Positions 1 through 64,000 of a stretch of DNA of 64,000 bases are shown in pieces (the first letter of the stretch is position 1; every line of letters starts with the position of its first letter). This DNA is from Aestuariivirga sp. Lineage in GTDB: Bacteria > Pseudomonadota > Alphaproteobacteria > Rhizobiales > Aestuariivirgaceae. Made by a program: the position numbers and the translations under genes. Where the stretch lies: contig NZ_JADCDB010000002.1 of the NCBI RefSeq assembly GCF_020252395.1, positions 62,001 to 126,000 on the forward strand, read 5' to 3'. The notes beneath the pieces were generated by a model. The model made no database searches. It was not told the DNA's origin and saw only the letters and a list, made by a program, of their open reading frames with translations.

Positions 1-999
1 GCGGGCCACGCTTATGCGGCGGACGGCCATGTGCTGTTCGATGTGCCCTCCATGAAGGACTATGGCCAGCTTTCCCGCCGCTCGCTGGACGAGATGATGG
101 CGGGTGCCCGCGTCGATGTCGCGCCCTACAAGCGCGGCGACATGGACTTCGTGTTGTGGAAGCCCTCGGACGCGGAGACGCCCGGCTGGGACAGCCCCTG
201 GGGCCGCGGCCGCCCCGGCTGGCACATCGAATGCTCGGCCATGAGCTGGAAGCATTTGGGCGAAATCTTCGACATCCACGGCGGGGGCATCGACCTCGTC
301 TTCCCCCATCATGAGAACGAGATAGCGCAGACGCGCTGCGCCTTTGGCCACGATGTGATGGCCAACGTCTGGATGCACAACGGCTTCCTGCAGGTGGAAG
401 GCCAGAAGATGTCGAAGAGCCTGGGGAATTTCGTGACCATCAACGAGCTACTCAAGGATTGGCCGGGCGATGTGCTGCGCTTCAATATGCTGCGCACGCA
501 CTATCGCCAGCCCATCGACTGGACGTTTCAGTCTCTTCAGGAGACTCGCCGTATTCTTCTTAGCTTCCAGAAGCATTTCGTCCCAGACCTTGACCCAACA
601 TATGGCGATGAAGAGCCGGTGGAAGTCTTGGCTGCATTGTCCGATGATCTGAACACGCCTGCCGCGATTGCCGCTTTACACGAAATGGTCTCTGCAATCA
701 CAAAACTTGAGCGTGCATGGGACCCTGAGCAGCATCGCATTCGCAGCCGTTTCTCGAATGCTCTGAGATTTCTTGGGTTCGAGCGGCTGGATAAGTTTCA
801 TCATCGCGGCATGGGAAATCTTGATGAGGCGGACAAGACAAAAATCGAGGAAATCGAAGCCCTCATCACCGCGCGGCTCGATGCCCGAAAGGCCAAGAAC
901 TGGGCCGAGAGCGACCGCATCCGTGATGAGCTCGCCTCCATGGGCATCGCCATCAAGGACAATAAGGACGGCACCACGGGCTGGGAGGTGAAGCGGTGA
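1..999 (+). CDS. cysS: Cysteinyl-tRNA synthetase, C-terminal part (5' end outside window)
   Basis: Charges tRNA-Cys with cysteine in the cytoplasm. The reading frame is open from base 1, so the gene begins upstream of the window; internal GTG or ATG codons are not its start. Visible class I synthetase features are the zinc-site region WHIECSAM, the HHENEIAQ stretch and the KMSKS loop ([11 protein letters not shown], near base 410). The all-alpha anticodon-binding region and a C-terminal tail ending GWEVKR follow. About 320 bases in the middle (roughly 527-850) use far more A/T-ending codons than either side although the frame stays intact, which suggests a recombinant segment. cimA follows 51 bases later on the same strand. 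The identification is secure. Confidence 0.96.
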
Positions 1000-1050
1000 C
1001 CCCCGCAGGCTCCCCCAATGTTCCGTCATCCCTGTGAAGGAGTGCATCTG

Positions 1051-2634
1051 ATGGCCCGCGACCGCATCTATCTTTTCGACACCACGCTGCGCGACGGCCA
1101 GCAGACGCCGGGCATCGACTTTTCCCTCGAGGATAAGCTCGTCGTCATGGGCCTCTTGGACGAGATGGGGGTGGACTACATCGAGGGCGGCTATCCGGGC
1201 GGAAACCCGACCGACACCGCGCTCTTCGCCGCTGAGCGCAACACCCGCGCCACCTTCACCGCCTTCGGCATGACCAAGCGGGCCGGGCGCTCCGTCTCCA
1301 ATGACGCGGGCCTCCAGCAGCTCCTGCAGGCCAAGTCGAAGGCCGCCTGCTTCGTCGCCAAGTCCTGGGACTATCACGTGCGCGTGGCGCTTGGCTGCAC
1401 CAACGAGGAGAACCTCGAGTCGATCCGCCAGACCGTCGAGGCGGCACGCGCCGCCGGCAAGGAAGTCTTGATCGACTGCGAGCACTTCTTCGACGGCTTC
1501 AAAGCCAACCCCACCTATGCGCTGGCCTGCGCGGAGGAAGCCTACAAGGCCGGCGCCCGCTGGGTCGTGCTGTGCGACACCAACGGCGGCACGCTGCCCT
1601 CGGAGGTCGCCGCCATCGTGCGCCATGTGAAGAACCATGTGCCCGGCAGCCATCTCGGCATCCATGCGCACAATGACACCGAACAGGCGGTGGCCAATTC
1701 GCTGGCCGCCGTCGATGCAGGCGTGCGCCACATTCAGGGCACGCTTAACGGCATCGGCGAGCGCTGCGGCAATGCCAACCTCGTCTCCATCATCCCGACG
1801 CTGGCGTTGAAACCGCATTTTGCCGAGCGCTTCGAAACCGGCATCGACGCCGGGCGCCTGCAGCGCCTCACCCACGTCTCTCGCGCCTTCGACGAGCTCC
1901 TCAACCGTTCGCCCAACAAGCAGTCGCCTTACGTTGGCAAAAGTGCCTTTGCCACCAAGGCCGGCATCCATGCCTCGGCGCTGATGAAGGAGCCCGAGAC
2001 CTATGAGCACGTGCCGCCGGAGTCGGTCGGCAACCGCCGACAGGTGCTGGTGTCGGATCAGGCCGGCAAGTCCAACCTCGTCGCCGCCCTGCAGCGCACC
2101 GGGCTCGAAGTCTCCAGGGACGATCCGCGCCTCGACGGGTTGCTGCGCGAGGTGAAGGAGCGCGAGGCTCTGGGCTATGCCTATGACGGGGCGGATGCCT
2201 CCTTCGAACTCCTCGCGCGGCGCGCGCTGGGCAGCGTGCCGAAATATTTCGACGTGCTCTCCTTCCGCGTCATCGTCGAGGAGCGCGACAAGGAGATGAT
2301 TTCCGAAGCCGTGGTCAAGGTTAAGGTGGACGGCCAGGTCTATCTCAACGCCGGCGAAGGCAACGGCCCGGTCAACGCGCTCGACGTGGCTCTGAGAAAG
2401 GATCTCGGCAAGTACCAGCGCTTCATCGACGATATGGAGCTCTCGGACTTCAAGGTCCGTATCCTCAACGGCGGCACGGGCGCCACCACCCGCGTGCTGA
2501 TCGAGAGCCGCGACAGCAAGGGCAACCGCTGGTTCACGGTGGGTGTTTCCCCCAATATCGTGGACGCCTCCTTCCAGGCGCTCTCCGACGCGCTGGTCTA
2601 CAAGCTGGTACGCGAGGGCGTCTCGAGCACTTGA
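1051..2634 (+). CDS. cimA: Citramalate synthase (2-isopropylmalate synthase family)
   Basis: Predicted to condense pyruvate with acetyl-CoA to (R)-citramalate, the threonine-independent entry to isoleucine synthesis. The protein opens with the family signature FDTTLRDGQQTPG, has the HAHND metal-binding motif and GTLNGIGERCGNAN in the TIM barrel, and ends in a LeuA-type dimer/regulatory domain (about residues 390-520). At 527 residues it fits the long bacterial CimA subfamily. ATG 1051 is preferred over GTG or ATG codons further upstream because GAAGGAG lies eight bases before it. Homocitrate synthase or isopropylmalate synthase are alternatives, since substrate cannot be read with certainty from sequence, but the N-terminal signature is that of the CimA/TIGR00977 group. 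Confidence 0.88.
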   Translation: MARDRIYLFDTTLRDGQQTPGIDFSLEDKLVVMGLLDEMGVDYIEGGYPGGNPTDTALFAAERNTRATFTAFGMTKRAGRSVSNDAGLQQLLQAKSKAACFVAKSWDYHVRVALGCTNEENLESIRQTVEAARAAGKEVLIDCEHFFDGFKANPTYALACAEEAYKAGARWVVLCDTNGGTLPSEVAAIVRHVKNHVPGSHLGIHAHNDTEQAVANSLAAVDAGVRHIQGTLNGIGERCGNANLVSIIPTLALKPHFAERFETGIDAGRLQRLTHVSRAFDELLNRSPNKQSPYVGKSAFATKAGIHASALMKEPETYEHVPPESVGNRRQVLVSDQAGKSNLVAALQRTGLEVSRDDPRLDGLLREVKEREALGYAYDGADASFELLARRALGSVPKYFDVLSFRVIVEERDKEMISEAVVKVKVDGQVYLNAGEGNGPVNALDVALRKDLGKYQRFIDDMELSDFKVRILNGGTGATTRVLIESRDSKGNRWFTVGVSPNIVDASFQALSDALVYKLVREGVSST

Positions 2635-2710
2635 GTCATGCGCCCTGCACATGTGGCCAAGGCCCCGCCGGGGTTTGTGCCGCATGGGGGGAGGGGTCTA
2701 AACGGCCCCG

Positions 2711-3634
2711 ATGGCCGTTATCCACGAGAAGCACGCCGCCCGCTCGTTGAGCAGCGCCGAAATCGGCGTGCTGCTGGCCATTGGCGCGCATCTCGTCTGG
2801 GGCGGCATGGCGGTTTACTTCGGCCATATCCGTTACATTTCGCCAATGGAGATTGCCGTCAATCGCGGCGTCTGGGCGCTGCCGATCGCCGCCGCCGTGG
2901 TCTGGTACATGGGCCAGTGGGGTGACGTCTGGCGCGCGGTGAAGAACCCCAGGCACCTCGCCATCCTCACCCTCACGGCGGGTCTCATCGTCTTTAACTG
3001 GGGCTTCTATGTCTGGTCCATCCAGGTGGGCCGCACGCTGGAATCGAGCTTGGGCTATTTCATCAACCCGCTCCTCAACGTGGTGATGGGCTATCTCTTC
3101 CTGGGCGAACGCTTCACCATGCCCCAGAAGGTGGCGCTTGCCCTCGCCACCGTCGCAGTGCTGATCCAGACCTGGGCCCTGGGCCACGTGCCGTGGCTGG
3201 GCCTCATGCTGGCCGCCACTTTCTGCCTTTACGGCTTCTTGCGGAAGACGATTCCCGTAGGTCCCACCCAGGGCTTCCTGGTCGAGACCGCCATCGTCAC
3301 GCCGCCATTGCTGATCGCCGAATGGTATCTCGTGTCGAAGGGCCAGGCCTATTTCGGCACCTCGGCCTATTCGACGCTGATGCTGATGGGCTGCGGCGCC
3401 ATGACGGCGGCGGCGCTGATCCTGTTCACCGCCTCGATCCGCAGGATCCGCTATTCGACGGCGGGCCTGCTGCAATATATTTCGCCCTCGCTGGTCTTCC
3501 TCACGGCCGTCTTCATCTTCCACGAGCCGATGAGCCCTGTGAAGCTCGTGTCCTTCGTCATCATCTGGGTGGCGCTCGCCATCTTTTCGGCCGCCGCGAT
3601 CCGGGACGACCTTGCGCGGCGCAGGAAGGCCTGA
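2711..3634 (+). CDS. rarD: RarD-type EamA/DMT-superfamily transporter
   Basis: Inner-membrane protein of 307 residues with about ten hydrophobic segments, two EamA repeats and no signal peptide. The stretch WGGMAVYF near residue 30, the loop TLESSLGYFINPLLNV near residue 120 and SIRRIRYSTAGLLQYISP near residue 240 are typical of RarD proteins. RarD is annotated for chloramphenicol sensitivity in some bacteria, but its natural substrate is not established. It follows cimA by 76 bases and ends three bases before the stop codon of the convergent LOG gene, so there is no room for a separate terminator. Confidence 0.88.
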   Translation: MAVIHEKHAARSLSSAEIGVLLAIGAHLVWGGMAVYFGHIRYISPMEIAVNRGVWALPIAAAVVWYMGQWGDVWRAVKNPRHLAILTLTAGLIVFNWGFYVWSIQVGRTLESSLGYFINPLLNVVMGYLFLGERFTMPQKVALALATVAVLIQTWALGHVPWLGLMLAATFCLYGFLRKTIPVGPTQGFLVETAIVTPPLLIAEWYLVSKGQAYFGTSAYSTLMLMGCGAMTAAALILFTASIRRIRYSTAGLLQYISPSLVFLTAVFIFHEPMSPVKLVSFVIIWVALAIFSAAAIRDDLARRRKA

Positions 3635-3637
3635 GAC

Positions 3638-4237
3638 CTACATCTTGTTGAGCAGCGGCTGCTCCGGCACCAGCTCCGTCGTGGCCTTTAGGCGGTGCTC
3701 GAAGGCCGGCACCACGTCCTCGGCGCGCTTCACCACGTCCATGCCGAATTCGAGTCCCTCGCGGATGAAGCGCTCGGCCCGCATGTGGTCGAACAGCGTG
3801 ACGAGCGGTTGCCAGTAGTTCTCGATGTTGCACAGGATAATCGGCTTCTTGTGCTGGCCAAGCTGCGCCCAAGTGGAGATCTCCGCCAGCTCCTCCAGCG
3901 TGCCCAGCCCGCCGGGCAGCGCGACGAAACCCGAGGAGCGGGCGAACATGGCCATCTTGCGCTCATGCATGTCAGCGGTGACGACGAGGTCGTTGACGTC
4001 TGTCAGCATCCGCTCGCGGTTGGCCAGGAATTCGGGGATGATGCCGGTGACGTGGCCGCTGTTCTCCAGCACCGATCGGGCGACCTCGCCCATCAGTCCC
4101 AGGCTGCCGCCGCCATAGACGAGGCCGATCCCGGCCTCCGCCATGGCCTTCCCCAGCGTCCGCGCGGCGGCCATATAGGCCGGGTTCCGGCCGTTGCCGG
4201 ATCCGCAGTAGACGCAAAGTTTACGGGCGGGGCTCAT
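3638..4237 (-). CDS. LOG-family protein (cytokinin riboside 5'-monophosphate phosphoribohydrolase type)
   Basis: A 199-residue Rossmann-like protein. The family signature PGGLGTLEE lies at residues 108-116, and the N-terminal CVYCGSGNG and the YGGGSLGLMG loop are also conserved. Family members cleave the N-glycosidic bond of nucleoside 5'-monophosphates, releasing ribose 5-phosphate and a base. In bacteria without cytokinin this is thought to be a nucleotide salvage or house-cleaning function. The chosen start is the ATG at 4237, where AGGAG sits eight bases upstream on the minus strand; the open frame runs further but without support. It diverges from the LysM gene across an intergenic region with a good dyad. 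Confidence 0.9.
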   Translation of the reverse strand: MSPARKLCVYCGSGNGRNPAYMAAARTLGKAMAEAGIGLVYGGGSLGLMGEVARSVLENSGHVTGIIPEFLANRERMLTDVNDLVVTADMHERKMAMFARSSGFVALPGGLGTLEELAEISTWAQLGQHKKPIILCNIENYWQPLVTLFDHMRAERFIREGLEFGMDVVKRAEDVVPAFEHRLKATTELVPEQPLLNKM

Positions 4238-4293
4238 TGATGATCTCCTGACAGGGTCCGAATCGCGGCGGGCCATACCGCCATGCGCTGATT

Positions 4294-4326
4294 GTTCCCT
4301 TCGCAAATCTTTGCGTAAATTGGAAC
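4294..4326. promoter_or_regulatory. Nested dyad in the LOG/LysM divergent promoter region
   Basis: A perfect inner palindrome CGCAAA-TC-TTTGCG (4302-4315) is flanked by a second inverted pair, GTTCC (4294-4298) and GGAAC (4322-4326). It lies in the 171-base gap between the divergent starts at 4237 and 4409. The symmetry and position suit a transcription factor operator, or a small hairpin. I do not recognise the regulator. Confidence 0.4.
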
Positions 4327-4408
4327 AGCGGCTTATGAAGGGCAAGGAAACCTCCCCGTGAGGGCGAAAAACCGCCCCGGGCGAAACTTGAGTGGGAACG
4401 GCAGACGC

Positions 4409-5908
4409 ATGCAAAACAAGACCCCCATCGTGGTGCTTATCGGCCTTGCCATCGTGGTGGCGGCAGCGGTCGCGTGGCTGGCGCGCGGCCAGTGGATGGC
4501 CCTAAAGACCGAGACCGTGGCCACCGCCCCCGCGCCGGAAGCCCCCAAGGCACCCGCCCAGCCCGCCACCACGACAGCCGAGGCAACCCAGCCCGCGGCG
4601 ACCGGCGCGGCCACCTCCGGGCAGGCTGCGTCCACCACCGCCCCCGCGGCGACCGGACAGCCAGCGACGGCCGCCCCGGCCACCCCCGCGACTCCGGAGC
4701 AGCCTGCCACTGACACAGCCGGCACGGCCGCGCAGCCGGACTCCATGGCGGCGGCCACCACCGAACAACCCGCCACCGAAGCGCCCAAGAACGCCAGCAC
4801 CGGCCAGCAGACGGCTGCAACCCAGCCTGAAGCGCAGCCAGAGCAGCCGGCGGCGGGCGCCGCCGCCGCTGCCAAGGTTCCCGCCTTCGACACTGTTCGG
4901 GTGGAAAAAACCGGCGAGGCCGTGATCGCCGGAACGGCAGCGCCCGGAGCCGATGTGGTGGTGAAGCTCGACGGCAAGGTGATCGGCGAGACCACCGCCA
5001 ACAGCGACGGCGCCTTCGTGGTTGTGCCCACGGCCCCGCTTCCCGCCGGCAGCGGCGCCCTGACGCTCGAGTCCAAGGCGCCTGGCGCTGCGGAAGCGAC
5101 AGTTTCGCAGCAGAGCGTTGCCGTTATCGTGCCCGCCACCGGCACACCGCGCGAAGCGCTCGTGGCCTTGGTCAGCCCGAACCAGCCCACCCGCGTGCTG
5201 CAGAAGCCCGAGCCGAAGCAGGACGCCGCCGCGCCCGAGACGCCCGAGCCGAAGCAGGACGCCGCCGCGCCGGAGACGCCCGCCAAGCTCGTCTCCATCG
5301 ATGCGGTGGACTATGACCCCGCCGGCAACATCGTGTTCTCGGGCCAGGGCAATGCGGGCAACACGGCCCGCGTCTACATCGACAATAATTTTCTGGGCGA
5401 TGCGCCGGTGGGGACGGACGGCCACTGGACCTTCTCGGCCACTGCCCAGGTAACGCCCGGTGTCCACACGCTCCGTGTTGACGGGCTCGATTCCGCTGGC
5501 AAGGTGCTGAACCGTGTCGAAGTGCCCTTCGTGCGCGAGGAGCAGAAGAAGGTGGCGGACGCCAACCAGCAGCAGGCCCAGTCCGGCAGTTCCACCAAAA
5601 CCGATTCGGAGAACACCCAGCAGCCTGCCACCCAGCAGCAAGCCGCCAACACTCCCGTCAAGCCCAAGGACGGCCGTGTGGTGATCCAGCCGGGCAACAA
5701 CCTCTGGACGATCGCCCGAGTGCTCTATGGCAGTGGCGCCAAGTTCACTATGCTTTACGAGGCCAACAAGGACCAGATCCGGGACCCTGATCGCATCTAT
5801 CCGGGCCAGATCTTCAAGACACCGGACGTTGCGGCGAAGCTCGAGTCGATCGATCCGAAGCGCCGCGCACCGCTGAAGCCCGAGGAAAACGCCGTCACGG
5901 ACCAGTAG
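4409..5908 (+). CDS. Membrane-anchored LysM protein with two Ig-like repeats
   Basis: A 499-residue envelope protein. Residues about 5-25 are a single hydrophobic anchor (PIVVLIGLAIVVAAAVAWLA). A long Ala/Pro/Thr/Gln-rich disordered region runs to about residue 150. Two similar beta-rich modules follow, each with the pattern GxxxPGAxVxVxxDGxxxGxxxxxxDGxW/F, and the C-terminus is a LysM domain (VVIQPGNNLWTIARVLYG to YPGQIFKTPD). LysM binds N-acetylglucosamine in peptidoglycan, so the protein probably links inner membrane and cell wall. A perfect in-frame duplication of 12 residues occurs in the linker. ATG 4409 places the anchor directly at the N-terminus; GTG 4358 is an alternative. Ordinary in Rhizobiales as a LysM peptidoglycan-binding domain protein; precise role unknown. 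Confidence 0.85.
   Translation: MQNKTPIVVLIGLAIVVAAAVAWLARGQWMALKTETVATAPAPEAPKAPAQPATTTAEATQPAATGAATSGQAASTTAPAATGQPATAAPATPATPEQPATDTAGTAAQPDSMAAATTEQPATEAPKNASTGQQTAATQPEAQPEQPAAGAAAAAKVPAFDTVRVEKTGEAVIAGTAAPGADVVVKLDGKVIGETTANSDGAFVVVPTAPLPAGSGALTLESKAPGAAEATVSQQSVAVIVPATGTPREALVALVSPNQPTRVLQKPEPKQDAAAPETPEPKQDAAAPETPAKLVSIDAVDYDPAGNIVFSGQGNAGNTARVYIDNNFLGDAPVGTDGHWTFSATAQVTPGVHTLRVDGLDSAGKVLNRVEVPFVREEQKKVADANQQQAQSGSSTKTDSENTQQPATQQQAANTPVKPKDGRVVIQPGNNLWTIARVLYGSGAKFTMLYEANKDQIRDPDRIYPGQIFKTPDVAAKLESIDPKRRAPLKPEENAVTDQ
5207..5278 (+). repeat. Tandem 36-bp duplication inside the LysM gene
   Basis: Two head-to-tail copies of a 36-base unit, 5207-5242 and 5243-5278, differ by one base. 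They encode PEPKQDAAAPET twice in the proline-rich linker between the two Ig-like modules. The near identity points to a recent slippage event that changes linker length without breaking the frame. Confidence 0.9.
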
Positions 5909-5963
5909 CCGCAGCGCAGTTTCCGCTTCGCAAGGGCGCTCCGGCTACCTATATGCTGCTCCC

Positions 5964-7874
5964 ATGAGCCGCCGGACGCCCCCCGCCCAAGACAAGCCCC
6001 TCAACGTGGATGGAAACGAATGGTCCATCCTGCGTGACATGTTTCCTTATCTTTGGCCCAAGGGCCAACCGGGGCTCAAGGCGCGGGTGGTCTTCGCACT
6101 GGTGGCGCTGGTGCTTTCCAAGGCCGTCACCGTGGCGACGCCCTATGCGTTCAAGTATGCGACCGACGCGCTGACGGGCAAGGCGGATGCCGCGGCCACC
6201 GCGGCCACCGTCATCGTGTTCCTAGTGCTCGCCTATGGCGTTGGCCGCATCATGATGGTGGTGCTGGCGCAGATCCGTGACGCGATCTTCGCCAAGGTCA
6301 GCCAGCGCGCGGTGAAGGAACTCGCTGTCCGCACCTTCCGCCACCTGCACGCGCTCTCGCTCAAGTTCCATCTCGAGCGCCGCACCGGCGGGCTGTCGCG
6401 TATTGTGTCACGCGGCACCATGGGCATCGACACGGTGTTGCGTTTTTCGCTGTTCAACACCTTCCCCACCATTCTCGAGATCGCCCTCGTCGCCGGCATC
6501 CTCGCCTGGTCCTATGGTTGGGCCTATGCGGCGGTGATCCTCGGCACCGTGGTCGCCTATATCTGGTTCACCTATGCCGCCACCGAATGGCGCATCAACA
6601 TCCGGCGCGACATGAACGCCGCCGATACCGAGGCCAACACCAAGGCGGTCGACAGCCTGCTCAACTTCGAGACGGTGAAGTATTTCGGCAACGAGGAGCA
6701 TGAGGCGAAGCGCTACGCCCGCTCGATGGAGACTTACGAGCAGGCGGCGATCAAGACCTGGGTGTCGCTCGCCGTGCTCAACTCCGGCCAGGCGGTGGTC
6801 TATTCGATCGGCCTCACCATCGTCATGATCATGTCGGCGCTCTCGGTCAGGGCGGGGCATTCCTCCGTCGGCGACTTCGTGATGATCAATGCGCTGATGA
6901 TCCAGCTCTACATGCCCTTGAACTTCATCGGCTCCTCCTACCGCGAGATCAAGCAGGGCCTGATCGACGTCGAGCAGATGTTTACGCTGCTGAAGGTGAA
7001 TGCCGAAATCGAGGACAGGCCCGGTGCGAAGCCGCTCAAGGTTGGTCCGGCGGAGGTCGTCTTCGAAAACGTCTCCTTCGCCTATGATCCGGAGCGCCCG
7101 ATCCTCAAGAACCTGTCGCTGCGCGTGCCGCCGGGCAAGACGGTCGCCATCGTCGGTCCCTCGGGTGCGGGCAAGTCGACGATCTCGCGGCTCCTCTACC
7201 GCTTTTATGACGTAGACGGCGGCCGCATCCTGATCGACGGCCAGGACATTGCAGACGTGACGCAAAAGTCGCTGCGCGCCGCCGTCGGCATGGTGCCGCA
7301 GGATACCGTGCTGTTCAACGACACCATCCGCTACAACATCCGTTACGGCCGCCCCGATGCGACGGATGCCGAGGTGGCCGAGGCCGCCCGCATGGCGCAG
7401 ATCGACGGTTTCGTGATGAGCCTGCCCAAGGGCTATGACTCGCTTGTCGGCGAGCGCGGCCTCAAGCTCTCGGGCGGCGAGAAGCAGCGCGTCTCCATCG
7501 CCCGGACGATCTTGAAAAGCCCCCCCATCCTCATCCTCGACGAGGCGACCTCGGCCCTGGACAGCTTCACCGAGCACCAGATCCAGGCCGCACTCCGCAA
7601 GGTTTCCGAGAACCGCACCACGCTGGTCATTGCGCATCGCCTGTCCACCGTGGTCGATGCCGACGAGATCATCGTGCTGGAGCACGGCCAAGTGGCCGAG
7701 CGGGGCACCCATGAGCAGCTCTTGGCCGAGAACGGCATCTATGCCGCCATGTGGAACCGCCAGCGCCAAGTGGAACAGGCCCGCGAAATCCTCAAGGAAG
7801 CCGAACAGGAAGGCCATCACGTCATCGAACTGAAGGAGGAGGCTGCCAGCAAGGCCGCCATCCTCATGCCGTGA
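5964..7874 (+). CDS. ATM1-type ABC exporter (fused membrane and ATPase domains)
   Basis: A half-transporter of 636 residues: a six-helix exporter membrane domain (about residues 35-330) followed by a nucleotide-binding domain (about 350-600). The ATPase has Walker A GPSGAGKST, signature LSGGEKQR, Walker B ILILDEAT and the AHRLST H-loop. The membrane domain matches the ATM1/HMT1 heavy-metal or glutathione-conjugate exporter group (NSGQAVVYSIGLT, YREIKQGLIDVEQMF). Such proteins act as homodimers, exporting glutathione-linked metals or sulfur compounds from the cytoplasm. The psd gene begins 26 bases downstream and probably shares the transcript. Confidence 0.9.
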   Translation: MSRRTPPAQDKPLNVDGNEWSILRDMFPYLWPKGQPGLKARVVFALVALVLSKAVTVATPYAFKYATDALTGKADAAATAATVIVFLVLAYGVGRIMMVVLAQIRDAIFAKVSQRAVKELAVRTFRHLHALSLKFHLERRTGGLSRIVSRGTMGIDTVLRFSLFNTFPTILEIALVAGILAWSYGWAYAAVILGTVVAYIWFTYAATEWRINIRRDMNAADTEANTKAVDSLLNFETVKYFGNEEHEAKRYARSMETYEQAAIKTWVSLAVLNSGQAVVYSIGLTIVMIMSALSVRAGHSSVGDFVMINALMIQLYMPLNFIGSSYREIKQGLIDVEQMFTLLKVNAEIEDRPGAKPLKVGPAEVVFENVSFAYDPERPILKNLSLRVPPGKTVAIVGPSGAGKSTISRLLYRFYDVDGGRILIDGQDIADVTQKSLRAAVGMVPQDTVLFNDTIRYNIRYGRPDATDAEVAEAARMAQIDGFVMSLPKGYDSLVGERGLKLSGGEKQRVSIARTILKSPPILILDEATSALDSFTEHQIQAALRKVSENRTTLVIAHRLSTVVDADEIIVLEHGQVAERGTHEQLLAENGIYAAMWNRQRQVEQAREILKEAEQEGHHVIELKEEAASKAAILMP

Positions 7875-7900
7875 CAAAGCCACGTTAACCCGCTAGACGA

Positions 7901-8611
7901 ATGCCCATGTCGATAGCCAAATCCGTTTCCGAAGTCCTGGTCCCCATCCACCGCGAGGGCTATCGCTTTATCGCCATCTTCGGCGGCGTGACGCTGGTGC
8001 TGTTCTGGTTACATGCCGGGCCGCTCTTCTGGGTGGGCGTCATCCTAACCCTGTGGTGCGCCTATTTCTTCCGCGATCCTGAGCGCGTGACGCCGGTTCG
8101 CGACGGCCTTGTGATCTCCCCCGCCGACGGCCGCATCAGCTCCATCGAGGAGGTCATCCCGCCGGTGGAGCTCGATCTCCCGCGGGAACCCGTCACCCGC
8201 ATCTCGGTTTTCATGAACGTCTTCGACGTGCATGTGAACCGTTCGCCGCTCGATACCACGATCCGGCGCATCGCATATGTGCCGGGCCTCTTCGTCAATG
8301 CCGATCTGGACAAGGCCTCGCTGGACAACGAGCGCCAGGCCTTCACGCTGGAGCGCGCCAATGGCCAGCGCATCGGCGTCGTGCAGATCGCCGGCCTCGT
8401 CGCCCGCCGCATCGTGAAGTTCGTCAACGAGGGCGAGCATCTCTCCACCGGCCAGCGCTTGGGCTTGATCCGCTTCGGCAGCCGGGTGGACGTCTACCTG
8501 CCCAAGGGGGTGAAGGCGCTCGCCTGCCTCGGCCAGCGCGCCATCGCAGGCGAGACAGTGCTGGCCGATCTCGATTCGCACGAGCCAGAACGCCAGGGGC
8601 GCACCGGCTGA
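7901..8611 (+). CDS. psd: Phosphatidylserine decarboxylase proenzyme (short form)
   Basis: Decarboxylates phosphatidylserine to phosphatidylethanolamine at the inner membrane. The 236-residue length and single N-terminal hydrophobic region fit the short alphaproteobacterial class. The self-cleavage site is the FGS near the C-terminus ([14 protein letters not shown]); Ser194, counted from the first ATG, would become the pyruvoyl group of the alpha subunit. An earlier conserved stretch reads [14 protein letters not shown] second in-frame ATG lies two codons in. The stop overlaps the start of pssA by one base, so the two consecutive steps of PE synthesis are translationally coupled. Confidence 0.95.
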
Positions 8612-9432
8612 TGGAACAGGCGCCGGACGGCATGGACAGGGCATTGGCCCCTGGCGGGAACCAGCGCCGCTTCCGCATGGTGCCGGTGCGCTTCCTGCTG
8701 CCCAACATGATCACGCTGCTCGCCCTGTGCAGCGGCGTCACCGCGATCCGTTTCGCCTTCGAGGGCCGCTACGAGCTCGCCGTGGCCAGCGTCATGCTCG
8801 CCGTCATCCTCGATGCGGTGGATGGCCGCCTGGCGCGCCTGCTCAAGGGCACCTCGCGCTTCGGCGCCGAACTCGACTCGCTCGCCGACTTCGTGAATTT
8901 CGGCGTGGCTCCCGCCATCCTGCTCTATGTCTGGTCTCTCAACTCGCTGCACACGCTGGGCTGGGTCATCGCCCTGGTGCTTGCGATCTGCTGCGCGCTG
9001 CGGCTGGCGCGCTTCAACGTGGCCCTCGACGATCCGAACAAGCCTGCCTGGGTCAACCGCTTCTTCACCGGCGCGCCGGCGCCAGCCGGTGCCGGGCTTG
9101 CGCTGCTGCCCTTCTACCTCGGCTTCCTCGGCATCATCGACGAGGGCCATGGCTGGGCGCTGGTCATCGGGCCCTATGTCGTCTGCATCGCGCTGCTGAT
9201 GATCAGCCGCGTGCCCACCTTCTCGGGCAAGCACATGGGCCGCATCCGGGGTGACATGGTGCTCCCGGTCCTTGGCCTCGCCGTGCTGGCGGTTGTGATG
9301 CTGATGTCCTACCCTTGGGAATTCCTGTCTATCATGAGTGTCGCCTATCTGGCGCTGCTACCGATCAGCGTGCGTTCCTACCGCAAGTTACGCGCGGCGG
9401 ACAACCGCGGCAGGGAACCCGTCACTCGATAA
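8611..9432 (+). CDS. pssA: CDP-diacylglycerol-serine O-phosphatidyltransferase
   Basis: Makes phosphatidylserine from CDP-diacylglycerol and serine, the substrate for Psd encoded just upstream. This 273-residue multi-helix membrane protein carries the full CDP-alcohol phosphotransferase signature DG-x2-AR-x8-G-x3-D-x3-D, beginning DGRLARLLKG at residue 71. The N-terminus RFLLPNMITLLALCSG is also typical. It overlaps psd by one base. No convincing rho-independent terminator follows in the 85 bases before the convergent protease. Confidence 0.95.
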   Translation: MEQAPDGMDRALAPGGNQRRFRMVPVRFLLPNMITLLALCSGVTAIRFAFEGRYELAVASVMLAVILDAVDGRLARLLKGTSRFGAELDSLADFVNFGVAPAILLYVWSLNSLHTLGWVIALVLAICCALRLARFNVALDDPNKPAWVNRFFTGAPAPAGAGLALLPFYLGFLGIIDEGHGWALVIGPYVVCIALLMISRVPTFSGKHMGRIRGDMVLPVLGLAVLAVVMLMSYPWEFLSIMSVAYLALLPISVRSYRKLRAADNRGREPVTR

Positions 9433-9517
9433 CAAAATGGCGTCAAACGGATGCCGGCACATGACTGCGGAGTTTAGCGACCGTCATGCCGACGGGCGAA
9501 ATTTCAAGCCTCTGGCG

Positions 9518-11679
9518 CTAGCGGCCTGCGCTGGCTTTGGCATTCGTCCGGAATGTTGCCGACAGGTTGATGTCGCCTCTCACGGTAAAACTGCAGGTCT
9601 GCTTCGGACCCTGACAATAACCTCCCCAGCCCACGAATTCGGAACCGCTTGCGGCAACGGCCGAAACAGATAGTCTGGTTCCATCCGCGATTGTGTTCGT
9701 GCAGCTGTCGGTGCAGTTCATCGCGCCGGAACCGCCGTCGGTAACGACGCCGCTGCCAGTGCCTTCTTTGGTGTAGGTGAGAGTATGGATCGGCAGCCTC
9801 TCGAAGACCGCCGTCACATTCTTGGCTCTGCCCAGCCGCACCGAGCAATAGGTCTTCGGCCCGCGGCACGTGCCGGACCATCCCTTGAAATAGGACCCCG
9901 GGTCCGGCTGTGCGCTGAGCATGATCGTGGCATTCTTCCAGTAGGTCTGGGTACACGTGTCAGAGCAGGTGGCTGTTGAACCCTCTACTGAGAAGCCCAC
10001 GCTCCCGGTTCCTGCTCCGGCCTTGGTATAAGTCAGAGACAGCGGGTCTCCGATGTAGAAGCTGGCAGTCACGTTACGCTGCTGCGACATCGTGACGGTG
10101 CACGTTCCGGAACCTGAGCAGTCGCCGTTCCAGCCAAAAAACTTCACGCCGGAATCCGGGGTTGCGGTAAGCGTCACTGTCGTACCTGGCGCAAACCGGT
10201 TGACGCAGTCCTTACGGCAGTTCGCTACGGTGCCCGATGGCGAGAACGATACAGTGCCCTTCGCGGGGCCAGCCTTCACATAGGAAATGGCGCGGCGACC
10301 GTCGCTGAACTGCGTCAGGGCCGCGGCTACATTGATGCGCGGTATGGTGATGCCGCTACGATAATCGGTCACGCCCTTGCCAGTCGTCTGCAGGGCGGTA
10401 AGGACGTCGTCCACCGTGGCATTCGGCGCCTTCTCCCTTAGGATTGCCCATGCTCCCGCCACATGCGGTGCGGCCATGGAGGTTCCATGTTTGTCGGCGA
10501 ACTTCCGGTTTGGCACGAGGATGTGATCAGCGAGCCCGGCGCCAGCAGCGACAGGAAATCGGAAGAGTTCGAATAGCACGCCACCTTGTCCACCGCTGCG
10601 GGATCACCTGAGCATGCGCCCCATGCGGAATCGGACACCGAACCCACGCTCACTGCCGAAGAGATGCATGCGGGGGCGGAAATGGCATCGGTATAGCCGT
10701 CATTGCCGCTGGAGATTACGGTGGCGATGCCGGCCGCCCGCAGGTTGTCGATGATGTCCTTCCGGATGTCGCCGTCGCAATAATCGGTGTAGCGGCCGCT
10801 GCCCAGACTCATGTTCACTGCTGCGATGTGGTAGGTGTTCCGCAGCTCATACACGCGTTGCAGCCCGGCGATAATGTCGGAGACATAGGCGCGGGTTTTA
10901 TTGTCCACCGGGCTGAACACCTGGATGGCGATGAAGCTGGAGTCCTTGGCAACGCCGGAGAATTTCGTGCCCTGGCCAGCCGCGATGCCCGCCACATGGG
11001 TGCCGTGATCGCAGTCGGAGCCTGGGCAGGGGCGGCCCGAGCCCGGAGCGGTTGAGCTCATGCTGCCGCCAGGGCACCAGCGTCCGGTCGAGTAGCACGC
11101 CTCGGACACCACCTTGCCGAAAAGGAAAGGATGCGCCTTATCAACTCCCGTGTCGATGATTGCAACAGTCTGGCCCAGTCCGCGGTAGCCGGCACTCCAG
11201 GCTGCGGTGCCACCGATGAGCGGCACCGACTCCTCGAGCATGGGCTTGTTGAGCTGGTCTTCCTGCACGCTCAGCACATTGGGATCGGAAGCAAGCCTGT
11301 CGAGATCATCGAGGGTCACGTCCATGGCCACCAGCGGAAGGGCGTCGAAGGTGCGGATGCGCGCGTCCCCACGGAGGGCGAGTTTGGCGAGAACCGAGGC
11401 GCGGGTCCCGGAGATGTCGCTGCGCTGCTGGCGCGCCTCCTGGTCGCTCAGCTTACCTTCAGCCGCGTATGGCACCCGGAGTTCGACGATGATCCGGACC
11501 TTGCCTGACTCATCCGCCGTTTTCCGCAACTGCTGAAAGGCTGTTGCGGCTGCCGCACTGGACTTGATGGATTGGGCAAATGGTAGCTTTGCCGGCAGGC
11601 GGCGCTCGCCAGCCATCGAGCTGGTGGCAGAAATACCCAGAAGCAAGAGGCAAGCGAGAAGCCCGGGAATTCGACGCAC
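9518..11679 (-). pseudogene. Secreted subtilisin-like (S8) serine protease with C-terminal repeats, frameshifted
   Basis: Two overlapping frames together make one subtilase. The upstream part has a signal peptide (RRIPGLLACLLLLGISATSS), an inhibitor-like pro-region, the catalytic Asp (AIIDTGVDKAHPF, near 11150) and His (DHGTHVAGIAAG, near 11000). The downstream frame holds the catalytic Ser (HGTSMAAPHVAG, near 10480) and three about 85-residue repeats, each starting TYTKxGxGxGxV and carrying paired cysteines, like divergent InlB B-repeats. The frames join if one base is restored near 10516, giving ITSSVPNRKF before HGTSMAAPH, the normal subtilase order. The GTG at 11679 is preferred: GAGGTGG lies five bases upstream and the signal peptide follows at once. 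It may be a real pseudogene, a phase-variable gene or a sequencing error. Confidence 0.82.
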
Positions 11680-11795
11680 GATATCCACCTCAGGTAATCT
11701 TGTCTTCCACTTCGTAATCCATTCATCAGCCTGCGACAAGTCGAAAACTGAGATTATTTCGTTAACCTTATGTTAAAAAACGAAAAGTCCTGTTC

Positions 11796-13010
11796 CTACA
11801 GCACCCGGCTGAGGTCCGCGATGAGGTCGTCCGGGTTCTCGATCCCGACGGAGAGGCGGAACACCCCGTCGCCCGCATAGTCGCGATACCGGCGCAACTG
11901 CGTTGCGTCGTGGCGATACGTCGAGGCCTGAATATCGTCCGTGCCGATCCAGTAGACGAGGCTGCGGTGGTGCCCGAGCGACACAGCGTAGTGGATGATC
12001 TCGAGCCTTCTCACCATGTCGGCGGCAAGTTCCGGCCCCGGCCGCCTTGTCTGGAAGGTCATCATGCCGGAGAAGTTCCGCATTTGCCGCCGCGCCAGCG
12101 CATGTTGCGGGTGGGAGGGAAGGCCGGGGTAAAACACGCGCGACACCGCCGGGTGCTCCTCCAGAAAGCGCGCCACCTTGAAGGCAGCCTCCTCATGGGC
12201 CCGCATACGGATGGGCAGAGTGGCAGCACCCCGCAGGATCAGCCACGCGTTGAAGGGCGACAGAACGCCGCCGAAATGAACCGTGGCCTCGAGGTTGAGG
12301 GCATCGATATCCGCCTTGCGGCCGATCACCGCGCCCCCCATGGCGTCACCATGGCCGCCAATGTATTTCGTGAGCGAATGCACCACGAAATCCGCCGCCA
12401 GCTGCAGGGGCCGGGTGGCGATCGGCGTGGCATAGGTGGAATCGACTGCCACGTCGCGCACGCCGCGCTCATGTGCCAGCTGCGCCAATGCTGCGATATC
12501 GCACAGTTTCATGGTCGGGTTGGCCGGCGTCTCCAGCCACAGCATGCGGGTGGCCGGGCGAATGGCCGCTGCCACCTCCTCCGGCCGCGACATATCCACG
12601 AAGGATACCTCGATCCCGAAGCGCGGCAGCGTGTCGCGCGTCAGCTCCGCGATGCCGACATAGTTTGCATCCGGTACGATCAGGTGATCGCCGCGGCCGA
12701 GCCGGCCGCAAATGAGGGCATGCGCGGCGGCGACGCCTGAGGCGAAACACAGCGCCGCTTCGCCGCCCTCGAGCGCCGCAAGCTTGGCTTCGAGCTGCGC
12801 CACGGTGGGACTGCCCACGCGGCTATATATGAAGCCTTCGTAGCCCTGCTCGTCGCGTGCCGAGAAGCCGGTCACCGCCTCGGGCGCGAAGGTAACAGAC
12901 ATGACAAGGTTGGGCGATGACGCGCGGGTTGCCGGATCGACGGACTCACCGGCGTGAACCGCCGTCGTTTCGGTATGCCAGCCGCTGTTGCCACTCGCTT
13001 TGCGAGACAT
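11796..13010 (-). CDS. PLP-dependent trans-sulfuration enzyme (cystathionine beta-lyase/gamma-synthase family)
   Basis: A 404-residue Cys/Met-metabolism PLP enzyme. The cofactor lysine is in HSLTKYIGGHGDAMGG, and the tetramer-contact segment YSRVGSPTVAQLEAKLAALEGGEAALCFASG is typical. Family members cleave or form cystathionine, or degrade methionine, and the sequence alone does not separate these roles. Cystathionine beta-lyase or methionine gamma-lyase are the leading options. The chosen ATG at 13010 gives the standard length, whereas the open frame extends about 165 codons further without homology. It diverges from the HpnN-like gene across 92 bases. Confidence 0.85.
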   Translation of the reverse strand: MSRKASGNSGWHTETTAVHAGESVDPATRASSPNLVMSVTFAPEAVTGFSARDEQGYEGFIYSRVGSPTVAQLEAKLAALEGGEAALCFASGVAAAHALICGRLGRGDHLIVPDANYVGIAELTRDTLPRFGIEVSFVDMSRPEEVAAAIRPATRMLWLETPANPTMKLCDIAALAQLAHERGVRDVAVDSTYATPIATRPLQLAADFVVHSLTKYIGGHGDAMGGAVIGRKADIDALNLEATVHFGGVLSPFNAWLILRGAATLPIRMRAHEEAAFKVARFLEEHPAVSRVFYPGLPSHPQHALARRQMRNFSGMMTFQTRRPGPELAADMVRRLEIIHYAVSLGHHRSLVYWIGTDDIQASTYRHDATQLRRYRDYAGDGVFRLSVGIENPDDLIADLSRVL

Positions 13011-13102
13011 GATGCGGTTTTTCCTTTCGCGCGAATTTCGCCTATGATGCGGTTGGTTCGCCGAATCCGCAACTGCCGCTGGGGAGACCTGCAAGACTCG
13101 AC

Positions 13103-15715
13103 ATGAAGTGGGATCAGCCCCATTGGAGCGGCAAGCCGCAACCAGGCGCCGGGCCGCGGCAAAAGCTGCGCCCCAATGTCTTTGCGCGCGTCGCCCGCGT
13201 CTGCGCCGCCTGGCGTCTTGCGGTGGTTGCCGCCGCCGTGCTCCTGGCGGCCGGCTTGTCGGTTTTCGCCGCCACCCGCCTGTCGATCGATCCTGAGCAG
13301 CGGCCGCGCATCGGGCTGGACCAGGGCACGGCCAGCCTCCAGGCAGAGCTTGATGCGAAGTTCCCGGGGGTCGAGCAGACGTTCCTTGCGGTAGTCTCCA
13401 GCGGCGACCCCGAAACCTCGCGGCAGCAGGCCGAGGCGCTGGCGGCCATGCTGCGGCGGCGCCAGGATTTGTTTCTCTCGGCTTTCGTGCCCGGCACGGG
13501 CCCATTCTATGACAGCTACGCTCTGCTCTACCGCGACACCTCCACGGTGCGCGCCCGCGTCGACTCCCTGCTGCAGCTGGAGCCCCTCTACCATGCCATG
13601 GCGGCCGCGCCCGATATGGGTGGCTTTGCGGCCCTCGTCACCGAGATCGGCAAGGCTGTGGATCAGGGGCGCTCGCCGCCCGGCCTCGCCACGCTGCTGC
13701 TCGCCGCTTCCACCACCATCGAGGCCGAGGTCAAGGGCAAGCCGCGCCCGCTCGACTGGCTGGCGCTTGCCGGCCCCGATGCCGGGACGCAGGCCAGCCG
13801 CTGGTATGTCATCGCAGCGCCTGCGCCGGGCCATGAACCGGCCGCCGCTGCTGCAGCCCGCCAGGCCTCGGCCGGAATGGACGGCGTCAGCTGGCTGTGG
13901 CCGCGCCGCGCGCTGGCTTCCTCGCCGAGCGAGTTGCGGGACTTCGTGGTCCCGGCCCTGCTGTCGGTCCTCCTCACGCTGGTGCTGCTCCTGGCGGCGC
14001 TGGGTTCGCTGCGCCAGGCGCTCGCCGTGCTGCTTACCGGCGCCGTGACGCTGTCGGCGGCCGGGGCCGCGGCCGCCGCCCTCGGACCGCCGCTCGATGG
14101 CGCAACATGGTCCTTCGCCCCCGCGGTGCTGTCGCCCGTCATCGTGGCGGGCGGCGTCGTTTGCGTGGCCTTCGGCCGGGGCCGCAGCCGCGGCCTGCCG
14201 CCCATGCAGGCCGTCATGCTGGCGTGTCACCGCCAGGGTGGGTACGTCACTGCCGTCATCCTGATCTTCGCCGTGTTCTGGGGCGCCTGGCTGTGTCGTC
14301 ACCTGCCGTCGCTCAGCCAGTTCGCGATCATCGCGTTGGCGGGCTGCCTTGCCGCATGGATCGCGGCTCTCACAGTGCTTCCGGCGGCGCTCATGCTCAC
14401 CGCACCGCGCCGCGCCGAAGAGCCTCTTCACTGGCTTGACGAGGCGATGGGGAAGGGGAGAAGCCCCACCGCACGGGGAGCGCTCGATGTGGCCGCAATG
14501 GTGCTGCTCGCGGCTGCCGTGTTTTCGGCCGTCTTCCTGCCTGCCATGCGCTTTGGCGAGCGGCAGTTGCCCTCCGCGCCTCCACCGCTCCTCGAAACGC
14601 CGGACGCGCGCGGCGCCGTCCACATTCTCTCGCCTGAGTCAGGGGTGAAGGAAATTGTCACGCGGCTCACCGCCCTGCCCGAAGTGGGCGCCATCCGCAC
14701 TGCCCAGCAATTCCTGCCCCCCGATGTTGCCGGCAAAATCGTCGAGCTGCGCCGCCTTGTGCCGCTCACTGCCTTCAGGCCCGATTTTCAACCCCCGGCC
14801 GGCGATGTAAGCCTGCAGCTGGAATTTGCCGGCCTCCAATCGCAGCTCACCTCGATTGCCGCCGCCGCAGCGTCTGCTCCGCAGCTGCGCAGCGCCGCCC
14901 TTCGGTTGCGCCGGGCCCTTGAGCTCTTCGTCGCCCCCGAGCCGCCCGATGCGCAGCGCGTGGCCGGGCTGGAAAAGTCGCTGTTCGGGGGGCTCGGGGC
15001 CGTTTCGGCCCTAGCCCAGCGTCTGGCGATCATGGCGCCGCCCTCGGTTGGCGATCTTGAGCCGCAGCTGCTGCGCCGTTTCGTGGCGGCGGATGGCACC
15101 TGGCGCATCGAAGTCATGCCGCGGTCCGGCAGCGGGGAGTTGTCCTTTGCCGCGGCTCTTCGGCGGGCCGTTCCGCAGGCGGCGGGCGAGCCCGTCGTAT
15201 CGCTGGTCCGCAACGAAATGATGCACCACGAGGCGATCCTGGCGCTTGCCACCGCGCTGCTTGCGGCGGCGGCTCTGGTGCTGATAGCCTTGCGCAGCCT
15301 GCGCGGGGTGCTGCTGTCCATGGCCCCGGCTGCGGCCTTCATCACCCTCACCGCCGGGGTGACAGCGATGCTCGGCATCAGCCTCAACGCCGCCATGCTG
15401 TCCGGCATCAGCGCGGCGATTGCGCTGCTTATCGCCTGCTCGATGCTGGTCGCGGTCCGGCTGCGCGGCGGTGGCGCCTATCCGCAGGCCCACATTCTGC
15501 CGCTCCGCGCGGTTCTTCTGCCACCCATCACACTGGCGGGAGCCGCGTCCCCTCTGCTTATCTCCTCGCGTCCGGCGGTGGCTGAACTTGGCGCGTCGCT
15601 GGCCATGCTGTTCCTGATCGTGGCGCTGCTGATCGCGCTGCTCGTGCCCGCCTTCGCCCGCTGGCTGGACCTTTTGGCCGAGCCGGCGCCCCGGCCCGTT
15701 CACCCCCGGGATTGA
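13103..15715 (+). CDS. MMPL/RND-superfamily transporter, HpnN-like
   Basis: A large inner-membrane protein of 870 residues. One helix near residue 40 is followed by a periplasmic domain (about 60-275), a helix bundle (about 280-440), a second periplasmic domain (about 490-705) and a final bundle (about 710-860), which is the RND duplication. The region around LPEVGAIRTAQQFLPPDV and the downstream RRFVAADGTWRIEVMPRS resemble HpnN, which moves hopanoids to the outer membrane. No hopanoid biosynthesis genes occur in the window, so substrate is inferred from resemblance only. The ORF is very Ala/Leu rich. It starts at ATG 13103 behind a GGGGAG-like ribosome site and diverges from the trans-sulfuration gene. 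Confidence 0.72.
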   Translation: MKWDQPHWSGKPQPGAGPRQKLRPNVFARVARVCAAWRLAVVAAAVLLAAGLSVFAATRLSIDPEQRPRIGLDQGTASLQAELDAKFPGVEQTFLAVVSSGDPETSRQQAEALAAMLRRRQDLFLSAFVPGTGPFYDSYALLYRDTSTVRARVDSLLQLEPLYHAMAAAPDMGGFAALVTEIGKAVDQGRSPPGLATLLLAASTTIEAEVKGKPRPLDWLALAGPDAGTQASRWYVIAAPAPGHEPAAAAAARQASAGMDGVSWLWPRRALASSPSELRDFVVPALLSVLLTLVLLLAALGSLRQALAVLLTGAVTLSAAGAAAAALGPPLDGATWSFAPAVLSPVIVAGGVVCVAFGRGRSRGLPPMQAVMLACHRQGGYVTAVILIFAVFWGAWLCRHLPSLSQFAIIALAGCLAAWIAALTVLPAALMLTAPRRAEEPLHWLDEAMGKGRSPTARGALDVAAMVLLAAAVFSAVFLPAMRFGERQLPSAPPPLLETPDARGAVHILSPESGVKEIVTRLTALPEVGAIRTAQQFLPPDVAGKIVELRRLVPLTAFRPDFQPPAGDVSLQLEFAGLQSQLTSIAAAAASAPQLRSAALRLRRALELFVAPEPPDAQRVAGLEKSLFGGLGAVSALAQRLAIMAPPSVGDLEPQLLRRFVAADGTWRIEVMPRSGSGELSFAAALRRAVPQAAGEPVVSLVRNEMMHHEAILALATALLAAAALVLIALRSLRGVLLSMAPAAAFITLTAGVTAMLGISLNAAMLSGISAAIALLIACSMLVAVRLRGGGAYPQAHILPLRAVLLPPITLAGAASPLLISSRPAVAELGASLAMLFLIVALLIALLVPAFARWLDLLAEPAPRPVHPRD

Positions 15716-15811
15716 CGTAGCCGACGACAAGCGGAATGCGCGGTGGTAACCTCTTTGGCAGGTGTCACGGCGCGAACACCCCGAAGCAAGTAAATCAGGG
15801 AGAACACAATT

Positions 15812-17398
15812 ATGGTATTCCAAGTCAAATTCAGATCCTGGCTCGCCGGCTGCAGCCTGCTGGCGATGACGGCCACCGGGGCCTTCGCCGAAGTGGTCTA
15901 TAACCGCGGCAATTCGGCCGACCCGGAATCGCTCGATCCGCACAAGACCGCGACCACCTATGAAGCCCACATCCTGCGCGACCTGTTCATGGGCCTCATG
16001 ATCCAGGACGCGAAGGCGCAAGTGCAGCCGGGTGCGGCTGAGAGCTATACCGTCTCGGCCGATGGCAAGACTTACAGCTTCAAGCTGCGCAAGGGCGCGC
16101 TGTGGTCCGACGGCGCGCCGGTGACGGCGGATGACTTCGTCTTCTCCTGGCGCCGCCTGGTCGACCCTGCCACCGCCTCCGAATATGCCTATATGCTGGC
16201 CCCGGTGGTCAACGCCGAGGACATCACCGCCGGCAAGATGAAGCCCGACCAGCTCGCGGTGAAGGCCATCGACCCCGGGACCTTCGAGGTGACGCTCAAG
16301 GCGCCCACACCCTATTTCCTCGAAATGCTCACCCATCAGTCCACCTATCCGGTGAGCAAGGCCAGTATCGACAAGCTGGGCGCCGACTTCGTGAAGCCCG
16401 GCAACCTCGTCTCCAACGGCGCCTTCGTGCTCAAGGAGTTCGTGCCGAACGATCACATCAAGCTCGCCAAGAGCGATACGTTCTACGATGCGGCCAATGT
16501 GAAGATCGACACGGTCAACTTCATTCCCACCGAGGACCGCTCTACCGCGATGAAGCGCTTCGAGGCTGGCGAACTCGACTCGAACGACGACCTGCCGACC
16601 GAGCAGCTCGCCGACCTCAAGGCCAAGTTCGGCGACCAGATCCGCATCGGACCCTACCTCGGCGCCTACTACTACGCCTTCAAGACCGACAAGAAGCCGT
16701 GGGACAACGTCAAGCTCCGCGCCGCGATCTCGGAAGCGATCGACCGCGACTATCTGGCCGAGAAGGTTTGGCAGAACACCATGATCCCGGCCTATTCCTT
16801 CGTGCCGCCGGGAATCGCCGGTTATGAGACGCGCGTCACGGACTATGCCGGGAAGTCGCAGCTTGACCGCGAGGACGAGGCCAGGAAGGTGCTGGCCGAA
16901 CTGGGCTACGGCCCGGAAACGCCGCTGAAGATGGAGATCCGCTTCAACACCTCCGAGAACCACAAGAACACGGCGGTCGCCATCCAGGAACAGTTGAAGC
17001 CGCTCGGAATCGAGGTGTCGCTTGTCAACACCGACACCAAGACGCATTACGGGCTCCTCGAGCAGCACGGCGACTTCGACATCGCGCGCGCCGGCTGGAT
17101 CGCCGACTACAAGGACCCGGAAAATTTCCTGGCCCTGTGCAAGACCGGCACCGGCAACAACTATGCCCTCTATTCCAACAAAGACTATGATGACCTGATG
17201 GCCAGGGCTGCTGCCGCTGCCACGCCCGAGGAGCGCATGAAGCTGCTCTCCGACGCGGAGGCCATCGGCGTGGCGCGCGACCATTGCGTGGTGCCGCTGC
17301 TCTATTACAGCTATCACAACCTCGTCTCGAACAAGCTCAAGGGCTGGGAGGACAACGTCATGGACGTCCATCCGACCCGCTTCCTCTCCAAGGAATAA
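15812..17398 (+). CDS. oppA: Periplasmic oligopeptide/dipeptide-binding protein (OppA/SBP_bac_5)
   Basis: The 528-residue solute receptor of the downstream importer. A Sec signal peptide (SWLAGCSLLAMTATGAFA) ends near residue 26. The mature protein opens VVYNRGNSADPESLDPHKTAT, the typical SBP_bac_5 entry, and contains LRKGALWSDGAPVTADDFVFSW and RAAISEAIDRDYLAEKV. AGGGAG lies about ten bases before the ATG at 15812. It is the first gene of a four-gene cluster on one strand (to 21106). Peptide binding is the family norm; murein peptide or another substrate cannot be excluded. Confidence 0.92.
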   Translation: MVFQVKFRSWLAGCSLLAMTATGAFAEVVYNRGNSADPESLDPHKTATTYEAHILRDLFMGLMIQDAKAQVQPGAAESYTVSADGKTYSFKLRKGALWSDGAPVTADDFVFSWRRLVDPATASEYAYMLAPVVNAEDITAGKMKPDQLAVKAIDPGTFEVTLKAPTPYFLEMLTHQSTYPVSKASIDKLGADFVKPGNLVSNGAFVLKEFVPNDHIKLAKSDTFYDAANVKIDTVNFIPTEDRSTAMKRFEAGELDSNDDLPTEQLADLKAKFGDQIRIGPYLGAYYYAFKTDKKPWDNVKLRAAISEAIDRDYLAEKVWQNTMIPAYSFVPPGIAGYETRVTDYAGKSQLDREDEARKVLAELGYGPETPLKMEIRFNTSENHKNTAVAIQEQLKPLGIEVSLVNTDTKTHYGLLEQHGDFDIARAGWIADYKDPENFLALCKTGTGNNYALYSNKDYDDLMARAAAAATPEERMKLLSDAEAIGVARDHCVVPLLYYSYHNLVSNKLKGWEDNVMDVHPTRFLSKE

Positions 17399-17474
17399 CC
17401 CGCAACAGTGACGGGCCGCCTCGCTCCGCGCGGGGCAGGGCGGCCGCCCACCCTAAGCCCCGAGTTGCGGACCA

Positions 17475-18398
17475 ATGCTGCGTTATGTCCTGAGGCGTTT
17501 CCTCACTGCGATCCCGACCTTGTTCGTGATCGTAACCATTTCCTTCTTCTTGATGCGCGTTGCCCCCGGCGGCCCCTTCAACCAGGAAAAGGGCCTGAAT
17601 CCCGTAATCAAGGCCAATCTCGAGCGGGTCTTCCACTTGGACCAGCCGCTGTGGAAGCAATATCTGCTCTACTTGAACAACCTCCTCCACGGTGACTTCG
17701 GCCCCAGCTACAACCTGCCGGACTTCACGGTCGCCGAACTCTTCGCCGACGGTCTGCCGATCTCGATCCAGCTCGGCGGTTCCGCGTTGACCCTCGCGCT
17801 TCTCCTCGGCGGCCTTCTCGGCATTATCGCCGCCCTCTACCAGAACAAGCCCGCCGACTATGCCGTGATCGCCACCGCGACGGCAGGCTCGACGATCCCG
17901 GCTTTCGTCATCGCACCCCTTTTCCAGCTGTTCTTCGCGCTCACCCTCAAATGGGTCCCGGTCGGCGGCTGGGGCGATGGCGCGCTCATCAACAAGGTGG
18001 GTCCGGTGCTCACCCTCATGCTGCCGCAGCTCGCCATCGTGGCCCGCCTGATGCGCGGCTCGATGATCGAGTCGCTGCGCTCGCACCACATCCGCACCGC
18101 GCGGGCGCTGGGCCTCTCCGACTATTCCGTCGTCGTCAAGCACGCGCTGAGGGGCGCGCTGCTGCCCATCATTTCCTATGCCGGCCCCGCCGCGGCGGGA
18201 TTGCTCACCGGGTCCATCATCGTCGAATCCATCTTCTCCATCCCCGGTGTGGGCCGTTACTTCGTCGAGGCGGCGCTGAACCGCGACTATACGCTGGTGA
18301 TGGGCACGGTCGTCGTGATCGCCCTCTTCACCATCGTCTTCAACCTCGTCGTCGACATTCTCTATGCCGTTGTCGATCCGCGGGTGCGCTATGACTGA
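17475..18398 (+). CDS. oppB: Peptide ABC transporter permease, OppB type
   Basis: Inner-membrane permease of 307 residues with six predicted helices. The N-terminus MLRYVLRRFLTAIPTLFVIVTISFF and the coupling-helix region around RTARALGLSDYSVVVKHALRGALLP (EAA-like loop) are diagnostic for OppB/DppB. It pairs with the OppC-type permease, whose ATG lies eight bases inside this gene's 3' end, implying translational coupling. It follows the binding-protein gene by 76 bases. Confidence 0.93.
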   Translation: MLRYVLRRFLTAIPTLFVIVTISFFLMRVAPGGPFNQEKGLNPVIKANLERVFHLDQPLWKQYLLYLNNLLHGDFGPSYNLPDFTVAELFADGLPISIQLGGSALTLALLLGGLLGIIAALYQNKPADYAVIATATAGSTIPAFVIAPLFQLFFALTLKWVPVGGWGDGALINKVGPVLTLMLPQLAIVARLMRGSMIESLRSHHIRTARALGLSDYSVVVKHALRGALLPIISYAGPAAAGLLTGSIIVESIFSIPGVGRYFVEAALNRDYTLVMGTVVVIALFTIVFNLVVDILYAVVDPRVRYD

Positions 18399-19512
18399 TG
18401 CAACGTTCCCGGCCGCCGCCACCAAGGGCCGCTCGCTGTGGGCCGATGCCTGGAACCGTCTCAAGGCCAACAAGGCCGCCATGGTGAGCATCTGGTATCT
18501 TGCCTTCATGGCGCTGATCTGCGCCGTGGGTCCCTGGTTCACGCCGCATGACTTCACCACGATCTACCAAGACTATACCCGCGTGCCGCCCAGCCTCGAG
18601 GCCTATCCCAAGCCCGATGCCATCGGCCTCGCGGTCAAGGATGCGGTGAAGCGTTCGCGCCTCAGCCTTGGAGGCTGGAAGGAGAAGGACGGCAAGATCT
18701 TCATCACTGTCACCTCGGCCAAGCCCATCGACGAGCGCGTGACGCGCTACATCGACCGCTCGGACGTCTTCAAGAACGCGCAGGTAGCCGATAAATCGCC
18801 CGACGGCCTGAAAATGACCATGAGCGCCGATATCAAGCATGAGTATTTCTTCTTCGGCACCGACAATGTCGGCCGCGACCTGCTGACCCGCACGCTGATC
18901 GCCGGCCGTGTGTCGCTGGCCATCGGCCTTCTCGCTGGCGTCGTTGCCGTGGTGATCGGCGTGCTCTATGGGGCGATTTCCGGCTTCACCGGCGGCCGCA
19001 CCGACGAGATCATGATGCGGATTGTCGACGTTCTCTATTCGCTGCCCTTCATCTTCTTCGTCATCATGCTGGTGGTGTTCTTCGGGCGCAACTTCGTGCT
19101 GATGTTCCTGGCCGTCGGCGCGGTGCTGTGGCTCGACATGGCGCGCATCGTGCGCGGCCAGGCGCTGTCCTTGAAACGCCAGGAATATGTGCAGGCCGCC
19201 GAGGCGCTGGGCGTCTCGCCCTGCGGCATACTGCTCCGCCACGTGGTGCCGAACTTGCTTGGCCCCGTCGTCATCTACATGACGCTGCTCGTTCCGCAGG
19301 TCATCATCCTCGAGAGTTTCCTGTCCTTCCTGGGGCTGGGCGTGCAGGAGCCGATGTCGAGCTGGGGCGTGCTCATCAGCCAGGGTGCGAAGAACATTCC
19401 CAGCGCCACTTGGCTGCTGATTTTTCCGTCATTCTTCCTCACCACCACGCTTTTCGCGCTGAACTTCATCGGCGACGGCCTGCGTGACGCGCTCGACCCG
19501 AAGGACCGTTGA
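18391..19512 (+). CDS. oppC: Peptide ABC transporter permease, OppC type, with long N-terminal loop
   Basis: Second permease of the importer, 373 residues. One N-terminal helix (MVSIWYLAFMALICAVGPWF) is followed by an unusually long periplasmic segment of about 120 residues, which includes HEYFFFGTDNVGRDLLTRTLIAGRVSLAIG, the FGTDxxGRDxxSR-type OppC signature. The C-terminal membrane domain has the EAA-like loop EYVQAAEALGVSPCGILLRHVVPN. ATG 18391 overlaps oppB by eight bases. The ATPase gene starts one base after the stop codon region. The function is paired with OppB in peptide uptake. Confidence 0.93.
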   Translation: MTDATFPAAATKGRSLWADAWNRLKANKAAMVSIWYLAFMALICAVGPWFTPHDFTTIYQDYTRVPPSLEAYPKPDAIGLAVKDAVKRSRLSLGGWKEKDGKIFITVTSAKPIDERVTRYIDRSDVFKNAQVADKSPDGLKMTMSADIKHEYFFFGTDNVGRDLLTRTLIAGRVSLAIGLLAGVVAVVIGVLYGAISGFTGGRTDEIMMRIVDVLYSLPFIFFVIMLVVFFGRNFVLMFLAVGAVLWLDMARIVRGQALSLKRQEYVQAAEALGVSPCGILLRHVVPNLLGPVVIYMTLLVPQVIILESFLSFLGLGVQEPMSSWGVLISQGAKNIPSATWLLIFPSFFLTTTLFALNFIGDGLRDALDPKDR

Positions 19513-19513
19513 C

Positions 19514-21106
19514 ATGAGCGGGCGCATCCTCGACATCCAGAACGTGAAGGTAAGCTTCGCCACTCCCGACGGCGCCGTCGAGGCGGTCAAGGGCGTGGAC
19601 TTGCATGTGAACGCGGGCGAGACCGTCGCCATCGTCGGCGAATCGGGCTCCGGCAAGAGCCAGCTGATGATGGCCGCGATGGGCCTTCTCGCGTCCAACG
19701 GCAAGGCCACCGGCGCGGTCGATTATCGCGGGACCAATTTGCTGGCGATCTCGAAATCCCAGCTGAACGACATCCGCGGCGCCAAGATCACCATGATCTT
19801 CCAGGAGCCGATGACCTCGCTCGACCCGCTCTACGCCATCGGCGGCCAGTTGATCGAGCCGATCCGCAAGCACCGGCGGCTGGGTGCAGCGGAGGCCCGG
19901 GCGCGGGCCATCGAGATGCTGCGCATGGTGCACATCCCGGAGCCGGAGCGCCGCATGGGCTCCTACCCGCATGAGATGTCCGGCGGCCAGCGCCAGCGGG
20001 TGATGATCGCCATGGCGCTTGCCAACAACCCGGACCTGCTGATCGCCGACGAGCCGACGACGGCTCTCGACGTCACCATCCAGGCTGAGATCCTGGAGCT
20101 GATGGCGAACCTGCAGCAGCGCCTCGGCATGGGAATGGTCTTCATCACCCATGACCTCAACATCGTGAAGCGCATCGCGCACCGGGTCTATGTTATGCGC
20201 CGCGGCGAGGTGGTGGAGGAGGGCGAGACGGCCGAGCTCTTCGCGAACCCGAAGCATCCTTACACCAAGGCGCTGCTTGAGGCCGAGCCCACGGGCCGCA
20301 AACTGCCGGTTGCGCCCAATGCCCGCAAGATGATCGACGCCACCGACGTGCGCGTCACCTTCAGGATCGGCGGCGGATTCCTGTCCGGCCCGCCGCTCGA
20401 ACTGCGCGCGGTGGACCGCGTGTCGATGACGCTGCGCCAGGGCCAGACTATCGGCATCGTCGGCGAATCTGGCTCCGGCAAGTCCACCTTTGCGCGCGCC
20501 GTGCTGCGGCTTCTCCCCAGCGAGGGCGCCATCGCCTTCGAGAACCGCTCGATCCAGAACCTCCCGCGCGAGGAGATGCGGCCCCTGCGCCGCGAATTGC
20601 AAGTCGTGCTGCAGGACCCCTTCGGGTCTCTGAGCCCGCGCATGACGGCGGGCCAGATCGTCACCGAGGGGCTGCTGGTGCACGAGCCCTCCATGTCCCG
20701 CGCCGAACGGGACCGGCGTGCCGCCCGGGCGCTGGAGGAGGTGCAGCTCGATCCAGGCCTGCGCAACCGCTACCCGCATGAATTCTCGGGCGGCCAGCGC
20801 CAGCGCATCGCCATCGCGCGCGCCATCATCCTCAAACCAAAAGTGGTGGTGCTGGACGAGCCGACCTCGGCGCTGGACCGCCAGGTGCAGAAGCAGATCG
20901 TGGATTTGCTCAGGGACCTGCAGCAGGCCAACAACCTCTCCTACCTCTTCATCAGCCACGACCTCGCCGTGGTGCGCGCCATGGCCGACCACATCATGGT
21001 GATGAAGGATGGCAGTGTAGTGGAACAGGGGAGTCCCGGCGAGGTGATGGAACGCCCGCGGGAAGATTATACGAGGCGGCTGATGGCGGCGGCCTTCGCG
21101 GGGTGA
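19514..21106 (+). CDS. Fused double ATPase of the peptide importer (OppD-OppF)
   Basis: A 530-residue protein with two complete ABC ATPase domains, OppD-like (about 1-265) and OppF-like (about 275-530), so one polypeptide replaces the usual pair. Domain 1 has Walker [10 protein letters not shown], signature MSGGQRQR and Walker [13 protein letters not shown]. Domain 2 has [17 protein letters not shown] and [12 protein letters not shown]. Both carry the C-terminal oligopeptide-type extension ([23 protein letters not shown]). It closes the importer operon. The Gln in place of Ser/Thr in the first P-loop is common in DppD-like domains and is not by itself evidence of inactivity. Confidence 0.93.
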
Positions 21107-21348
21107 TGCAAGGTTCGCCCGCCTGTTCCTTGCCAAGGGACGGCGGAAATGGCATAAGCGCCGCATGTGTTTCCACGCGACCATATCAGGGGCGATTTTG
21201 CCCATCTGGTCAAAGACCGCGTATGATGAAGTCATGCTTCATTGCGCGCGCATCGGATTCAAGCCGTAAGTATTCCGCATTTTATCTGATTGCCTGCCCC
21301 GCCGGCGCCGGCTTGGGGCCATTCACTGTATTCAGTTTGGAGAGTGCC

Positions 21349-22740
21349 ATGAACGTCCTGAACAAGAACATCGACATCGCCGAAGTCATCCGCAACGACA
21401 TCGCGCATCACTTCCACCCCTTCACCGATCACAAGTCCTTCCATGCCGAGGGCGGGCCGCGGGTGATGACCCAGGCGGACGGCATCTGGATTTGGGACGG
21501 CAATGGCCACAAGCTCCTGGACGGCATGTCGGGCCTGTGGTGCGTGAATGTGGGCTATGGCCGCAAGGAACTGGCCGAGGCTGCCTACAAGCAGATGCTC
21601 GACCTGCCCTACTACAACACCTTCTTCAAGACGACGACGGTTCCGGCGACGGAGCTCGCCGCCAAGATCTCCTCGGTGATGCCGAAGCGCTTCAAGCACA
21701 TCTTCTTCACCAATTCGGGCTCGGAATCGAACGACACCATCGTGCGTTTCGTGCGCCATTACTGGAAGCTGAAGGGCAAGCCTTACCGCCAGCACTTCAT
21801 CGCCCGCACCCGCGGCTATCACGGCTCCACCATGGTGGCGGCCAATCTCGGCGGCTTCCAGGGCATGCATGACCAGGTGGGCACCGAGTTCCCCGGCTTC
21901 CACCACGTGCAGCAGCCGCACTGGTTCGATTTCGGCGGCGACAAGACGCCGGAGGAATTCGGCGTCGAGGCTGCGGCCGAGGTCGAGAAGAAGATCCTCG
22001 AGGTTGGCCCCGACAACGTCGCCGCCTTCATCGGTGAGCCGATCCAGGGTGCGGGCGGCGTGCTGATCCCGCCGCCGACCTATTGGCCGGAGGTTCAGCG
22101 CATCTGCCGGAAGCATGGCGTGCTGATCATTTCCGACGAAGTCATCTGCGGCTTCGGGCGCACCGGCAACTGGTGGGGCTTTGAGACCATGGGCTTCGAG
22201 CCCGACATCGTGCCGATGGCCAAGGGCCTGTCGTCAGGTTACCTGCCGATTGGCGCGGTGGCCTTCGCCGACCACCTGATCAAGGACTTTTTCGAATTGG
22301 GCGGCGAGTTCTACCACGGCATGACCTATGCCGGTCACCCGGTGGCGGCCGCTGTGGCGCTGAAGAACATCGAGATCATCGAGCGCGAGAACCTGGTGGG
22401 CAACACCCGCGACATCGGCCCCTATTTCGCCGGGGCGCTGGCCTCGCTGCGCGACCATCCGATCGTCGGCGAGACGCGCTCGGTGGGCCTCATCGGCGCC
22501 ATCGAGCTCTCCAACGACAAGGCCAGGCGCGGCCGTTTCGCCAGCCCGGGCCGGGTAGGCGCCATGTGCCGCGACAATTGCTTCAAGAACGGCCTGATCA
22601 TGCGCGCCTGCTGGGACACCATGGTGCTGGCGCCGCCGCTGGTCATCGCCAGGAAGGAGATCGATGAGCTGGTCCGCCTTGCCCGGGCCGCCCTGGACGC
22701 GACCTATGCCCAGGTCAAGGCTGAAGTCGTTCGAGATTAA
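21349..22740 (+). CDS. Class III aminotransferase, putrescine/omega-amine:pyruvate type (SpuC-like)
   Basis: Predicted to transfer the amino group of putrescine or another amine to pyruvate. The 463-residue protein begins NIDIAEVIRNDIAHHFHPFTDH, has the substrate-loop stretch WIWDGNGHKLLDGMSGLWCVNVGYGR, and places the PLP lysine in MAKGLSSGYLPIG at Lys292; GYHGST and DEVICGFGRTG are also present. ATG 21349 has GGAG eight bases upstream and gives the standard length. A 242-base gap separates it from the peptide importer; I see AT-rich promoter-like sequence there (around 21265-21295) and nothing else. It opens the polyamine cluster, so putrescine is the most likely donor; beta-alanine or GABA are alternatives. 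Confidence 0.87.
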   Translation: MNVLNKNIDIAEVIRNDIAHHFHPFTDHKSFHAEGGPRVMTQADGIWIWDGNGHKLLDGMSGLWCVNVGYGRKELAEAAYKQMLDLPYYNTFFKTTTVPATELAAKISSVMPKRFKHIFFTNSGSESNDTIVRFVRHYWKLKGKPYRQHFIARTRGYHGSTMVAANLGGFQGMHDQVGTEFPGFHHVQQPHWFDFGGDKTPEEFGVEAAAEVEKKILEVGPDNVAAFIGEPIQGAGGVLIPPPTYWPEVQRICRKHGVLIISDEVICGFGRTGNWWGFETMGFEPDIVPMAKGLSSGYLPIGAVAFADHLIKDFFELGGEFYHGMTYAGHPVAAAVALKNIEIIERENLVGNTRDIGPYFAGALASLRDHPIVGETRSVGLIGAIELSNDKARRGRFASPGRVGAMCRDNCFKNGLIMRACWDTMVLAPPLVIARKEIDELVRLARAALDATYAQVKAEVVRD

Positions 22741-22771
22741 AAAAGCTTAAGTAGATTCAGATTGGCCGGGG

Positions 22772-22798
22772 GGTGAGGGAACGCTAAGTTCTCTCACC
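22772..22798. other. Strong intercistronic stem-loop
   Basis: GGTGAGGGAAC (22772-22782) pairs with GTTCTCTCACC (22788-22798) around a GCTAA loop; the 11 pairs include one G-U. No run of T follows, so it is not a classical terminator. It lies between the aminotransferase stop and the polyamine-binding protein start. Such hairpins often set mRNA stability so that the binding protein is made in excess over its neighbours. Confidence 0.6.
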
Positions 22799-22874
22799 AG
22801 AATGGGGCCGCTGTCTGCACCGGGCGGTCGAAGCTTGCGGTGCCCAAAACAAACGAACGAAAGGATTTACGAGA

Positions 22875-23954
22875 ATGCCCACTTTCCGTCCGCGGTTCCG
22901 TCCCAACCGCCGCGCTGTCCTGCGGGGCACAGGCGCGCTGTTTGCTGGCCTCACCTTCCTTCCGCGCTTTTCCATGGCCGAGGAAGAGAAGAAGCTGAAC
23001 TTCTACAACTGGGATACTTATATCGGCGAGAACACGCTCGCCGAGTTCACCGATGCCACCGGCATCGAGGTGAAGATGGATCTCTATGCCGACAATGACG
23101 AGCTCTTCGCCAAGCTCAAGGGCGGCAACCCCGGCTATGACGTGATCGTGCCGACCAATGACTATCTCGAGCGCATGATCAAGGCGGACATGCTGATCCC
23201 GCTCGATCACTCCAAGATCCCCAACATGACCAACATCGACACGCTGTTCCAGGACGCGCAGTTCGACCCGGGCCGCAAGTACTCGATCCCCTACATGTGG
23301 GGCACCATCGGCATCGGTTACCGCAAGTCGGCCGTCAGTGCGGCGCCCGACAGCTGGAAGGTGCTCCTCGACTCAGACGAATATGCGGGCGCCATCTCGA
23401 TGCTCGCCGACCAGCAGAACGTGCTGGGCGCCGGCCTCAAGTATCTCGGCTATTCGTGGAACTCGACCAATGCGGACGAGCTAAAGAAGGTCGAAGACCT
23501 GCTGATCGCGCAGAAGAAGAACATCAAGGTCTTCGCGCCCGACAACGGACAGGACCTGCTGGCCTCGGGCGAGGTCAAGCTTTGCCAGGAGTGGAATGGC
23601 GACATCAAGCAAGTGATGACCGAGGACACGGACCTCGACTACGTGGTGCCGAAGGAAGGCTCGCTGGTGTGGCAGGACACCATGGCCGTGCCGAAGGGCG
23701 CGCCGCACCCAGGGAACGCCATGGCCTTCCTCAACTTCATTCTCGACGCAAAGGAGGGTGCGGGCATCGCCACCACCATCCAATATGCCACAACCAACAA
23801 GGCGGCGAGAGACCTGATGCCGACGGACTACCAGAACAATCCCGTCATCTTCCCGCCCGCCAGCGCGCTGGCCAAGTGCGAGCCGAACCTTTATCTCGGC
23901 GAGGAAGCCATCAAGCAGCGCGACCAGATCTGGACGCGTATCCGCGCCTCTTAA
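22875..23954 (+). CDS. Periplasmic polyamine-binding protein (PotD/PotF family)
   Basis: A 359-residue substrate receptor for the importer encoded at 26407-29215. The N-terminus (NRRAVLRGTGALFAGLTFLP) has a twin arginine and a hydrophobic core, so export may be by Tat rather than Sec. The mature protein starts EKKLNFYNWDTYIGENTLAEF, the hallmark of spermidine/putrescine receptors, followed by YDVIVPTNDYLERMI. It is separated from the importer subunits by a terminator and the kinase/aminotransferase fusion gene. Ligand preference among putrescine, spermidine and related cations cannot be read from the sequence. Confidence 0.92.
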   Translation: MPTFRPRFRPNRRAVLRGTGALFAGLTFLPRFSMAEEEKKLNFYNWDTYIGENTLAEFTDATGIEVKMDLYADNDELFAKLKGGNPGYDVIVPTNDYLERMIKADMLIPLDHSKIPNMTNIDTLFQDAQFDPGRKYSIPYMWGTIGIGYRKSAVSAAPDSWKVLLDSDEYAGAISMLADQQNVLGAGLKYLGYSWNSTNADELKKVEDLLIAQKKNIKVFAPDNGQDLLASGEVKLCQEWNGDIKQVMTEDTDLDYVVPKEGSLVWQDTMAVPKGAPHPGNAMAFLNFILDAKEGAGIATTIQYATTNKAARDLMPTDYQNNPVIFPPASALAKCEPNLYLGEEAIKQRDQIWTRIRAS

Positions 23955-23967
23955 CCGGGGCCATCTC

Positions 23968-23997
23968 GGGGCGGTCCCGCAAGGGCCGCCCCTTTTC
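23968..23997 (+). terminator. Rho-independent terminator after the polyamine-binding protein gene
   Basis: A GC-rich stem, GGGGCGG (23968-23974) and CCGCCCC (23986-23992) extended by CCC/GGG with one bulge around a CGCAA loop, is followed directly by TTTT. It sits 14 bases after the stop codon. Partial read-through would give more receptor than downstream products. Confidence 0.8.
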
Positions 23998-24017
23998 GTT
24001 CCAACGTCCGGAGCATC

Positions 24018-26336
24018 ATGCTCGATACGCTGAGACCGCCCGCCCTGCCTCTCGACCTGCTCCAGGCTTTCGCACTGGAGTATTACGGACTGAGCGGGGC
24101 ATGGTCAGCGCTGGAAGGCGAGCGTGACCAGAATTACCGGATCAAGAACAGCGATGGCCGTAGCACTGTATTCAAGGTCTGCCACCCGGCGGAAGGGGAT
24201 GCGGTGCTGCAATGCCAGGCCGCCGCGCTGGAGCACATCGCCGCAGCTGATCCCGCACTCACCGTGCCGCGCCTTATCCGCACGCGTGACGGCGTCTTGC
24301 TTGGCGGACTCACGCATGGCGCCAGCAGTTACCCCATTATGGCGCTCTCCTGGCTCGAAGGCCGTGTGCTGGGCGGCGAGACGCTGGCGCGCGAGGCCTT
24401 GTTCGAAATGGGGCAGCTGCTGGCGCGCCTTGGGCTGGCGCTGCGCGGCTTCATCCATGGCGCACCGGCCGAGCGTGATCTCGTCTGGGACACCCGCAAC
24501 ATCCGGAGGCTCGCCCCCGAAGTTGGGAACCTCGCCCCCGAAGACCGCGCGCTGGCCGCCGAGATCCTGGCGCGGCACGAGGCCGTCACCGCGCCCGCGC
24601 TGCGCTGCATGCGGGCCCAGATCATCCACGGCGACGTGCACCCGCACAATGTGCTCGTCGATGCGCAGGGGCGCGTCACCGGCATCATCGACTTCGGCGA
24701 CATGGTGCATGGGCCGCTCGTTCTCGATCTCGCAAATGCCGCGGGCGATTTCCTGACGCCTGACATGAATGCCGCCGGCACCATCTTCGAACTGGTGCGC
24801 GGCTATCGCAGCGTGACGCCGCTGGAAGAGGCGGAGGCCGATGCGCTCGTGGACCTGATCGAGGCCCGCCTGCTGATGACGCCGCTGGTCGATGCGCTGA
24901 AGGCCTCGAACGGCATTGCCTCGCAGGATTATTTCCAGGCCTTCAATAGCCGCAGCATGCCGATGATCCGCGAGCTGCGGAGGATCGGGCATGACGAAGT
25001 CCGGGCGCTCATCCGCCGCGCCGCGGCCTTCCCGGGCGCGCCTCCGCAGCACCCGAAGACGGCGGAGGAGGCGATTGCGCGCCGCCGCCGGGTGATGGGC
25101 GAGAAGCTCTATGTCTTCTACGATCCGCCCCTGCACATCGTGAAGGGCGAGGGCGTGTGGCTCACCGCGTCCGATGGCCGGCGCTATCTCGACTGCTACA
25201 ACAACGTGCCGCATGTGGGCCACGCGCACCCCTACGTGGCCGAGGCCATCGCGCGGCAGGCGCGCACGCTCAACACCAACACCCGCTACATCACCGACCA
25301 GGCGCTGGAATATGCCGAGCGGCTGACCGAACTTGCGGGCGAGGGCCTGACCGCCGTCACCTTCGTCAATTCCGGCAGCGAGGCGAATGATCTCGCCTGG
25401 CGCATGGCCAAGGCCTTTACCGGCCATACCGGCGGCCTGTGCATGGACTTCGCCTATCACGGCGTGAGCGAGGCGATCGACGCCTTCTCGCCCTCCAACG
25501 CGCCTGCGCACTGGAATGCGCCGCATATCCGCCTGCTCCCGGCGCCCGATGTTTATCGCGGCCCCTATGGCGCGCAGGACGCTGACGTGGGCGAGTGTTA
25601 TGCCGCGCTGGCCGGTCCGCTCATTGCAGAATTGCGGGAGAAGGGCTTCGGCGTTGCCGCAGTCATGGTCGACTCGGCCTTCATGACCAACGGCATCCTC
25701 GATGCGCCGGCGGGGTATCTGCAGGGCATTGCCGGGCGCGTACGCCAAGCGGGCGGGCTGTTCATTGCGGACGAGGTCCAGTCCGGCTTCGGCCGCATGG
25801 GCCCTTCCTTCTGGGGCCACCGCCACCATGGCGTGACACCCGATTTCATCACCATCGGCAAGCCGGCCGGCAATGGCTATCCGCTGGGCGCCGTCATCAC
25901 CAGGCCTGAGATCCTGTCGCATTTCCTGCAGTTCGGGCCCTTCTTCTCCACCTTCGGGGGCAACAATGTTGCAGGTGCCGCCGGAATGGCCGTGCTGGAC
26001 GTGATCCGCGACGAGAACCTGCTGGAGAATGCGCGCGACACCGGCGCCTATTTCCGCCGGGGCTTGTCAGGCCTCATGCAGAAGCATTCCCTGATCGGCG
26101 ACGTGCGCGGCGTGGGCCTCGCAACAGGCGTGGAACTGGTGCATAACCGGGCGTCAAAGGCGCCCGCCGGAGGTGTCATGCACCGGCTTCTGAACCTCAT
26201 CCGTGACGAAGGGGCGCTGGTGGGCGGTGAGGGAAAATCGGGCAATGTGCTGAAGATCAGGCCGCCCATCGTGTTTAGCCGGGCCGATGCCGATTTTGCG
26301 GTTGCCGCCATCGGCCGGGCGTTCGCAAGGTTATAG
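24018..26336 (+). CDS. Fusion of an APH/hydroxylysine-kinase-like domain and a class III aminotransferase-fold (phospho-lyase-like) domain
   Basis: A 772-residue two-domain protein. Residues about 1-335 are a phosphotransferase of the APH/HYKK type, with the catalytic loop IHGDVHPHNVLVD (about 202-214) and metal site IIDFGD (about 223-228). Residues about 360-772 are a PLP fold-type I enzyme with NSGSEANDLA, DEVQSGFGR and the PLP lysine in TIGKPAGNGYPLGAV (near Lys615). This second domain resembles the human phospho-lyases ETNPPL and PHYKPL more than ordinary transaminases. In those systems a kinase phosphorylates a hydroxyl amine and the partner eliminates phosphate and ammonia. I infer a kinase plus ammoniophospholyase for an amino alcohol met in polyamine or lysine metabolism. 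Annotation as a plain aminotransferase would miss this. Confidence 0.82.
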   Translation: MLDTLRPPALPLDLLQAFALEYYGLSGAWSALEGERDQNYRIKNSDGRSTVFKVCHPAEGDAVLQCQAAALEHIAAADPALTVPRLIRTRDGVLLGGLTHGASSYPIMALSWLEGRVLGGETLAREALFEMGQLLARLGLALRGFIHGAPAERDLVWDTRNIRRLAPEVGNLAPEDRALAAEILARHEAVTAPALRCMRAQIIHGDVHPHNVLVDAQGRVTGIIDFGDMVHGPLVLDLANAAGDFLTPDMNAAGTIFELVRGYRSVTPLEEAEADALVDLIEARLLMTPLVDALKASNGIASQDYFQAFNSRSMPMIRELRRIGHDEVRALIRRAAAFPGAPPQHPKTAEEAIARRRRVMGEKLYVFYDPPLHIVKGEGVWLTASDGRRYLDCYNNVPHVGHAHPYVAEAIARQARTLNTNTRYITDQALEYAERLTELAGEGLTAVTFVNSGSEANDLAWRMAKAFTGHTGGLCMDFAYHGVSEAIDAFSPSNAPAHWNAPHIRLLPAPDVYRGPYGAQDADVGECYAALAGPLIAELREKGFGVAAVMVDSAFMTNGILDAPAGYLQGIAGRVRQAGGLFIADEVQSGFGRMGPSFWGHRHHGVTPDFITIGKPAGNGYPLGAVITRPEILSHFLQFGPFFSTFGGNNVAGAAGMAVLDVIRDENLLENARDTGAYFRRGLSGLMQKHSLIGDVRGVGLATGVELVHNRASKAPAGGVMHRLLNLIRDEGALVGGEGKSGNVLKIRPPIVFSRADADFAVAAIGRAFARL

Positions 26337-26406
26337 CCGGGGTTGCCGTGCCGTGCCGTGCTGGGCTAGCTTCAAAGAAAACGGCTAAAGGGGGAGTGAA
26401 CGCATC

Positions 26407-27279
26407 TTGGAGAACTGGAAACAGAATCCGCGGGTCTTCTGGACCCTAGGGATGCCGCCATCGTTGTGGCTTCTGGCCTTCTTTATCATCCCGCTCGGCT
26501 TCCTCTTCGTCATGTCATTCAGCGACAAGGCGATTGTCGATGGCCAGGTGTCGATCACCGGCTATGATTACCTCACTGGCTTTAGCAATTATATCCGCGC
26601 TTTCGATCCGCTGTATCTCGGCATTATGTGGAAGTCGGTGTGGATCTCGGCACTGGCCACCGCGCTGTGCCTGCTCACGGCCTATCCCATCGCCTTCGGC
26701 ATCTGCTTCGCCAAGGACAAGTGGAAGCCGCTCTTGCTTCTGCTCGTCGTGCTGCCCTTTTGGATCAACCTCCTCATCCGCACCTACGCGCTGATCGCGG
26801 TGTTCCGCACCCAGGGATACGTCAACAAGATCCTGGGCTGGGTGGGCCTCGGCCCCTACGAGATGCTCTACAATAATTTCGCGGTCATCTTCGGGCTCGT
26901 CTATGTCTATATGCCCTTCATGGTGCTGCCGCTTTATGCCACCATCGAAAGGCTCGACAAATCCTATCTCGAAGCCAGTCTCGATCTCGGCGGCTCGCAG
27001 TTCCAGACCTTCATGCGCGTCACCGTGCCGCTCACCATGCCGGGAATCGTCTCCGGCATCATCCTCGTGTTCATCCCGTGTCTCGGCTCCTTCCTCACGC
27101 CGGACCTCTTGGGCGGCGCCAATGCGCTGATGATCGGCAATGTCATCGAGCGCCAGTTCAAGGCGGCCAATGACTGGCCCTTCGGCGCGGCGCTGTCCTT
27201 CCTGCTGATGTACGCCACTTTTGGCGCGCTGGCGCTGCGCTATCTCTTCACCCTTCGCAGCAAGGGAGTGGACGTCTGA
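26407..27279 (+). CDS. Polyamine ABC transporter permease (PotB/PotH family)
   Basis: Inner-membrane permease of 290 residues with six helices. The N-terminal stretch PPSLWLLAFFIIPLGFLFVMSFSD and the EAA-like loop LEASLDLGGSQFQTFMRVTVPLTMPG are typical of PotB/PotH. The start is probably TTG 26407: GGGGGAG lies about ten bases upstream and an in-frame stop precedes it. The next ATG (26452) would trim part of the first helix. The stop overlaps the ATG of the partner permease gene by one base. Confidence 0.9.
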   Translation: MENWKQNPRVFWTLGMPPSLWLLAFFIIPLGFLFVMSFSDKAIVDGQVSITGYDYLTGFSNYIRAFDPLYLGIMWKSVWISALATALCLLTAYPIAFGICFAKDKWKPLLLLLVVLPFWINLLIRTYALIAVFRTQGYVNKILGWVGLGPYEMLYNNFAVIFGLVYVYMPFMVLPLYATIERLDKSYLEASLDLGGSQFQTFMRVTVPLTMPGIVSGIILVFIPCLGSFLTPDLLGGANALMIGNVIERQFKAANDWPFGAALSFLLMYATFGALALRYLFTLRSKGVDV

Positions 27280-28127
27280 TGGCCGCCCAGCTGAAACCGG
27301 GGCAGGGACCCCTCGACTACGGCAGCCGCACCTGGCTCAAGGCGCTGTTCGGTGTGAACTTTTTCGTGCTCTATGCGCCTATCATCACGCTCGTCGCCTT
27401 TTCCTTCAACACCGATAAGCGCGGTGTGGTGTGGCGCGGCTTCACGCTCGACAATTACGCCAAGGCCTGGAACAACGCCTCGCTGATCGAGGCGCTCACC
27501 AACTCGCTGGTGATCGCCGTTATTGCGACGGTGATCGCCACCGTGCTGGGAGCGCTCACCGCGCTGCTGATGTGGCGCTTCCGTTTTCCCTTGAAGGGCG
27601 CCTATGAGGGCTTCATGGCGCTGCCCATCGTGATCCCCGAAATCTGCATGGGCGTGGCGCTGCTGCTGTTCTTCGTCAATTCAGGCTTGATGGAGTTCTT
27701 CGTCCACATGCCGTGGCCCCTGAACCTCGGCAACATCATCTTCGCGCATGTCACCTTCTGCTTTCCCTTCGTGGCGGTGGTCGTGCGCTCGCGCCTCGTG
27801 GGCTTCAACCGCCAGCTCGAGGAAGCCTCGAAGGACCTGGGTGCCTCCGAATGGCAGACCTTCTGGTCGATCATCGTGCCCTACATGAAGCCCGGCCTCA
27901 TCGCCGGAGCACTTCTGGCCTTCACGCTGTCGCTCGATGACTTTGTCATCACCTTCTTCACCTCTGGGCCTGAAACGGTCACCTTCCCGGTCAAGGTCTA
28001 TTCGCTGGTGCGCCGCGGCGTCTCGCCGGAGATCAACGCGGCCTCGACCGTGCTGATCGTCATCACCGTGGTTGCCACCGTCCTCGCAATGAAGCTCCAG
28101 GCGCCGCCCAAGGCGGACAAGGGTTGA
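27279..28127 (+). CDS. Polyamine ABC transporter permease (PotC/PotI family)
   Basis: Second permease, 282 residues. Conserved features include LYAPIITLVAFSFN near the first helix, MALPIVIPEICMGVALLLFF, the EAA-like loop LEEASKDLGASEWQTFWSIIVPYMKPG and the C-terminal SLDDFVITFFTSGPETVTFPV, all characteristic of PotC/PotI. It overlaps the upstream permease gene by one base and is followed within six bases by the ATPase gene, so the three form a translationally coupled unit. Confidence 0.92.
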   Translation: MAAQLKPGQGPLDYGSRTWLKALFGVNFFVLYAPIITLVAFSFNTDKRGVVWRGFTLDNYAKAWNNASLIEALTNSLVIAVIATVIATVLGALTALLMWRFRFPLKGAYEGFMALPIVIPEICMGVALLLFFVNSGLMEFFVHMPWPLNLGNIIFAHVTFCFPFVAVVVRSRLVGFNRQLEEASKDLGASEWQTFWSIIVPYMKPGLIAGALLAFTLSLDDFVITFFTSGPETVTFPVKVYSLVRRGVSPEINAASTVLIVITVVATVLAMKLQAPPKADKG

Positions 28128-28132
28128 ACATC

Positions 28133-29215
28133 ATGTCAGACGCCATCGTTTCCATCCGCAACGTCACCAAGGCCTTTCCGGGCGGCGTCACCGCCGTCGA
28201 CAATGTTTCGCTTGATATTGCGCAGAACGAGTTCTTCGCGCTCCTTGGTCCATCTGGCTGCGGCAAGACCACGCTCCTGCGCATGATCTCCGGCCTTGAA
28301 ACGCCCACCTCCGGCCAGATCATCATCGGCGGCGAGGACATGGCCTTCACGCCGCCCAACAAGCGGCCCACCAACATGGTGTTCCAGTCCTATGCGGTGT
28401 TTCCCCACATGACGGTGGAGCAGAATGTGGCCTATGGCCTGAAGGTGACGGGCGTTGCCCCGGACGAGATCAAGCGCCGCGCCGGTGAAGCCCTCGACAT
28501 GGTGAAGCTCACCGCACTCGCCACCCGCAAGCCGGACCAGATGTCGGGCGGCCAGCGCCAGCGCGTGGCGCTCGCCCGGGCCCTCGTCAAGCGCCCCAAG
28601 GTGCTGCTGCTGGACGAGCCGCTCTCGGCCCTCGACGCCAAGCTGCGCGACGACATGCGCATGGAATTGACGCGGCTGCAGGAAACCGTCGGCATCACCT
28701 TCATCATCGTGACGCATGACCAGGACGAGGCGCTGTCCATGGCGAGCCGCATCGCCGTCATGGACAAGGGCGCGGTCCAGCAGGTGGCGACGCCCGGCGA
28801 GCTCTACGAGCATCCGAAAAGCCGCTTCGTTGCCGACTTCATCGGCAAGGTGAATCTCATCGATGCCCGCGTGCACCGCCAGATCGGCCGCAAGATCGAC
28901 TGCGAGCTGAAAGGCGTTGGCCGCATGGAACTGGCAAGCGACGGGCTGGTGGGCGGCACGGTGGCCGTCGCGGTGCGGCCTGAAAAGCTCAAGATCGCCA
29001 CAACGGAACCGGCCAGCGCCATCCGGGTTCAGGGCAAGGTGCGTGACGTCGCATATTACGGCGACACGAGTCACGTCGTCATCGAGGCGGCGGACGGGCT
29101 CGACCTCTCGGTCAATGTCCAGAACGATACGCGGCTCGGCGGCTCCGGAGTTGAGCGCGGCCAGACCGTTTGGGTGTCCTGGGCTCCCGAAGATTCGATT
29201 GTCCTGACAGAGTAG
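28133..29215 (+). CDS. potA: Polyamine ABC transporter ATPase (PotA/PotG family)
   Basis: A 360-residue ATPase with Walker A GPSGCGKTT, signature MSGGQRQR, Walker B VLLLDEPLSALD and a C-terminal TOBE domain (about residues 275-355: VAVRPEKLKI; GDTSHVVI). It powers the importer formed with the two upstream permeases and the receptor at 22875. ATG 28133 is chosen over the TTG three codons earlier. The agmatinase gene follows after four bases. Confidence 0.92.
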   Translation: MSDAIVSIRNVTKAFPGGVTAVDNVSLDIAQNEFFALLGPSGCGKTTLLRMISGLETPTSGQIIIGGEDMAFTPPNKRPTNMVFQSYAVFPHMTVEQNVAYGLKVTGVAPDEIKRRAGEALDMVKLTALATRKPDQMSGGQRQRVALARALVKRPKVLLLDEPLSALDAKLRDDMRMELTRLQETVGITFIIVTHDQDEALSMASRIAVMDKGAVQQVATPGELYEHPKSRFVADFIGKVNLIDARVHRQIGRKIDCELKGVGRMELASDGLVGGTVAVAVRPEKLKIATTEPASAIRVQGKVRDVAYYGDTSHVVIEAADGLDLSVNVQNDTRLGGSGVERGQTVWVSWAPEDSIVLTE

Positions 29216-29219
29216 GCGA

Positions 29220-30215
29220 ATGTCGCTGGAGATGAACCCTGACGGCCCTTTCCCGGGCGACAGTGCCTTCCGCCGCGAACAGCTTAAGGGCACGCAGTGG
29301 GAGCCCACCTATGCCGGCGCACTCTCCTTCATGCGCCGCAAGTACTCGCGCGATCTCAAGGGCGTGGACATCGCCGTCACCGGCATTCCCTTCGACCAGG
29401 CCGTGTCGCACCGCTCCGGCACGCGCATGGGGCCGGAGGGCATCCGCAAGGCCTCCGCCGAGAATGCCTGGGGCCCGTTCTGGCCGTGGAACTTCGATCC
29501 CTTCGACACGCTCGCCGTCGTCGATTATGGCGACTGTTTCTTCGATTGGGGCCGCAAGGAGAATTTTCCGCAGCGGCTGGAGGACCACGCCACGGAGATC
29601 ATTTCATCCGGCGCCGAGATGATCTCGCTCGGCGGCGACCACTACGTCACCTATCCGCTGCTGAAGGCACACGCCAGGAAGCACGGCCCTTTGTCGCTCG
29701 TTCATTTCGATGCGCACCGCGACGTCGAACCCGATGACGGCGGCCGGATCGACCATGGCACCATGTTCGGCTACGCGGTGAAGGAAGGCCTGATCGACCC
29801 GAAGAAATCGGTCCAGATCGGCATCCGCACGGTCTTCGCCGGCGAGCGGACCTACGGCTTCAGGATCGTCTATGCCGACGAAGTGCATGAATCGACGCCG
29901 GCTCAGATGGCCGGCATTATCCGGAAGGTGGTGGGCGCCAACAAGGCCTACCTCACCTTCGACATCGACTGCCTCGATCCCTCTGTGGCGCCCGGAACGG
30001 GAACGCCCATCCCCGGCGGCCTCAGCTATCACCAGGCGGCCTCGATCATCCGCAGGCTGACGGACGTGAACTTCGTCGCCATGGACGTTGTGGAAGTGTC
30101 GCCGCCCTACGATCACGCCGAGATCACGTCGCTCGCGGCCTCCTCGCTGATCATGGAATACCTCTGCCTCAAGGCTTGGCAGAGGGGCGCGAGGGCCGTG
30201 CCCATCGCGGAATAG
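29220..30215 (+). CDS. speB: Agmatinase/ureohydrolase family enzyme
   Basis: Predicted to hydrolyse agmatine to putrescine and urea. The 331-residue protein has the three arginase-family manganese signatures: SLGGDHYVTYP, VHFDAHRDVE and YLTFDIDCLDPSVAPGTGTP. Agmatinase is favoured by the N-terminal SGTRMGPEGIRKAS and by its place as last gene of the polyamine importer operon, where it would feed imported agmatine to the putrescine aminotransferase and Puu-type steps. Guanidinobutyrase or another guanidino hydrolase is possible. It ends three bases before the convergent flavin enzyme gene. Confidence 0.87.
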   Translation: MSLEMNPDGPFPGDSAFRREQLKGTQWEPTYAGALSFMRRKYSRDLKGVDIAVTGIPFDQAVSHRSGTRMGPEGIRKASAENAWGPFWPWNFDPFDTLAVVDYGDCFFDWGRKENFPQRLEDHATEIISSGAEMISLGGDHYVTYPLLKAHARKHGPLSLVHFDAHRDVEPDDGGRIDHGTMFGYAVKEGLIDPKKSVQIGIRTVFAGERTYGFRIVYADEVHESTPAQMAGIIRKVVGANKAYLTFDIDCLDPSVAPGTGTPIPGGLSYHQAASIIRRLTDVNFVAMDVVEVSPPYDHAEITSLAASSLIMEYLCLKAWQRGARAVPIAE

Positions 30216-30218
30216 GGG

Positions 30219-31337
30219 CTACTTCGCCAGCCCCAGCGCCCGGTCCTTGTTGCGCACGGCATAGCCCGCCTGCTGGGGCCAGTTCCCGTATGTGTCCCCG
30301 GGGAGCAGTTCGCGCATCGCATGCAGCGGCCAGTTCGGGTCATCCAGCGCCTGGCGGGCCAGTGCGATCAGGTCGGCCTGGCCCTTTTCGAGAATGCTCT
30401 CGGCCTCCTCAGCCTTGGAGATCAGGCCCACTGCTGCGGCCGGCACATCCGCACCTTTCCGGACCGCCTCGGCCAGCGGCGCCTGATACAACGGCCCGAC
30501 GGGAATCTTCGCGCCATCGAAGCCCCCGGACGAGCAGTGCACGAGGTCATAGCCGATGGCCTTCAGCTCCTTGGCATAAGCCACACTCTCCTCCACCGTC
30601 ACGCCGCCCTCGATCCAGTCGGTCACCGAGATGCGCACGAAGGCGGGCTTGTCCTTGGGCCATGCCGCGCGCACCGCGCGGGCCACTTCAAGGGGAAAGC
30701 GCATGCGGTTCCCGAGGCTGCCGCCATAATCATCGTCACGCTTGTTGGCGACGGGCGAGAGGAACTGGTTGAGCAGATAGCCATGGGCGGAATGGAGTTC
30801 GATCATGTCGAAGCCCGCGGCTTCGGCCCGCCGGGCGGCCCCCACGAAGCCGTCGCGAAGGCGGGCGAGGCCCGCAGCATCGAGGGCTGCCGGAACCGGA
30901 TAGGATGCGGTGTGCCGCTCTGCCGAGGGCGCAACGGACGTCCAGGATTCAAAGCCCAGCGTTTGCTTTTCGGCGTCCGTCTCGTTGAAGCTGCCCCGCC
31001 ACGGGATGGGCGCATTTGCCTTGCGCCCCGCATGCGCGAGTTGGATGCCGGCCTTGGCGTCATTCTGGTGCAGGAATTCGACGATGCGCCTGAGCGGCGC
31101 GATCTGCGCATCCTCCCACAGGCCGAGACAGCCATAGGAGATGCGGCCTTCCGGCGTCACACCGGTGGCCTCGACGATGACAAGGCTGAAGCTGCCCAGC
31201 GCGAAGCGGCCGAGATGCACGAGGTGCCAGTCATTGGCAAAGCCATGCTGTGCGGAATACTGGCACATGGGCGCGACGATCACCCGGTTCTTAAGGGTCA
31301 TGCCGCGATAAGTGACGGGGGAGAACAGCTTGCTCAT
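30219..31337 (-). CDS. Old-yellow-enzyme family NADH:flavin oxidoreductase (YqjM/NamA-like)
   Basis: An FMN-dependent ene-reductase-type protein of 372 residues. The N-terminus LFSPVTYRGMTLKNRVIVAPMCQYSA is the YqjM-class signature, with Cys in the flavin contact, and HSAHGYLLNQFLSPVANKRDDDYGG gives the active-site His pair and phosphate contacts. The gene shares a four-base ATGA overlap with the upstream PuuB-like gene, so it is part of the same operon. Reduction of an unsaturated aldehyde or imine product of amine oxidation is an attractive inference, but no substrate is shown by sequence. Confidence 0.88.
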   Translation of the reverse strand: MSKLFSPVTYRGMTLKNRVIVAPMCQYSAQHGFANDWHLVHLGRFALGSFSLVIVEATGVTPEGRISYGCLGLWEDAQIAPLRRIVEFLHQNDAKAGIQLAHAGRKANAPIPWRGSFNETDAEKQTLGFESWTSVAPSAERHTASYPVPAALDAAGLARLRDGFVGAARRAEAAGFDMIELHSAHGYLLNQFLSPVANKRDDDYGGSLGNRMRFPLEVARAVRAAWPKDKPAFVRISVTDWIEGGVTVEESVAYAKELKAIGYDLVHCSSGGFDGAKIPVGPLYQAPLAEAVRKGADVPAAAVGLISKAEEAESILEKGQADLIALARQALDDPNWPLHAMRELLPGDTYGNWPQQAGYAVRNKDRALGLAK

Positions 31338-32614
31338 CAGCCCAGGGCATCCTTGATACGGTAAAACAACATGGCGGCGGCAAGCAGCGGCACGCGCACG
31401 GGTCCGCCGGGGAAGGGGATATGCCGCACCCGCGACAGCAAATCGAAGCGCTCCGCCGTGCCGCGGACGGCTTCGGCGATCAGCTTGCCATAGATGCCCG
31501 CCAGCGCTACGCCCTGGCCGGAATAGCCATGGGCATAATAGGCGGTGGGGCTCAGGCGCCCGCAGTCCGGAATGCGGTTGTGGGTGATGGCGATGTAGCC
31601 GCCCCAGGCAAAATCCACCTTCGCATCGCGCAGCTGCGGGAAGATCTTCACCATCGACTCCCGCATCTCGGGCGCCAGGTGTGAGGGCTCGCGGGTCGTG
31701 TAGCTCGCCTTGCCGCCGAACAGCATGCGCGTGTCGGAGGTGATGCGGAAATAGTCGACGATGAAATTGGTGTCCGCCACCGCCTCGCCGTCGCGGATCA
31801 GCGCGCGGGCGCGGTTTTCGCCCAGGGGCTCGGTGGCGATGATATAGCTCGTCACCGGCAGCACCTTGCCATAAAGCTGCGGCACGAGGCGCCCCAGATA
31901 GCCATTGCAGGCGACGATCACGAAGCGTGCATTGACCTTGCCATGAGCCGTGCGCACGAACGGCTTCGAACTCGTATCGACCTCGACAGCCGGCGAATGC
32001 TCATGGATGACGGCACCCGCTTCCGTTGCGGCACGTGCAAGCCCCAGGCAATAGTTCAGCGGATGGAAATGCCCCGCCCCGCCCTCGCGCAGCGCGCCGT
32101 GATAGGCGCGCGTGCCGAGCTTCTCCGCAAGCTGGGAAGCGTCTAGGATCTGGGTGTCGGTGTAACCGAGCGCGTCCCACTCGTCCTTCCACTCTTTCAG
32201 CCCGTCCATGCGGTTGGGCTTGGGCAGCACGTGGAGATAGCCCCAGCGCAGGTTGCAATCGATGTTGTATCGCTTGATCCGATCCACCAGCAGGCGCTTT
32301 GACTCTTCGGCGATGTCGAAGCACTTGCGGGCGTCATCGCGGCCCAGCTGGCCGGCGATCTTGTCCTGGCCTGAGGAAAAGCCGGTGCAGATCTGCCCCC
32401 CATTGCGCCCCGAGGCGCCGTGGCCGGCTGTCTCCGCTTCCACGACCACCACCCTGTAACCCGCCTCCGCCAGCTCCACGGCGGCCGAAAGCCCTGTATA
32501 GCCCGCTCCCACAATGCACACATCCGCGGATATTTCGCCCGCCAGTGCGGCATAGGCGGGCGAGGGCGTTGCGGTGGCCTGGTAATAGCTCGGGGCGAAA
32601 ATGGAGTTCGGCAT
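31337..32614 (-). CDS. FAD-dependent amine oxidoreductase, PuuB (gamma-glutamylputrescine oxidase) type
   Basis: A 425-residue DAO-family flavoprotein with the dinucleotide-binding motif VCIVGAGYTGLSAAVELAEAGY near residue 31, then GASGRNGGQICTGFSSGQD and the C-terminal GYSGQGVALAGIYGKLIAEAV. These are conserved in PuuB-like oxidases that oxidise gamma-glutamyl putrescine to the aldehyde. It faces the PuuA-like synthetase gene head to head across about 83 bases, which supports the gamma-glutamylation pathway, though PuuC and PuuD homologues are not in the window. It leads a two-gene operon with the OYE-family reductase. Confidence 0.85.
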   Translation of the reverse strand: MPNSIFAPSYYQATATPSPAYAALAGEISADVCIVGAGYTGLSAAVELAEAGYRVVVVEAETAGHGASGRNGGQICTGFSSGQDKIAGQLGRDDARKCFDIAEESKRLLVDRIKRYNIDCNLRWGYLHVLPKPNRMDGLKEWKDEWDALGYTDTQILDASQLAEKLGTRAYHGALREGGAGHFHPLNYCLGLARAATEAGAVIHEHSPAVEVDTSSKPFVRTAHGKVNARFVIVACNGYLGRLVPQLYGKVLPVTSYIIATEPLGENRARALIRDGEAVADTNFIVDYFRITSDTRMLFGGKASYTTREPSHLAPEMRESMVKIFPQLRDAKVDFAWGGYIAITHNRIPDCGRLSPTAYYAHGYSGQGVALAGIYGKLIAEAVRGTAERFDLLSRVRHIPFPGGPVRVPLLAAAMLFYRIKDALG

Positions 32615-32697
32615 GATAATGAGGGTTTAGCGGCCCCCCTTTTGTTCGGTCAAGCTTCCGCGCTACAGTGGGCCGTTGCAACAATACTTGGACAATC

Positions 32698-34047
32698 ATG
32701 ACCCAATCGCGATTTGAGGAATGGCTGAGCGAGCACAAGATCAGCGAGGTTGAATGCCTCGTGGCCGACATGAACGGCACGGCGCGCGGCAAGATTCTTC
32801 CGCCTAAGAAATTTCTTTCCGGCAACCGCTCCCGCGGGCTTCGCATCCCCGAGGAAGTCTTCACGCTGACGATCAACGGCCGCTACACGCAGGATACGCG
32901 CGCCGTCTCCGACAGCGCCATCGACATCTACATGAAGCCCGACGCTGACACGATCCGCTTCGTGCCCTGGTACCAGGAGCCGACCGCGCAGGTGATCTGC
33001 GATGCCTTTCACCTCGACGACGAGCCGGTGCTGATTTCGCCGCGTCACGTGCTGAAGCGCGTGCTGCAGGCCTATAAGGACAAGGGCTGGAAGCCCGTCG
33101 TGGCGCCAGAGCTCGAGTTCTACCTCGTCAAGAAGAATATCGATCCCGACTATCCGCTCGATGCAGCCATCGGGCGTTCTGGCCGAAAGGAGCCGGGCGG
33201 CCAGGCCTATGGCATTGATGCCGCCAACGACTTCGACCCGATCGTTGAAGACATCTACGATTACTGCGAGGCGCAGGAACTTGACGTCGATACGCTGAGC
33301 CACGAAAGCGGCCCCGCCCAGCTCGAGATCAACTTCAACCACGGCGACCCTCTGGAACTGGCCGACCAGGTCTTCCTGTTCAAGCGCACGGTGCGCCAGG
33401 CGGCGCTGAAGCACGACATGTATGCGACCTTCATGGCCAAGCCGCACGAGAATGAGCCCGGTTCCTCCATGCACATCCACCAGTCGGTGATGGACCTGAA
33501 GACCGGAAAGAACATTTTTGCCAACAAGGACGGTTCGCCCTCGAAGCAGTTCCTCAACCACATCGGCGGCCTGCAGCGCTACCTCGCGGCGGCGCTGTCG
33601 CTGTGCGCGCCGAATGTCAATTCCTACCGCCGCCTGGTGCCTGATTCGGATGCGCCCACCAATGTCCACTGGGCCATCGACAATCGCACCGTCTCGCTGC
33701 GCGTGCCGTCGTCGGATCCCAACAACACCCGCGTCGAGAATCGCGTGCCGGGGGCGGATGCCAATCCCTACCTCGCCTTCGCCGCCTCGCTCGCCTGCGG
33801 CTATCTCGGCATGGTGGAGCGCATCAAGCCGTCGGACCCGGTTGAGGGCTCGGCCTACCGCTATGCCCATACCCTGCCCATCAGCCTCGACGAGAGTCTC
33901 GACAAGCTGAATTATACGAAAGCCTTGAAGCAGGTGCTGGGCGAAAAGTTCTGCGAAGCCTATAATGACGTGAAGTACCAGGAGATGCAGAACTACCGGA
34001 GGGTCATCAGCTCGTGGGAGCGCGAGTACCTCCTGCTGAACGTGTGA
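32698..34047 (+). CDS. Glutamine synthetase-family gamma-glutamyl-amine ligase (PuuA-like)
   Basis: Predicted to ligate glutamate to putrescine or another amine with ATP. The 449-residue protein has a GSII fold: the N-terminal beta-grasp (VECLVADMNGTARGKILPPKKF) and a catalytic domain with APELEFYLV, AQLEINFNHGDPLELADQVFLFKRTVR, GSSMHIHQS and the C-terminal NNTRVENRVPGADANPYLAFAASLACG. The lack of a conserved adenylylation loop and the neighbouring PuuB-like oxidase argue for PuuA over assimilatory GlnA. ATG 32698 is used; the open frame reaches 30 bases further. The L,D-transpeptidase gene starts 13 bases downstream. Confidence 0.87.
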   Translation: MTQSRFEEWLSEHKISEVECLVADMNGTARGKILPPKKFLSGNRSRGLRIPEEVFTLTINGRYTQDTRAVSDSAIDIYMKPDADTIRFVPWYQEPTAQVICDAFHLDDEPVLISPRHVLKRVLQAYKDKGWKPVVAPELEFYLVKKNIDPDYPLDAAIGRSGRKEPGGQAYGIDAANDFDPIVEDIYDYCEAQELDVDTLSHESGPAQLEINFNHGDPLELADQVFLFKRTVRQAALKHDMYATFMAKPHENEPGSSMHIHQSVMDLKTGKNIFANKDGSPSKQFLNHIGGLQRYLAAALSLCAPNVNSYRRLVPDSDAPTNVHWAIDNRTVSLRVPSSDPNNTRVENRVPGADANPYLAFAASLACGYLGMVERIKPSDPVEGSAYRYAHTLPISLDESLDKLNYTKALKQVLGEKFCEAYNDVKYQEMQNYRRVISSWEREYLLLNV

Positions 34048-34060
34048 GGGTGGACGATTG

Positions 34061-35680
34061 ATGCGGACGGCGACGAGACTTCTCCTTGCAATGCTGGTGT
34101 GCGCATATCTTGCCGCCGGCGCCCATGCCAAGCCCACGACGGCAGCCCCGCCGCCGGCGGAGGTTCAGACGGCGATCGCCGACGTGCTGAACGGGCCGGA
34201 TCGTCTGCCATTGCCACTGGAGCGCATCCGGCCGGCGCTGATCGCGCATTATATCCGCGACCAGGCGCCCATCTACTGGGTGGGCACCGGGCGCATGACG
34301 CCCTTCTTGCAGCGGCTGGCCGATGCCGGTGACGACGGGCTCAACCCCGCCGACTATCCCATCGACGCGCTGATCCAGCTGCGTGACACGATCGATCCGA
34401 ACGATGCCGATAGCGCGGCGCTGGCCGAACTGTTCTTCACCGCCTTCTTCGTCAACTATGCGACTGACCTGAAGATCGGCCGGCTGACGCCCACCAAGGT
34501 TGACCCGAAGAATTACCGCAATCGCAAGACGGTGGATGTGCTGGCGATCATGACGGGCTTCTCGAAGCAGAATGACCCCGGCGACTTCCTCGACGCGTTC
34601 GAGCCGCACAACCCGCATTACCAGGCGCTGAAAAAGATTCTCGCGCTCTACCGCGCCATGTCGGAGTCGGTCGACTGGGACGCGATCCCGATGGGCGCCG
34701 ACATCAAGCCGGGTGACAGCGATCCGCGCATCCCTGACATCCGCGAGAAGCTGATGCTGACCGGAGATCATCCGGGCGGCGGAGCCGGCCAGGGCGACCT
34801 TTACGATTCCTCCACCGTGCTGGCCGTGCGCAGTTTCCAGCTGCGCAACGGGCTGGAGCCCAGGGGCATCATCGGCAAGCAGACGATTCTCGCACTCAAT
34901 GTGCCGCCGGCCAACCGTGCCCGCCAGGTCATGCTCAACATGGAGCGCTGGCGCTGGATGCCGGAAGACCTCGGCGCACACCACTATATGGTGAACCTCG
35001 CCGCCTTCGAGCTGAGCGAAATCCAGAACGAGGACATCGTCGACCGCATGGACGTTGTGGTGGGCGCTGTCGCCACCCAGACGCCGGAGTTTTCCGACGA
35101 GCTTGAGTATGTCGAGATCAACCCCACCTGGACGGTGCCCTATTCCATCGCGACGGGCGAGATGCTGCCGAAGCTGCGGCGCAATCCTTCCGCCTATGCG
35201 GGCGACTTCGAAGTCTTCATGAACGGCAAGCTGGCCTCTTGGGGCGGCATCAACTGGAATGCCTATGGCAAGGGCAATTTCCCCTTCACCTTCCGTCAGA
35301 AGCCGGGACCCAGGAACGCGCTGGGCAAAGTGAAGTTCATGCTGCCCAACCCTTACAACATCTATCTCCACGATACGCCGGCGAAGGACAAGTTCCTCGC
35401 CATCACACGCGCTTTCAGCCATGGCTGCATCCGCCTGTCGCGGCCGATTGACCTCGCCAATCGCCTGGTGGGCGGCTTTGCCGGCTGGCCGAAGCCGAAG
35501 ATCGACCAGGCCTTCGCAAGCGGCAAGACCACGCGCGTGCCGCTGCCCCAGCACATCCCGGTCCACCTGATTTATGCCACCGCCTTCGAGGGCGATGGCG
35601 GCTCGATCGAATTCCGGCCGGACATTTATGGCCGCGACCGCAAGCTCGATGCGGCACTGAGCGGCAAGCCATCGAGCTGA
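34061..35680 (+). CDS. L,D-transpeptidase (YcbB/LdtD-like, YkuD domain)
   Basis: A 539-residue periplasmic cell-wall enzyme. A Sec signal peptide (RLLLAMLVCAYLAAGAHA) is followed by a long scaffold region, a PG_binding_1-like segment (about 235-290: LRNGLEPRGIIGKQTILALN) and the YkuD catalytic domain (about 300-470) with the active-site cysteine in FSHGCIRLSRP. It forms 3-3 peptide crosslinks or attaches proteins to peptidoglycan. The gene follows the PuuA-like gene by only 13 bases, so it may be transcribed with it, an odd pairing. ATG 34061 starts directly at the signal peptide. Confidence 0.9.
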   Translation: MRTATRLLLAMLVCAYLAAGAHAKPTTAAPPPAEVQTAIADVLNGPDRLPLPLERIRPALIAHYIRDQAPIYWVGTGRMTPFLQRLADAGDDGLNPADYPIDALIQLRDTIDPNDADSAALAELFFTAFFVNYATDLKIGRLTPTKVDPKNYRNRKTVDVLAIMTGFSKQNDPGDFLDAFEPHNPHYQALKKILALYRAMSESVDWDAIPMGADIKPGDSDPRIPDIREKLMLTGDHPGGGAGQGDLYDSSTVLAVRSFQLRNGLEPRGIIGKQTILALNVPPANRARQVMLNMERWRWMPEDLGAHHYMVNLAAFELSEIQNEDIVDRMDVVVGAVATQTPEFSDELEYVEINPTWTVPYSIATGEMLPKLRRNPSAYAGDFEVFMNGKLASWGGINWNAYGKGNFPFTFRQKPGPRNALGKVKFMLPNPYNIYLHDTPAKDKFLAITRAFSHGCIRLSRPIDLANRLVGGFAGWPKPKIDQAFASGKTTRVPLPQHIPVHLIYATAFEGDGGSIEFRPDIYGRDRKLDAALSGKPSS

Positions 35681-35986
35681 TCGGTGTGCTGCTGTCTGGC
35701 TCAGCGCTGCGAAATTGGCAAGTAGGCGCGGGCTTCCGGGCCGTTGCAGGGCGTCAGCAAGCGGATGAGGAGGTTGTTCCGCAGCCGCCCGGGGCATTGC
35801 ACCGTCCAGCTCGGCGCGCGGCCCGCGGCGAAAACCGGCACGAACAGACCGGGCCTGACCGCGTTCGGGTGGTGGACGACGCCGGAGCAGAAATCGACGT
35901 TCACATTCACGCCGAAAGTTGCGCCAGCTTTTGAATCTGGAGCGTCTTTCGCTTCGCAAGCGATTCCACTTGCCCGCACGATGCTT
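35681..35986. other. 306-base gap between the L,D-transpeptidase and acetate kinase genes
   Basis: No gene is securely supported here. A minus-strand frame of 92 codons (GTG start at 35979, to 35701) covers most of the gap and reads, for example, RPGLFVPVFAAGRAP and ARAYLPISQR. It could be a small unrecognised gene or a remnant. Competing plus-strand frames look less protein-like. No hairpin with a T-run was seen. Confidence 0.35.
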
Positions 35987-37075
35987 CTAGAGCAGCTCCT
36001 TTACGCCGCGCGCGATGGCGAGTTCCTCGTTGGCTGGGACGACATAGACGTTCCCGGGCCCAATTCCCAGCCACTCTAGACGCGACATGATCCGTTCACG
36101 GACGGTTTCCGCATTCTCGCCCACGCCGCCGGTGAAGGCCATGGCATCGACCCCGCCCAGGGCCGGCACGAGAGACGCGGCATGCCGCGCGGCGGAATAG
36201 CAGTAATGGTCCACCGCCTCGCTCGCCTCGGTGCGGCCGCTCGCCAGCAGCACGCGCATGTCGGCCGAGATGCCCGAAAGGCCCAAAAGCCCGCTTCTGC
36301 GGTAGAGCAGGTCCTCAAGCTGCCCGGGGTCCATGTGCTCGTCGCGCATCAGCGCCACCAGAACGCCGGGGTCGATCGAGCCGGTGCGCGTGCCCATGAC
36401 GAGGCCGTCGGCGGTCGAGAAGCCCATGGTGGTGGCCACGCTCTTGCCGTCGAAAATCGCGCACATCGATGCGCCGGAGCCAAGGTGTGCCGCGAGCAAC
36501 CGGCGGGGCAGGGGCTTGCCCGAAATCCGCGGCAGCGCCTCCACGACGTGCTGGTAGTTGAGCCCGTGAAAGCCGTAGCGCCGGTAGCCCTTGTCGAAAT
36601 AGTTGCGCGGCAACGGAAGGCGGGTGGCCAGTTCCGGCTGCGTGGCGTGGAATGCGGTATCGAAGCAGGCGATATTCGGCACCTCCGGAGCCACCCGGCG
36701 CATCTCGCGCAGCACGCCGAGGCCGAAGGGCAGGTGCAAGGGCGCCAGCATGCGCAGCGCGTCAAGATCGCGCTGCACCTGGTCGTCCACCACCACGGGC
36801 GACACATATTGCGTGCCGCCATGCACGATGCGGTGGCCGATACCGATGAATTGGCCGGGTTCATGGCCATTATCGGCCAGCCATTCCGCCGCCACCAGCA
36901 AGCCTTCGCCGGGGCTCGTCACATGCGGCACCTCGCGGCTGGAATGGCCGTCGGCTTCCAACCGCGGCTTCGATCCGATGCCGGAGACCTGGCCTTTCAT
37001 CAGCAGTTTCAGCCCGCCGTCGAAGACGGCGAATTTGAGGGAGGAGGAACCCGCATTGAGGACGAGAATGTTCAC
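35987..37075 (-). CDS. ackA: Acetate/propionate kinase-family protein
   Basis: A 362-residue ASKHA-fold kinase that would interconvert acetyl phosphate and acetate with ATP/ADP. Signatures are NAGSSSLKFAVFD at the N-terminus, GHRIVHGG, DTAFHAT, HLGSGASMCAIFDGKSVATTMGFS and TGGVGENA near the C-terminus. Typical AckA proteins are about 400 residues, so this is a short member. The start is GTG at 37075, and the first four bases overlap the stop of the cupin gene (GTGA), so the two are translationally coupled. No phosphotransacetylase gene is present nearby, so the source of acetyl or acyl phosphate is not shown. Confidence 0.87.
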   Translation of the reverse strand: MNILVLNAGSSSLKFAVFDGGLKLLMKGQVSGIGSKPRLEADGHSSREVPHVTSPGEGLLVAAEWLADNGHEPGQFIGIGHRIVHGGTQYVSPVVVDDQVQRDLDALRMLAPLHLPFGLGVLREMRRVAPEVPNIACFDTAFHATQPELATRLPLPRNYFDKGYRRYGFHGLNYQHVVEALPRISGKPLPRRLLAAHLGSGASMCAIFDGKSVATTMGFSTADGLVMGTRTGSIDPGVLVALMRDEHMDPGQLEDLLYRRSGLLGLSGISADMRVLLASGRTEASEAVDHYCYSAARHAASLVPALGGVDAMAFTGGVGENAETVRERIMSRLEWLGIGPGNVYVVPANEELAIARGVKELL

Positions 37076-37365
37076 TTCAGCTCGATCTCGATGAAGGCAT
37101 ATTCGGTATCATTTGCGTTGATCACGTCATGCTCCACTCCGGCATGGCGGAAATAGGGAACACCCGCCTTCATCTCGGCGTGCGCCGGGCCGGTGGGCGT
37201 CTCGAGCCGCACCTTGCCGTCCATCAGGGGAACGACCACATAGTCGTGGCCGTGCTTGTGCCAGCCGGTGTTGGCGCCCGGCGCGAAGCGCCATTCGGTG
37301 ACGATGACCCGGTCATTCTCCACGAAAACCGTCGATGTGGCAGACCCGTGGCTGTGTTGGGACAT
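37072..37365 (-). CDS. Small cupin-domain protein
   Basis: A single-domain cupin of 97 residues. The metal-binding pattern is visible in GWHKHGHDYVVVPLMDG (cupin motif 1) and PYFRHAGVEHDVIN (motif 2 histidine). The start ATG at 37365 has AGGAG seven bases upstream; the open frame runs far upstream without support. The gene overlaps the acetate kinase gene by four bases. The 75 bases to the divergent zur start contain a Zur-type palindrome, so zinc control of the cupin/kinase pair is possible. No enzymatic role can be assigned. Confidence 0.8.
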   Translation of the reverse strand: MSQHSHGSATSTVFVENDRVIVTEWRFAPGANTGWHKHGHDYVVVPLMDGKVRLETPTGPAHAEMKAGVPYFRHAGVEHDVINANDTEYAFIEIELK

Positions 37366-37421
37366 GGCGGAACTCCTGATTTTCAAGGCCATGGTGGATG
37401 GAACTGGAACTTCCCGCAAGC

Positions 37422-37437
37422 ATGTAATATTATAACG
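37422..37437. promoter_or_regulatory. Candidate Zur operator upstream of zur
   Basis: ATGTAATATTATAACG contains the imperfect dyad GTAATA-T-TATAAC (37424-37436), one mismatch in six from symmetry. It closely resembles the proteobacterial Zur consensus built on GTTATA-N-TATAAC. It ends four bases before the zur ATG and lies 57 bases from the cupin start on the other strand. Binding would block zur-znuCB transcription when zinc is sufficient. Confidence 0.72.
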
Positions 37438-37440
37438 TCC

Positions 37441-37914
37441 ATGTCCTTCCCGGCGCCCCACCACAACCATGCCACCTGCACCGCCGAGATCCTCTCGCGG
37501 GCCGAGCGCACCTGCGAGCGGCGCGGCTCCCGCCTTACTGGCCAGCGCCGCGAGGTGCTGAACTGCGTGGCCGAAAGCCATTCGGCGGTCGGCGCCTATG
37601 ACATCATCGAGCGCATGGCGGGCCATGGGCCGCGTCCGGCGCCCATCACCGTCTACCGCGCGCTCGACTTCCTCGAGGCGCATGGCCTCGTCCACAAGAT
37701 CGAGAGCCGCAACGCCTTCATCGCCTGCACCCACCCGCACGAGGGCCAGCCCGCCGCCCTGTTGGTCTGCGAAAGCTGCGGTCTCGTCGCCGAGCTCGAT
37801 GCGCCTGAGACGTTCGCGGCGCTTCAGTCCGCCGCCAGGGCGCAGGGCTTCGAGGTCCACCGCAGCGTGGTGGAGCTCACCGGCCTCTGCGCCACCTGCC
37901 ATGAGGCCCGCTGA
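37441..37914 (+). CDS. zur: Zinc uptake regulator, Fur family
   Basis: A 157-residue Fur-family repressor. The winged-helix part reads RLTGQRREVLNCVAESHSAVGAYDIIERM and PITVYRALDFLEAHGLVHKIESRNAFIAC, and the C-terminal half has the structural-zinc pairs CESCG and CATC. Zur identity rather than Fur rests on the overlap of its stop with the start of znuC. ATG 37441 leaves almost no leader after the palindrome, and no Shine-Dalgarno sequence is visible, so the message may be leaderless. Confidence 0.92.
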   Translation: MSFPAPHHNHATCTAEILSRAERTCERRGSRLTGQRREVLNCVAESHSAVGAYDIIERMAGHGPRPAPITVYRALDFLEAHGLVHKIESRNAFIACTHPHEGQPAALLVCESCGLVAELDAPETFAALQSAARAQGFEVHRSVVELTGLCATCHEAR

Positions 37915-38684
37915 TGCTGAAGGTCGCCAACGCCATTCTCAGCGCGCGCGATGCCACCCTCGCCATCGGCGGCCGCACCATCCTCGACCAGGTCAATCTC
38001 GACGTGCGGTCCAACGAGATTGTCACCGTCATCGGCCCCAATGGCGCCGGCAAGTCGACCCTCGTGCGCTGCCTGCTCGGCCTCCAGCCTTTGACCTCGG
38101 GCGAAATCATCCGGCCGAAAGACCTGCGGGTGGGCTATGTGCCGCAGCGCTTTCCGCTCACCGCCAATGTGCCGCTCGACGTGCGCCGCCTCCTCTCGCT
38201 CACCCTCAAGCCCAGCGACAGCGAGATCGACGAGGCCCTCGCCGAGACGGGCATCTCGTACTTGAAGAATGCGACCGTCTCCCGCCTCTCGGGCGGCGAG
38301 CTGCAGCGCGCGCTGCTCGCCCGCGCGCTTCTCAGAAAGCCGCAGCTTCTCGTGCTGGACGAACCGGTGCAGGCCGTCGACTTCATGGGCGAGGCGCGCA
38401 TGTATGAGCTGATCTCCGAAGTGCGCAAGCGCCACGGCTGCGGCATCCTGATGGTCAGCCACGATCTTCACATGGTGATGGCGGAAAGCGACCATGTCAT
38501 CTGCCTCAACGGCCATGTCTGCTGCGAGGGCGGCCCCATCAAGGTCCAGCAGGACCCGGAATTCGCCAAGCTCTTCGGCCCCGCCGCGGCGCGCATGATC
38601 GCCGCCTATACCCACCACCACGATCATGACCATGAGAGCCACGGCTGCGGGCATGACCATCTCCATCACGATCACCGGCACTGA
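37914..38684 (+). CDS. znuC: High-affinity zinc ABC transporter ATPase
   Basis: A 256-residue ATPase with Walker A GPNGAGKST, signature LSGGELQRALLARAL and Walker B LLVLDEPVQAVD. The C-terminal tail is exceptionally rich in His and Asp (about ten histidines in the last 23 residues), a zinc-binding tail common in ZnuC. It overlaps zur by one base, and the membrane component starts five bases after its stop. With ZnuB it would import zinc delivered by a periplasmic ZnuA, which is not encoded in the window. Confidence 0.93.
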   Translation: MLKVANAILSARDATLAIGGRTILDQVNLDVRSNEIVTVIGPNGAGKSTLVRCLLGLQPLTSGEIIRPKDLRVGYVPQRFPLTANVPLDVRRLLSLTLKPSDSEIDEALAETGISYLKNATVSRLSGGELQRALLARALLRKPQLLVLDEPVQAVDFMGEARMYELISEVRKRHGCGILMVSHDLHMVMAESDHVICLNGHVCCEGGPIKVQQDPEFAKLFGPAAARMIAAYTHHHDHDHESHGCGHDHLHHDHRH

Positions 38685-38689
38685 CCCTC

Positions 38690-39490
38690 GTGCTTGACAT
38701 CCTCACCCAGCCCTTCTTCCAGCGCGCGCTGCTCGCCGGCCTCGCCATCGCCTCGGTGGCGGGCCCCGTCGGCTGTTTCATCGTGTGGCGGCGCATGGCC
38801 TATTTCGGCGAGACGCTGGCGCATTCGGGCCTGTTCGGTGTGGGCCTGGGCCTACTGCTGGGCTTCAGCCTCACGCTGGGTGCTGTCGCCACCGCTGTCG
38901 CCGTGGCGCTGCTGCTGATGCTGATGAAGAGCCAGCGGATCCTCGCCACTGACACGCTGCTCGGCATTCTGTCGCATTCCTCCCTCGCCCTCGGCATCGT
39001 CACTGTTGGCCTCGTCACGGGCTCGGCGGGAGACCACATGGACCTCTTGTTCGGCGACATCCTGACGGTGAACTGGAAGGACGTTTCCGTCGTCTGGGCG
39101 GGTGGTGCGGCCGTGCTGCTGATCCTTGGATTCTTGTGGCGCGACCTCATCGCCATATCGGTGCATGAGGAACTGGCCCAGGCCGAGGGCATCAGCGTGA
39201 AACGCGTAGAACTGGGCTTCGTGCTCCTGATCGCGCTAATGACGGCGATCTCTATGAAGATCGTCGGGCTGCTGCTGATCACCGCCCTGCTGGTGATCCC
39301 CGCCGCCGCTGCCCGCCGGCTGACCAATAGCCCGGAAGCGATGGCGCTGGCCGCCGCCGCCATTGCCTGCGTGGTGGTGGTCATGGGCCTGATGCTGTCC
39401 GCCTTCGCCAATGCCATCACCGGCCCCGCCATCGTCCTTGCGGCGGGCCTGCTCTTCGTCTTGACCTTGCTTCGTCCTCAGGCCAGTTAA
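38690..39490 (+). CDS. znuB: Zinc ABC transporter permease
   Basis: Integral membrane protein of 266 residues in the ABC-3 family with about eight helices. Conserved features are [27 protein letters not shown] near the N-terminus, [12 protein letters not shown], and [22 protein letters not shown] in the coupling region. The start is GTG 38690. ispG begins five bases after the stop, so this zinc operon may run into the isoprenoid gene. Confidence 0.92.
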
Positions 39491-39495
39491 CACCC

Positions 39496-40722
39496 ATGAG
39501 CTATTCCGCGATCAGCAACCGCCGCAAATCGGTCCCCGTGAAGGTGGGCCACGTCACCGTGGGCGGCGGCGCCCCCGTCGCCGTCCAGTCCATGACCAAT
39601 ACCGACACGGCGGACGCGGAGGCGACCGCCCAGCAGACCGCCGCACTGGCCCGCGCGGGCTCGGAACTCGTCCGCATCACGGTCGACCGCGAGGAGTCGG
39701 CCAGGGCCGTGCCGCATATCCGCGAGAAGCTCGATCGCATGGGCGTCAACGTGCCGCTCGTCGGCGACTTCCACTACAACGGCCACACGCTTTTGAACGA
39801 GCACCCCGCCTGCGCCGAGGCGCTGGCCAAGTACCGCATCAACCCCGGCAATGTCGGCTTCCGCGAGAAGAAGGACCGTAACTTCTCCATGATGGTCGAG
39901 ACGGCGATGAAGTTCGACCGCCCGGTGCGCATCGGCGTCAACTGGGGCTCGCTCGATCAGGCGCTGCTCACAGAGTTGATGGACCAGAACGCCAAGTCGG
40001 CCGACCCGATGGACGTGCGCGACGTGATGCACGAGGCCGTGGTGCAGTCAGGCCTCATGTCGGCCGAACGCGCCGTGGAACTGGGCCTGCCCAAGGACAA
40101 GATCGTCATCTCCGCAAAATGCTCCGAGGTGCAGGACCTGATCGCGGTCTACCGATCGCTGGCCCGCCGCTGTGATTACGCCCTGCATCTGGGCCTCACC
40201 GAGGCCGGCATGGGCTCCAAGGGCATCGTGGCCTCCACGGCCGCACTCGCCGTGCTGCTGCAGGAAGGGATCGGCGACACCATCCGCATCTCGCTCACGC
40301 CGGAACCGGGCGGCGACCGCACGCGCGAGGTGATCGTGGCGCAGGAAATCCTGCAGACCATGGGCATCCGCAATTTTGCCCCCATGGTCATCGCTTGCCC
40401 GGGCTGCGGCCGCACCACGTCCACGACCTTCCAGGAGCTGGCGCAGGACATCCAGGCTTACGTCCGCACCCGCATGCCCGACTGGCGGCGCGACTACCCC
40501 GGCTTCGAGACCCTGCAGCTCGCCGTCATGGGCTGCATCGTCAATGGCCCCGGCGAGTCGAAGCACGCCGACATCGGCATCTCGCTCCCCGGCACCGGTG
40601 AGCTTCCGGCAGCCCCGATCTTCATCGACGGCAAGAAGGCGATGACGCTCAGGGGCGAGAACCTCTCGCTGCAGTTCAAGGGGATCGTCGAGGATTACGT
40701 GAAGGGCCGATGGGGTCGGTAA
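39496..40722 (+). CDS. ispG: 4-hydroxy-3-methylbut-2-en-1-yl diphosphate synthase
   Basis: Carries out the penultimate step of the non-mevalonate isoprenoid pathway, converting ME-cPP to HMBPP, using a [4Fe-4S] cluster. The 408-residue protein has the N-terminal [27 protein letters not shown] and the C-terminal cluster-binding cysteines in CPGCGRTT and GCIVNGPGE. Its end converges with ispA; a short inverted repeat TTCTCCC/GGGAGAA (40728-40749) lies between them but has no T-run. Confidence 0.95.
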
Positions 40723-40758
40723 ACGTTTTCTCCCGCTTTGGAGGGAGAAGACGAAGTG

Positions 40759-41637
40759 CTACTTCCTTCTCTCCACGATGAACCTTGCCGCCTCGTTCAG
40801 TACCCGCGCTTTCTCTCCGTACACTGACAGGCTCTGTTCCGCCTCGTCCACCAGCGCCGCGGCCCGCCTCTTCGCCTCGTCCATCCCGAGCAGGTCCACG
40901 AAGGTGGCCTTGCCCATGGCCTTGTCCTTCTGCGTCGCCTTGCCCAGCGTTTCCGGCGTGGACTCGACGTCGAGAATGTCATCGGCAATCTGGAAGGCGA
41001 GCCCGATCTTCTGCGCGTAGCGGATGAGCGGGGCAGGATCCGCGCCCCCGAGGATCGCCCCCGCCTCGCAGGCATAGCGGAACAAGGCCCCGGTCTTTAG
41101 CGACTGGATCAATCCGATGTGCGCCAGCACGGCGGCGCTCGCCGTTTCCGCCTCGATGTCCAGCATCTGGCCTCCCACCATGCCGGCCACACCAGCGGCC
41201 TTGGCGAGCTTCGACACCAGCGCCACGCGCACGTTTGCGGCGGGGTGCGTGGCCTCGTCCGCTAGGATTTCGAAAGCAAAGGTCAGCAGCGCATCCCCGG
41301 CGAGGATGGCGGTCGCCTCGTCGAAGGCCTTGTGGGCGGTGGGCTTGCCGCGGCGCAGGTCGTCGTCGTCCATCGCGGGCAGGTCATCGTGCACCAGCGA
41401 ATAACAATGCACGCATTCGAGTGCGGCGCCGGTCCTGAGCGCGCGCTCCCGCGGCACGCCGAACAGCGCGGCCGATTCCACCACCAGGAAGGGCCTGAGC
41501 CGCTTGCCCTGGCCCAGTGCCGCATAGCGCATCGCCTCCGTCACCCGCGGGGCGGGGAAGGCGTCGACGGGCAGCAGCCGGTTCAGCAGATCATCGGTGT
41601 CGGCGGCGCAGCGGGCGAGGGCATCCTGGAAGGACAA
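40759..41637 (-). CDS. ispA: Farnesyl diphosphate synthase (geranyltranstransferase)
   Basis: Condenses IPP with DMAPP and GPP to farnesyl diphosphate for ubiquinone, bactoprenol and hopanoid synthesis. In 292 residues it has the first Asp-rich motif DDLPAMDDDDLRRGKPT (from residue 84) and the second QIADDILDVE (near 215), with GQGKRLRPFL upstream. The start is TTG at 41637 with AGGA eight bases before it; no upstream ATG is in frame. It is antiparallel to ispG, so successive isoprenoid genes converge. mtgA starts about 40 bases away on the other strand. Confidence 0.94.
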   Translation of the reverse strand: MSFQDALARCAADTDDLLNRLLPVDAFPAPRVTEAMRYAALGQGKRLRPFLVVESAALFGVPRERALRTGAALECVHCYSLVHDDLPAMDDDDLRRGKPTAHKAFDEATAILAGDALLTFAFEILADEATHPAANVRVALVSKLAKAAGVAGMVGGQMLDIEAETASAAVLAHIGLIQSLKTGALFRYACEAGAILGGADPAPLIRYAQKIGLAFQIADDILDVESTPETLGKATQKDKAMGKATFVDLLGMDEAKRRAAALVDEAEQSLSVYGEKARVLNEAARFIVERRK

Positions 41638-41676
41638 GGCGAAATTCCTGTGCTAAGGCCGCTTCTGATTAGGGTC

Positions 41677-42486
41677 ATGGCAGAAGAAACTCAACCAGCC
41701 GCCGTCCTCGCGCGCGAACCGCTCCACCCCTTGGAGGCGGAGCCCGCAGCGTCGGACGAGCCGGAGACGGCCCCGCCCATGCGCCGCTCGCTCCGCAGCC
41801 GCCTGCAGAAGAACCGCTTCCTCCGCTGGGGACTCTATCTCCTCGCCTTTCTGGTGGCCTGGCCGATCGTGGGCACGATCATCTACACCGTGGTGCCGCC
41901 GCCCATCACCAACATCATGATCCTCCGCACCCTCTCGGGGAACGGCATCGACAAGCACTGGGTCAGCCTCGACGACATGTCGCCCTGGCTGGCCCGCGCC
42001 GTCATTTCCTCCGAGGATGCCCGCTTCTGCGATCACAATGGGGTGGACTGGATCGAGCTCCAGGGCATCATCGATGATGCCATGGACGATGGCGAGGCCC
42101 CCACCCGCGGCGCCTCGACGATTCCCATGCAGACCGCCAAGAACCTGTTCCTGTGGGACGGCAGGCTCGCCATCCGCAAGGTGATCGAGATCCCCCTCGC
42201 CATGTGGATCGACCTGATCTGGTCCAAGCGCCGCATCATCGAGGTCTACCTCAACATCGTGGAATGGGCCCCGGGCGTCTACGGGGCTGAGGCCGCAGCC
42301 CAGCACCATTTCCATAAACCTGCGAAAAACCTCACGAAAAAGGAGGCAGCCCTGCTGGCGGCGGTGCTTCCGAACCCGATCAAACGCAATGCCGGCAAGC
42401 CGTCCAGGGGGGTCAGGGCGGTGGCCAGCCGGATTCTCGTCCGCATGGCCGGAATGGGTGCCTATCTGACTTGCCTTGAGCCCTAG
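41677..42486 (+). CDS. mtgA: Monofunctional biosynthetic peptidoglycan transglycosylase
   Basis: Polymerises lipid II into glycan strands at the inner membrane. The 269-residue protein has one N-terminal helix (RWGLYLLAFLVAWPIVGTIIYTVV) and a GT51 domain with the catalytic motif AVISSEDARFCDHNGVDW, GASTIPMQTAKNLFLW and KRRIIEVYLNIVEWAPGVYG. There is no transpeptidase domain. ATG 41677 is chosen; the frame is open well upstream through antisense of ispA. A clear terminator lies 29 bases after the stop, and rpmF follows, the arrangement usual in Rhizobiales. Confidence 0.94.
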   Translation: MAEETQPAAVLAREPLHPLEAEPAASDEPETAPPMRRSLRSRLQKNRFLRWGLYLLAFLVAWPIVGTIIYTVVPPPITNIMILRTLSGNGIDKHWVSLDDMSPWLARAVISSEDARFCDHNGVDWIELQGIIDDAMDDGEAPTRGASTIPMQTAKNLFLWDGRLAIRKVIEIPLAMWIDLIWSKRRIIEVYLNIVEWAPGVYGAEAAAQHHFHKPAKNLTKKEAALLAAVLPNPIKRNAGKPSRGVRAVASRILVRMAGMGAYLTCLEP

Positions 42487-42514
42487 ACTGGGTTAAGAGC
42501 GCGCGTAAATGACG

Positions 42515-42540
42515 GGCGCGGGTCCTTCGCCGCGCCTTTT
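42515..42540 (+). terminator. Rho-independent terminator after mtgA
   Basis: GGCGCGG (42515-42521) pairs with CCGCGCC (42530-42536) and is followed by TTTT. It separates mtgA from rpmF, whose start is 16 bases further on, so rpmF either relies on read-through or on a promoter in this short gap. Confidence 0.72.
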
Positions 42541-42555
42541 CCTATGGAGTTTCAA

Positions 42556-42741
42556 ATGGCCGTTCCACGCAAGAAAATGTCCAGGAGCCGCATCGGCATG
42601 CGCCGCTCGGGCCACCAGGAGCAGACCGTGACCTGGGTCGAAGACAAGAAGTCGGGCGAGCTCCGCCGCCCCCACCATATCGACCTCAAGACCGGCCTCT
42701 ACAAGGGCCGTCAGGTCCTGACGGTGAAGTCGGAAGGCTAA
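42556..42741 (+). CDS. rpmF: 50S ribosomal protein L32
   Basis: A 61-residue basic ribosomal protein: [19 protein letters not shown] at the N-terminus is the L32 signature. As in other alphaproteobacteria the zinc-finger cysteines of some L32 proteins are absent. ATG 42556 is preferred over the ATG four codons upstream, because GGAG in that upstream sequence then serves as ribosome site. A strong terminator follows. Confidence 0.95.
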
Positions 42742-42767
42742 GCCTTTCCGCCACCGCCGACGTGTTG

Positions 42768-42793
42768 AAGCCAGCCTCCGGGCTGGCTTTTTG
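42768..42793 (+). terminator. Rho-independent terminator after rpmF
   Basis: AAGCCAGCC (42768-42776) and GGCTGGCTT (42781-42789) form a nine-pair stem with a TCCG loop, followed by TTTTG. It sits 26 bases after the rpmF stop. Confidence 0.88.
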
Positions 42794-42882
42794 CGTCTGG
42801 GAGTTTTCCGCACACCCCTTCATGCCGTGTGTTCCCGGCGAAAGCCTGGACCCCGCTTTCTCACTGTTCCCTGCGGCACGCC

Positions 42883-42921
42883 CCCCACCCCTCCCCCTCC
42901 CCACGAGGGGGAGGGGTGGGG
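42883..42921. repeat. Perfect 17-bp inverted repeat in a gene-free stretch
   Basis: A perfect 17-bp inverted repeat, C-rich on the left arm (42883-42899) and G-rich on the right (42905-42921), encloses a CCCAC loop. It lies in the gene-free stretch 42794-43277, which also has a REP-like motif TTCCCGGCGAAAGCCTGGA (42832-42850). The rest of the stretch (about 42922-43277) shows repeat-like fragments but no convincing gene. Confidence 0.7.
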
Positions 42922-43277
42922 GCGGGCCTGCAGGTGATGCCTAACGTGTGCATCACTCCCGGGGGCAGAAGGAGAGACCCGGAGGCACTATGACCTTCGC
43001 GCCCTAAGGGCAAGGGGGGCAATCTGGGATCGTTGCGCAAGCTCTCTCCCCAAGGCCTAAGACCTGTCAGATGCGGGCGCTGCTCAGCGCCATTCCGTCG
43101 GCCTCACAAGCTGGCACACCGCGCCGGGCAGCGCCCGCGCCTCCCACCTTCTCCGAGAGGGACAAATGCCATCCTCGCCAAGGATGCCCCATGGCCATTT
43201 GCGCAGCGCGCTCATTCGCCCAAACGAATACGCCCGGCTTGCACCGGCCGTATCGGTCGTCAGATCGTCAGTCCGGC

Positions 43278-44393
43278 TCAGGCCAGGACCTTCTCCGCCG
43301 GGACATAGGCGTAGCCGAGGTCGTCCGCGACTGCCTTGTAGGTCACCTGGCCGTCGGCCACGTTGAGGCCGTTCCTCAGGTGGGCGTCGTCGAGCAGCGC
43401 CTTCTTCCAGCCCTTGTTGGCGATGGCAAGCGCGAAGGGCAGGGTGACGTTGTTCAGTGCGAAGGTGGAGGTGCGGGCAACGCCACCCGGCATGTTGGCC
43501 ACGCAATAGTGGATGACGTTGTCGACCACATAGGTTGGCTCTGCATGGGTGGTGGCCTTGGAGGTTTCGGCGCAGCCGCCCTGGTCGATGGCGACGTCGA
43601 CCAGCACCGAGCCGGGCTTCCAGTCCTTCAGCATCGCCTTGGTGACGAGCTTGGGGGCCGCCGCACCCGGGATCAGCACGCCGCCGATCACCAGGTCGGC
43701 CGCGGCGCATTCGTCTTCCACCGCTCCTTGCGTGGAGTAAATGGTCTTCACTGCGGTGCCGAAGCGCGCGACCAGCTCTTCCATCCGGTCGACGTTCTTC
43801 TCGAGGATGGTCACGTCAGCGCCCATGCCCAGCGCCACGACGGCAGCATTGGTGCCGACGACGCCGCCGCCGAGGATCACGACCTTGCCCGGCGCAACGC
43901 CCGGAACGCCGCCGATCAGAACGCCGCGGCCGCCCTGTGCCTTCTCGAGGCAGTGCGCGCCGGACTGCACCGACATGCGCCCGGCGACCTGGCTCATGGG
44001 AGCCAGCAACGGCAGGCCGCCGCGCGGCGAGGTGACGGTCTCGTAGGCGATGCAGATCGCACCCGAGGCCACGAGGTCCTTGGTCTGCTCCGGATCGGGC
44101 GCGAGGTGCAGGTAGGTGTAGAGGATCTGGCCGGGGCGCAGCATCTTGCGCTCAATAGCCTGCGGCTCCTTCACCTTCACGATCATGCCCGCCTTGCCGA
44201 AAATCTCGGCCGCGGTGGCGATGATCTTGGCGCCGGCGGCGGTGTAGTCGGCATCGGTGGCGCCGATGCCCGAACCGGCATTGGCCTGCACCCAGACGTC
44301 GTGGCCGTGGCGCACGGCTTCCTTCACCGAGGTGGGCGTCATGCCCACGCGGTATTCGTGATTCTTGATTTCCTTCGGAACGCCGATCAGCAT
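43278..44393 (-). CDS. ald: Alanine dehydrogenase
   Basis: NAD-dependent oxidative deamination of alanine to pyruvate and ammonia, or the reverse. The 371-residue protein has [20 protein letters not shown] at the N-terminus, the NAD-binding glycine motif [24 protein letters not shown] in the middle and [16 protein letters not shown] near the C-terminus, all characteristic of Ald. ATG 44393 with GGAGG eight bases upstream is the start. It diverges from an Lrp/AsnC gene, the usual arrangement for substrate-induced ald. Alanine formed by the pyruvate-dependent aminotransferase at 21349 could be a substrate. Confidence 0.94.
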
Positions 44394-44515
44394 TGAAATG
44401 TCCTCCCTCGATGATGGGCTCAACCTACCAAATCTCGCTTGAAATGATTTTCCGAAGAGGCTTCCGGAGCACTGCAGCATTGAAACCTGGTTCGAGGATA
44501 TGCTATGAAATTCGA

Positions 44516-44983
44516 ATGAAATCCCAAGAACTCGACAAGACGGACAAGATCATCCTGTCCGAACTGCAGAAGAACGCCCAGCGCCCGATCGCCGACCTAG
44601 CGCAGAAGGCCGGTCTCTCGGCCTCCTCCTGCCACCGCCGGGTGAAGCTGCTGGAAGAGGCGGGCGTGATCCAGGGGTATACCGCTAATCTCGACCGCGC
44701 GGCGCTGGGTCTTGCCAACGAGTTCTTCGTGGAGGTCTCGCTCTCCGCCCAGACCGAGGAGGCCTTCGAGAAATTCGAGAAAGCTGTGCAGCGGGTGCCG
44801 GAGATTCTTGAATGCCACCTGATGAGCGGCCAGTTCGACTATCTGCTCCGCGTTGCCGCCACCGATGCGGCGGATTATGAGCGAATCCACCGCTCGCGAA
44901 TCTCGCGCCTTCCCGGCGTGCAGCGCATCCAGTCCTCATTGGCGCTCCGCACGGTGAAGGGCTGGGCGGGCTATCCGATCTGA
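44516..44983 (+). CDS. Lrp/AsnC-family regulator, probable ald activator
   Basis: A 155-residue Lrp/AsnC protein: N-terminal helix-turn-helix (ELDKTDKIILSELQKNAQRPIADLAQKAGLS) and a C-terminal RAM ligand-binding domain (FFVEVSLSAQTEEAFEKFEKAV; GQFDYLLRVAATD). Its divergent position next to ald suggests it senses alanine or another amino acid and controls ald from the 122-base shared region. ATG 44516 lies within a small ATTCGAAT palindrome that could be an autoregulatory site. Confidence 0.9.
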   Translation: MKSQELDKTDKIILSELQKNAQRPIADLAQKAGLSASSCHRRVKLLEEAGVIQGYTANLDRAALGLANEFFVEVSLSAQTEEAFEKFEKAVQRVPEILECHLMSGQFDYLLRVAATDAADYERIHRSRISRLPGVQRIQSSLALRTVKGWAGYPI

Positions 44984-44990
44984 GGTGATC

Positions 44991-45740
44991 ATGAGGCTGA
45001 AGCAGCTTCCCGTCCACATGCTCTGGGTCTCTGGCGAACTCTCGCGCCTCGCCCGCCTGAGCCTCGCCAGCTTCCTGGCGCAGGGCTATCGGGTGATGGT
45101 GTGGAGCTATGATCCCGATCACCTGCGTGCCGAATTCGCCGGCGTGCAGGATGCTTCGACGCTGCTGCCGATGCCTGAAGGCGATGCTGCGAACATGGCC
45201 TATCTCACCAGTCTGTTCCGCTATCGCGTGCTCGCCGAGCAGGGCGGCATCTGGGCCGATCTCGACGTGGTGGCGCTCATTGATGACCCCAGGATCGAGG
45301 CGCGCCCGTTGATCGCCTCCGAGAAGCGCCGCCCCTTCCGCCATGCGGAGCCCACCGCCACGGGCGAGAGCCTTACCCAGGTCACCAACTGCTTCATGGC
45401 CGATCCAAGCCCACGCGCCGGCGACCTCTGGCACCTGGCGCTCGACCGCGTCGCGGCGCTCAACCCGGAAGACCGCAGCTGGGAAAACGTCGGGCCTCAC
45501 ATGCTCTCGGGCCTCATGCTGCGCCACCCCGATCTCGAGATCGACATCCTGCCGCCCGAGGCCGTCGACCCCGTCGCCTGGTGGAACGTGCCCGCCTATT
45601 TCCTCGAGGAGCGCGACCCGCCGCCATCGCCCTTCATGCACATGTATGCGACGATTTGGAAGAGGCGCGGTGTCGATGCCGAGATGCCGTTTCCGCCCAA
45701 TAGTCTCGCAGGCCGTCTCTGGAAGCGCTTCGGCCTCTAG
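44991..45740 (+). CDS. Small glycosyltransferase with DXD motif (GT32-like)
   Basis: A 249-residue cytoplasmic protein. The segment SLFRYRVLAEQGGIWADLDVVAL (about residues 70-92) matches the sugar-binding DXD region of Gly_transf_sug/GT32 enzymes, where the acidic pair binds a metal and nucleotide sugar. N-terminal HMLWVSGELSRLARLSLASFL fits the first beta strand and helix. No partner glycosylation genes are adjacent. GAGG lies five bases before ATG 44991. Its stop codon interlocks with that of the convergent EamA gene (CTAG). Acceptor and product are unknown. Confidence 0.72.
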   Translation: MRLKQLPVHMLWVSGELSRLARLSLASFLAQGYRVMVWSYDPDHLRAEFAGVQDASTLLPMPEGDAANMAYLTSLFRYRVLAEQGGIWADLDVVALIDDPRIEARPLIASEKRRPFRHAEPTATGESLTQVTNCFMADPSPRAGDLWHLALDRVAALNPEDRSWENVGPHMLSGLMLRHPDLEIDILPPEAVDPVAWWNVPAYFLEERDPPPSPFMHMYATIWKRRGVDAEMPFPPNSLAGRLWKRFGL

Positions 45741-46672
45741 GCCAGTGACCGGTCCAGCGCCCGGTCTCGCAGGATCATCAGGATGCCCGCCGTGATCACG
45801 ATGCCCGCGCCAAGCCAGTTGTAGACATCGGGGAAGTCGCCGAACAGCAGGATGCCGTAGAACACCGCCCAGATCATCGCCGAATACTCGAAGGGCGCCA
45901 CGAAGTTTGTTTCCGCCAGCCGGTAGGCATTGATGAACAGGATCATCGCTGTGCCCGCGAAGATGCCGTGGCCGAACAGCAGCATGGCATCGAAGGCCGA
46001 GGGCCACACCGGCGGCCGCGACAGGAACACCAGGCTCGGATGCGTGAAGTGCCCAAAGTCGAACGTATTGAATATGATCCCGATGGTGAGCGCCATGCCT
46101 GCGTAAATGAAGTTCTGCCATGTCGCGATCACGATCGGCGAAACACGCTGCGAAAGCGGCCGCCCCAGCATTTGTCCCACGGCGTAGCCCATGGCGGAGC
46201 CGAGTGCGAGCAGCGATGCCGGTTCGAAGACGCCAGCACCCGGCCGCACCATGATGAGCACTCCGATGAATCCGGCGATGATGGCGAGCCAGCGGTGCAG
46301 CCGCACCCGCTCATGCAGCAGTGGTCCGGCAAGTCCCGCCACGAAGAAGGGCATGGTGAAATAGATCGCCACCGCATTGGCGATCGGGATCGCCGCGATG
46401 GCCAGCACGAAGCAGACATAGGCCGCCGCGAGGATCAGCCCACGCAGGCACACGCGCGGCCACAGCGGCGTGGCGATGGACCAGCCGCGCCCCTGTTTCC
46501 ACAGCACGAAGGCGATGACGGGGAGCGAGCCCACGCATCGGAACAGCAGCGTCTCATAGGCCGGGTAGCCCGACGACATGTATTTCACCACCGCATCCTG
46601 CGCCGAAGCAAGGCCGACACCCGCCAGCACACAGGCCATAGCCATCGCCCGGTTGTCGGTGGCAAGCTTCAT
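45737..46672 (-). CDS. EamA/DMT-superfamily transporter
   Basis: A 311-residue inner-membrane protein with ten predicted helices in two EamA repeats; a first repeat containing SAQDAVVKYMSSGYPAYETLLFR and the second ending FEYSAMIWAVFYGILLFGDFPD. DMT carriers export or import small metabolites. It lies four bases downstream of the MocR regulator gene on the same strand and so is probably its co-transcribed partner; candidate substrates are amines, amino acids or sulfonates. Confidence 0.85.
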   Translation of the reverse strand: MKLATDNRAMAMACVLAGVGLASAQDAVVKYMSSGYPAYETLLFRCVGSLPVIAFVLWKQGRGWSIATPLWPRVCLRGLILAAAYVCFVLAIAAIPIANAVAIYFTMPFFVAGLAGPLLHERVRLHRWLAIIAGFIGVLIMVRPGAGVFEPASLLALGSAMGYAVGQMLGRPLSQRVSPIVIATWQNFIYAGMALTIGIIFNTFDFGHFTHPSLVFLSRPPVWPSAFDAMLLFGHGIFAGTAMILFINAYRLAETNFVAPFEYSAMIWAVFYGILLFGDFPDVYNWLGAGIVITAGILMILRDRALDRSLA

Positions 46673-46675
46673 GGC

Positions 46676-48139
46676 TTAGCGCCGCACCAGATCCGACAGG
46701 ATCCGGATGCCCGGCTCGATCTTCTGCTCGGCGATGGACGAGAAAGCGAGGCGATAGAAATTGCGCGGTGCCTCGGCCGCTCCGAAGGTAATGCGCCCGG
46801 GTTCGATCAGCACGCCCTTGGCGGCGGCCTGTTTGCCCAACTCGTCACTGTCCAGTCCCTGCGGTCCCTTCACCCAGAAGCTGGTGCCGCCGAAGCTCGG
46901 CACGCGGCTCGCGTCCGGCAAGCTCTGCTTCAGCGCATCGCCCATGATCTCCCAGCGCGTGCGATAGGCGCGGTGCAGGCGGCGGATCAGCGTGTCGTGG
47001 TGCCCGAGCGACAGGAACAGCGCCGCCGTGCGCTGGTTGTTGTTCGGCGCGTGCCGCACCATCAGGCGCCGCAGCGCACGGGCCTCCGCCACGATGTTCT
47101 TCGGCGCCACTAGGAAGCCCAGCCGAAGCCCCGGGAACAGCGTCTTCGACAGCGAACCCACGTAGATGACCCGCCCGTCGTCATCCAGCGACTTCAAGGC
47201 CGGACAGGGCTCGTTCACGTAATTGGTCTCGAACTCGTAGTCGTCCTCGATGATCACCACATCGTGCTTCGCCGCGCGCTTCAGGAGTTCCATGCGGCGT
47301 TCGAGCGGCATGGTCACCGTGGTGGGGAACTGATGGCTCGGCGTGGTGAAAACGAGGTCGCAATCGTCGAAGGCCTCGGAAGGGACCAGGCCCCTTTCGT
47401 CCACCGGCAGCAGCGCCACGTTGGCGGTGCGCAGGTTGAAGATGTTGCGCACATCCGGATAGCCCGGCTCCTCCATGCCCACGCGGGTCTGCGCGCCGAC
47501 CAGCAGTGTCGTCAGCAGGTAGAGCGCGTTCTGGGCGCCCAATGTGATGAGTATCTCGTCGTCATTGGCCATGATGCCGCGGCGGGGCAAAATGCGGCGG
47601 CGGATCTGTTCGACCAGCAGCGGGTCGTCATGGGCCCAGGTGTCGTTGGTCCAGGAGCCGAGCCACTTCTTGCCCAGCGCCTGCCGGGAGCAATCGCGCC
47701 ATTCGGCGAGCGGGAACAGCGTGTGGTCCACTTGGCCATAGATGAAGGGGTAGGGGTAGGACTGCCAGTCCAAGGGCTTCGAGACATTGGTCTGCTCGGC
47801 GGGCTGCATGGTGAGGCGGCTGGCCCAGTCAATGCCGGTGCCGGGCGCCGCCTGCTTCGGTGGCTGCTTAGGTGGAGAGCCGCTGTCCAGCGCTTTTTCT
47901 GAGACGAAGTAGCCGGAACGCTCCCTAGCCACGAGATAGCCATCATCCAGCAGGCCCTGATAAGCTAGGACCACGGTATTCCTTGAAACGCCGAGGCTCT
48001 TCGCCATCTTGCGGGTGGAGGGAATGGGCTCCTCCCGAGCCAGCTGCCCGTCAAGGATGGCCGCGACCAGCGCCTCGCGGATCTGGGTTTGGAGGCTGGC
48101 GTGTTCGTTCCGCCGGATATGGACGAGCCAGTCGCGCAA
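46676..48139 (-). CDS. MocR-type regulator (GntR helix-turn-helix plus aminotransferase-like domain)
   Basis: A 487-residue fusion: GntR winged helix (about 1-75: LQTQIREALVAAILDGQLAREEPIPSTRKMAKSLGVSRNTVVLAY) and a fold-type I PLP domain (about 120-480) with the likely PLP lysine in VGSLSKTLFPGLRLGF. Such regulators (GabR, PdxR, TauR) sense PLP or an amine bound as external aldimine. The best start is TTG 48139. It diverges from the SoeA-like gene; the shared 91 bases hold a sequence very close to the TauR box, so a role in taurine or sulfonate metabolism is a reasonable inference. Confidence 0.88.
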   Translation of the reverse strand: MRDWLVHIRRNEHASLQTQIREALVAAILDGQLAREEPIPSTRKMAKSLGVSRNTVVLAYQGLLDDGYLVARERSGYFVSEKALDSGSPPKQPPKQAAPGTGIDWASRLTMQPAEQTNVSKPLDWQSYPYPFIYGQVDHTLFPLAEWRDCSRQALGKKWLGSWTNDTWAHDDPLLVEQIRRRILPRRGIMANDDEILITLGAQNALYLLTTLLVGAQTRVGMEEPGYPDVRNIFNLRTANVALLPVDERGLVPSEAFDDCDLVFTTPSHQFPTTVTMPLERRMELLKRAAKHDVVIIEDDYEFETNYVNEPCPALKSLDDDGRVIYVGSLSKTLFPGLRLGFLVAPKNIVAEARALRRLMVRHAPNNNQRTAALFLSLGHHDTLIRRLHRAYRTRWEIMGDALKQSLPDASRVPSFGGTSFWVKGPQGLDSDELGKQAAAKGVLIEPGRITFGAAEAPRNFYRLAFSSIAEQKIEPGIRILSDLVRR

Positions 48140-48163
48140 GTTTGGTACCTGTGAACAGTCCTT

Positions 48164-48182
48164 CTGGACCTATCATAGGGCC
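48164..48182. promoter_or_regulatory. Candidate MocR/TauR-type binding site in the divergent region
   Basis: CTGGACCTAT (48164-48173) matches nine of ten positions of the CTGGACYTAA direct repeat reported for TauR, and it overlaps a dyad GGACCTAT-C-ATAGGGCC (48166-48182). A weaker second copy, TTGGACCCTT, lies about 44 bases further toward the molybdoenzyme gene. The site sits 25 bases from the MocR start and 49 bases from the SoeA-like start. Confidence 0.5.
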
Positions 48183-48230
48183 AATAGAGCCGGTAGAGTA
48201 GAAAAGATTGGACCCTTTGACCGGACCCGC

Positions 48231-51038
48231 ATGACCCAGCCCGCCGTAAACACCTCGCCGAAGACCTGGGACGAGGTGAAGACCACCACCTGCTACATGT
48301 GCGCCTGCCGCTGCGGCATCAGGGTGCATCTGAAGGACGGGCGCGTCACCTATATCGACGGCAACCCGGAACACCCAGTCAACAAGGGCGTGATCTGCGG
48401 CAAAGGCGCCGCCGGTATCATGCAGCACTATTCTCCGGGCCGCCTGTCGAAGCCGCTGCTGCGCGTGGGTGAGCGTGGTGCGGGCGAATTCAAGGAAATC
48501 GAGTGGGGCGAGGCGCTGGGCCTGGCCACGCAATGGCTCTCCGAGGTTCGCGCCAAGGACCCCAAGAAACTCGCCTTCTTCACCGGGCGTGACCAGAGCC
48601 AGGGCCTCACCGGCTGGTGGGCCACCCAGTTCGGCACGCCCAACTATGCCGCTCATGGCGGCTTCTGCTCGGTGAACATGGCGGCGGCCGGGCTCTACAC
48701 CTTCGGCGGCGCCTTTTGGGAGTTCGGCGAGCCCGACTGGAAGCATACGAAATACTTCCTGCTCTTCGGCGTGGCCGAGGACCATGGCTCCAACCCGATC
48801 AAGAAGGGCTTGGGCCAGCTCAAGGCGCGCGGCGCCAAGATCGTATCGATCAACCCGATCCGCACCGGCTATTCCGCGATCGCGGACGAGTGGATCGGCA
48901 TCCGCCCGGGCGCCGACGGGCTGTTCGTGGGCGCGCTGATCCATGAGCTGCTCACCGCCCAGAAGATCGATGGCGACTATGTGCTGCGCTACACCAATTC
49001 ACCCTGGCTGATCATCGAGAACCCGGGCCACGCCGATGACGGCCTTTTCGCCCGCGCCCCGCAGGGCTCGGCCCTAGTGTGGGACAGCCATTCCAATTCG
49101 CCCATGCCGGCCCTCTCGCCCGATGCGGCGCCGAAATTGATGGGCCGTTTCAAACTGCCGGACGGCCGCCGCGCCGTCACCGCCTTCACGCTCATCGCCG
49201 AACGCTTCCTCGATCCCGAATGGGCGCCGGAGAAGGTGGCGGAGCGCTGCGGCGTTCCGGCCGAAACGATCAAGCGCATCGCCGCCGAACTGGCCCGCAC
49301 CGCCTTCGAGGAGGAGATTGCGCTCGACGTTCCGTGGACGGATCATCTGGGCCGTTATCACGAGAGGATGGTGGGCCGCCCCGTTTCCATGCACGCGATG
49401 CGTGGAATCTCCGCCCATGCCAATGGCTTCCAGACCTGCCGCACCATCCACCTCCTCCAGATTCTTCTTGGCACGATCGATGTGCCCGGCGGCTTCCGCT
49501 ACAAGGCGCCGTTCCCCAAGCCCGCACCGCCCGGCGTGAAGCCGGCCGGAAAGCCCGGCCAGGTGAAGCCCAACACGCCGCTGCCCGGCCCGCCGCTCGG
49601 CTTCGTCGCCGCGCCGGAGGACCTCCTCGTCGATGCGGAAGGAACCCCGCAGCGCATCGACAAGGCCTATAGCTGGGATGCGCCGCTCGCTGCCCATGGC
49701 ATGATGCACATGGTCATCACCAATGCCGCGAAGAAGGACCCCTATGGCATCGACGTCCTGTTCATGTACATGGCCAACATGAGCTGGAACTCGGCGATGA
49801 ACGTGCCGGACACCATCCGCTACCTCACCCAGAAGGAGCCAGACGGAAGCTACACCATCCCCAAGATCATCTATTCCGATGCCTATGCCTCCGAGATGGT
49901 GCACTACGCCGATCTGATTTTGCCGGACACCACCTATCTCGAGCGCTGGGACTGCATCTCGCTGCTCGACCGCCCGATCTCCGAGGCCGATGGCCCGGCC
50001 GACTCGATCCGCCAGCCGGTCGTCGAACCCGACCGCGACGTGCGCCCCTTCCAGACGGTGCTGCTCGACCTCGGCGCCAGGCTCGGCCTTCCCGGCATGA
50101 CGCGTACCGATGGCTCGCCGCGTTATCCCGGCGGCTATCCGGACTATATCGTCAACCACGAGCGTGCGCCCGGCATCGGCCCGCTGGCGGGCTTTCGCGG
50201 GCCCAACGGCCGGTCGCAGGGCAGAGGCGCTCCCAATCCGGAGCAGCTCCTGCGTTACATCGCCAATGGCTGCCATTGGTTCTACGAATTGCCCGAGCAC
50301 ATGAAATACTACCGCCATGTGAATTGGGCCTATCTCGACTGGGCCACCTTCTTCGGCTTCATCGGCAAGCCGGAGCCGGTGATCCACCAGCTCTATTGCG
50401 AGCCGCTGCAGAAGTTCCGCCTCTCCGCGCAGGGCCACGGCAAGGTGGTGGCGCCGGAGCAGCATCGCCAGCGCATCGCCAGCCACTTCGACCCGATCCC
50501 CTTCTGGTATCCGCCCTTCGAGGGCGAGATGGTGCCGGAGGCTGAGTTCCCCTTGCATGCCGTGACCCAGCGCCCCATGGCCATGTATCATTCCTGGGGC
50601 TCGCAGAATGCCTGGCTCCGCCAGATCCTCGGCCGCAACTGGCTCTACATGGCGCGCGGGATGGCGGCGAAATTGAAGATCGCCGATGGCGACTGGGTCA
50701 CCGTCACCTCGCACCATGGGGTCATCAAGGCGCAGGCCAAGCTGATGGATGGCGTGAACCCCGACACGGTTTGGACGTGGAACGCCATCGGCAAGCGCTC
50801 CGGCACCTGGGGGCTCGATCCCGGTGCGGACGAGGCGAAGAAGGGCTTCCTTCTCAATCACCTCATCTCCGAACTCCTGCCGGAACGCGAAGGCGGCTAC
50901 CGCTATTCGAACAGCGATCCCGTCACCGGCCAGGCGGCGTGGTACGACCTGCGCGTCCGCGTCGAGAAGGCCGCCGGCCAGTCTGACATGAGCGAACCGC
51001 AATTCGCCACGCTGAAGCCGCTTGCGAGGGCCGAATGA
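48231..51038 (+). CDS. soeA: Molybdopterin oxidoreductase catalytic subunit, SoeA-like
   Basis: A 935-residue enzyme of the DMSO reductase family. The N-terminal [4Fe-4S] cysteines are 21, 24, 28 and 56. The metal-site region reads HGGFCSVNMAAAGLY, where a cysteine may ligate molybdenum. A molydopterin-binding C-terminal domain ends the protein (about 815-920). There is no twin-arginine signal, so the subunit stays in the cytoplasm, as SoeA does; periplasmic DmsA and PhsA-type enzymes carry one. With the ferredoxin and anchor genes it fits the sulfite:quinone oxidoreductase SoeABC that oxidises sulfite from sulfonate or thiol breakdown. ATG 48231 has only a weak ribosome site. Thiosulfate, polysulfide or DMSO reductases remain possible. 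Confidence 0.82.
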   Translation: MTQPAVNTSPKTWDEVKTTTCYMCACRCGIRVHLKDGRVTYIDGNPEHPVNKGVICGKGAAGIMQHYSPGRLSKPLLRVGERGAGEFKEIEWGEALGLATQWLSEVRAKDPKKLAFFTGRDQSQGLTGWWATQFGTPNYAAHGGFCSVNMAAAGLYTFGGAFWEFGEPDWKHTKYFLLFGVAEDHGSNPIKKGLGQLKARGAKIVSINPIRTGYSAIADEWIGIRPGADGLFVGALIHELLTAQKIDGDYVLRYTNSPWLIIENPGHADDGLFARAPQGSALVWDSHSNSPMPALSPDAAPKLMGRFKLPDGRRAVTAFTLIAERFLDPEWAPEKVAERCGVPAETIKRIAAELARTAFEEEIALDVPWTDHLGRYHERMVGRPVSMHAMRGISAHANGFQTCRTIHLLQILLGTIDVPGGFRYKAPFPKPAPPGVKPAGKPGQVKPNTPLPGPPLGFVAAPEDLLVDAEGTPQRIDKAYSWDAPLAAHGMMHMVITNAAKKDPYGIDVLFMYMANMSWNSAMNVPDTIRYLTQKEPDGSYTIPKIIYSDAYASEMVHYADLILPDTTYLERWDCISLLDRPISEADGPADSIRQPVVEPDRDVRPFQTVLLDLGARLGLPGMTRTDGSPRYPGGYPDYIVNHERAPGIGPLAGFRGPNGRSQGRGAPNPEQLLRYIANGCHWFYELPEHMKYYRHVNWAYLDWATFFGFIGKPEPVIHQLYCEPLQKFRLSAQGHGKVVAPEQHRQRIASHFDPIPFWYPPFEGEMVPEAEFPLHAVTQRPMAMYHSWGSQNAWLRQILGRNWLYMARGMAAKLKIADGDWVTVTSHHGVIKAQAKLMDGVNPDTVWTWNAIGKRSGTWGLDPGADEAKKGFLLNHLISELLPEREGGYRYSNSDPVTGQAAWYDLRVRVEKAAGQSDMSEPQFATLKPLARAE

Positions 51039-51832
51039 CCTCTCTCCCGCCTCCCACCGCGAGGAAGCTGGGTCTCGTCATCGACCTCGATACCTGTGTC
51101 GGCTGCCAGGCCTGCGTGACCTCCTGCAAGGAATGGAACACGCAGGGCTATTCGGCGCCGCTCACCGACGAGCATACCCAGGGTGCGGAGGCGACCGGCG
51201 TCTGGCTCAACCGCGTGCACGGCTATGAGGTGCGGGAAGCGGGGCAGGACCAGTCGCGCATCGTCCATTTCCCGCGATCCTGCCTCCATTGCGAGGAGCC
51301 CGCCTGCGTTACCGTTTGCCCCACGGGTGCGAGCTACAAGCGCGCCGAGGACGGCATCGTGCTGGTGAACCCCGAAACCTGCATCGGCTGCAAGCTTTGC
51401 TCCTGGGCCTGCCCCTATGGCGCGCGTGAATACGACCAGTCGCATGGCGTGATGAAGAAGTGCACGCTCTGCGTCGACCGCATCTACAACGACAATCTCG
51501 GGGAGGACGACCGCTTGCCCGCCTGCGTGAAGGCCTGTCCCACCAGTGCGCGGCATTTCGGCGATCTCGGTGACTCCTCCTCCAAGGTCTCGCAGCTCGT
51601 GGCCGAGCGCGGTGGCTATGACCTCTTGCCCGAGATGGGCTACAAGCCCGTCAACAAGTATCTCCCACCGCGCGCGCGGCGCGATGCCACCACCTCGCGC
51701 GCCGAAGCCCTGCCAAAGCCCGATGGCTCCGCCTTCGACCGGCTCTTCCAATGGGCGGACAAGGTGCTGTCGCCCGGAAAGGGCTCGGCCCGCGCCAATG
51801 AAGTCGACCATTCCGGAAAGCTTGAAGGCTGA
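51035..51832 (+). CDS. soeB: Iron-sulfur electron-transfer subunit, SoeB-like
   Basis: A 265-residue ferredoxin of the DmsB/NrfC class with four cysteine clusters: DLDTCVGCQACVTSCKEWN, CLHCEEPACVTVCPTGA, ETCIGCKLCSWACPYGA and KKCTLCVDR with ACVKACPTSA. It carries electrons between the molybdopterin subunit and the quinone-linked anchor. The start overlaps the catalytic gene by four bases (ATGA) and the anchor gene begins two bases after its stop, so the three are one translational unit. Confidence 0.9.
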   Translation: MTSLPPPTARKLGLVIDLDTCVGCQACVTSCKEWNTQGYSAPLTDEHTQGAEATGVWLNRVHGYEVREAGQDQSRIVHFPRSCLHCEEPACVTVCPTGASYKRAEDGIVLVNPETCIGCKLCSWACPYGAREYDQSHGVMKKCTLCVDRIYNDNLGEDDRLPACVKACPTSARHFGDLGDSSSKVSQLVAERGGYDLLPEMGYKPVNKYLPPRARRDATTSRAEALPKPDGSAFDRLFQWADKVLSPGKGSARANEVDHSGKLEG

Positions 51833-51834
51833 GA

Positions 51835-52764
51835 ATGCATCCCGCCTATTCCGTCATCCTGTTCACGACGGCCTCCGGCGCCGGCTATGGGCTGCTGGCA
51901 CTGCTCTGCCTCGTGGGGTTGAGCCATGGTGAAGCATCGACGCTGGCGTTCGGACTCACGGCAATGGTGATCGCGCTGGGCCTTATCACCATCGGGCTCC
52001 TGTCCTCGACCTTCCATCTCGGCCACCCGGAGCGCGCTTGGCGGGCCCTGTCGCAGTGGCGCTCCTCCTGGCTGTCGCGCGAGGGCGTGCTGGCGGTGGT
52101 GACCTATGTGCCGGCCGTGCTGTTCGGCGTGGTGTGGTCCGGTCTCTATCCCGCACTTGACCTCATCAAGCCGCTGGCCGTGATCACCGGCGTGCTGGCC
52201 CTGCTGACCGTGATGTCGACGGGCAAGATCTACGCGACGCTGGCCACCATCCGCGCCTGGCACAATGGCTGGACGGTGTGGGTCTATCTCGCCTTCGCAT
52301 TGGCGACGGGGGCTACGATCCTCGCAGCCATCACCTCCGTCTTCGGCAATTTTCCGGCCTTCCTCGTCTGGTTCTCGAATGCCTGGCTAGTGGCCGCGCT
52401 GGCCGTCATTCTCGCCTACTGGCGCAGCATCGACGCTGCACCGCGTGACCTGACGATCGAACAGGCCACGGGGCTTGGCCGCATGGGGCAGGTGAGCCAA
52501 TGGGAAGTGCCGCACACCGCCGCCAATTACGTGCAAAAGGAGATGGGCTACGCCGTCGCCCGCAAGCACGCCGCGAAGCTCCGGCGGCTGGTGATCGTCG
52601 CGCTGGTTCTGGCCGTCCTAATGATGTTGGCGGGGCTTGCCGTTCCTTTCGCCGCGCTGCTCTCCGCAGCACTCGCGATCTTCGCCGCCGTGGTGCAGCG
52701 CTGGCTGTTCTTCGCGGAAGCCCAGCACGTTTCGACACTCTTCTACGGCGCCAAGGCCGCCTGA
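51835..52764 (+). CDS. soeC: DmsC-family membrane anchor subunit, SoeC-like
   Basis: A 309-residue inner-membrane protein with about eight helices. It opens MHPAYSVILFTTASGAGYGLLALLCLVG and has STFHLGHPERAWRALSQWRSSWLSREGV, a typical DmsC signature for the quinone-interaction region. The C-terminal QRWLFFAEAQHVSTLFYG is also conserved. As third gene of the cluster it would pass electrons from sulfite oxidation to ubiquinone. Confidence 0.87.
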   Translation: MHPAYSVILFTTASGAGYGLLALLCLVGLSHGEASTLAFGLTAMVIALGLITIGLLSSTFHLGHPERAWRALSQWRSSWLSREGVLAVVTYVPAVLFGVVWSGLYPALDLIKPLAVITGVLALLTVMSTGKIYATLATIRAWHNGWTVWVYLAFALATGATILAAITSVFGNFPAFLVWFSNAWLVAALAVILAYWRSIDAAPRDLTIEQATGLGRMGQVSQWEVPHTAANYVQKEMGYAVARKHAAKLRRLVIVALVLAVLMMLAGLAVPFAALLSAALAIFAAVVQRWLFFAEAQHVSTLFYGAKAA

Positions 52765-52809
52765 AACTGTCCAAAGACGCGTTTCGCGCTTGGCAAGCGG
52801 CTGGATAAC

Positions 52810-52831
52810 GATATAAAGAAGTCCTTATGTC
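52810..52831. promoter_or_regulatory. Dyad operator upstream of bmt
   Basis: Two 11-base halves, GATATAAAGAA (52810-52820) and GTCCTTATGTC (52821-52831), are inverted repeats with eight of eleven matches. The palindrome covers the open-frame ATG at 52827, which shows that the true bmt start is the ATG at 52851. AT-rich ATATAAAG-type palindromes precede methyl-cycle genes in alphaproteobacteria, where the ArsR-family regulator SahR is a candidate binder. That assignment is inference. Confidence 0.5.
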
Positions 52832-52850
52832 GTCTGTCCCGGAGGCTTTC

Positions 52851-53867
52851 ATGACCCGCCCGTCCTTCACCGAAGCGCTCGCCACGCGTCCTTGGCTGCT
52901 GGCCGATGGCGCAACGGGAACCAATTATTTCCAGATGGGCCTCGTCTCGGGAGATGCTCCCGAAATGTGGAATTTCGAGCATCCGGAGCGGGTGCGCACG
53001 CTGCACCGCCAGTTCATCGAGGCGGGGGCAGACATTGTGCTCACCAATTCCTTCGGCGGCAACCGCCACCGCCTGAAGCTCCACAATGCGCAAGACCAGG
53101 TGCGGGAGATCAACATTGCCGCCGCCAAGAATGCCCGCGCCGAGGCCGATGCCGCCGGCCGCCCCGTCTATGTGGGCGGGTCCATCGGCCCCACCGGCGA
53201 GATCATGGAGCCGGTCGGCGCCATGTCGCATGACGAGGCGGTTAAGGCCTTCGCCGAACAGGCGCTGGCCCTCAAGGAAGGCGGCGTGGACGTCTTGTGG
53301 ATCGAGACCATGTCGTCGGAGGAGGAACTGCGCGCCGCCGTCGAGGGTGCTTCGCAGGCGGGCCTTCCGATCGTCACCACCATGAGCTTCGACACCAATG
53401 GCCGCACCATGATGGGCATCACGCCCAAGGCCTTCGGCGCCATCACGGCAGCACTGCCCACCCAGCCCGTGGCCATCGGCGCCAATTGCGGCGTGGGTGC
53501 TTCCGAACTCGTCGCCACCGTGCTCGGCATTTCGGAGGCGCGGCCCGACGCAGTGGTGGTCGCCAAGGGCAATTGCGGCATCCCGCAATATGTCGATGGC
53601 CATATCCACTACACCGGCACGCCGGAGCTGATGGCGGATTACGCCCGCATCGCACTCGATGCCGGAGCCAGGATCATCGGCGGCTGCTGCGGCACGAGCC
53701 CGGAGCACCTGGCCTCGATGCGCAAGTCGCTCGAAAGCTACACAAAGGGCAGCCGGCCGTCGCTGGAGCTGATCGAGACGAAGCTCGGCCCGGTGTCGGA
53801 ACTCGCCAAGGGCCACGACGCCGCCGCCGCGGGAGCCGCCCGCCGCGAACGCCGCCGCGGGAACTGA
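52851..53867 (+). CDS. bmt: Betaine-homocysteine S-methyltransferase
   Basis: Predicted to move a methyl group from glycine betaine to homocysteine, giving dimethylglycine and methionine. The 338-residue TIM barrel has LLADGATGTNYFQMGL at the N-terminus and the three zinc cysteines in GANCGVG and IIGGCCGTSPEHL. The C-terminal tail is Lys/Arg/Ala-rich. ATG 52851 is chosen because GGAGG lies six bases before it and the upstream ATG falls in an operator. It follows the SoeABC-like genes by 86 bases but has its own regulatory site. It contrasts with the second homocysteine methyltransferase homologue at 60315, which lacks one zinc cysteine. Confidence 0.85.
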   Translation: MTRPSFTEALATRPWLLADGATGTNYFQMGLVSGDAPEMWNFEHPERVRTLHRQFIEAGADIVLTNSFGGNRHRLKLHNAQDQVREINIAAAKNARAEADAAGRPVYVGGSIGPTGEIMEPVGAMSHDEAVKAFAEQALALKEGGVDVLWIETMSSEEELRAAVEGASQAGLPIVTTMSFDTNGRTMMGITPKAFGAITAALPTQPVAIGANCGVGASELVATVLGISEARPDAVVVAKGNCGIPQYVDGHIHYTGTPELMADYARIALDAGARIIGGCCGTSPEHLASMRKSLESYTKGSRPSLELIETKLGPVSELAKGHDAAAAGAARRERRRGN

Positions 53868-53912
53868 TCGAAACATCTTGCGTGCGGACAGCGTGCGCGG
53901 CACTCTCTCCCG

Positions 53913-54677
53913 ATGAAGGCATTCGAAGCGCGGCATTATCTGCTCAGTGCCGAGTTGCTGTGGGAGAGGGTCGCGGACCGTTCGGCCTATCCCTACGCGC
54001 TGCCTGCCATTGCGGGTTTGAGCAAGATCGATTTCCACCCGAAGGTTACCTTCATCGTCGGTGAGAATGGTTCCGGCAAGTCCACCCTGATCGAGGCGCT
54101 TGCCGTCGCGTGGGGGTTCAATCCCGAGGGTGGATCCAAGAACTTCAACTTCGGCACGTTCGACTCGCACTCTCCGCTTCACGCATCATTGCGGCTGATC
54201 AAGAGCGCGCGGCGTGCGCGTGACGGTTTCTTCCTACGGGCGGAAAGCTATTTCAACGTCGCGACAAACATCGACGCGCTGGACAAGGAACCGTCCCCGA
54301 ATCCGATAAAGATCATCGATTCCTTTGGCGGCCGCCCACTTCACGAACAGTCCCACGGCGAGTCCTTTCTCGCCCTTCTGGAAAACCGGCTGCGCGGCAA
54401 GGGCCTATACATCTTTGACGAGCCCGAGGCTGCGCTCTCGCCCACCCGGCAGATGTCCATGCTGGTGCGGATGCATGATCTGATTGCGGACGACAGCCAG
54501 TTCATCATCGCCACGCATTCGCCGATCCTGATGGCCTATCCGGATGCCTGGATCTACCAGCTGGGGCCGCAGGGGCTGGAGCGTGTTGCCTACGAGGATA
54601 CCGAGCACTACGCCATCACCCGCAACTTCCTGAACCGGCATAAGGAGGTGATGCGCCAGCTGCTCGACGGGGATTGA
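53913..54677 (+). CDS. Small AAA-family ATPase (ABC-like, AAA_21/AAA_23)
   Basis: A single-domain ATPase of 254 residues with Walker A VGENGSGKSTL (near residue 50), the SMC/ABC-like signature region EQSHGESFLALLENRL, Walker B GLYIFDEPEAALSP and the H-loop FIIATHSPILMAYP. Stand-alone proteins of this kind are related to Rad50/RecF-like or defence ATPases, but most copies in Rhizobiales have no known role. No nuclease or partner gene lies next to it. Codon use is a little less GC-biased than in flanking genes. Confidence 0.8.
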   Translation: MKAFEARHYLLSAELLWERVADRSAYPYALPAIAGLSKIDFHPKVTFIVGENGSGKSTLIEALAVAWGFNPEGGSKNFNFGTFDSHSPLHASLRLIKSARRARDGFFLRAESYFNVATNIDALDKEPSPNPIKIIDSFGGRPLHEQSHGESFLALLENRLRGKGLYIFDEPEAALSPTRQMSMLVRMHDLIADDSQFIIATHSPILMAYPDAWIYQLGPQGLERVAYEDTEHYAITRNFLNRHKEVMRQLLDGD

Positions 54678-54722
54678 CGCCGGTCAAGGAAAACCGCCGC
54701 TGCTGGCCATAAGTCTTGACTC

Positions 54723-56213
54723 ATGTTCACTCCTGCCTTCCTCAAGGGCGAGACTTGGGGCCTGCCCGGCCAGCCGGTGGAGCATGTTGAGACGCATGCT
54801 GCGCATGTGTTTCTCGTGGGAGAGCTTGCCTTCAAGATCAAGAAGGACGTGAGGCTGCCCTATCTCGATTTCTCGACCCCGGAGAAGCGGCGCGCCGCGC
54901 TGATGGCGGAACTCGCGATCAACCGGCTGTTCACGCCCGAACTTTACCTGCGGCTCGAGGAGGTTCTGGGCGAGCCGGTGCTGGTGATGCACCGCTTCCC
55001 CGCGCATGAGCTGCTGGCGTGGCGGATGGGGCATGGCGGGATTGATGGAACGCTGGCTGTCAAGCTCGCGTCCATGGTGGCCGTATCGCATGACCGGGCG
55101 CCGCGCCGCGACATCAAAGGCTCGGACATTATGACAGGCCTCGGAGCGCAGCTGTCGAAGGCCTTCATTGACTCTCCCGACATCTTTGCGCCTGCCGACA
55201 CGCTTGAGTTCCACGCGCTTTACGAAGCGGCCCTGCGCTTTGACCGGCAGCTTCTTTCGGACCGGGGAGAGCGCGGCCTCGTGCGCCGCTGCCATGGCGA
55301 TGTTCATTGCGGCAACATCTTTCTCGAAAGTGGCGAACCGCGGCTGTTCGACGCCATCGAGTTCAGCGAGAAGATCGCCACCATCGATGTGCTCTATGAC
55401 CTTGCCTTTCTGCTTATGGACCTGTGGAGCAGCGGGGTGAAGGTGGCGGCCAATGTGGTGCTCAACCGCTATCTTCATCTGCGGCGGAGGCAAGAGGATC
55501 TCTCGGGGCTCTCTTTGTTGCCGCTGTTTCTCTCCACCCGTGCCGGTGTCCGCGCGCTGGTGACGGCGGATCTGGCGCATGAGCTGGCGTTCAAGAATTC
55601 GATGATGGAGCGGAGCCAGGCGCTGGACTGGTTCCGGTCTTCAGTAGCGTACCTGAAGGTCTCGCCGCCCATGCTGCTTTGCATTGGCGGACTGTCGGGC
55701 TCTGGGAAGTCGACGGTGGCTGCGGCGCTGGCGCCGTTCCTGGGGGCTGCTCCGGGGGCGATCCATGTGCGCAGCGACGTGGAACGCAAGGTGCTGGCGG
55801 GTGTGCCCGAAACCGAACGGCTGCCGGCGGAAAGCTATTCCCTGCAAGCCTCGTTCGAGGTCTATGCCGCCTGCCTGGCGCGGGCGGAGAAGGCGCTGGC
55901 AGCGAGGCATTCCGTGGTGCTCGATGCCGTCTTCGCCCGGCCCGACGAGCGCGCGGCCGCGGCGGAACTCGCACGGCGGACGCGGGCACATTTCGCGGGC
56001 GTGTGGCTCGATGCACCGCGCGAGACGCTGGCCGCGCGCGTTGCGGCGCGCAGCGGCGATGCCTCGGATGCGACAGCGGAGGTGGTCGACGCCCAGCTCC
56101 GCTACGATCTCGGCCCGATGGACTGGCCGCGGGTGGATGCCGGCGGAACGGCGGCGCAGACGCTCTTGCGCCTCAGAGGAACGGTTCCGTTTCGGTTCTT
56201 CGCCCCATCATGA
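54723..56213 (+). CDS. Bifunctional APH-like phosphotransferase / P-loop kinase
   Basis: A 496-residue protein with an N-terminal phosphotransferase-like domain (about 1-320; VRRCHGDVHCGNIFLE catalytic loop and LFDAIEFSE) and a C-terminal P-loop NTPase (about 325-495; IGGLSGSGKSTVAAALAPF). This domain pair is widespread in alphaproteobacteria as an uncharacterised aminoglycoside-phosphotransferase/ATP-binding protein. The substrate is unknown; antibiotic resistance is not supported by context. Its 3' end overlaps the convergent sugar dehydrogenase gene by 41 bases. The upstream ATPase gene is 45 bases away on the same strand. Confidence 0.82.
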   Translation: MFTPAFLKGETWGLPGQPVEHVETHAAHVFLVGELAFKIKKDVRLPYLDFSTPEKRRAALMAELAINRLFTPELYLRLEEVLGEPVLVMHRFPAHELLAWRMGHGGIDGTLAVKLASMVAVSHDRAPRRDIKGSDIMTGLGAQLSKAFIDSPDIFAPADTLEFHALYEAALRFDRQLLSDRGERGLVRRCHGDVHCGNIFLESGEPRLFDAIEFSEKIATIDVLYDLAFLLMDLWSSGVKVAANVVLNRYLHLRRRQEDLSGLSLLPLFLSTRAGVRALVTADLAHELAFKNSMMERSQALDWFRSSVAYLKVSPPMLLCIGGLSGSGKSTVAAALAPFLGAAPGAIHVRSDVERKVLAGVPETERLPAESYSLQASFEVYAACLARAEKALAARHSVVLDAVFARPDERAAAAELARRTRAHFAGVWLDAPRETLAARVAARSGDASDATAEVVDAQLRYDLGPMDWPRVDAGGTAAQTLLRLRGTVPFRFFAPS

Positions 56214-57102
56214 AGCTGTCGGAGACGAGCTGCAGGGGCGCGCCATCGACATGGCTGCGGCCCTCACGCAGCAGTTGGGCGAAGTGGACGTAGATGTCCT
56301 TGTATTCCTCGGGCGGAGCCTGCACCGTGAGCTTGCCAGCGATGTAGAGTTCGCTGCCGCCGCGGCGCAGCGCCAGCTGCAAACCGTCCGCCGCCTCGAC
56401 GTCGATGCTCCAGCTCTGCTCGCCGGTCTGGCGCCAGTCGAGGTCGGCGGTGAGTTCGGCCTCGCCCTCCCATGATGGCTTGAAGGTGATTTGCGCGGCA
56501 ATGGGGGTGGCCTTGTTGCGCGGCGTCTCCAGCATCGCCGACTTCACGAAGACCGGCTGCGGCAGGATCTTGGTGACGATGGAGAAGGCGTTGATGCCGG
56601 GATCGAAGACGCCGAAGCCGCCGGGCTCCCAGATCCAGTCCTGGCCGGGGTGCCAGTGGCGCACGTCCTCCTTCCAGCTGACGTGCAGGCGGGTGACGCG
56701 CTTGCCCTTCAAGAGGCGCTGCGCTTCGTCCACCGCCTTGTTGTATTGCGAATGCCAGGTGGTGAAGAGGATGCGCTTGGCGCGATGCGCGTGCGCGGTG
56801 ATGGCGTCGAGCTCACCCATGGTGGTCGTGGGCGGCTTTTCCATCAGCACGTGGAGGCCGGCATCGAGTGCGTCGCGGGCGATGGCGAAGCGCGGCTCGG
56901 GCGGCATGCAGAGAGCGACGGCATCGAGCTTGAGGCCGCTGCGGAACAGCTCGGCGGGCGTCCTGAAAGCCGGCACGTCGCCATGGCCGCCGCGCGAGGA
57001 GACGACGGCTGCGAGCTCGAAATCCTTGTTCCTGGCGACGACCGGCAGGTGCTGGTCCTGCGCGATCTTGCCCAGTCCGATGATGGCGAGTTTGAAACCC
57101 AT
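56173..57102 (-). CDS. Gfo/Idh/MocA-family sugar dehydrogenase (D-galactose/L-arabinose 1-dehydrogenase type)
   Basis: An NAD(P)-binding enzyme of 309 residues. The N-terminal Rossmann start LAIIGLGKIAQDQHLPVVARN, the EKPPTTTMGELDAI loop and SWKEDVRHWHPGQDWIWEPGGFGVFDPGIN match the aldose 1-dehydrogenases typified by the Azospirillum L-arabinose/D-galactose enzyme. It would oxidise the sugar to the lactone for a non-phosphorylative pathway, but no other pathway genes occur nearby. It starts at ATG 57102, three bases from the cysteine desulfurase-like gene, and its end overlaps the kinase gene. Confidence 0.82.
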   Translation of the reverse strand: MGFKLAIIGLGKIAQDQHLPVVARNKDFELAAVVSSRGGHGDVPAFRTPAELFRSGLKLDAVALCMPPEPRFAIARDALDAGLHVLMEKPPTTTMGELDAITAHAHRAKRILFTTWHSQYNKAVDEAQRLLKGKRVTRLHVSWKEDVRHWHPGQDWIWEPGGFGVFDPGINAFSIVTKILPQPVFVKSAMLETPRNKATPIAAQITFKPSWEGEAELTADLDWRQTGEQSWSIDVEAADGLQLALRRGGSELYIAGKLTVQAPPEEYKDIYVHFAQLLREGRSHVDGAPLQLVSDSFMMGRRTETEPFL

Positions 57103-57105
57103 GGT

Positions 57106-58350
57106 TCAAGCGCTCCTGATCTGGCGGGTGAGCGAGCAGAGGAGGGCATCGACCTCCGCCTCGGTGTTGTAGTGGGCGAGGCCGACACGCAGCACGCCGC
57201 CCTTGTCCATGAGGCCCATGCGGCCCACGGGCTCGATCGCGTAGTTATGGCCTGACCAGACGAAGATGTTGTCCTTGGCGAAGGCCTTGGCCATGGCTTC
57301 CGGGTGGTGGCCGTCGAGCGTGAAGGACACGGTGGGCACGCGGCGGTGCATAGCATTGGCCGAGGTGATGCCGCGGATGGTGAGGCCCCTAAAGCTCTTG
57401 AGGCCCTCGATGAGGCGCAGCGTAATCTTGTGTTCGTAATCGGCGAGGTTCGACCACGCGGATGCGATGCGCTTGGTCCGCGTCCCGCCCGTACCGAATT
57501 GCTCAAGATATTCGATAGCGCCGAGCGTGCCGGCCATGCCTTCGTGGCTGAGCGTGCCCGTCTCGAATTTGTGCGGCAGGTCTTCCCCGGCCGGACGAAC
57601 CTTGTAGCCGAAGGTCTGCTTCAGCAGTTCTTCGCGTCCCCAGAGAATGCCCTGGTGCGGGCCGAACCACTTGTAAGCGGAGGAGACGACGAAATCGGCG
57701 CCGAGGTCCTGCACGTCGATGGCGTAATGCGGCGCGTATTGCACAGCATCGAGATAGACGATGGCGCCGGCCGCCTTGGCCTCCGCCGCGAAGCGCTTGG
57801 TGTCGTTCACCGTGCCGGTGCAGTTGGACGCCATGCCCATGGCCAGGAGCTTCGTCTTGCCGCTCAGCACTTTGGTGAGGGTCTCTTCGGGGAATTCATA
57901 GGTGTCAGTATCGAAGTCGATCCAGCGCACCACGAGGCCGAGGTCATCCGCCAACAGCAGCCAGGGCGCGACGTTGGCGTCATGGTCCATGCGCGAGAGC
58001 ACGATCTCGTCGCCGCGCTTCAACTGCTTGCCGAGGCAGCGCGACATGTGCAGCGTGAGGCTGGTCATGTTCTGGCCGAACACAATCTCGTTCATGCTCC
58101 GCGCATTGTAGAAATCCGCACAGGCCTGGTGGGCGAGGTCGACCAGTTCGCCGGCCTCGACCGTGGTCGTGAAATACCCGCCGAGATTGGCGTTGCGGTT
58201 GACCAGGCAATCCACCGTCCGGTCGATCACCTGTTGCGGCACCTGGGTGCCGGCGGGGTTGTCGAAGTAGATCCGGTCGCGGCCTTGGTCCTTGACGCTG
58301 AGGGCGGGGAACTGGGCGCGGATGGCGGCAACGTCGAGGGCGGCACTCAT
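57106..58350 (-). CDS. Cysteine desulfurase-like class V PLP enzyme (TIGR01976-type)
   Basis: A 414-residue fold-type I PLP enzyme. The N-terminus RIYFDNPAGTQVPQQVIDR, MDHDANVAPWLLLADDLGL, YLDAVQYAPHYAIDVQDLGAD and the PLP lysine in SSAYKWFGPHQG are typical of the VC1184-like subfamily. This group lacks the clear active-site cysteine loop of IscS/SufS and its reaction is unknown, so general sulfur mobilisation is not proven. Its ATG at 58350 diverges from the corrinoid protein gene across 162 bases. The sugar dehydrogenase follows on the same strand. Confidence 0.82.
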   Translation of the reverse strand: MSAALDVAAIRAQFPALSVKDQGRDRIYFDNPAGTQVPQQVIDRTVDCLVNRNANLGGYFTTTVEAGELVDLAHQACADFYNARSMNEIVFGQNMTSLTLHMSRCLGKQLKRGDEIVLSRMDHDANVAPWLLLADDLGLVVRWIDFDTDTYEFPEETLTKVLSGKTKLLAMGMASNCTGTVNDTKRFAAEAKAAGAIVYLDAVQYAPHYAIDVQDLGADFVVSSAYKWFGPHQGILWGREELLKQTFGYKVRPAGEDLPHKFETGTLSHEGMAGTLGAIEYLEQFGTGGTRTKRIASAWSNLADYEHKITLRLIEGLKSFRGLTIRGITSANAMHRRVPTVSFTLDGHHPEAMAKAFAKDNIFVWSGHNYAIEPVGRMGLMDKGGVLRVGLAHYNTEAEVDALLCSLTRQIRSA

Positions 58351-58512
58351 GGCGAAAATCCGGGATCGAACAAGCGGGACAGACCTCTTAACCGGGCTTT
58401 CCGCTTGCCTCAACCGTCGCTTTCCGGCATGGGGGTGTCGCCCGCTGGCGAAAGCCCTGACGCGCCCGGGGCTATTGTGTTTTCTTGAGAAATTCCCTTC
58501 CGGAGTGACCTG

Positions 58513-59214
58513 ATGAGCGATGATGGTGAACTTGACCTGAACTCCCTCAATGACGAGGAGCTGGTGCAGCAGGTCCATGACGACCTCTATGACGGCCTGA
58601 AGGAAGAGGTCGAGGCGGCGGTTCACATCCTGCTCGGCCGTGGCTGGGCGCCCTATAAGGTGCTGACCGAGGCCCTTGTCGAAGGCATGCGCATCGTCGG
58701 CGTCGACTTCCGCGATGGCATCCTCTTCGTTCCGGAAGTGCTGCTCGCCGCCAATTCGATGAAGGCCGGGATGACCATCCTCCGCCCGCTGCTCATCGCC
58801 ACGGGCGCGCCGCGCCAGGGCAAGATGGTGATCGGCACGGTGAAGGGCGACATCCATGACATCGGCAAGAATCTGGTCGGCATGATGATGGAAGGTGCTG
58901 GCTTCGAGGTGATCGACTTGGGGATCAACAACCCGGTCGAGAAGTATCTCGCCGCCATGGAAGAGCACAAGCCGGACATCCTCGGCATGTCGGCGTTGCT
59001 GACGACCACCATGCCCTACATGAAGGTCGTGATCGACACCATGAAGGAAAAGGGCATGCGCGACGACTACGTGGTGCTCGTGGGTGGCGCGCCGCTGAAC
59101 GAGGACTTCGCCAAGGCCATTGGCGCCGACGCCTATTGCCGCGACGCGGCGGTGGCGGTCGAGACCGCCAAGAGCTTCATGGCGCGCAAGCACAACCAGA
59201 TGGCCGCGAACTGA
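58513..59214 (+). CDS. Corrinoid (B12-binding) protein, MtbC/MtgC/MtmC-like
   Basis: A 233-residue cobalamin-binding methyl carrier. An N-terminal helical cap domain (about 10-95: LYDGLKEEVEAAVHILLGRGW; FVPEVLLAANSMKAGM) precedes the Rossmann B12 domain (about 100-230) with the base-off signature GDIHDIGKNLV; His115 should be the lower axial cobalt ligand. Later features GMSALLTTTMPYMK and VVLVGGAPLNEDFAKAIGADAY also fit. The DUF1638 gene follows by 24 bases. A partner MttB-family methyltransferase is encoded on the opposite strand at 62049, so this is its likely methyl acceptor. Confidence 0.93.
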   Translation: MSDDGELDLNSLNDEELVQQVHDDLYDGLKEEVEAAVHILLGRGWAPYKVLTEALVEGMRIVGVDFRDGILFVPEVLLAANSMKAGMTILRPLLIATGAPRQGKMVIGTVKGDIHDIGKNLVGMMMEGAGFEVIDLGINNPVEKYLAAMEEHKPDILGMSALLTTTMPYMKVVIDTMKEKGMRDDYVVLVGGAPLNEDFAKAIGADAYCRDAAVAVETAKSFMARKHNQMAAN

Positions 59215-59238
59215 GGTCACAGCAGCCGGAGGGTCACC

Positions 59239-59883
59239 ATGACCCTTGTCAATCTCAATCCATCTGACGAATTCGAGTTCAAGCCAGGCCAGGGGAAGGT
59301 TCTTCTCCTGGCCTGCGGCGCCTTGGGGCGCGAGATCGTGGACTTGATCGAGCGCAACCGCTGGATGGCTTTCGACCTCCAGTGCTTTCCTGCCAAGTGG
59401 CACAACACGCCCGACAAGATCGTGCCGGCGCTGCGCGGGAAAATCCGGGAGGCCAAGCCCCGCTACCAATCGATCTTCGTGCTCTACGGCGACTGCGGCA
59501 CCGGGGGCAACATCGACAAGCTGCTTGCGGAGGAGGGGATCGAGCGCCTCGAAGGCCCGCACTGCTATGCCTTCTTCTCGGGCCAGGAGACCTTTGCGAA
59601 GACGGCGGATGAAGACGTCACCGCTTTCTTCCTCACCGACTACCTCGCACGGCATTTCGACAAGCTGATCTGGGAGGGCCTCGGCATGGACCGGCACCCG
59701 GAACTGCTGCCGCTCTATTTCGGGAACTACACCAAGATCGTGTTCCTGGCGCAGACGCGCAATGAGGAGCTGGCCAGGAAGGCCATGGTGGCGGCGAAGA
59801 AGCTGGGGCTTGCCTATGAGTATCGATTTACCGGTTACGGCGAGCTGGAGCGCGATTTGAAGAAACGGGCCTCTTCATCTTGA
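59239..59883 (+). CDS. DUF1638 protein
   Basis: A 214-residue soluble protein with the DUF1638 hallmarks VLLLACGALGREIVDLIE at the N-terminus, the YGDCGTGGNIDKLL loop and HCYAFFSGQETF. No enzyme activity is established for the family. Its recurring gene neighbours are corrinoid proteins and MttB-type methyltransferases in methanogens and bacteria, and it is next to one here, spaced 24 bases. I infer a role in cofactor or methyl-group handling for the corrinoid protein. Strongly conserved Cys, Asp and His residues suggest metal binding. Confidence 0.9.
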   Translation: MTLVNLNPSDEFEFKPGQGKVLLLACGALGREIVDLIERNRWMAFDLQCFPAKWHNTPDKIVPALRGKIREAKPRYQSIFVLYGDCGTGGNIDKLLAEEGIERLEGPHCYAFFSGQETFAKTADEDVTAFFLTDYLARHFDKLIWEGLGMDRHPELLPLYFGNYTKIVFLAQTRNEELARKAMVAAKKLGLAYEYRFTGYGELERDLKKRASSS

Positions 59884-59887
59884 TACA

Positions 59888-59911
59888 TCATCCCGGTGAA
59901 AGCAGGGATGA
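59888..59911. repeat. REP-like short palindrome
   Basis: TCATCCC (59888-59894) and GGGATGA (59905-59911) are perfect inverted arms, with CGGTGAAAGC between. It follows the DUF1638 stop by four bases. The core CCCGGTGAAAGCAGGGA is close to the sequence at 42832, TTCCCGGCGAAAGCCTGGA, so it is probably a dispersed intergenic repeat of this genome, perhaps used as a bidirectional terminator between convergent transcripts. Confidence 0.6.
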
Positions 59912-59934
59912 CGAGATTTAGGGTTACGGCTTGC

Positions 59935-60318
59935 TTACCATTCGTTCTTGCGATAGGCGCCGCCGGCGATGGCGTAGTAGTCGCCGGCACTCTCGCAATA
60001 GATGTGGCCTTCGAGGTAGGCGCCGGTATCGCCGTCGATGGCGCCGGCGCAGATCGATGTGTCGTCGCTGCCGTCGCGCTTCCAGAACAGCACCGAGCCA
60101 CACTCCTTGCAGAAGCCGCGCTGGGCGATATCGCTGGAGCGGAACCATTTGAGGCCGTCCTGCCTCGTGAATTTCAGTTCGTCGTCGCCGCAGGCGGTTG
60201 CGGACATGTAGTTGCCTGTCTGCTTGCGGCACTGGATACAGTGGCAGGCGAGAATGGGGCGGAGTGCGCCGTGGACCTCGAAGCTGACGGCGCCGCAGAG
60301 GCAGGATCCGGTTTTCAT
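59935..60318 (-). CDS. GFA/CENP-V-fold protein (glutathione-dependent formaldehyde-activating type)
   Basis: A 127-residue zinc protein with the Cys-rich pattern of the GFA family: TGSCLCGAVSF, CHCIQCRKQTGNY and FCKECGS. The founding member was proposed to assist formaldehyde condensation with glutathione; many others have unknown thiol substrates. Its start overlaps the stop of the upstream homocysteine methyltransferase homologue by four bases (ATGA), tying it to methyl-group metabolism. A formaldehyde-handling role beside a demethylation cluster is plausible. Confidence 0.85.
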   Translation of the reverse strand: MKTGSCLCGAVSFEVHGALRPILACHCIQCRKQTGNYMSATACGDDELKFTRQDGLKWFRSSDIAQRGFCKECGSVLFWKRDGSDDTSICAGAIDGDTGAYLEGHIYCESAGDYYAIAGGAYRKNEW

Positions 60319-61220
60319 GAGAACGCCTTGTGAAGTGCGATGATGTGGTCGGGGCCTAGGCCACAGCAACCTCCGAAAGCCGAGACGCCCTTCATCTTCC
60401 ACGCCTTGGAGCGCTCAACCAGCTCATCCGGCGGGATGATGTCGACGAAGGTCCAGTCCGGCATCTTGAAGTAGCCGCTCTCGGGGTAAGCGCCGATGGG
60501 GCCCGTCCAGTGCTTGCGCAACACGCCGATCGCGTCGTCTGTGTCATTGGGCGAGCTGTGCATGATGCTTATGGCATCGGGCTTGAGCGCGGAGAGAACG
60601 CGCGCAACCTCGTCGAAATCCTGGTCCTCGCGCCCGAAGCCGGTGAGCTTGCCGTCGTGGCGCTCGACGGAGATGCCGATCCAGACGGGGAGGCCCGTGG
60701 CCTGTGCGGCCTGCGTGGCCCAGACGGAGTAATCCGTGTCGCGCATCATCTCCATCATGATGAGGTCGACGCCGGCCGCGGCGAGATTGTCCGCCTTGCG
60801 CTTGAACAGGGCACGGGCCTTGTCCTCCGGCCAGTCCTGCTGCTTCGAGGTGCGGTCGCTGCCCGGCACCACGGGGCGCATGGTGGACATGGAGCCGGCG
60901 ACGGCGACGGGATGACCTTTTGCTGCATCCCTGGCGATCGCGACAGCGGCGCGGTCGATGGCGAGGAGCTCGTCATCGCGGCCGAGCGCGTTGAACAGCA
61001 GGGCCGAAGTGGCGAAGGTGTTGGCGATGATGATGTCCGCCCCCGCCTTGATGTAATCGGCATGAACCTCGCGCACGACCTGCGGGTGGGACATGTTGGC
61101 TTCCGCGCACCAGGTCGATGAGCTCATCGGCACACCGCGGCGCTGGATATCGGTGCCGGTGCCGCCGTCGAGGATGATGATGTCACCCTTGGCGAGCTTG
61201 GCACGGATCAGGTCATACAT
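60315..61220 (-). CDS. Homocysteine S-methyltransferase homologue with altered zinc site
   Basis: A 301-residue TIM barrel. The N-terminal LDGGTGTDIQRRGVP and C-terminal FGGCCGLGPDHIIALH place it in the homocysteine S-methyltransferase (PF02574) family, like MetH domain 1 and Bmt. The third zinc ligand normally sits in an NC dipeptide (as in GxNC); the corresponding stretch here appears to be AISIMHSSPND, with His in place of Cys. That could still bind zinc, as a Cys-His site, or mark a different thiol acceptor. It sits between the [4Fe-4S] protein gene and the GFA gene in one operon, next to corrinoid machinery. Confidence 0.85.
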   Translation of the reverse strand: MYDLIRAKLAKGDIIILDGGTGTDIQRRGVPMSSSTWCAEANMSHPQVVREVHADYIKAGADIIIANTFATSALLFNALGRDDELLAIDRAAVAIARDAAKGHPVAVAGSMSTMRPVVPGSDRTSKQQDWPEDKARALFKRKADNLAAAGVDLIMMEMMRDTDYSVWATQAAQATGLPVWIGISVERHDGKLTGFGREDQDFDEVARVLSALKPDAISIMHSSPNDTDDAIGVLRKHWTGPIGAYPESGYFKMPDWTFVDIIPPDELVERSKAWKMKGVSAFGGCCGLGPDHIIALHKAFS

Positions 61221-61223
61221 GGC

Positions 61224-61883
61224 TCAGGCCTCTTGCCGGGCCTTGAGAAAGGCCCGCATGTGGAATTGCGCCTGTGCCGGGGCATAGGCAAAGCCTTGTC
61301 CCACGGGGCAGGCATGGCGCGCAAGACATCCGCGCGTCATGCACTCCGTTCCGGCGGGGCTTGCGATATGCGTGAAGCAGGCTGGCACGTCATAGCGCGT
61401 GCCGTCGAAGGCGGTAACGGGGCAGGCGGTGAGGCAGGGCTTCTCCGCGCAAGCCTCGCAGGGGTGTGGACCCGGCTGTTGGCGGGGAAGGTCGAAGGCC
61501 ACAGGGAACAGCAGCGCGGCGCGATAGGCGTGCCACAGCCCGTAGGTCGGGTGAATGTTGAGGCCCAGCGGCGAGACATGGCCCGCACCGCCGCGCCGCG
61601 CCCAGGCGAGGAAGGGCCAGGGCGGGCTCATGTCGAAGGGGTAGAGGGCGGTGGCGTCGAGGTCTTTCGCAAGGGTTGAGACAACCTCGCGTGTCCAGTC
61701 ATCCATGGTGTTGCGCTGCGGATCGCGCTCGCGGGCGAAGCGGCGAAACATATCGGGACCCGCATTGCCGATGAGGATCACGAAGCGGGCGCCTTCAGAA
61801 ACCTTGTCGTCAGGCTTCGGCTCGAACCAGCCGAGCGGCGTGAAGCCCGCGCGGCGGATCGTGGTGAGGATGGGGTGTTCCAT
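61224..61883 (-). CDS. Small [4Fe-4S] ferredoxin-like protein in the corrinoid cluster
   Basis: A 219-residue cytoplasmic protein. An N-terminal domain (about 1-130: RFVILIGNAGPDMFRRF; PFDMSPPWPFLAWARRGG) is followed by two Cys clusters, CEACAEKPCLTACPVTAF and CMTRGCLARHACPVGQGF, suggesting two [4Fe-4S] clusters of the epoxyqueuosine-reductase/ferredoxin type. It is too short and lacks features of RamA-type activases. The homocysteine methyltransferase homologue starts three bases after its stop. I infer that it supplies low-potential electrons, perhaps to reactivate Co(II) corrinoid, but no direct evidence shows this. ATG 61883 has no strong ribosome site. Confidence 0.75.
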   Translation of the reverse strand: MEHPILTTIRRAGFTPLGWFEPKPDDKVSEGARFVILIGNAGPDMFRRFARERDPQRNTMDDWTREVVSTLAKDLDATALYPFDMSPPWPFLAWARRGGAGHVSPLGLNIHPTYGLWHAYRAALLFPVAFDLPRQQPGPHPCEACAEKPCLTACPVTAFDGTRYDVPACFTHIASPAGTECMTRGCLARHACPVGQGFAYAPAQAQFHMRAFLKARQEA

Positions 61884-61898
61884 GGTGTCGCTCGCGGA

Positions 61899-62036
61899 GA
61901 CAGGCCCTCATCCGGCCTATCGGCCACCTTCTCCCATTGCGTGCCGCAACGGGAGAAGGGGAAGCTGGACCATCGAGTCCTTCTCCCGTCCGCAGGATGG
62001 AAGAAGGTGCCCGGCAGGGCGGATGAGGGCCCTGTC
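61899..62036. repeat. RIME/MITE-like palindromic element, 138 bp
   Basis: Terminal inverted repeats, GACAGG-CCCTCATCCGG on the left (from 61899) and its near complement ending GGATGAGGGC-CCTGTC on the right (to 62036), bound two internal hairpins: CCTTCTCCC/GGGAGAAGG with inner TTGCG/CGCAA, and CCTTCTCCCGTCC with its partner GGATGGAAGAAGG. It fills almost the whole gap between mttB and the [4Fe-4S] gene. It resembles the palindromic intergenic elements of Rhizobiales and carries no ORF of its own. Confidence 0.82.
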
Positions 62037-62048
62037 AGGCGGCAGCGG

Positions 62049-63626
62049 TTACGCCCAGCGCGGATCGCCCGGTTCCATGACGCTCCGCGGCAGCTTGATG
62101 TCATGCTTGGCGCGGATCTGCTCGTCGATGTGGCGCGGGATATACTCGGGGTAATAGGTCGAGAGGATCTCGCGCTTGCGGGCTGCCGCCCGCTCGACGA
62201 TGTCGGGCTTGCCGGCTTCGTTCCACTCCTTGGGGCTCATGCGGTTGGAGATCTGCGGATAGACATAGTCCTTCTGCATCAGCGCCAGCGTTTGCTCGTT
62301 GCCGAGATAGTGGCCCGGGCCTTCGACGCAGACCTGGGAGATGACGTCGAGCGAGAGCGTGTCCTCGTTGACCTCGATGCCGCGGACGTTGCGGTTGATG
62401 GAGCCTAGCATGTCATTGTCGATCAGCAAGCTCTCGAGGCAGAAGCCCAGGAGCGAGGCGTGCATGCCGGCGGACTCGTAAAGCATGTTGATGCCGGTCA
62501 TCGCCGAGATACCGGCGGTGACGCCCTTCTCGTAGCCTGCCTGCATGTCGGGGAGCTTCGAGTCGCACATGCCCGCGGCGGAGCCGACCGTGAGATTGTA
62601 GAAGTGCCCCATCTGGGCGCAGCCCGAGGTGATGAGCGCCTGCTCGCCCGAGCCCCCTGACATCGCACCCGTGCGGAGATCCGACACGAAGGGCCAGGGG
62701 CCCCAGATGGCAACGGCGCCGGGCACCACGCAATTGATGTAGACGAGGCCCGCGAGGCATTCCGCCACCGCCTGCACGACGGTGCCGGCAAGCGCTGCCG
62801 GAGACGTCGCCCCCGCCTGCGCGGCCGAGAGAAGCAGCACCGGCATGCCGCCGCGCGCAGCGGCTTCAAGGCAGCGGCAGGCGTCCTCGGCAAATTTCAT
62901 CGGTGGTACCACGAAGCAGTTGGACTGCGACACGAAGGGGCGCTCGCGCCACTTGTCTTCGCCGCCCGCCAGCACGTGAAGGATCTGCAAGCATTCGTCT
63001 ACATGGGCGGGATCGACCATGGACGTGCCGACATGCTTCTCGGTGCCCGCGAGGCAGGCATACATGGTGTTGATGTCGAGGTCATGGCCGGTAATCATGT
63101 CGCGCGCCGTCACCGGACGCTGGTAGAAGTGGATATGCTCGCAGTTATCCACGATGCGGCCGGCGTCATAGAGATCGACGAGCAACGATTCGCGGTAGCT
63201 GCGGGTCTCGGGTTCGACGATATGAACGGCAGCCCCGGCGGTGCCGAAATAGACGCGGTTGCCCGAGGGCTCCATGTCATGCTTGGGGTCGCGCGCATGG
63301 AGCACGAAATTGCGGGCGCAAGAGGCGAGCGTGTCCTCGACGAGGCTTGCAGGAATGCACAGGCGGCCTTGCGCATTGAGCCAGCAGCCGCGCGCTGTCA
63401 TGGCCTCCACACAGCTGGGGATGGCCTGGGCGAGGCCCACGGTTTCGAGAAGCTTCAGCGCGGTCTTGTGGATGCGCTGCATGTCCTGGTCGGTCAGCGG
63501 CTTATATTGCCCGCCTTCCATGCCGGGGCGCACGGCGGCCTCGGCCATTGGAATGGGGCGCGAGCGTAGCGCGCGGCGGGCTTCACGGCCGCCACGGCGG
63601 CGGGACAGGTCTTCGACAGCACTCAT
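62049..63626 (-). CDS. MttB-superfamily corrinoid methyltransferase (non-pyrrolysine)
   Basis: A 525-residue methyltransferase of the trimethylamine methyltransferase (MttB) superfamily. N-terminal YKPLTDQDMQRIHKTALKLLETVGL, the AVHIVEPETRSYRESLLVDL stretch and C-terminal YVYPQISNRMSPKEWNEAGKPDI are typical. The whole frame has no in-frame TAG, so it is not a pyrrolysine enzyme like archaeal MttB; relatives such as MtgB take methyl groups from glycine betaine, and others from proline betaine or carnitine. The substrate here is unknown. ATG 63626 has GAGGAG eight bases upstream. The methyl acceptor is most likely the corrinoid protein at 58513. It diverges from a LysR gene. Confidence 0.9.
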   Translation of the reverse strand: MSAVEDLSRRRGGREARRALRSRPIPMAEAAVRPGMEGGQYKPLTDQDMQRIHKTALKLLETVGLAQAIPSCVEAMTARGCWLNAQGRLCIPASLVEDTLASCARNFVLHARDPKHDMEPSGNRVYFGTAGAAVHIVEPETRSYRESLLVDLYDAGRIVDNCEHIHFYQRPVTARDMITGHDLDINTMYACLAGTEKHVGTSMVDPAHVDECLQILHVLAGGEDKWRERPFVSQSNCFVVPPMKFAEDACRCLEAAARGGMPVLLLSAAQAGATSPAALAGTVVQAVAECLAGLVYINCVVPGAVAIWGPWPFVSDLRTGAMSGGSGEQALITSGCAQMGHFYNLTVGSAAGMCDSKLPDMQAGYEKGVTAGISAMTGINMLYESAGMHASLLGFCLESLLIDNDMLGSINRNVRGIEVNEDTLSLDVISQVCVEGPGHYLGNEQTLALMQKDYVYPQISNRMSPKEWNEAGKPDIVERAAARKREILSTYYPEYIPRHIDEQIRAKHDIKLPRSVMEPGDPRWA

Positions 63627-63651
63627 GGATGAAACTCCTCAGTATGGCCCT

Positions 63652-63742
63652 ATATCCACTGTTTCGCCGTGGCCATTCAATGGTCTATCTTTTTCTGGCA
63701 GTGGATAATTTTTTTCACCACCAAGAAGCGGGTTTTCCACTG
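63652..63742. promoter_or_regulatory. Repeated TCCACTG motifs in the mttB/LysR divergent region
   Basis: ATCCACTG (63654-63661) and its exact complement CAGTGGAT (63699-63706) form a widely spaced inverted repeat, and TCCACTG occurs again at 63736-63742. They lie in the 181 bases between the divergent mttB (63626) and LysR (63808) starts. The layout suits a LysR-type recognition and activation site pair. The AT-rich stretch 63707-63716 could be part of a promoter. Confidence 0.5.
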
Positions 63743-63807
63743 TCCGCCCCTTAACGCCCTGATTTCAGGAGTGTTACAAGAAGCCTCCAGACCAGTGGTG
63801 AGGAAAC

Positions 63808-64000
63808 TTGGCCAGACGTGACCTGCCACCTTTACGTGCCCTGACCGCCTTTGAGGCGGCCGCCCGGCTGGGCAGTTTCCGCCTTGCCGCCGGCGAACTG
63901 GGCATCACCCGCTCCGCCGTCAGTCACCAGGTGAAGTCGCTGGAGCAGCGGCTTGGCGTGCAGCTGTTCCGCCGCGACGCACGCCGGGCCGAACTCACCC
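63808..64000 (+). CDS. LysR-family regulator, GcvA-like, N-terminal part (runs off window)
   Basis: The first 64 codons of a LysR-type regulator, cut by the window end. RDLPPLRALTAFEAAARLGSF and LAAGELGITRSAVSHQVKSLEQRLGVQLFRRDARR form the winged helix-turn-helix of the GcvA subgroup. TTG 63808 is the only start: an in-frame TGA precedes it at 63799, and AGGAAAC lies directly upstream. It diverges from mttB and probably regulates it in response to the methylated amine or a product. Confidence 0.88.
   Translation, partial: MARRDLPPLRALTAFEAAARLGSFRLAAGELGITRSAVSHQVKSLEQRLGVQLFRRDARRAELT

Follow-up and report, generated by a model that had tools for sequence, protein, structure and literature searches.

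The corrinoid methyltransferase locus of Aestuariivirga sp. (Alphaproteobacteria) described here probably belongs to a split network of the MtgBCDE type, in which methyl groups pass through a corrinoid protein. A small cysteine-rich protein (FeS) would act as an accessory factor of this network, to which a divergent homocysteine-methyltransferase-like protein (PF02574_2) appears to have been added. The MtgBCDE core is already known, and the new element is the roles that FeS and PF02574_2 would play beside its parts. The locus lies in a window, meaning the whole stretch of DNA analysed, of 64,000 nucleotides.

Organization of the locus

The initial annotation placed six genes of an aerobic methyl-transfer cluster within 5.2 kb, and all six are present at 58513-63626, a span of 5.1 kb. 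It did not include a second PF02574 gene at 52827-53867, which is the better candidate for a methionine synthase subunit. The features are as follows:

52827-53867, plus strand: MtgE-type homocysteine methyltransferase subunit (PF02574_1); NF005718 equivalog, NCBIfam name betaine--homocysteine S-methyltransferase
58513-59214, plus strand: MtgC corrinoid protein (PF02607 and PF02310)
59239-59883, plus strand: DUF1638 protein, corrinoid-reactivation partner (PF07796, 95.8 bits)
59935-about 60318, minus strand: GFA-family protein, encoded at the end of the operon (PF04828, 64.5 bits)
60315-61220, minus strand: PF02574_2, divergent homocysteine-methyltransferase-like protein with a putative His-Cys-Cys zinc site (PF02574, 169 bits)
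61224-61883, minus strand: FeS, CblC/QueG-like protein whose cysteine-rich region resembles a ferredoxin; no Pfam match
61906-62028, no strand: palindromic repeat between mttB1 and FeS, with two inverted arms
62049-63626, minus strand: MttB1, non-pyrrolysine MttB-family methyltransferase (PF06253, 355 bits; open frame)

The operon runs in the order MttB1, FeS, PF02574_2 and GFA, and this clustering is beyond chance because it recurs in relatives. The open reading frame of GFA begins at 60402, upstream of the likely start, an in-frame ATG that overlaps the PF02574_2 stop codon (ATGA). The inverted arms of the palindromic repeat, which we take to be RIME-like, occupy 61906-61932 and 62002-62028 and are predicted to form a hairpin of -92.4 kcal/mol (z -7.3); a search of the window with a pattern derived from the two arms returned no third copy.

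A split methionine synthase is encoded across the genome

MtgC, DUF1638 and MtgE match, in sequence, the parts of the published MtgBCDE system. MtgE is a stand-alone homocysteine subunit that scored 518 bits against the NF005718 cut-off of 338, is 57% identical to bmt of the S. meliloti mtg locus, and has visible N-C and GGCCG motifs. MtgC, a stand-alone corrinoid protein, is 82% identical to MtgC of S. meliloti and P. aminovorans, and scored below the cut-offs of two NCBIfam MtgC models (204 bits against 370, and 173 against 310). Because PF02607 has just one further match in the genome, a weak one (26 bits), MtgC is probably its sole methyltransferase-type corrinoid protein. DUF1638 is present in a single copy (PF07796, 96 bits) that is 52% identical to its S. 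meliloti counterpart, and 72 of the 75 DUF1638-bearing genomes from the class also encode RamA. The alignment of DUF1638 proteins was built without the fragment L055.

The remaining parts lie on contig C1, where the genes for MtgD, a stand-alone pterin-type methyltransferase of the MtgA/MtgD type (NF005719, 375.9 bits against a cut-off of 259), and for RamA adjoin each other. These proteins are 74% and 61% identical, respectively, to their counterparts in the S. meliloti mtg locus. RamA is encoded by a single-copy gene (PF14574, 311 bits) and falls below the cut-offs of the NCBIfam RamA and AcsV models (114 of 500 and 398 of 800 bits). The initial annotation was correct that the window holds no MtgA-like or RamA-like gene. 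It allowed that they might lie beyond the right edge, but neither was found in the next 18 kb on that side. As both are encoded elsewhere, its argument that their absence directs the methyl group to a thiol is not supported.

Searches of the genome, which is given as 100% complete, returned no match to the MetH reactivation domain (PF02965) or to MetE (PF01717), and no intact MetH was found. Because of these absences, coupling of quaternary amine demethylation to methionine synthesis would be expected, and a folate-free route would be unneeded. The coupling proposed in the initial annotation was supported, with MtgE rather than PF02574_2 as its simpler carrier, and has already been published (PNAS 2025).

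MttB1 is one of six PF06253 matches in the genome. Its low identity (25%) to the MttB encoded in the S. meliloti mtg locus counts against the MtgBCDE reading; another pSymB MttB is 59% identical to it. The paralogue on contig C8 is 68% identical to MttB of the mtg locus and, by this comparison, is a better MtgB candidate than MttB1. A pyrrolysine-dependent trimethylamine methyltransferase was considered for MttB1 and excluded, as its frame of 525 aa is open and it scored 378.6 of 525 bits against TIGR02369.

FeS resembles B12-binding CblC and QueG proteins

FeS is 219 aa in length and matched no Pfam or NCBIfam family at an E-value of 0.001. Its predicted fold is B12-binding and nitroreductase-like, as in CblC/MMACHC or QueG, in a model of moderate quality (pLDDT 74.2), and a weak local match surrounds a conserved HPxxGxxxAxR motif. 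QueG combines B12 with Fe-S clusters, using eight cysteines to bind two [4Fe-4S] clusters. Eight cysteines, the number expected for two such clusters, are invariant in 13 of 13 close FeS relatives, aligned with minus-strand references that lack the first Met, so that residue numbers are one below those of the full protein. The strict cysteine pattern was found in 18 of 26 segments from the class, which had been preselected by the motif HxxGLxHAxR. FeS is likely a CblC/QueG-like protein carrying two [4Fe-4S] clusters.

Across 385 genomes, FeS co-occurs with RamA and DUF1638 with odds ratios of 33 and 35, respectively, values that ignore kinship; the family-level test of the association used a rough collapse into an estimated 168 families. 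FeS is neither obligatory for nor exclusive to RamA, because RamA is missing from 21 of the 83 genomes with FeS, and FeS from 25 of the 87 with RamA. Within flanks of about 1.5 kb, 30 loci from the class showed RamA in only two cases and a corrinoid gene in only two. Linkage of FeS to RamA or DUF1638 within 5 kb was found in at least six further genomes, a lower bound because it was counted from 22 hand-picked RamA/DUF1638 positions on shared contigs, and seven of the eight plasmid records with FeS, from three genera, place it within 3.4 kb of corrinoid-system genes. Both Sinorhizobium and Paracoccus have FeS within their mtg loci, and in Methylibium FeS follows cobalamin genes.

Its co-occurrence and its placement in mtg loci suggest that FeS is an unrecognised accessory factor of the mtg system. 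When the predicted fold and linkage are considered as well, FeS probably assists the RamA/DUF1638 machinery, either by reducing the corrinoid or as a chaperone for B12. Were it instead a QueG-like RNA-modification enzyme or another redox protein, its link to corrinoid genes would reflect hitch-hiking, which we consider unlikely given its co-occurrence with RamA and DUF1638, its proximity to their genes in the further genomes and in the plasmid records, and its position in Methylibium.

PF02574_2 is a candidate thiol-methyltransferase-like enzyme

PF02574_2 matches PF02574 over positions 1-282 of the 283-position profile (169 bits against a cut-off of 22), reaches the cut-off of none of the five listed NCBIfam models, and contains no B12-binding domain by Pfam search. 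Homocysteine S-methyltransferases usually have three cysteine zinc ligands; in PF02574_2 the first ligand is replaced by His221 in 81 of 81 alignment rows and the two cysteines are kept, Cys285 and Cys286 occurring in all 80 rows with letters at those places. The phmmer alignment sets this histidine opposite the MetH cysteine, and MAFFT alignments with MtgE are shifted there by two places. Asp18 and Glu157, which presumably line the homocysteine pocket, are likewise present in all 81 rows. Some thiol methyltransferases, MtbA and MetE among them, bind zinc through a His-Cys-Cys set. PF02574_2 may methylate a thiol. It could instead have lost methyl transfer and taken another role in a plain MtgBCDE system: the first zinc ligand is altered throughout, no listed NCBIfam cut-off is reached, and a far homologue in genome G022 (29% identity) also lacks the cysteine pair. 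Invariance of the other zinc and pocket residues would be unusual after loss of the chemistry, and we regard such a loss as improbable.

Among the best 80 of 543 relatives, the 41 named loci with at least 50% identity have FeS within 3 kb in 38 cases, MttB in 36 and GFA in 36, counts in which short contigs were scored as misses and several named loci represent the same genomes as our G-numbered entries. For the 36 loci with at least 3 kb upstream, the figures are 34 for FeS and 32 for MttB. This neighbourhood comparison upheld the anticipated link between the PF02574 gene and MttB, which is steady among the close relatives. The MttB neighbours are of two types, that of MttB1 and that of the C8 paralogue, which are 25% identical. 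The 39 relatives below 50% identity, which include metagenome-assembled genomes labelled Actinobacteria, Chloroflexi and Planctomycetes, have the same zinc-site residues and no MttB within 3 kb in 34 loci (some on short contigs); no widely shared neighbour was found for them, most lacking MttB, MtgC and FeS nearby.

These neighbourhoods bear on two further explanations. If MttB1 charges MtgC and PF02574_2 hands the methyl directly to homocysteine or another thiol, no folate would be involved; adjacency to both MttB types, the retained cysteines, Asp and Glu, and the zinc sets of MtbA and MetE are consistent with this. We nevertheless find it unlikely, as MtgD, RamA and MtgE are all encoded in the genome, most distant relatives keep the zinc site yet lack MttB, and MttB1-type genes occur without PF02574_2, because four plasmid regions with MttB1 relatives (Sinorhizobium, Ruegeria, Roseovarius and Mesorhizobium) hold none. 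The fuller form of the idea, in which MttB1, FeS and PF02574_2 constitute a folate-independent quaternary amine:thiol methyltransferase, with FeS reducing cobalt in air and PF02574_2 methylating a thiol that is possibly not homocysteine, we hold to be more unlikely still. Somewhat less doubtful is that PF02574_2 is a corrinoid-independent, MmuM/Bhmt-like enzyme taking methyl groups directly from a sulfonium or betaine, its adjacency to MttB reflecting a common substrate or regulator. The isolation of most distant relatives from MttB, MtgC and FeS and the missing B12-binding domain fit such an enzyme. Against it stands FeS, B12-type by its predicted fold and the steadiest partner of the close clade, for which an enzyme of this kind would have no use. 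Taken together, PF02574_2 is best described, from its sequence and neighbourhood, as an addition behind FeS in this lineage and a candidate thiol-methyltransferase-like enzyme.

Proposed mechanism and significance

In the MtgBCDE-type network that we favour, MttB1, one of the six paralogues, would transfer the methyl group of a quaternary amine to the common MtgC, MtgD would exchange it between MtgC and tetrahydrofolate, MtgE would use methyl-MtgC to form methionine, and RamA with DUF1638 would keep the corrinoid reduced. We infer these steps from sequence similarity to the system studied experimentally in Ruegeria pomeroyi and Phaeobacter inhibens. Corrinoid methyltransferases that work in air have to return their cobalt to the reduced state, a process understood only in part for the split methionine synthase; FeS, which occurs together with RamA and DUF1638, offers a specific, testable candidate for a third factor, present also in the tractable S. 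meliloti. If PF02574_2 does transfer methyl groups from a methylcorrinoid to a thiol, the breakdown of quaternary amines would gain another outlet that bypasses folate.

Comparison with known systems

FeS shares its predicted fold with MMACHC (CblC) and QueG and differs from them in its 219-residue length and its position outside Pfam and NCBIfam families at the threshold used. Like MetH (N-terminal domain), MmuM and Bhmt, PF02574_2 has the PF02574 domain end to end, with GGCCG and the conserved Asp and Glu; unlike them, it carries a loop of the AYPESGYF type and has His where their first zinc-binding Cys stands.

The S. meliloti pSymB mtg locus (CP090106) gathers bmt, FeS (annotated 'ferredoxin'), MttB, MtgC, DUF1638, MTHFR, MtgD and RamA in one region. 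No relative of PF02574_2, bmt itself aside, or of GFA was found there, and its MttB is nearest to the C8 paralogue rather than to MttB1. In the sections of Price et al. 2018 (PMC5764234) drawn on here, the three-part methionine synthase of P. inhibens likewise consists of separate PF02574, PF00809 and PF02607/PF02310 proteins accompanied by DUF4445 (RamA-like) and DUF1638, both implicated by genetics; those sections make no specific proposal for DUF1638 and describe no MttB/FeS/PF02574_2 operon, unlike the arrangement here.

In R. pomeroyi, mtg mutants require methionine and do not grow on glycine betaine (Mausz et al. 2025, PMC12478193). That system resembles ours in its common MtgC, bidirectional MtgD, separate MtgE, MttB-family donors with several paralogues, RamA, DUF1638 and absence of MetH. 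None of the words ferredoxin, 4Fe-4S, iron-sulfur, MMACHC and CblC occurs in the main text of that paper. Relative to the R. pomeroyi system, the Aestuariivirga locus has an MttB from a different subfamily, followed in its operon by the additional genes for FeS, PF02574_2 and GFA.

Gene order and conservation of the locus

The Aestuariivirga sp. genome (3.49 Mb, 46 contigs) carries four minus-strand genes in series on which two plus-strand genes converge, and ORF and domain searches found every gene named in the initial annotation in its place.

Genes of the locus
62049-63626, minus strand: mttB1, MttB-family methyltransferase, first of the four genes in series
61224-61883, minus strand: FeS, CblC/QueG-like iron-sulfur protein, after mttB1
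60315-61220, minus strand: PF02574_2, divergent homocysteine-methyltransferase-like protein, after FeS
59935-about 60318, minus strand: GFA protein, after PF02574_2
58513-59214, plus strand: mtgC, corrinoid protein, converging on the series
59239-59883, plus strand: DUF1638 protein, converging on the series

FeS and PF02574_2 are separated by 3 nt, PF02574_2 and GFA are joined by an ATGA overlap, and the gap between mttB1 and FeS contains a palindromic element (61906-62028; hairpin -92 kcal/mol, z -7.3). As this gap measures at most 72 nt in 30 of the 39 named loci (relatives of PF02574_2) that carry both genes on the same strand, mttB1-FeS-PF02574_2-GFA probably constitutes one operon, at least in relatives, and the palindrome may have been inserted in this lineage, where it could affect read-through between mttB1 and FeS.

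Neighbourhoods were compared for the best 80 of 543 named relatives of PF02574_2, of which 41 share at least 50% identity with it and 39 fall below; the nearest in this sample is Aestuariivirga litoralis (96% over PF02574_2). Among the 41 close relatives of these best 80, 38 have FeS, 36 GFA and 36 an MttB at a distance of up to 3 kb (37 an MttB within 10 kb), which bears out the co-occurrence of the PF02574 gene with MttB expected by the initial annotation; DUF1638 and MtgC occur within 10 kb in 24 and 21, respectively. Below 50% identity, FeS was near in 3/39 and MttB in 5/39 of the same best 80. Three close relatives lack any partner, namely L122 (2.4 kb of upstream sequence), L124 (flanks of 10 kb) and L144 (flanks of 10 kb upstream and 1.2 kb downstream), while L132 has FeS and GFA and lacks MttB. 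The MttB beside PF02574_2 is of two very different types, resembling either MttB1 or a paralogue on our contig C8, and of the four loci with the C8 type, three (L053, L054 and L056) have RamA and MtgD adjoining the operon and the fourth (L055) ends at a contig edge. FeS-PF02574_2-GFA is thus the steady core of the operon, although L056/L146 lack FeS.

Conserved residues of PF02574_2

PF02574_2 spans the PF02574 profile and aligns with MetH, a His facing a MetH Cys that we take to be a zinc ligand. Across 80 named loci (the best of 543 relatives) and our own, this His and the pocket Asp and Glu are present in 81/81 rows, and a Cys-Cys pair in all 80 rows with letters there; the pair is missing from a far homologue in genome G022 (29% identity). 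These residues are shared by relatives that lack a neighbouring MttB, and the His-Cys-Cys set is therefore not bound to MttB. As His-Cys-Cys zinc sites occur in thiol methyltransferases such as MtbA and MetE, the His is no argument against thiol chemistry in PF02574_2. His-Cys-Cys PF02574 proteins below 50% identity (L147-L183 less L158 and L168) come from MAGs labelled Actinobacteria, Chloroflexi, Planctomycetes, Gammaproteobacteria and others, and no widely shared neighbour gene was found around them.

A proposed link of FeS to corrinoid reactivation

Among 385 genomes of the class, FeS was present in 83, DUF1638 in 75 and RamA in 87.

Co-occurrence in 385 genomes (odds ratios ignore phylogeny and have no negative-control gene)
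FeS and DUF1638: both 57, FeS alone 26, DUF1638 alone 18, neither 284; odds ratio 35
FeS and RamA: both 62, FeS alone 21, RamA alone 25, neither 277; odds ratio 33
DUF1638 and RamA: both 72, DUF1638 alone 3, RamA alone 15, neither 295; odds ratio 472

The DUF1638-RamA pairing is already known from the available text of Price et al. (PMC5764234). A rough collapse of the genomes to an estimated 168 families gave odds ratios of 40 and 34 for the two FeS pairings. Gene linkage further supports the tie of FeS to DUF1638 and RamA: FeS lies within 5 kb of either in our genome and in at least a further six, two of which belong to one genus, and DUF1638 within 3.4 kb of FeS in 7/8 FeS-bearing plasmid records (four Sinorhizobium, two P. 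aminovorans and one Shinella). On a plasmid of the betaproteobacterium Methylibium petroleiphilum, a series of cobalamin biosynthesis genes is likewise followed by a weaker homologue of FeS (L216:8443-9125; 29%, in two separate matches). Against this tie, 21 of the 385 genomes have FeS without RamA, and among 30 loci from the class few carry corrinoid genes within 1.5 kb. In DUF1638, His55, Cys86, His108 and Cys109 are invariant in 30/30 aligned rows and form a possible metal or thiol site; its predicted fold is alpha/beta, and a fold search gave no clear match.

Flanking genes

The genes at 56173-58374, for a Gfo/Idh oxidoreductase and a cysteine-desulfurase-like protein (TIGR01976), adjoin mtgC in many Aestuariivirga-type relatives and have to our knowledge no tie to methyl transfer. 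Directly upstream of mtgE (the homocysteine subunit gene), 48009-52764 encodes a molybdopterin oxidoreductase with Fe-S and likely membrane subunits; its genes match PhsA/DmsA and DsrO/DmsB types below cut-offs, and the third subunit had no match in the same family-model search. Past the right edge, L006:1809-6142 (equivalent to 63808-68141) holds a GcvA-type LysR gene, a second MttB, a sugar kinase closest to pseudouridine kinase (below cut-off) and a gene PsuG-like by eye that lacks an NCBIfam match, in an order that recurs in relatives. A second small B12-binding protein (L213:1450-2136, contig C12 at about 23400; PF02310, 41 bits) resembles an AerR/PpaA-type regulator.

Methionine synthesis and comparison with known systems

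A second PF02574 gene (52827-53867), absent from the initial annotation, meets the curated betaine--homocysteine S-methyltransferase model (518 bits against a cut-off of 338). The available text of Mausz et al. 2025 (PMC12478193) treats this type not as a true Bhmt but as MtgE, which serves as homocysteine module in a split methionine synthase. In profile searches of our genome, neither MetE nor the activation domain of MetH was found, and MtgE and PF02574_2, both short, were the only PF02574 proteins. On contig C1, an MtgD-type gene (L007:10448-11407) adjoins a RamA-like gene (L007:8329-10593); the other PF00809 gene, on contig C10, is dihydropteroate synthase. With six MttB genes and 17 matches to GCV_T (dimethylglycine/sarcosine demethylase-like; 15 over cut-off) in 3.5 Mb, the genome fits a user of methylated amines. 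MtgC is probably a shared hub, as a PF02607 search of the genome found only one further protein, weakly (26 bits).

The analysis shows which genes are present, how their sequences are related, which order and residues are conserved and what fold is predicted. In the inferred scheme, MttB1 would act on a quaternary amine, FeS would hand electrons to the corrinoid or handle it, and PF02574_2 would methylate a thiol. In the literature searched, we found no mention of the FeS link or of the His-Cys-Cys PF02574 clade. The initial annotation had proposed that the methyl group may pass via the corrinoid to homocysteine or another thiol, which would couple demethylation to methionine synthesis. Such coupling is expected in this group, since MtgC and MtgD serve both processes in R. 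pomeroyi and P. inhibens according to the available texts, in which RamA-like and DUF1638 genes also matter for methionine synthesis (PMC12478193, PMC5764234), but the route differs from the one argued.

Relatives of MttB1 occur on S. meliloti pSymB (59%) and the R. pomeroyi megaplasmid (46%). An FAD-dependent oxidoreductase and a LysR gene are found in 4/4 plasmid regions around such relatives; the Mesorhizobium region alone also holds a glycine betaine ABC transporter, and PF02574_2 occurs in 0/4. Elsewhere on pSymB (CP090106:2214000-2236000), S. meliloti has bmt, a 'ferredoxin', MttB, a cobalamin-binding protein, DUF1638, MTHFR, MtgD and an ASKHA/RamA protein, genes described as colocalised in the available text of Mausz et al. 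(PMC12478193). Our proteins share 82% (MtgC), 74% (MtgD), 61% (RamA), 57% (MtgE), 52% (DUF1638) and 39% (FeS) identity with this region, whereas its MttB is nearest to our C8 paralogue (68%) and only 25% identical to MttB1. The P. aminovorans genes run RamA, MtgD, MTHFR, DUF1638 and MtgC, followed by MttB and FeS.
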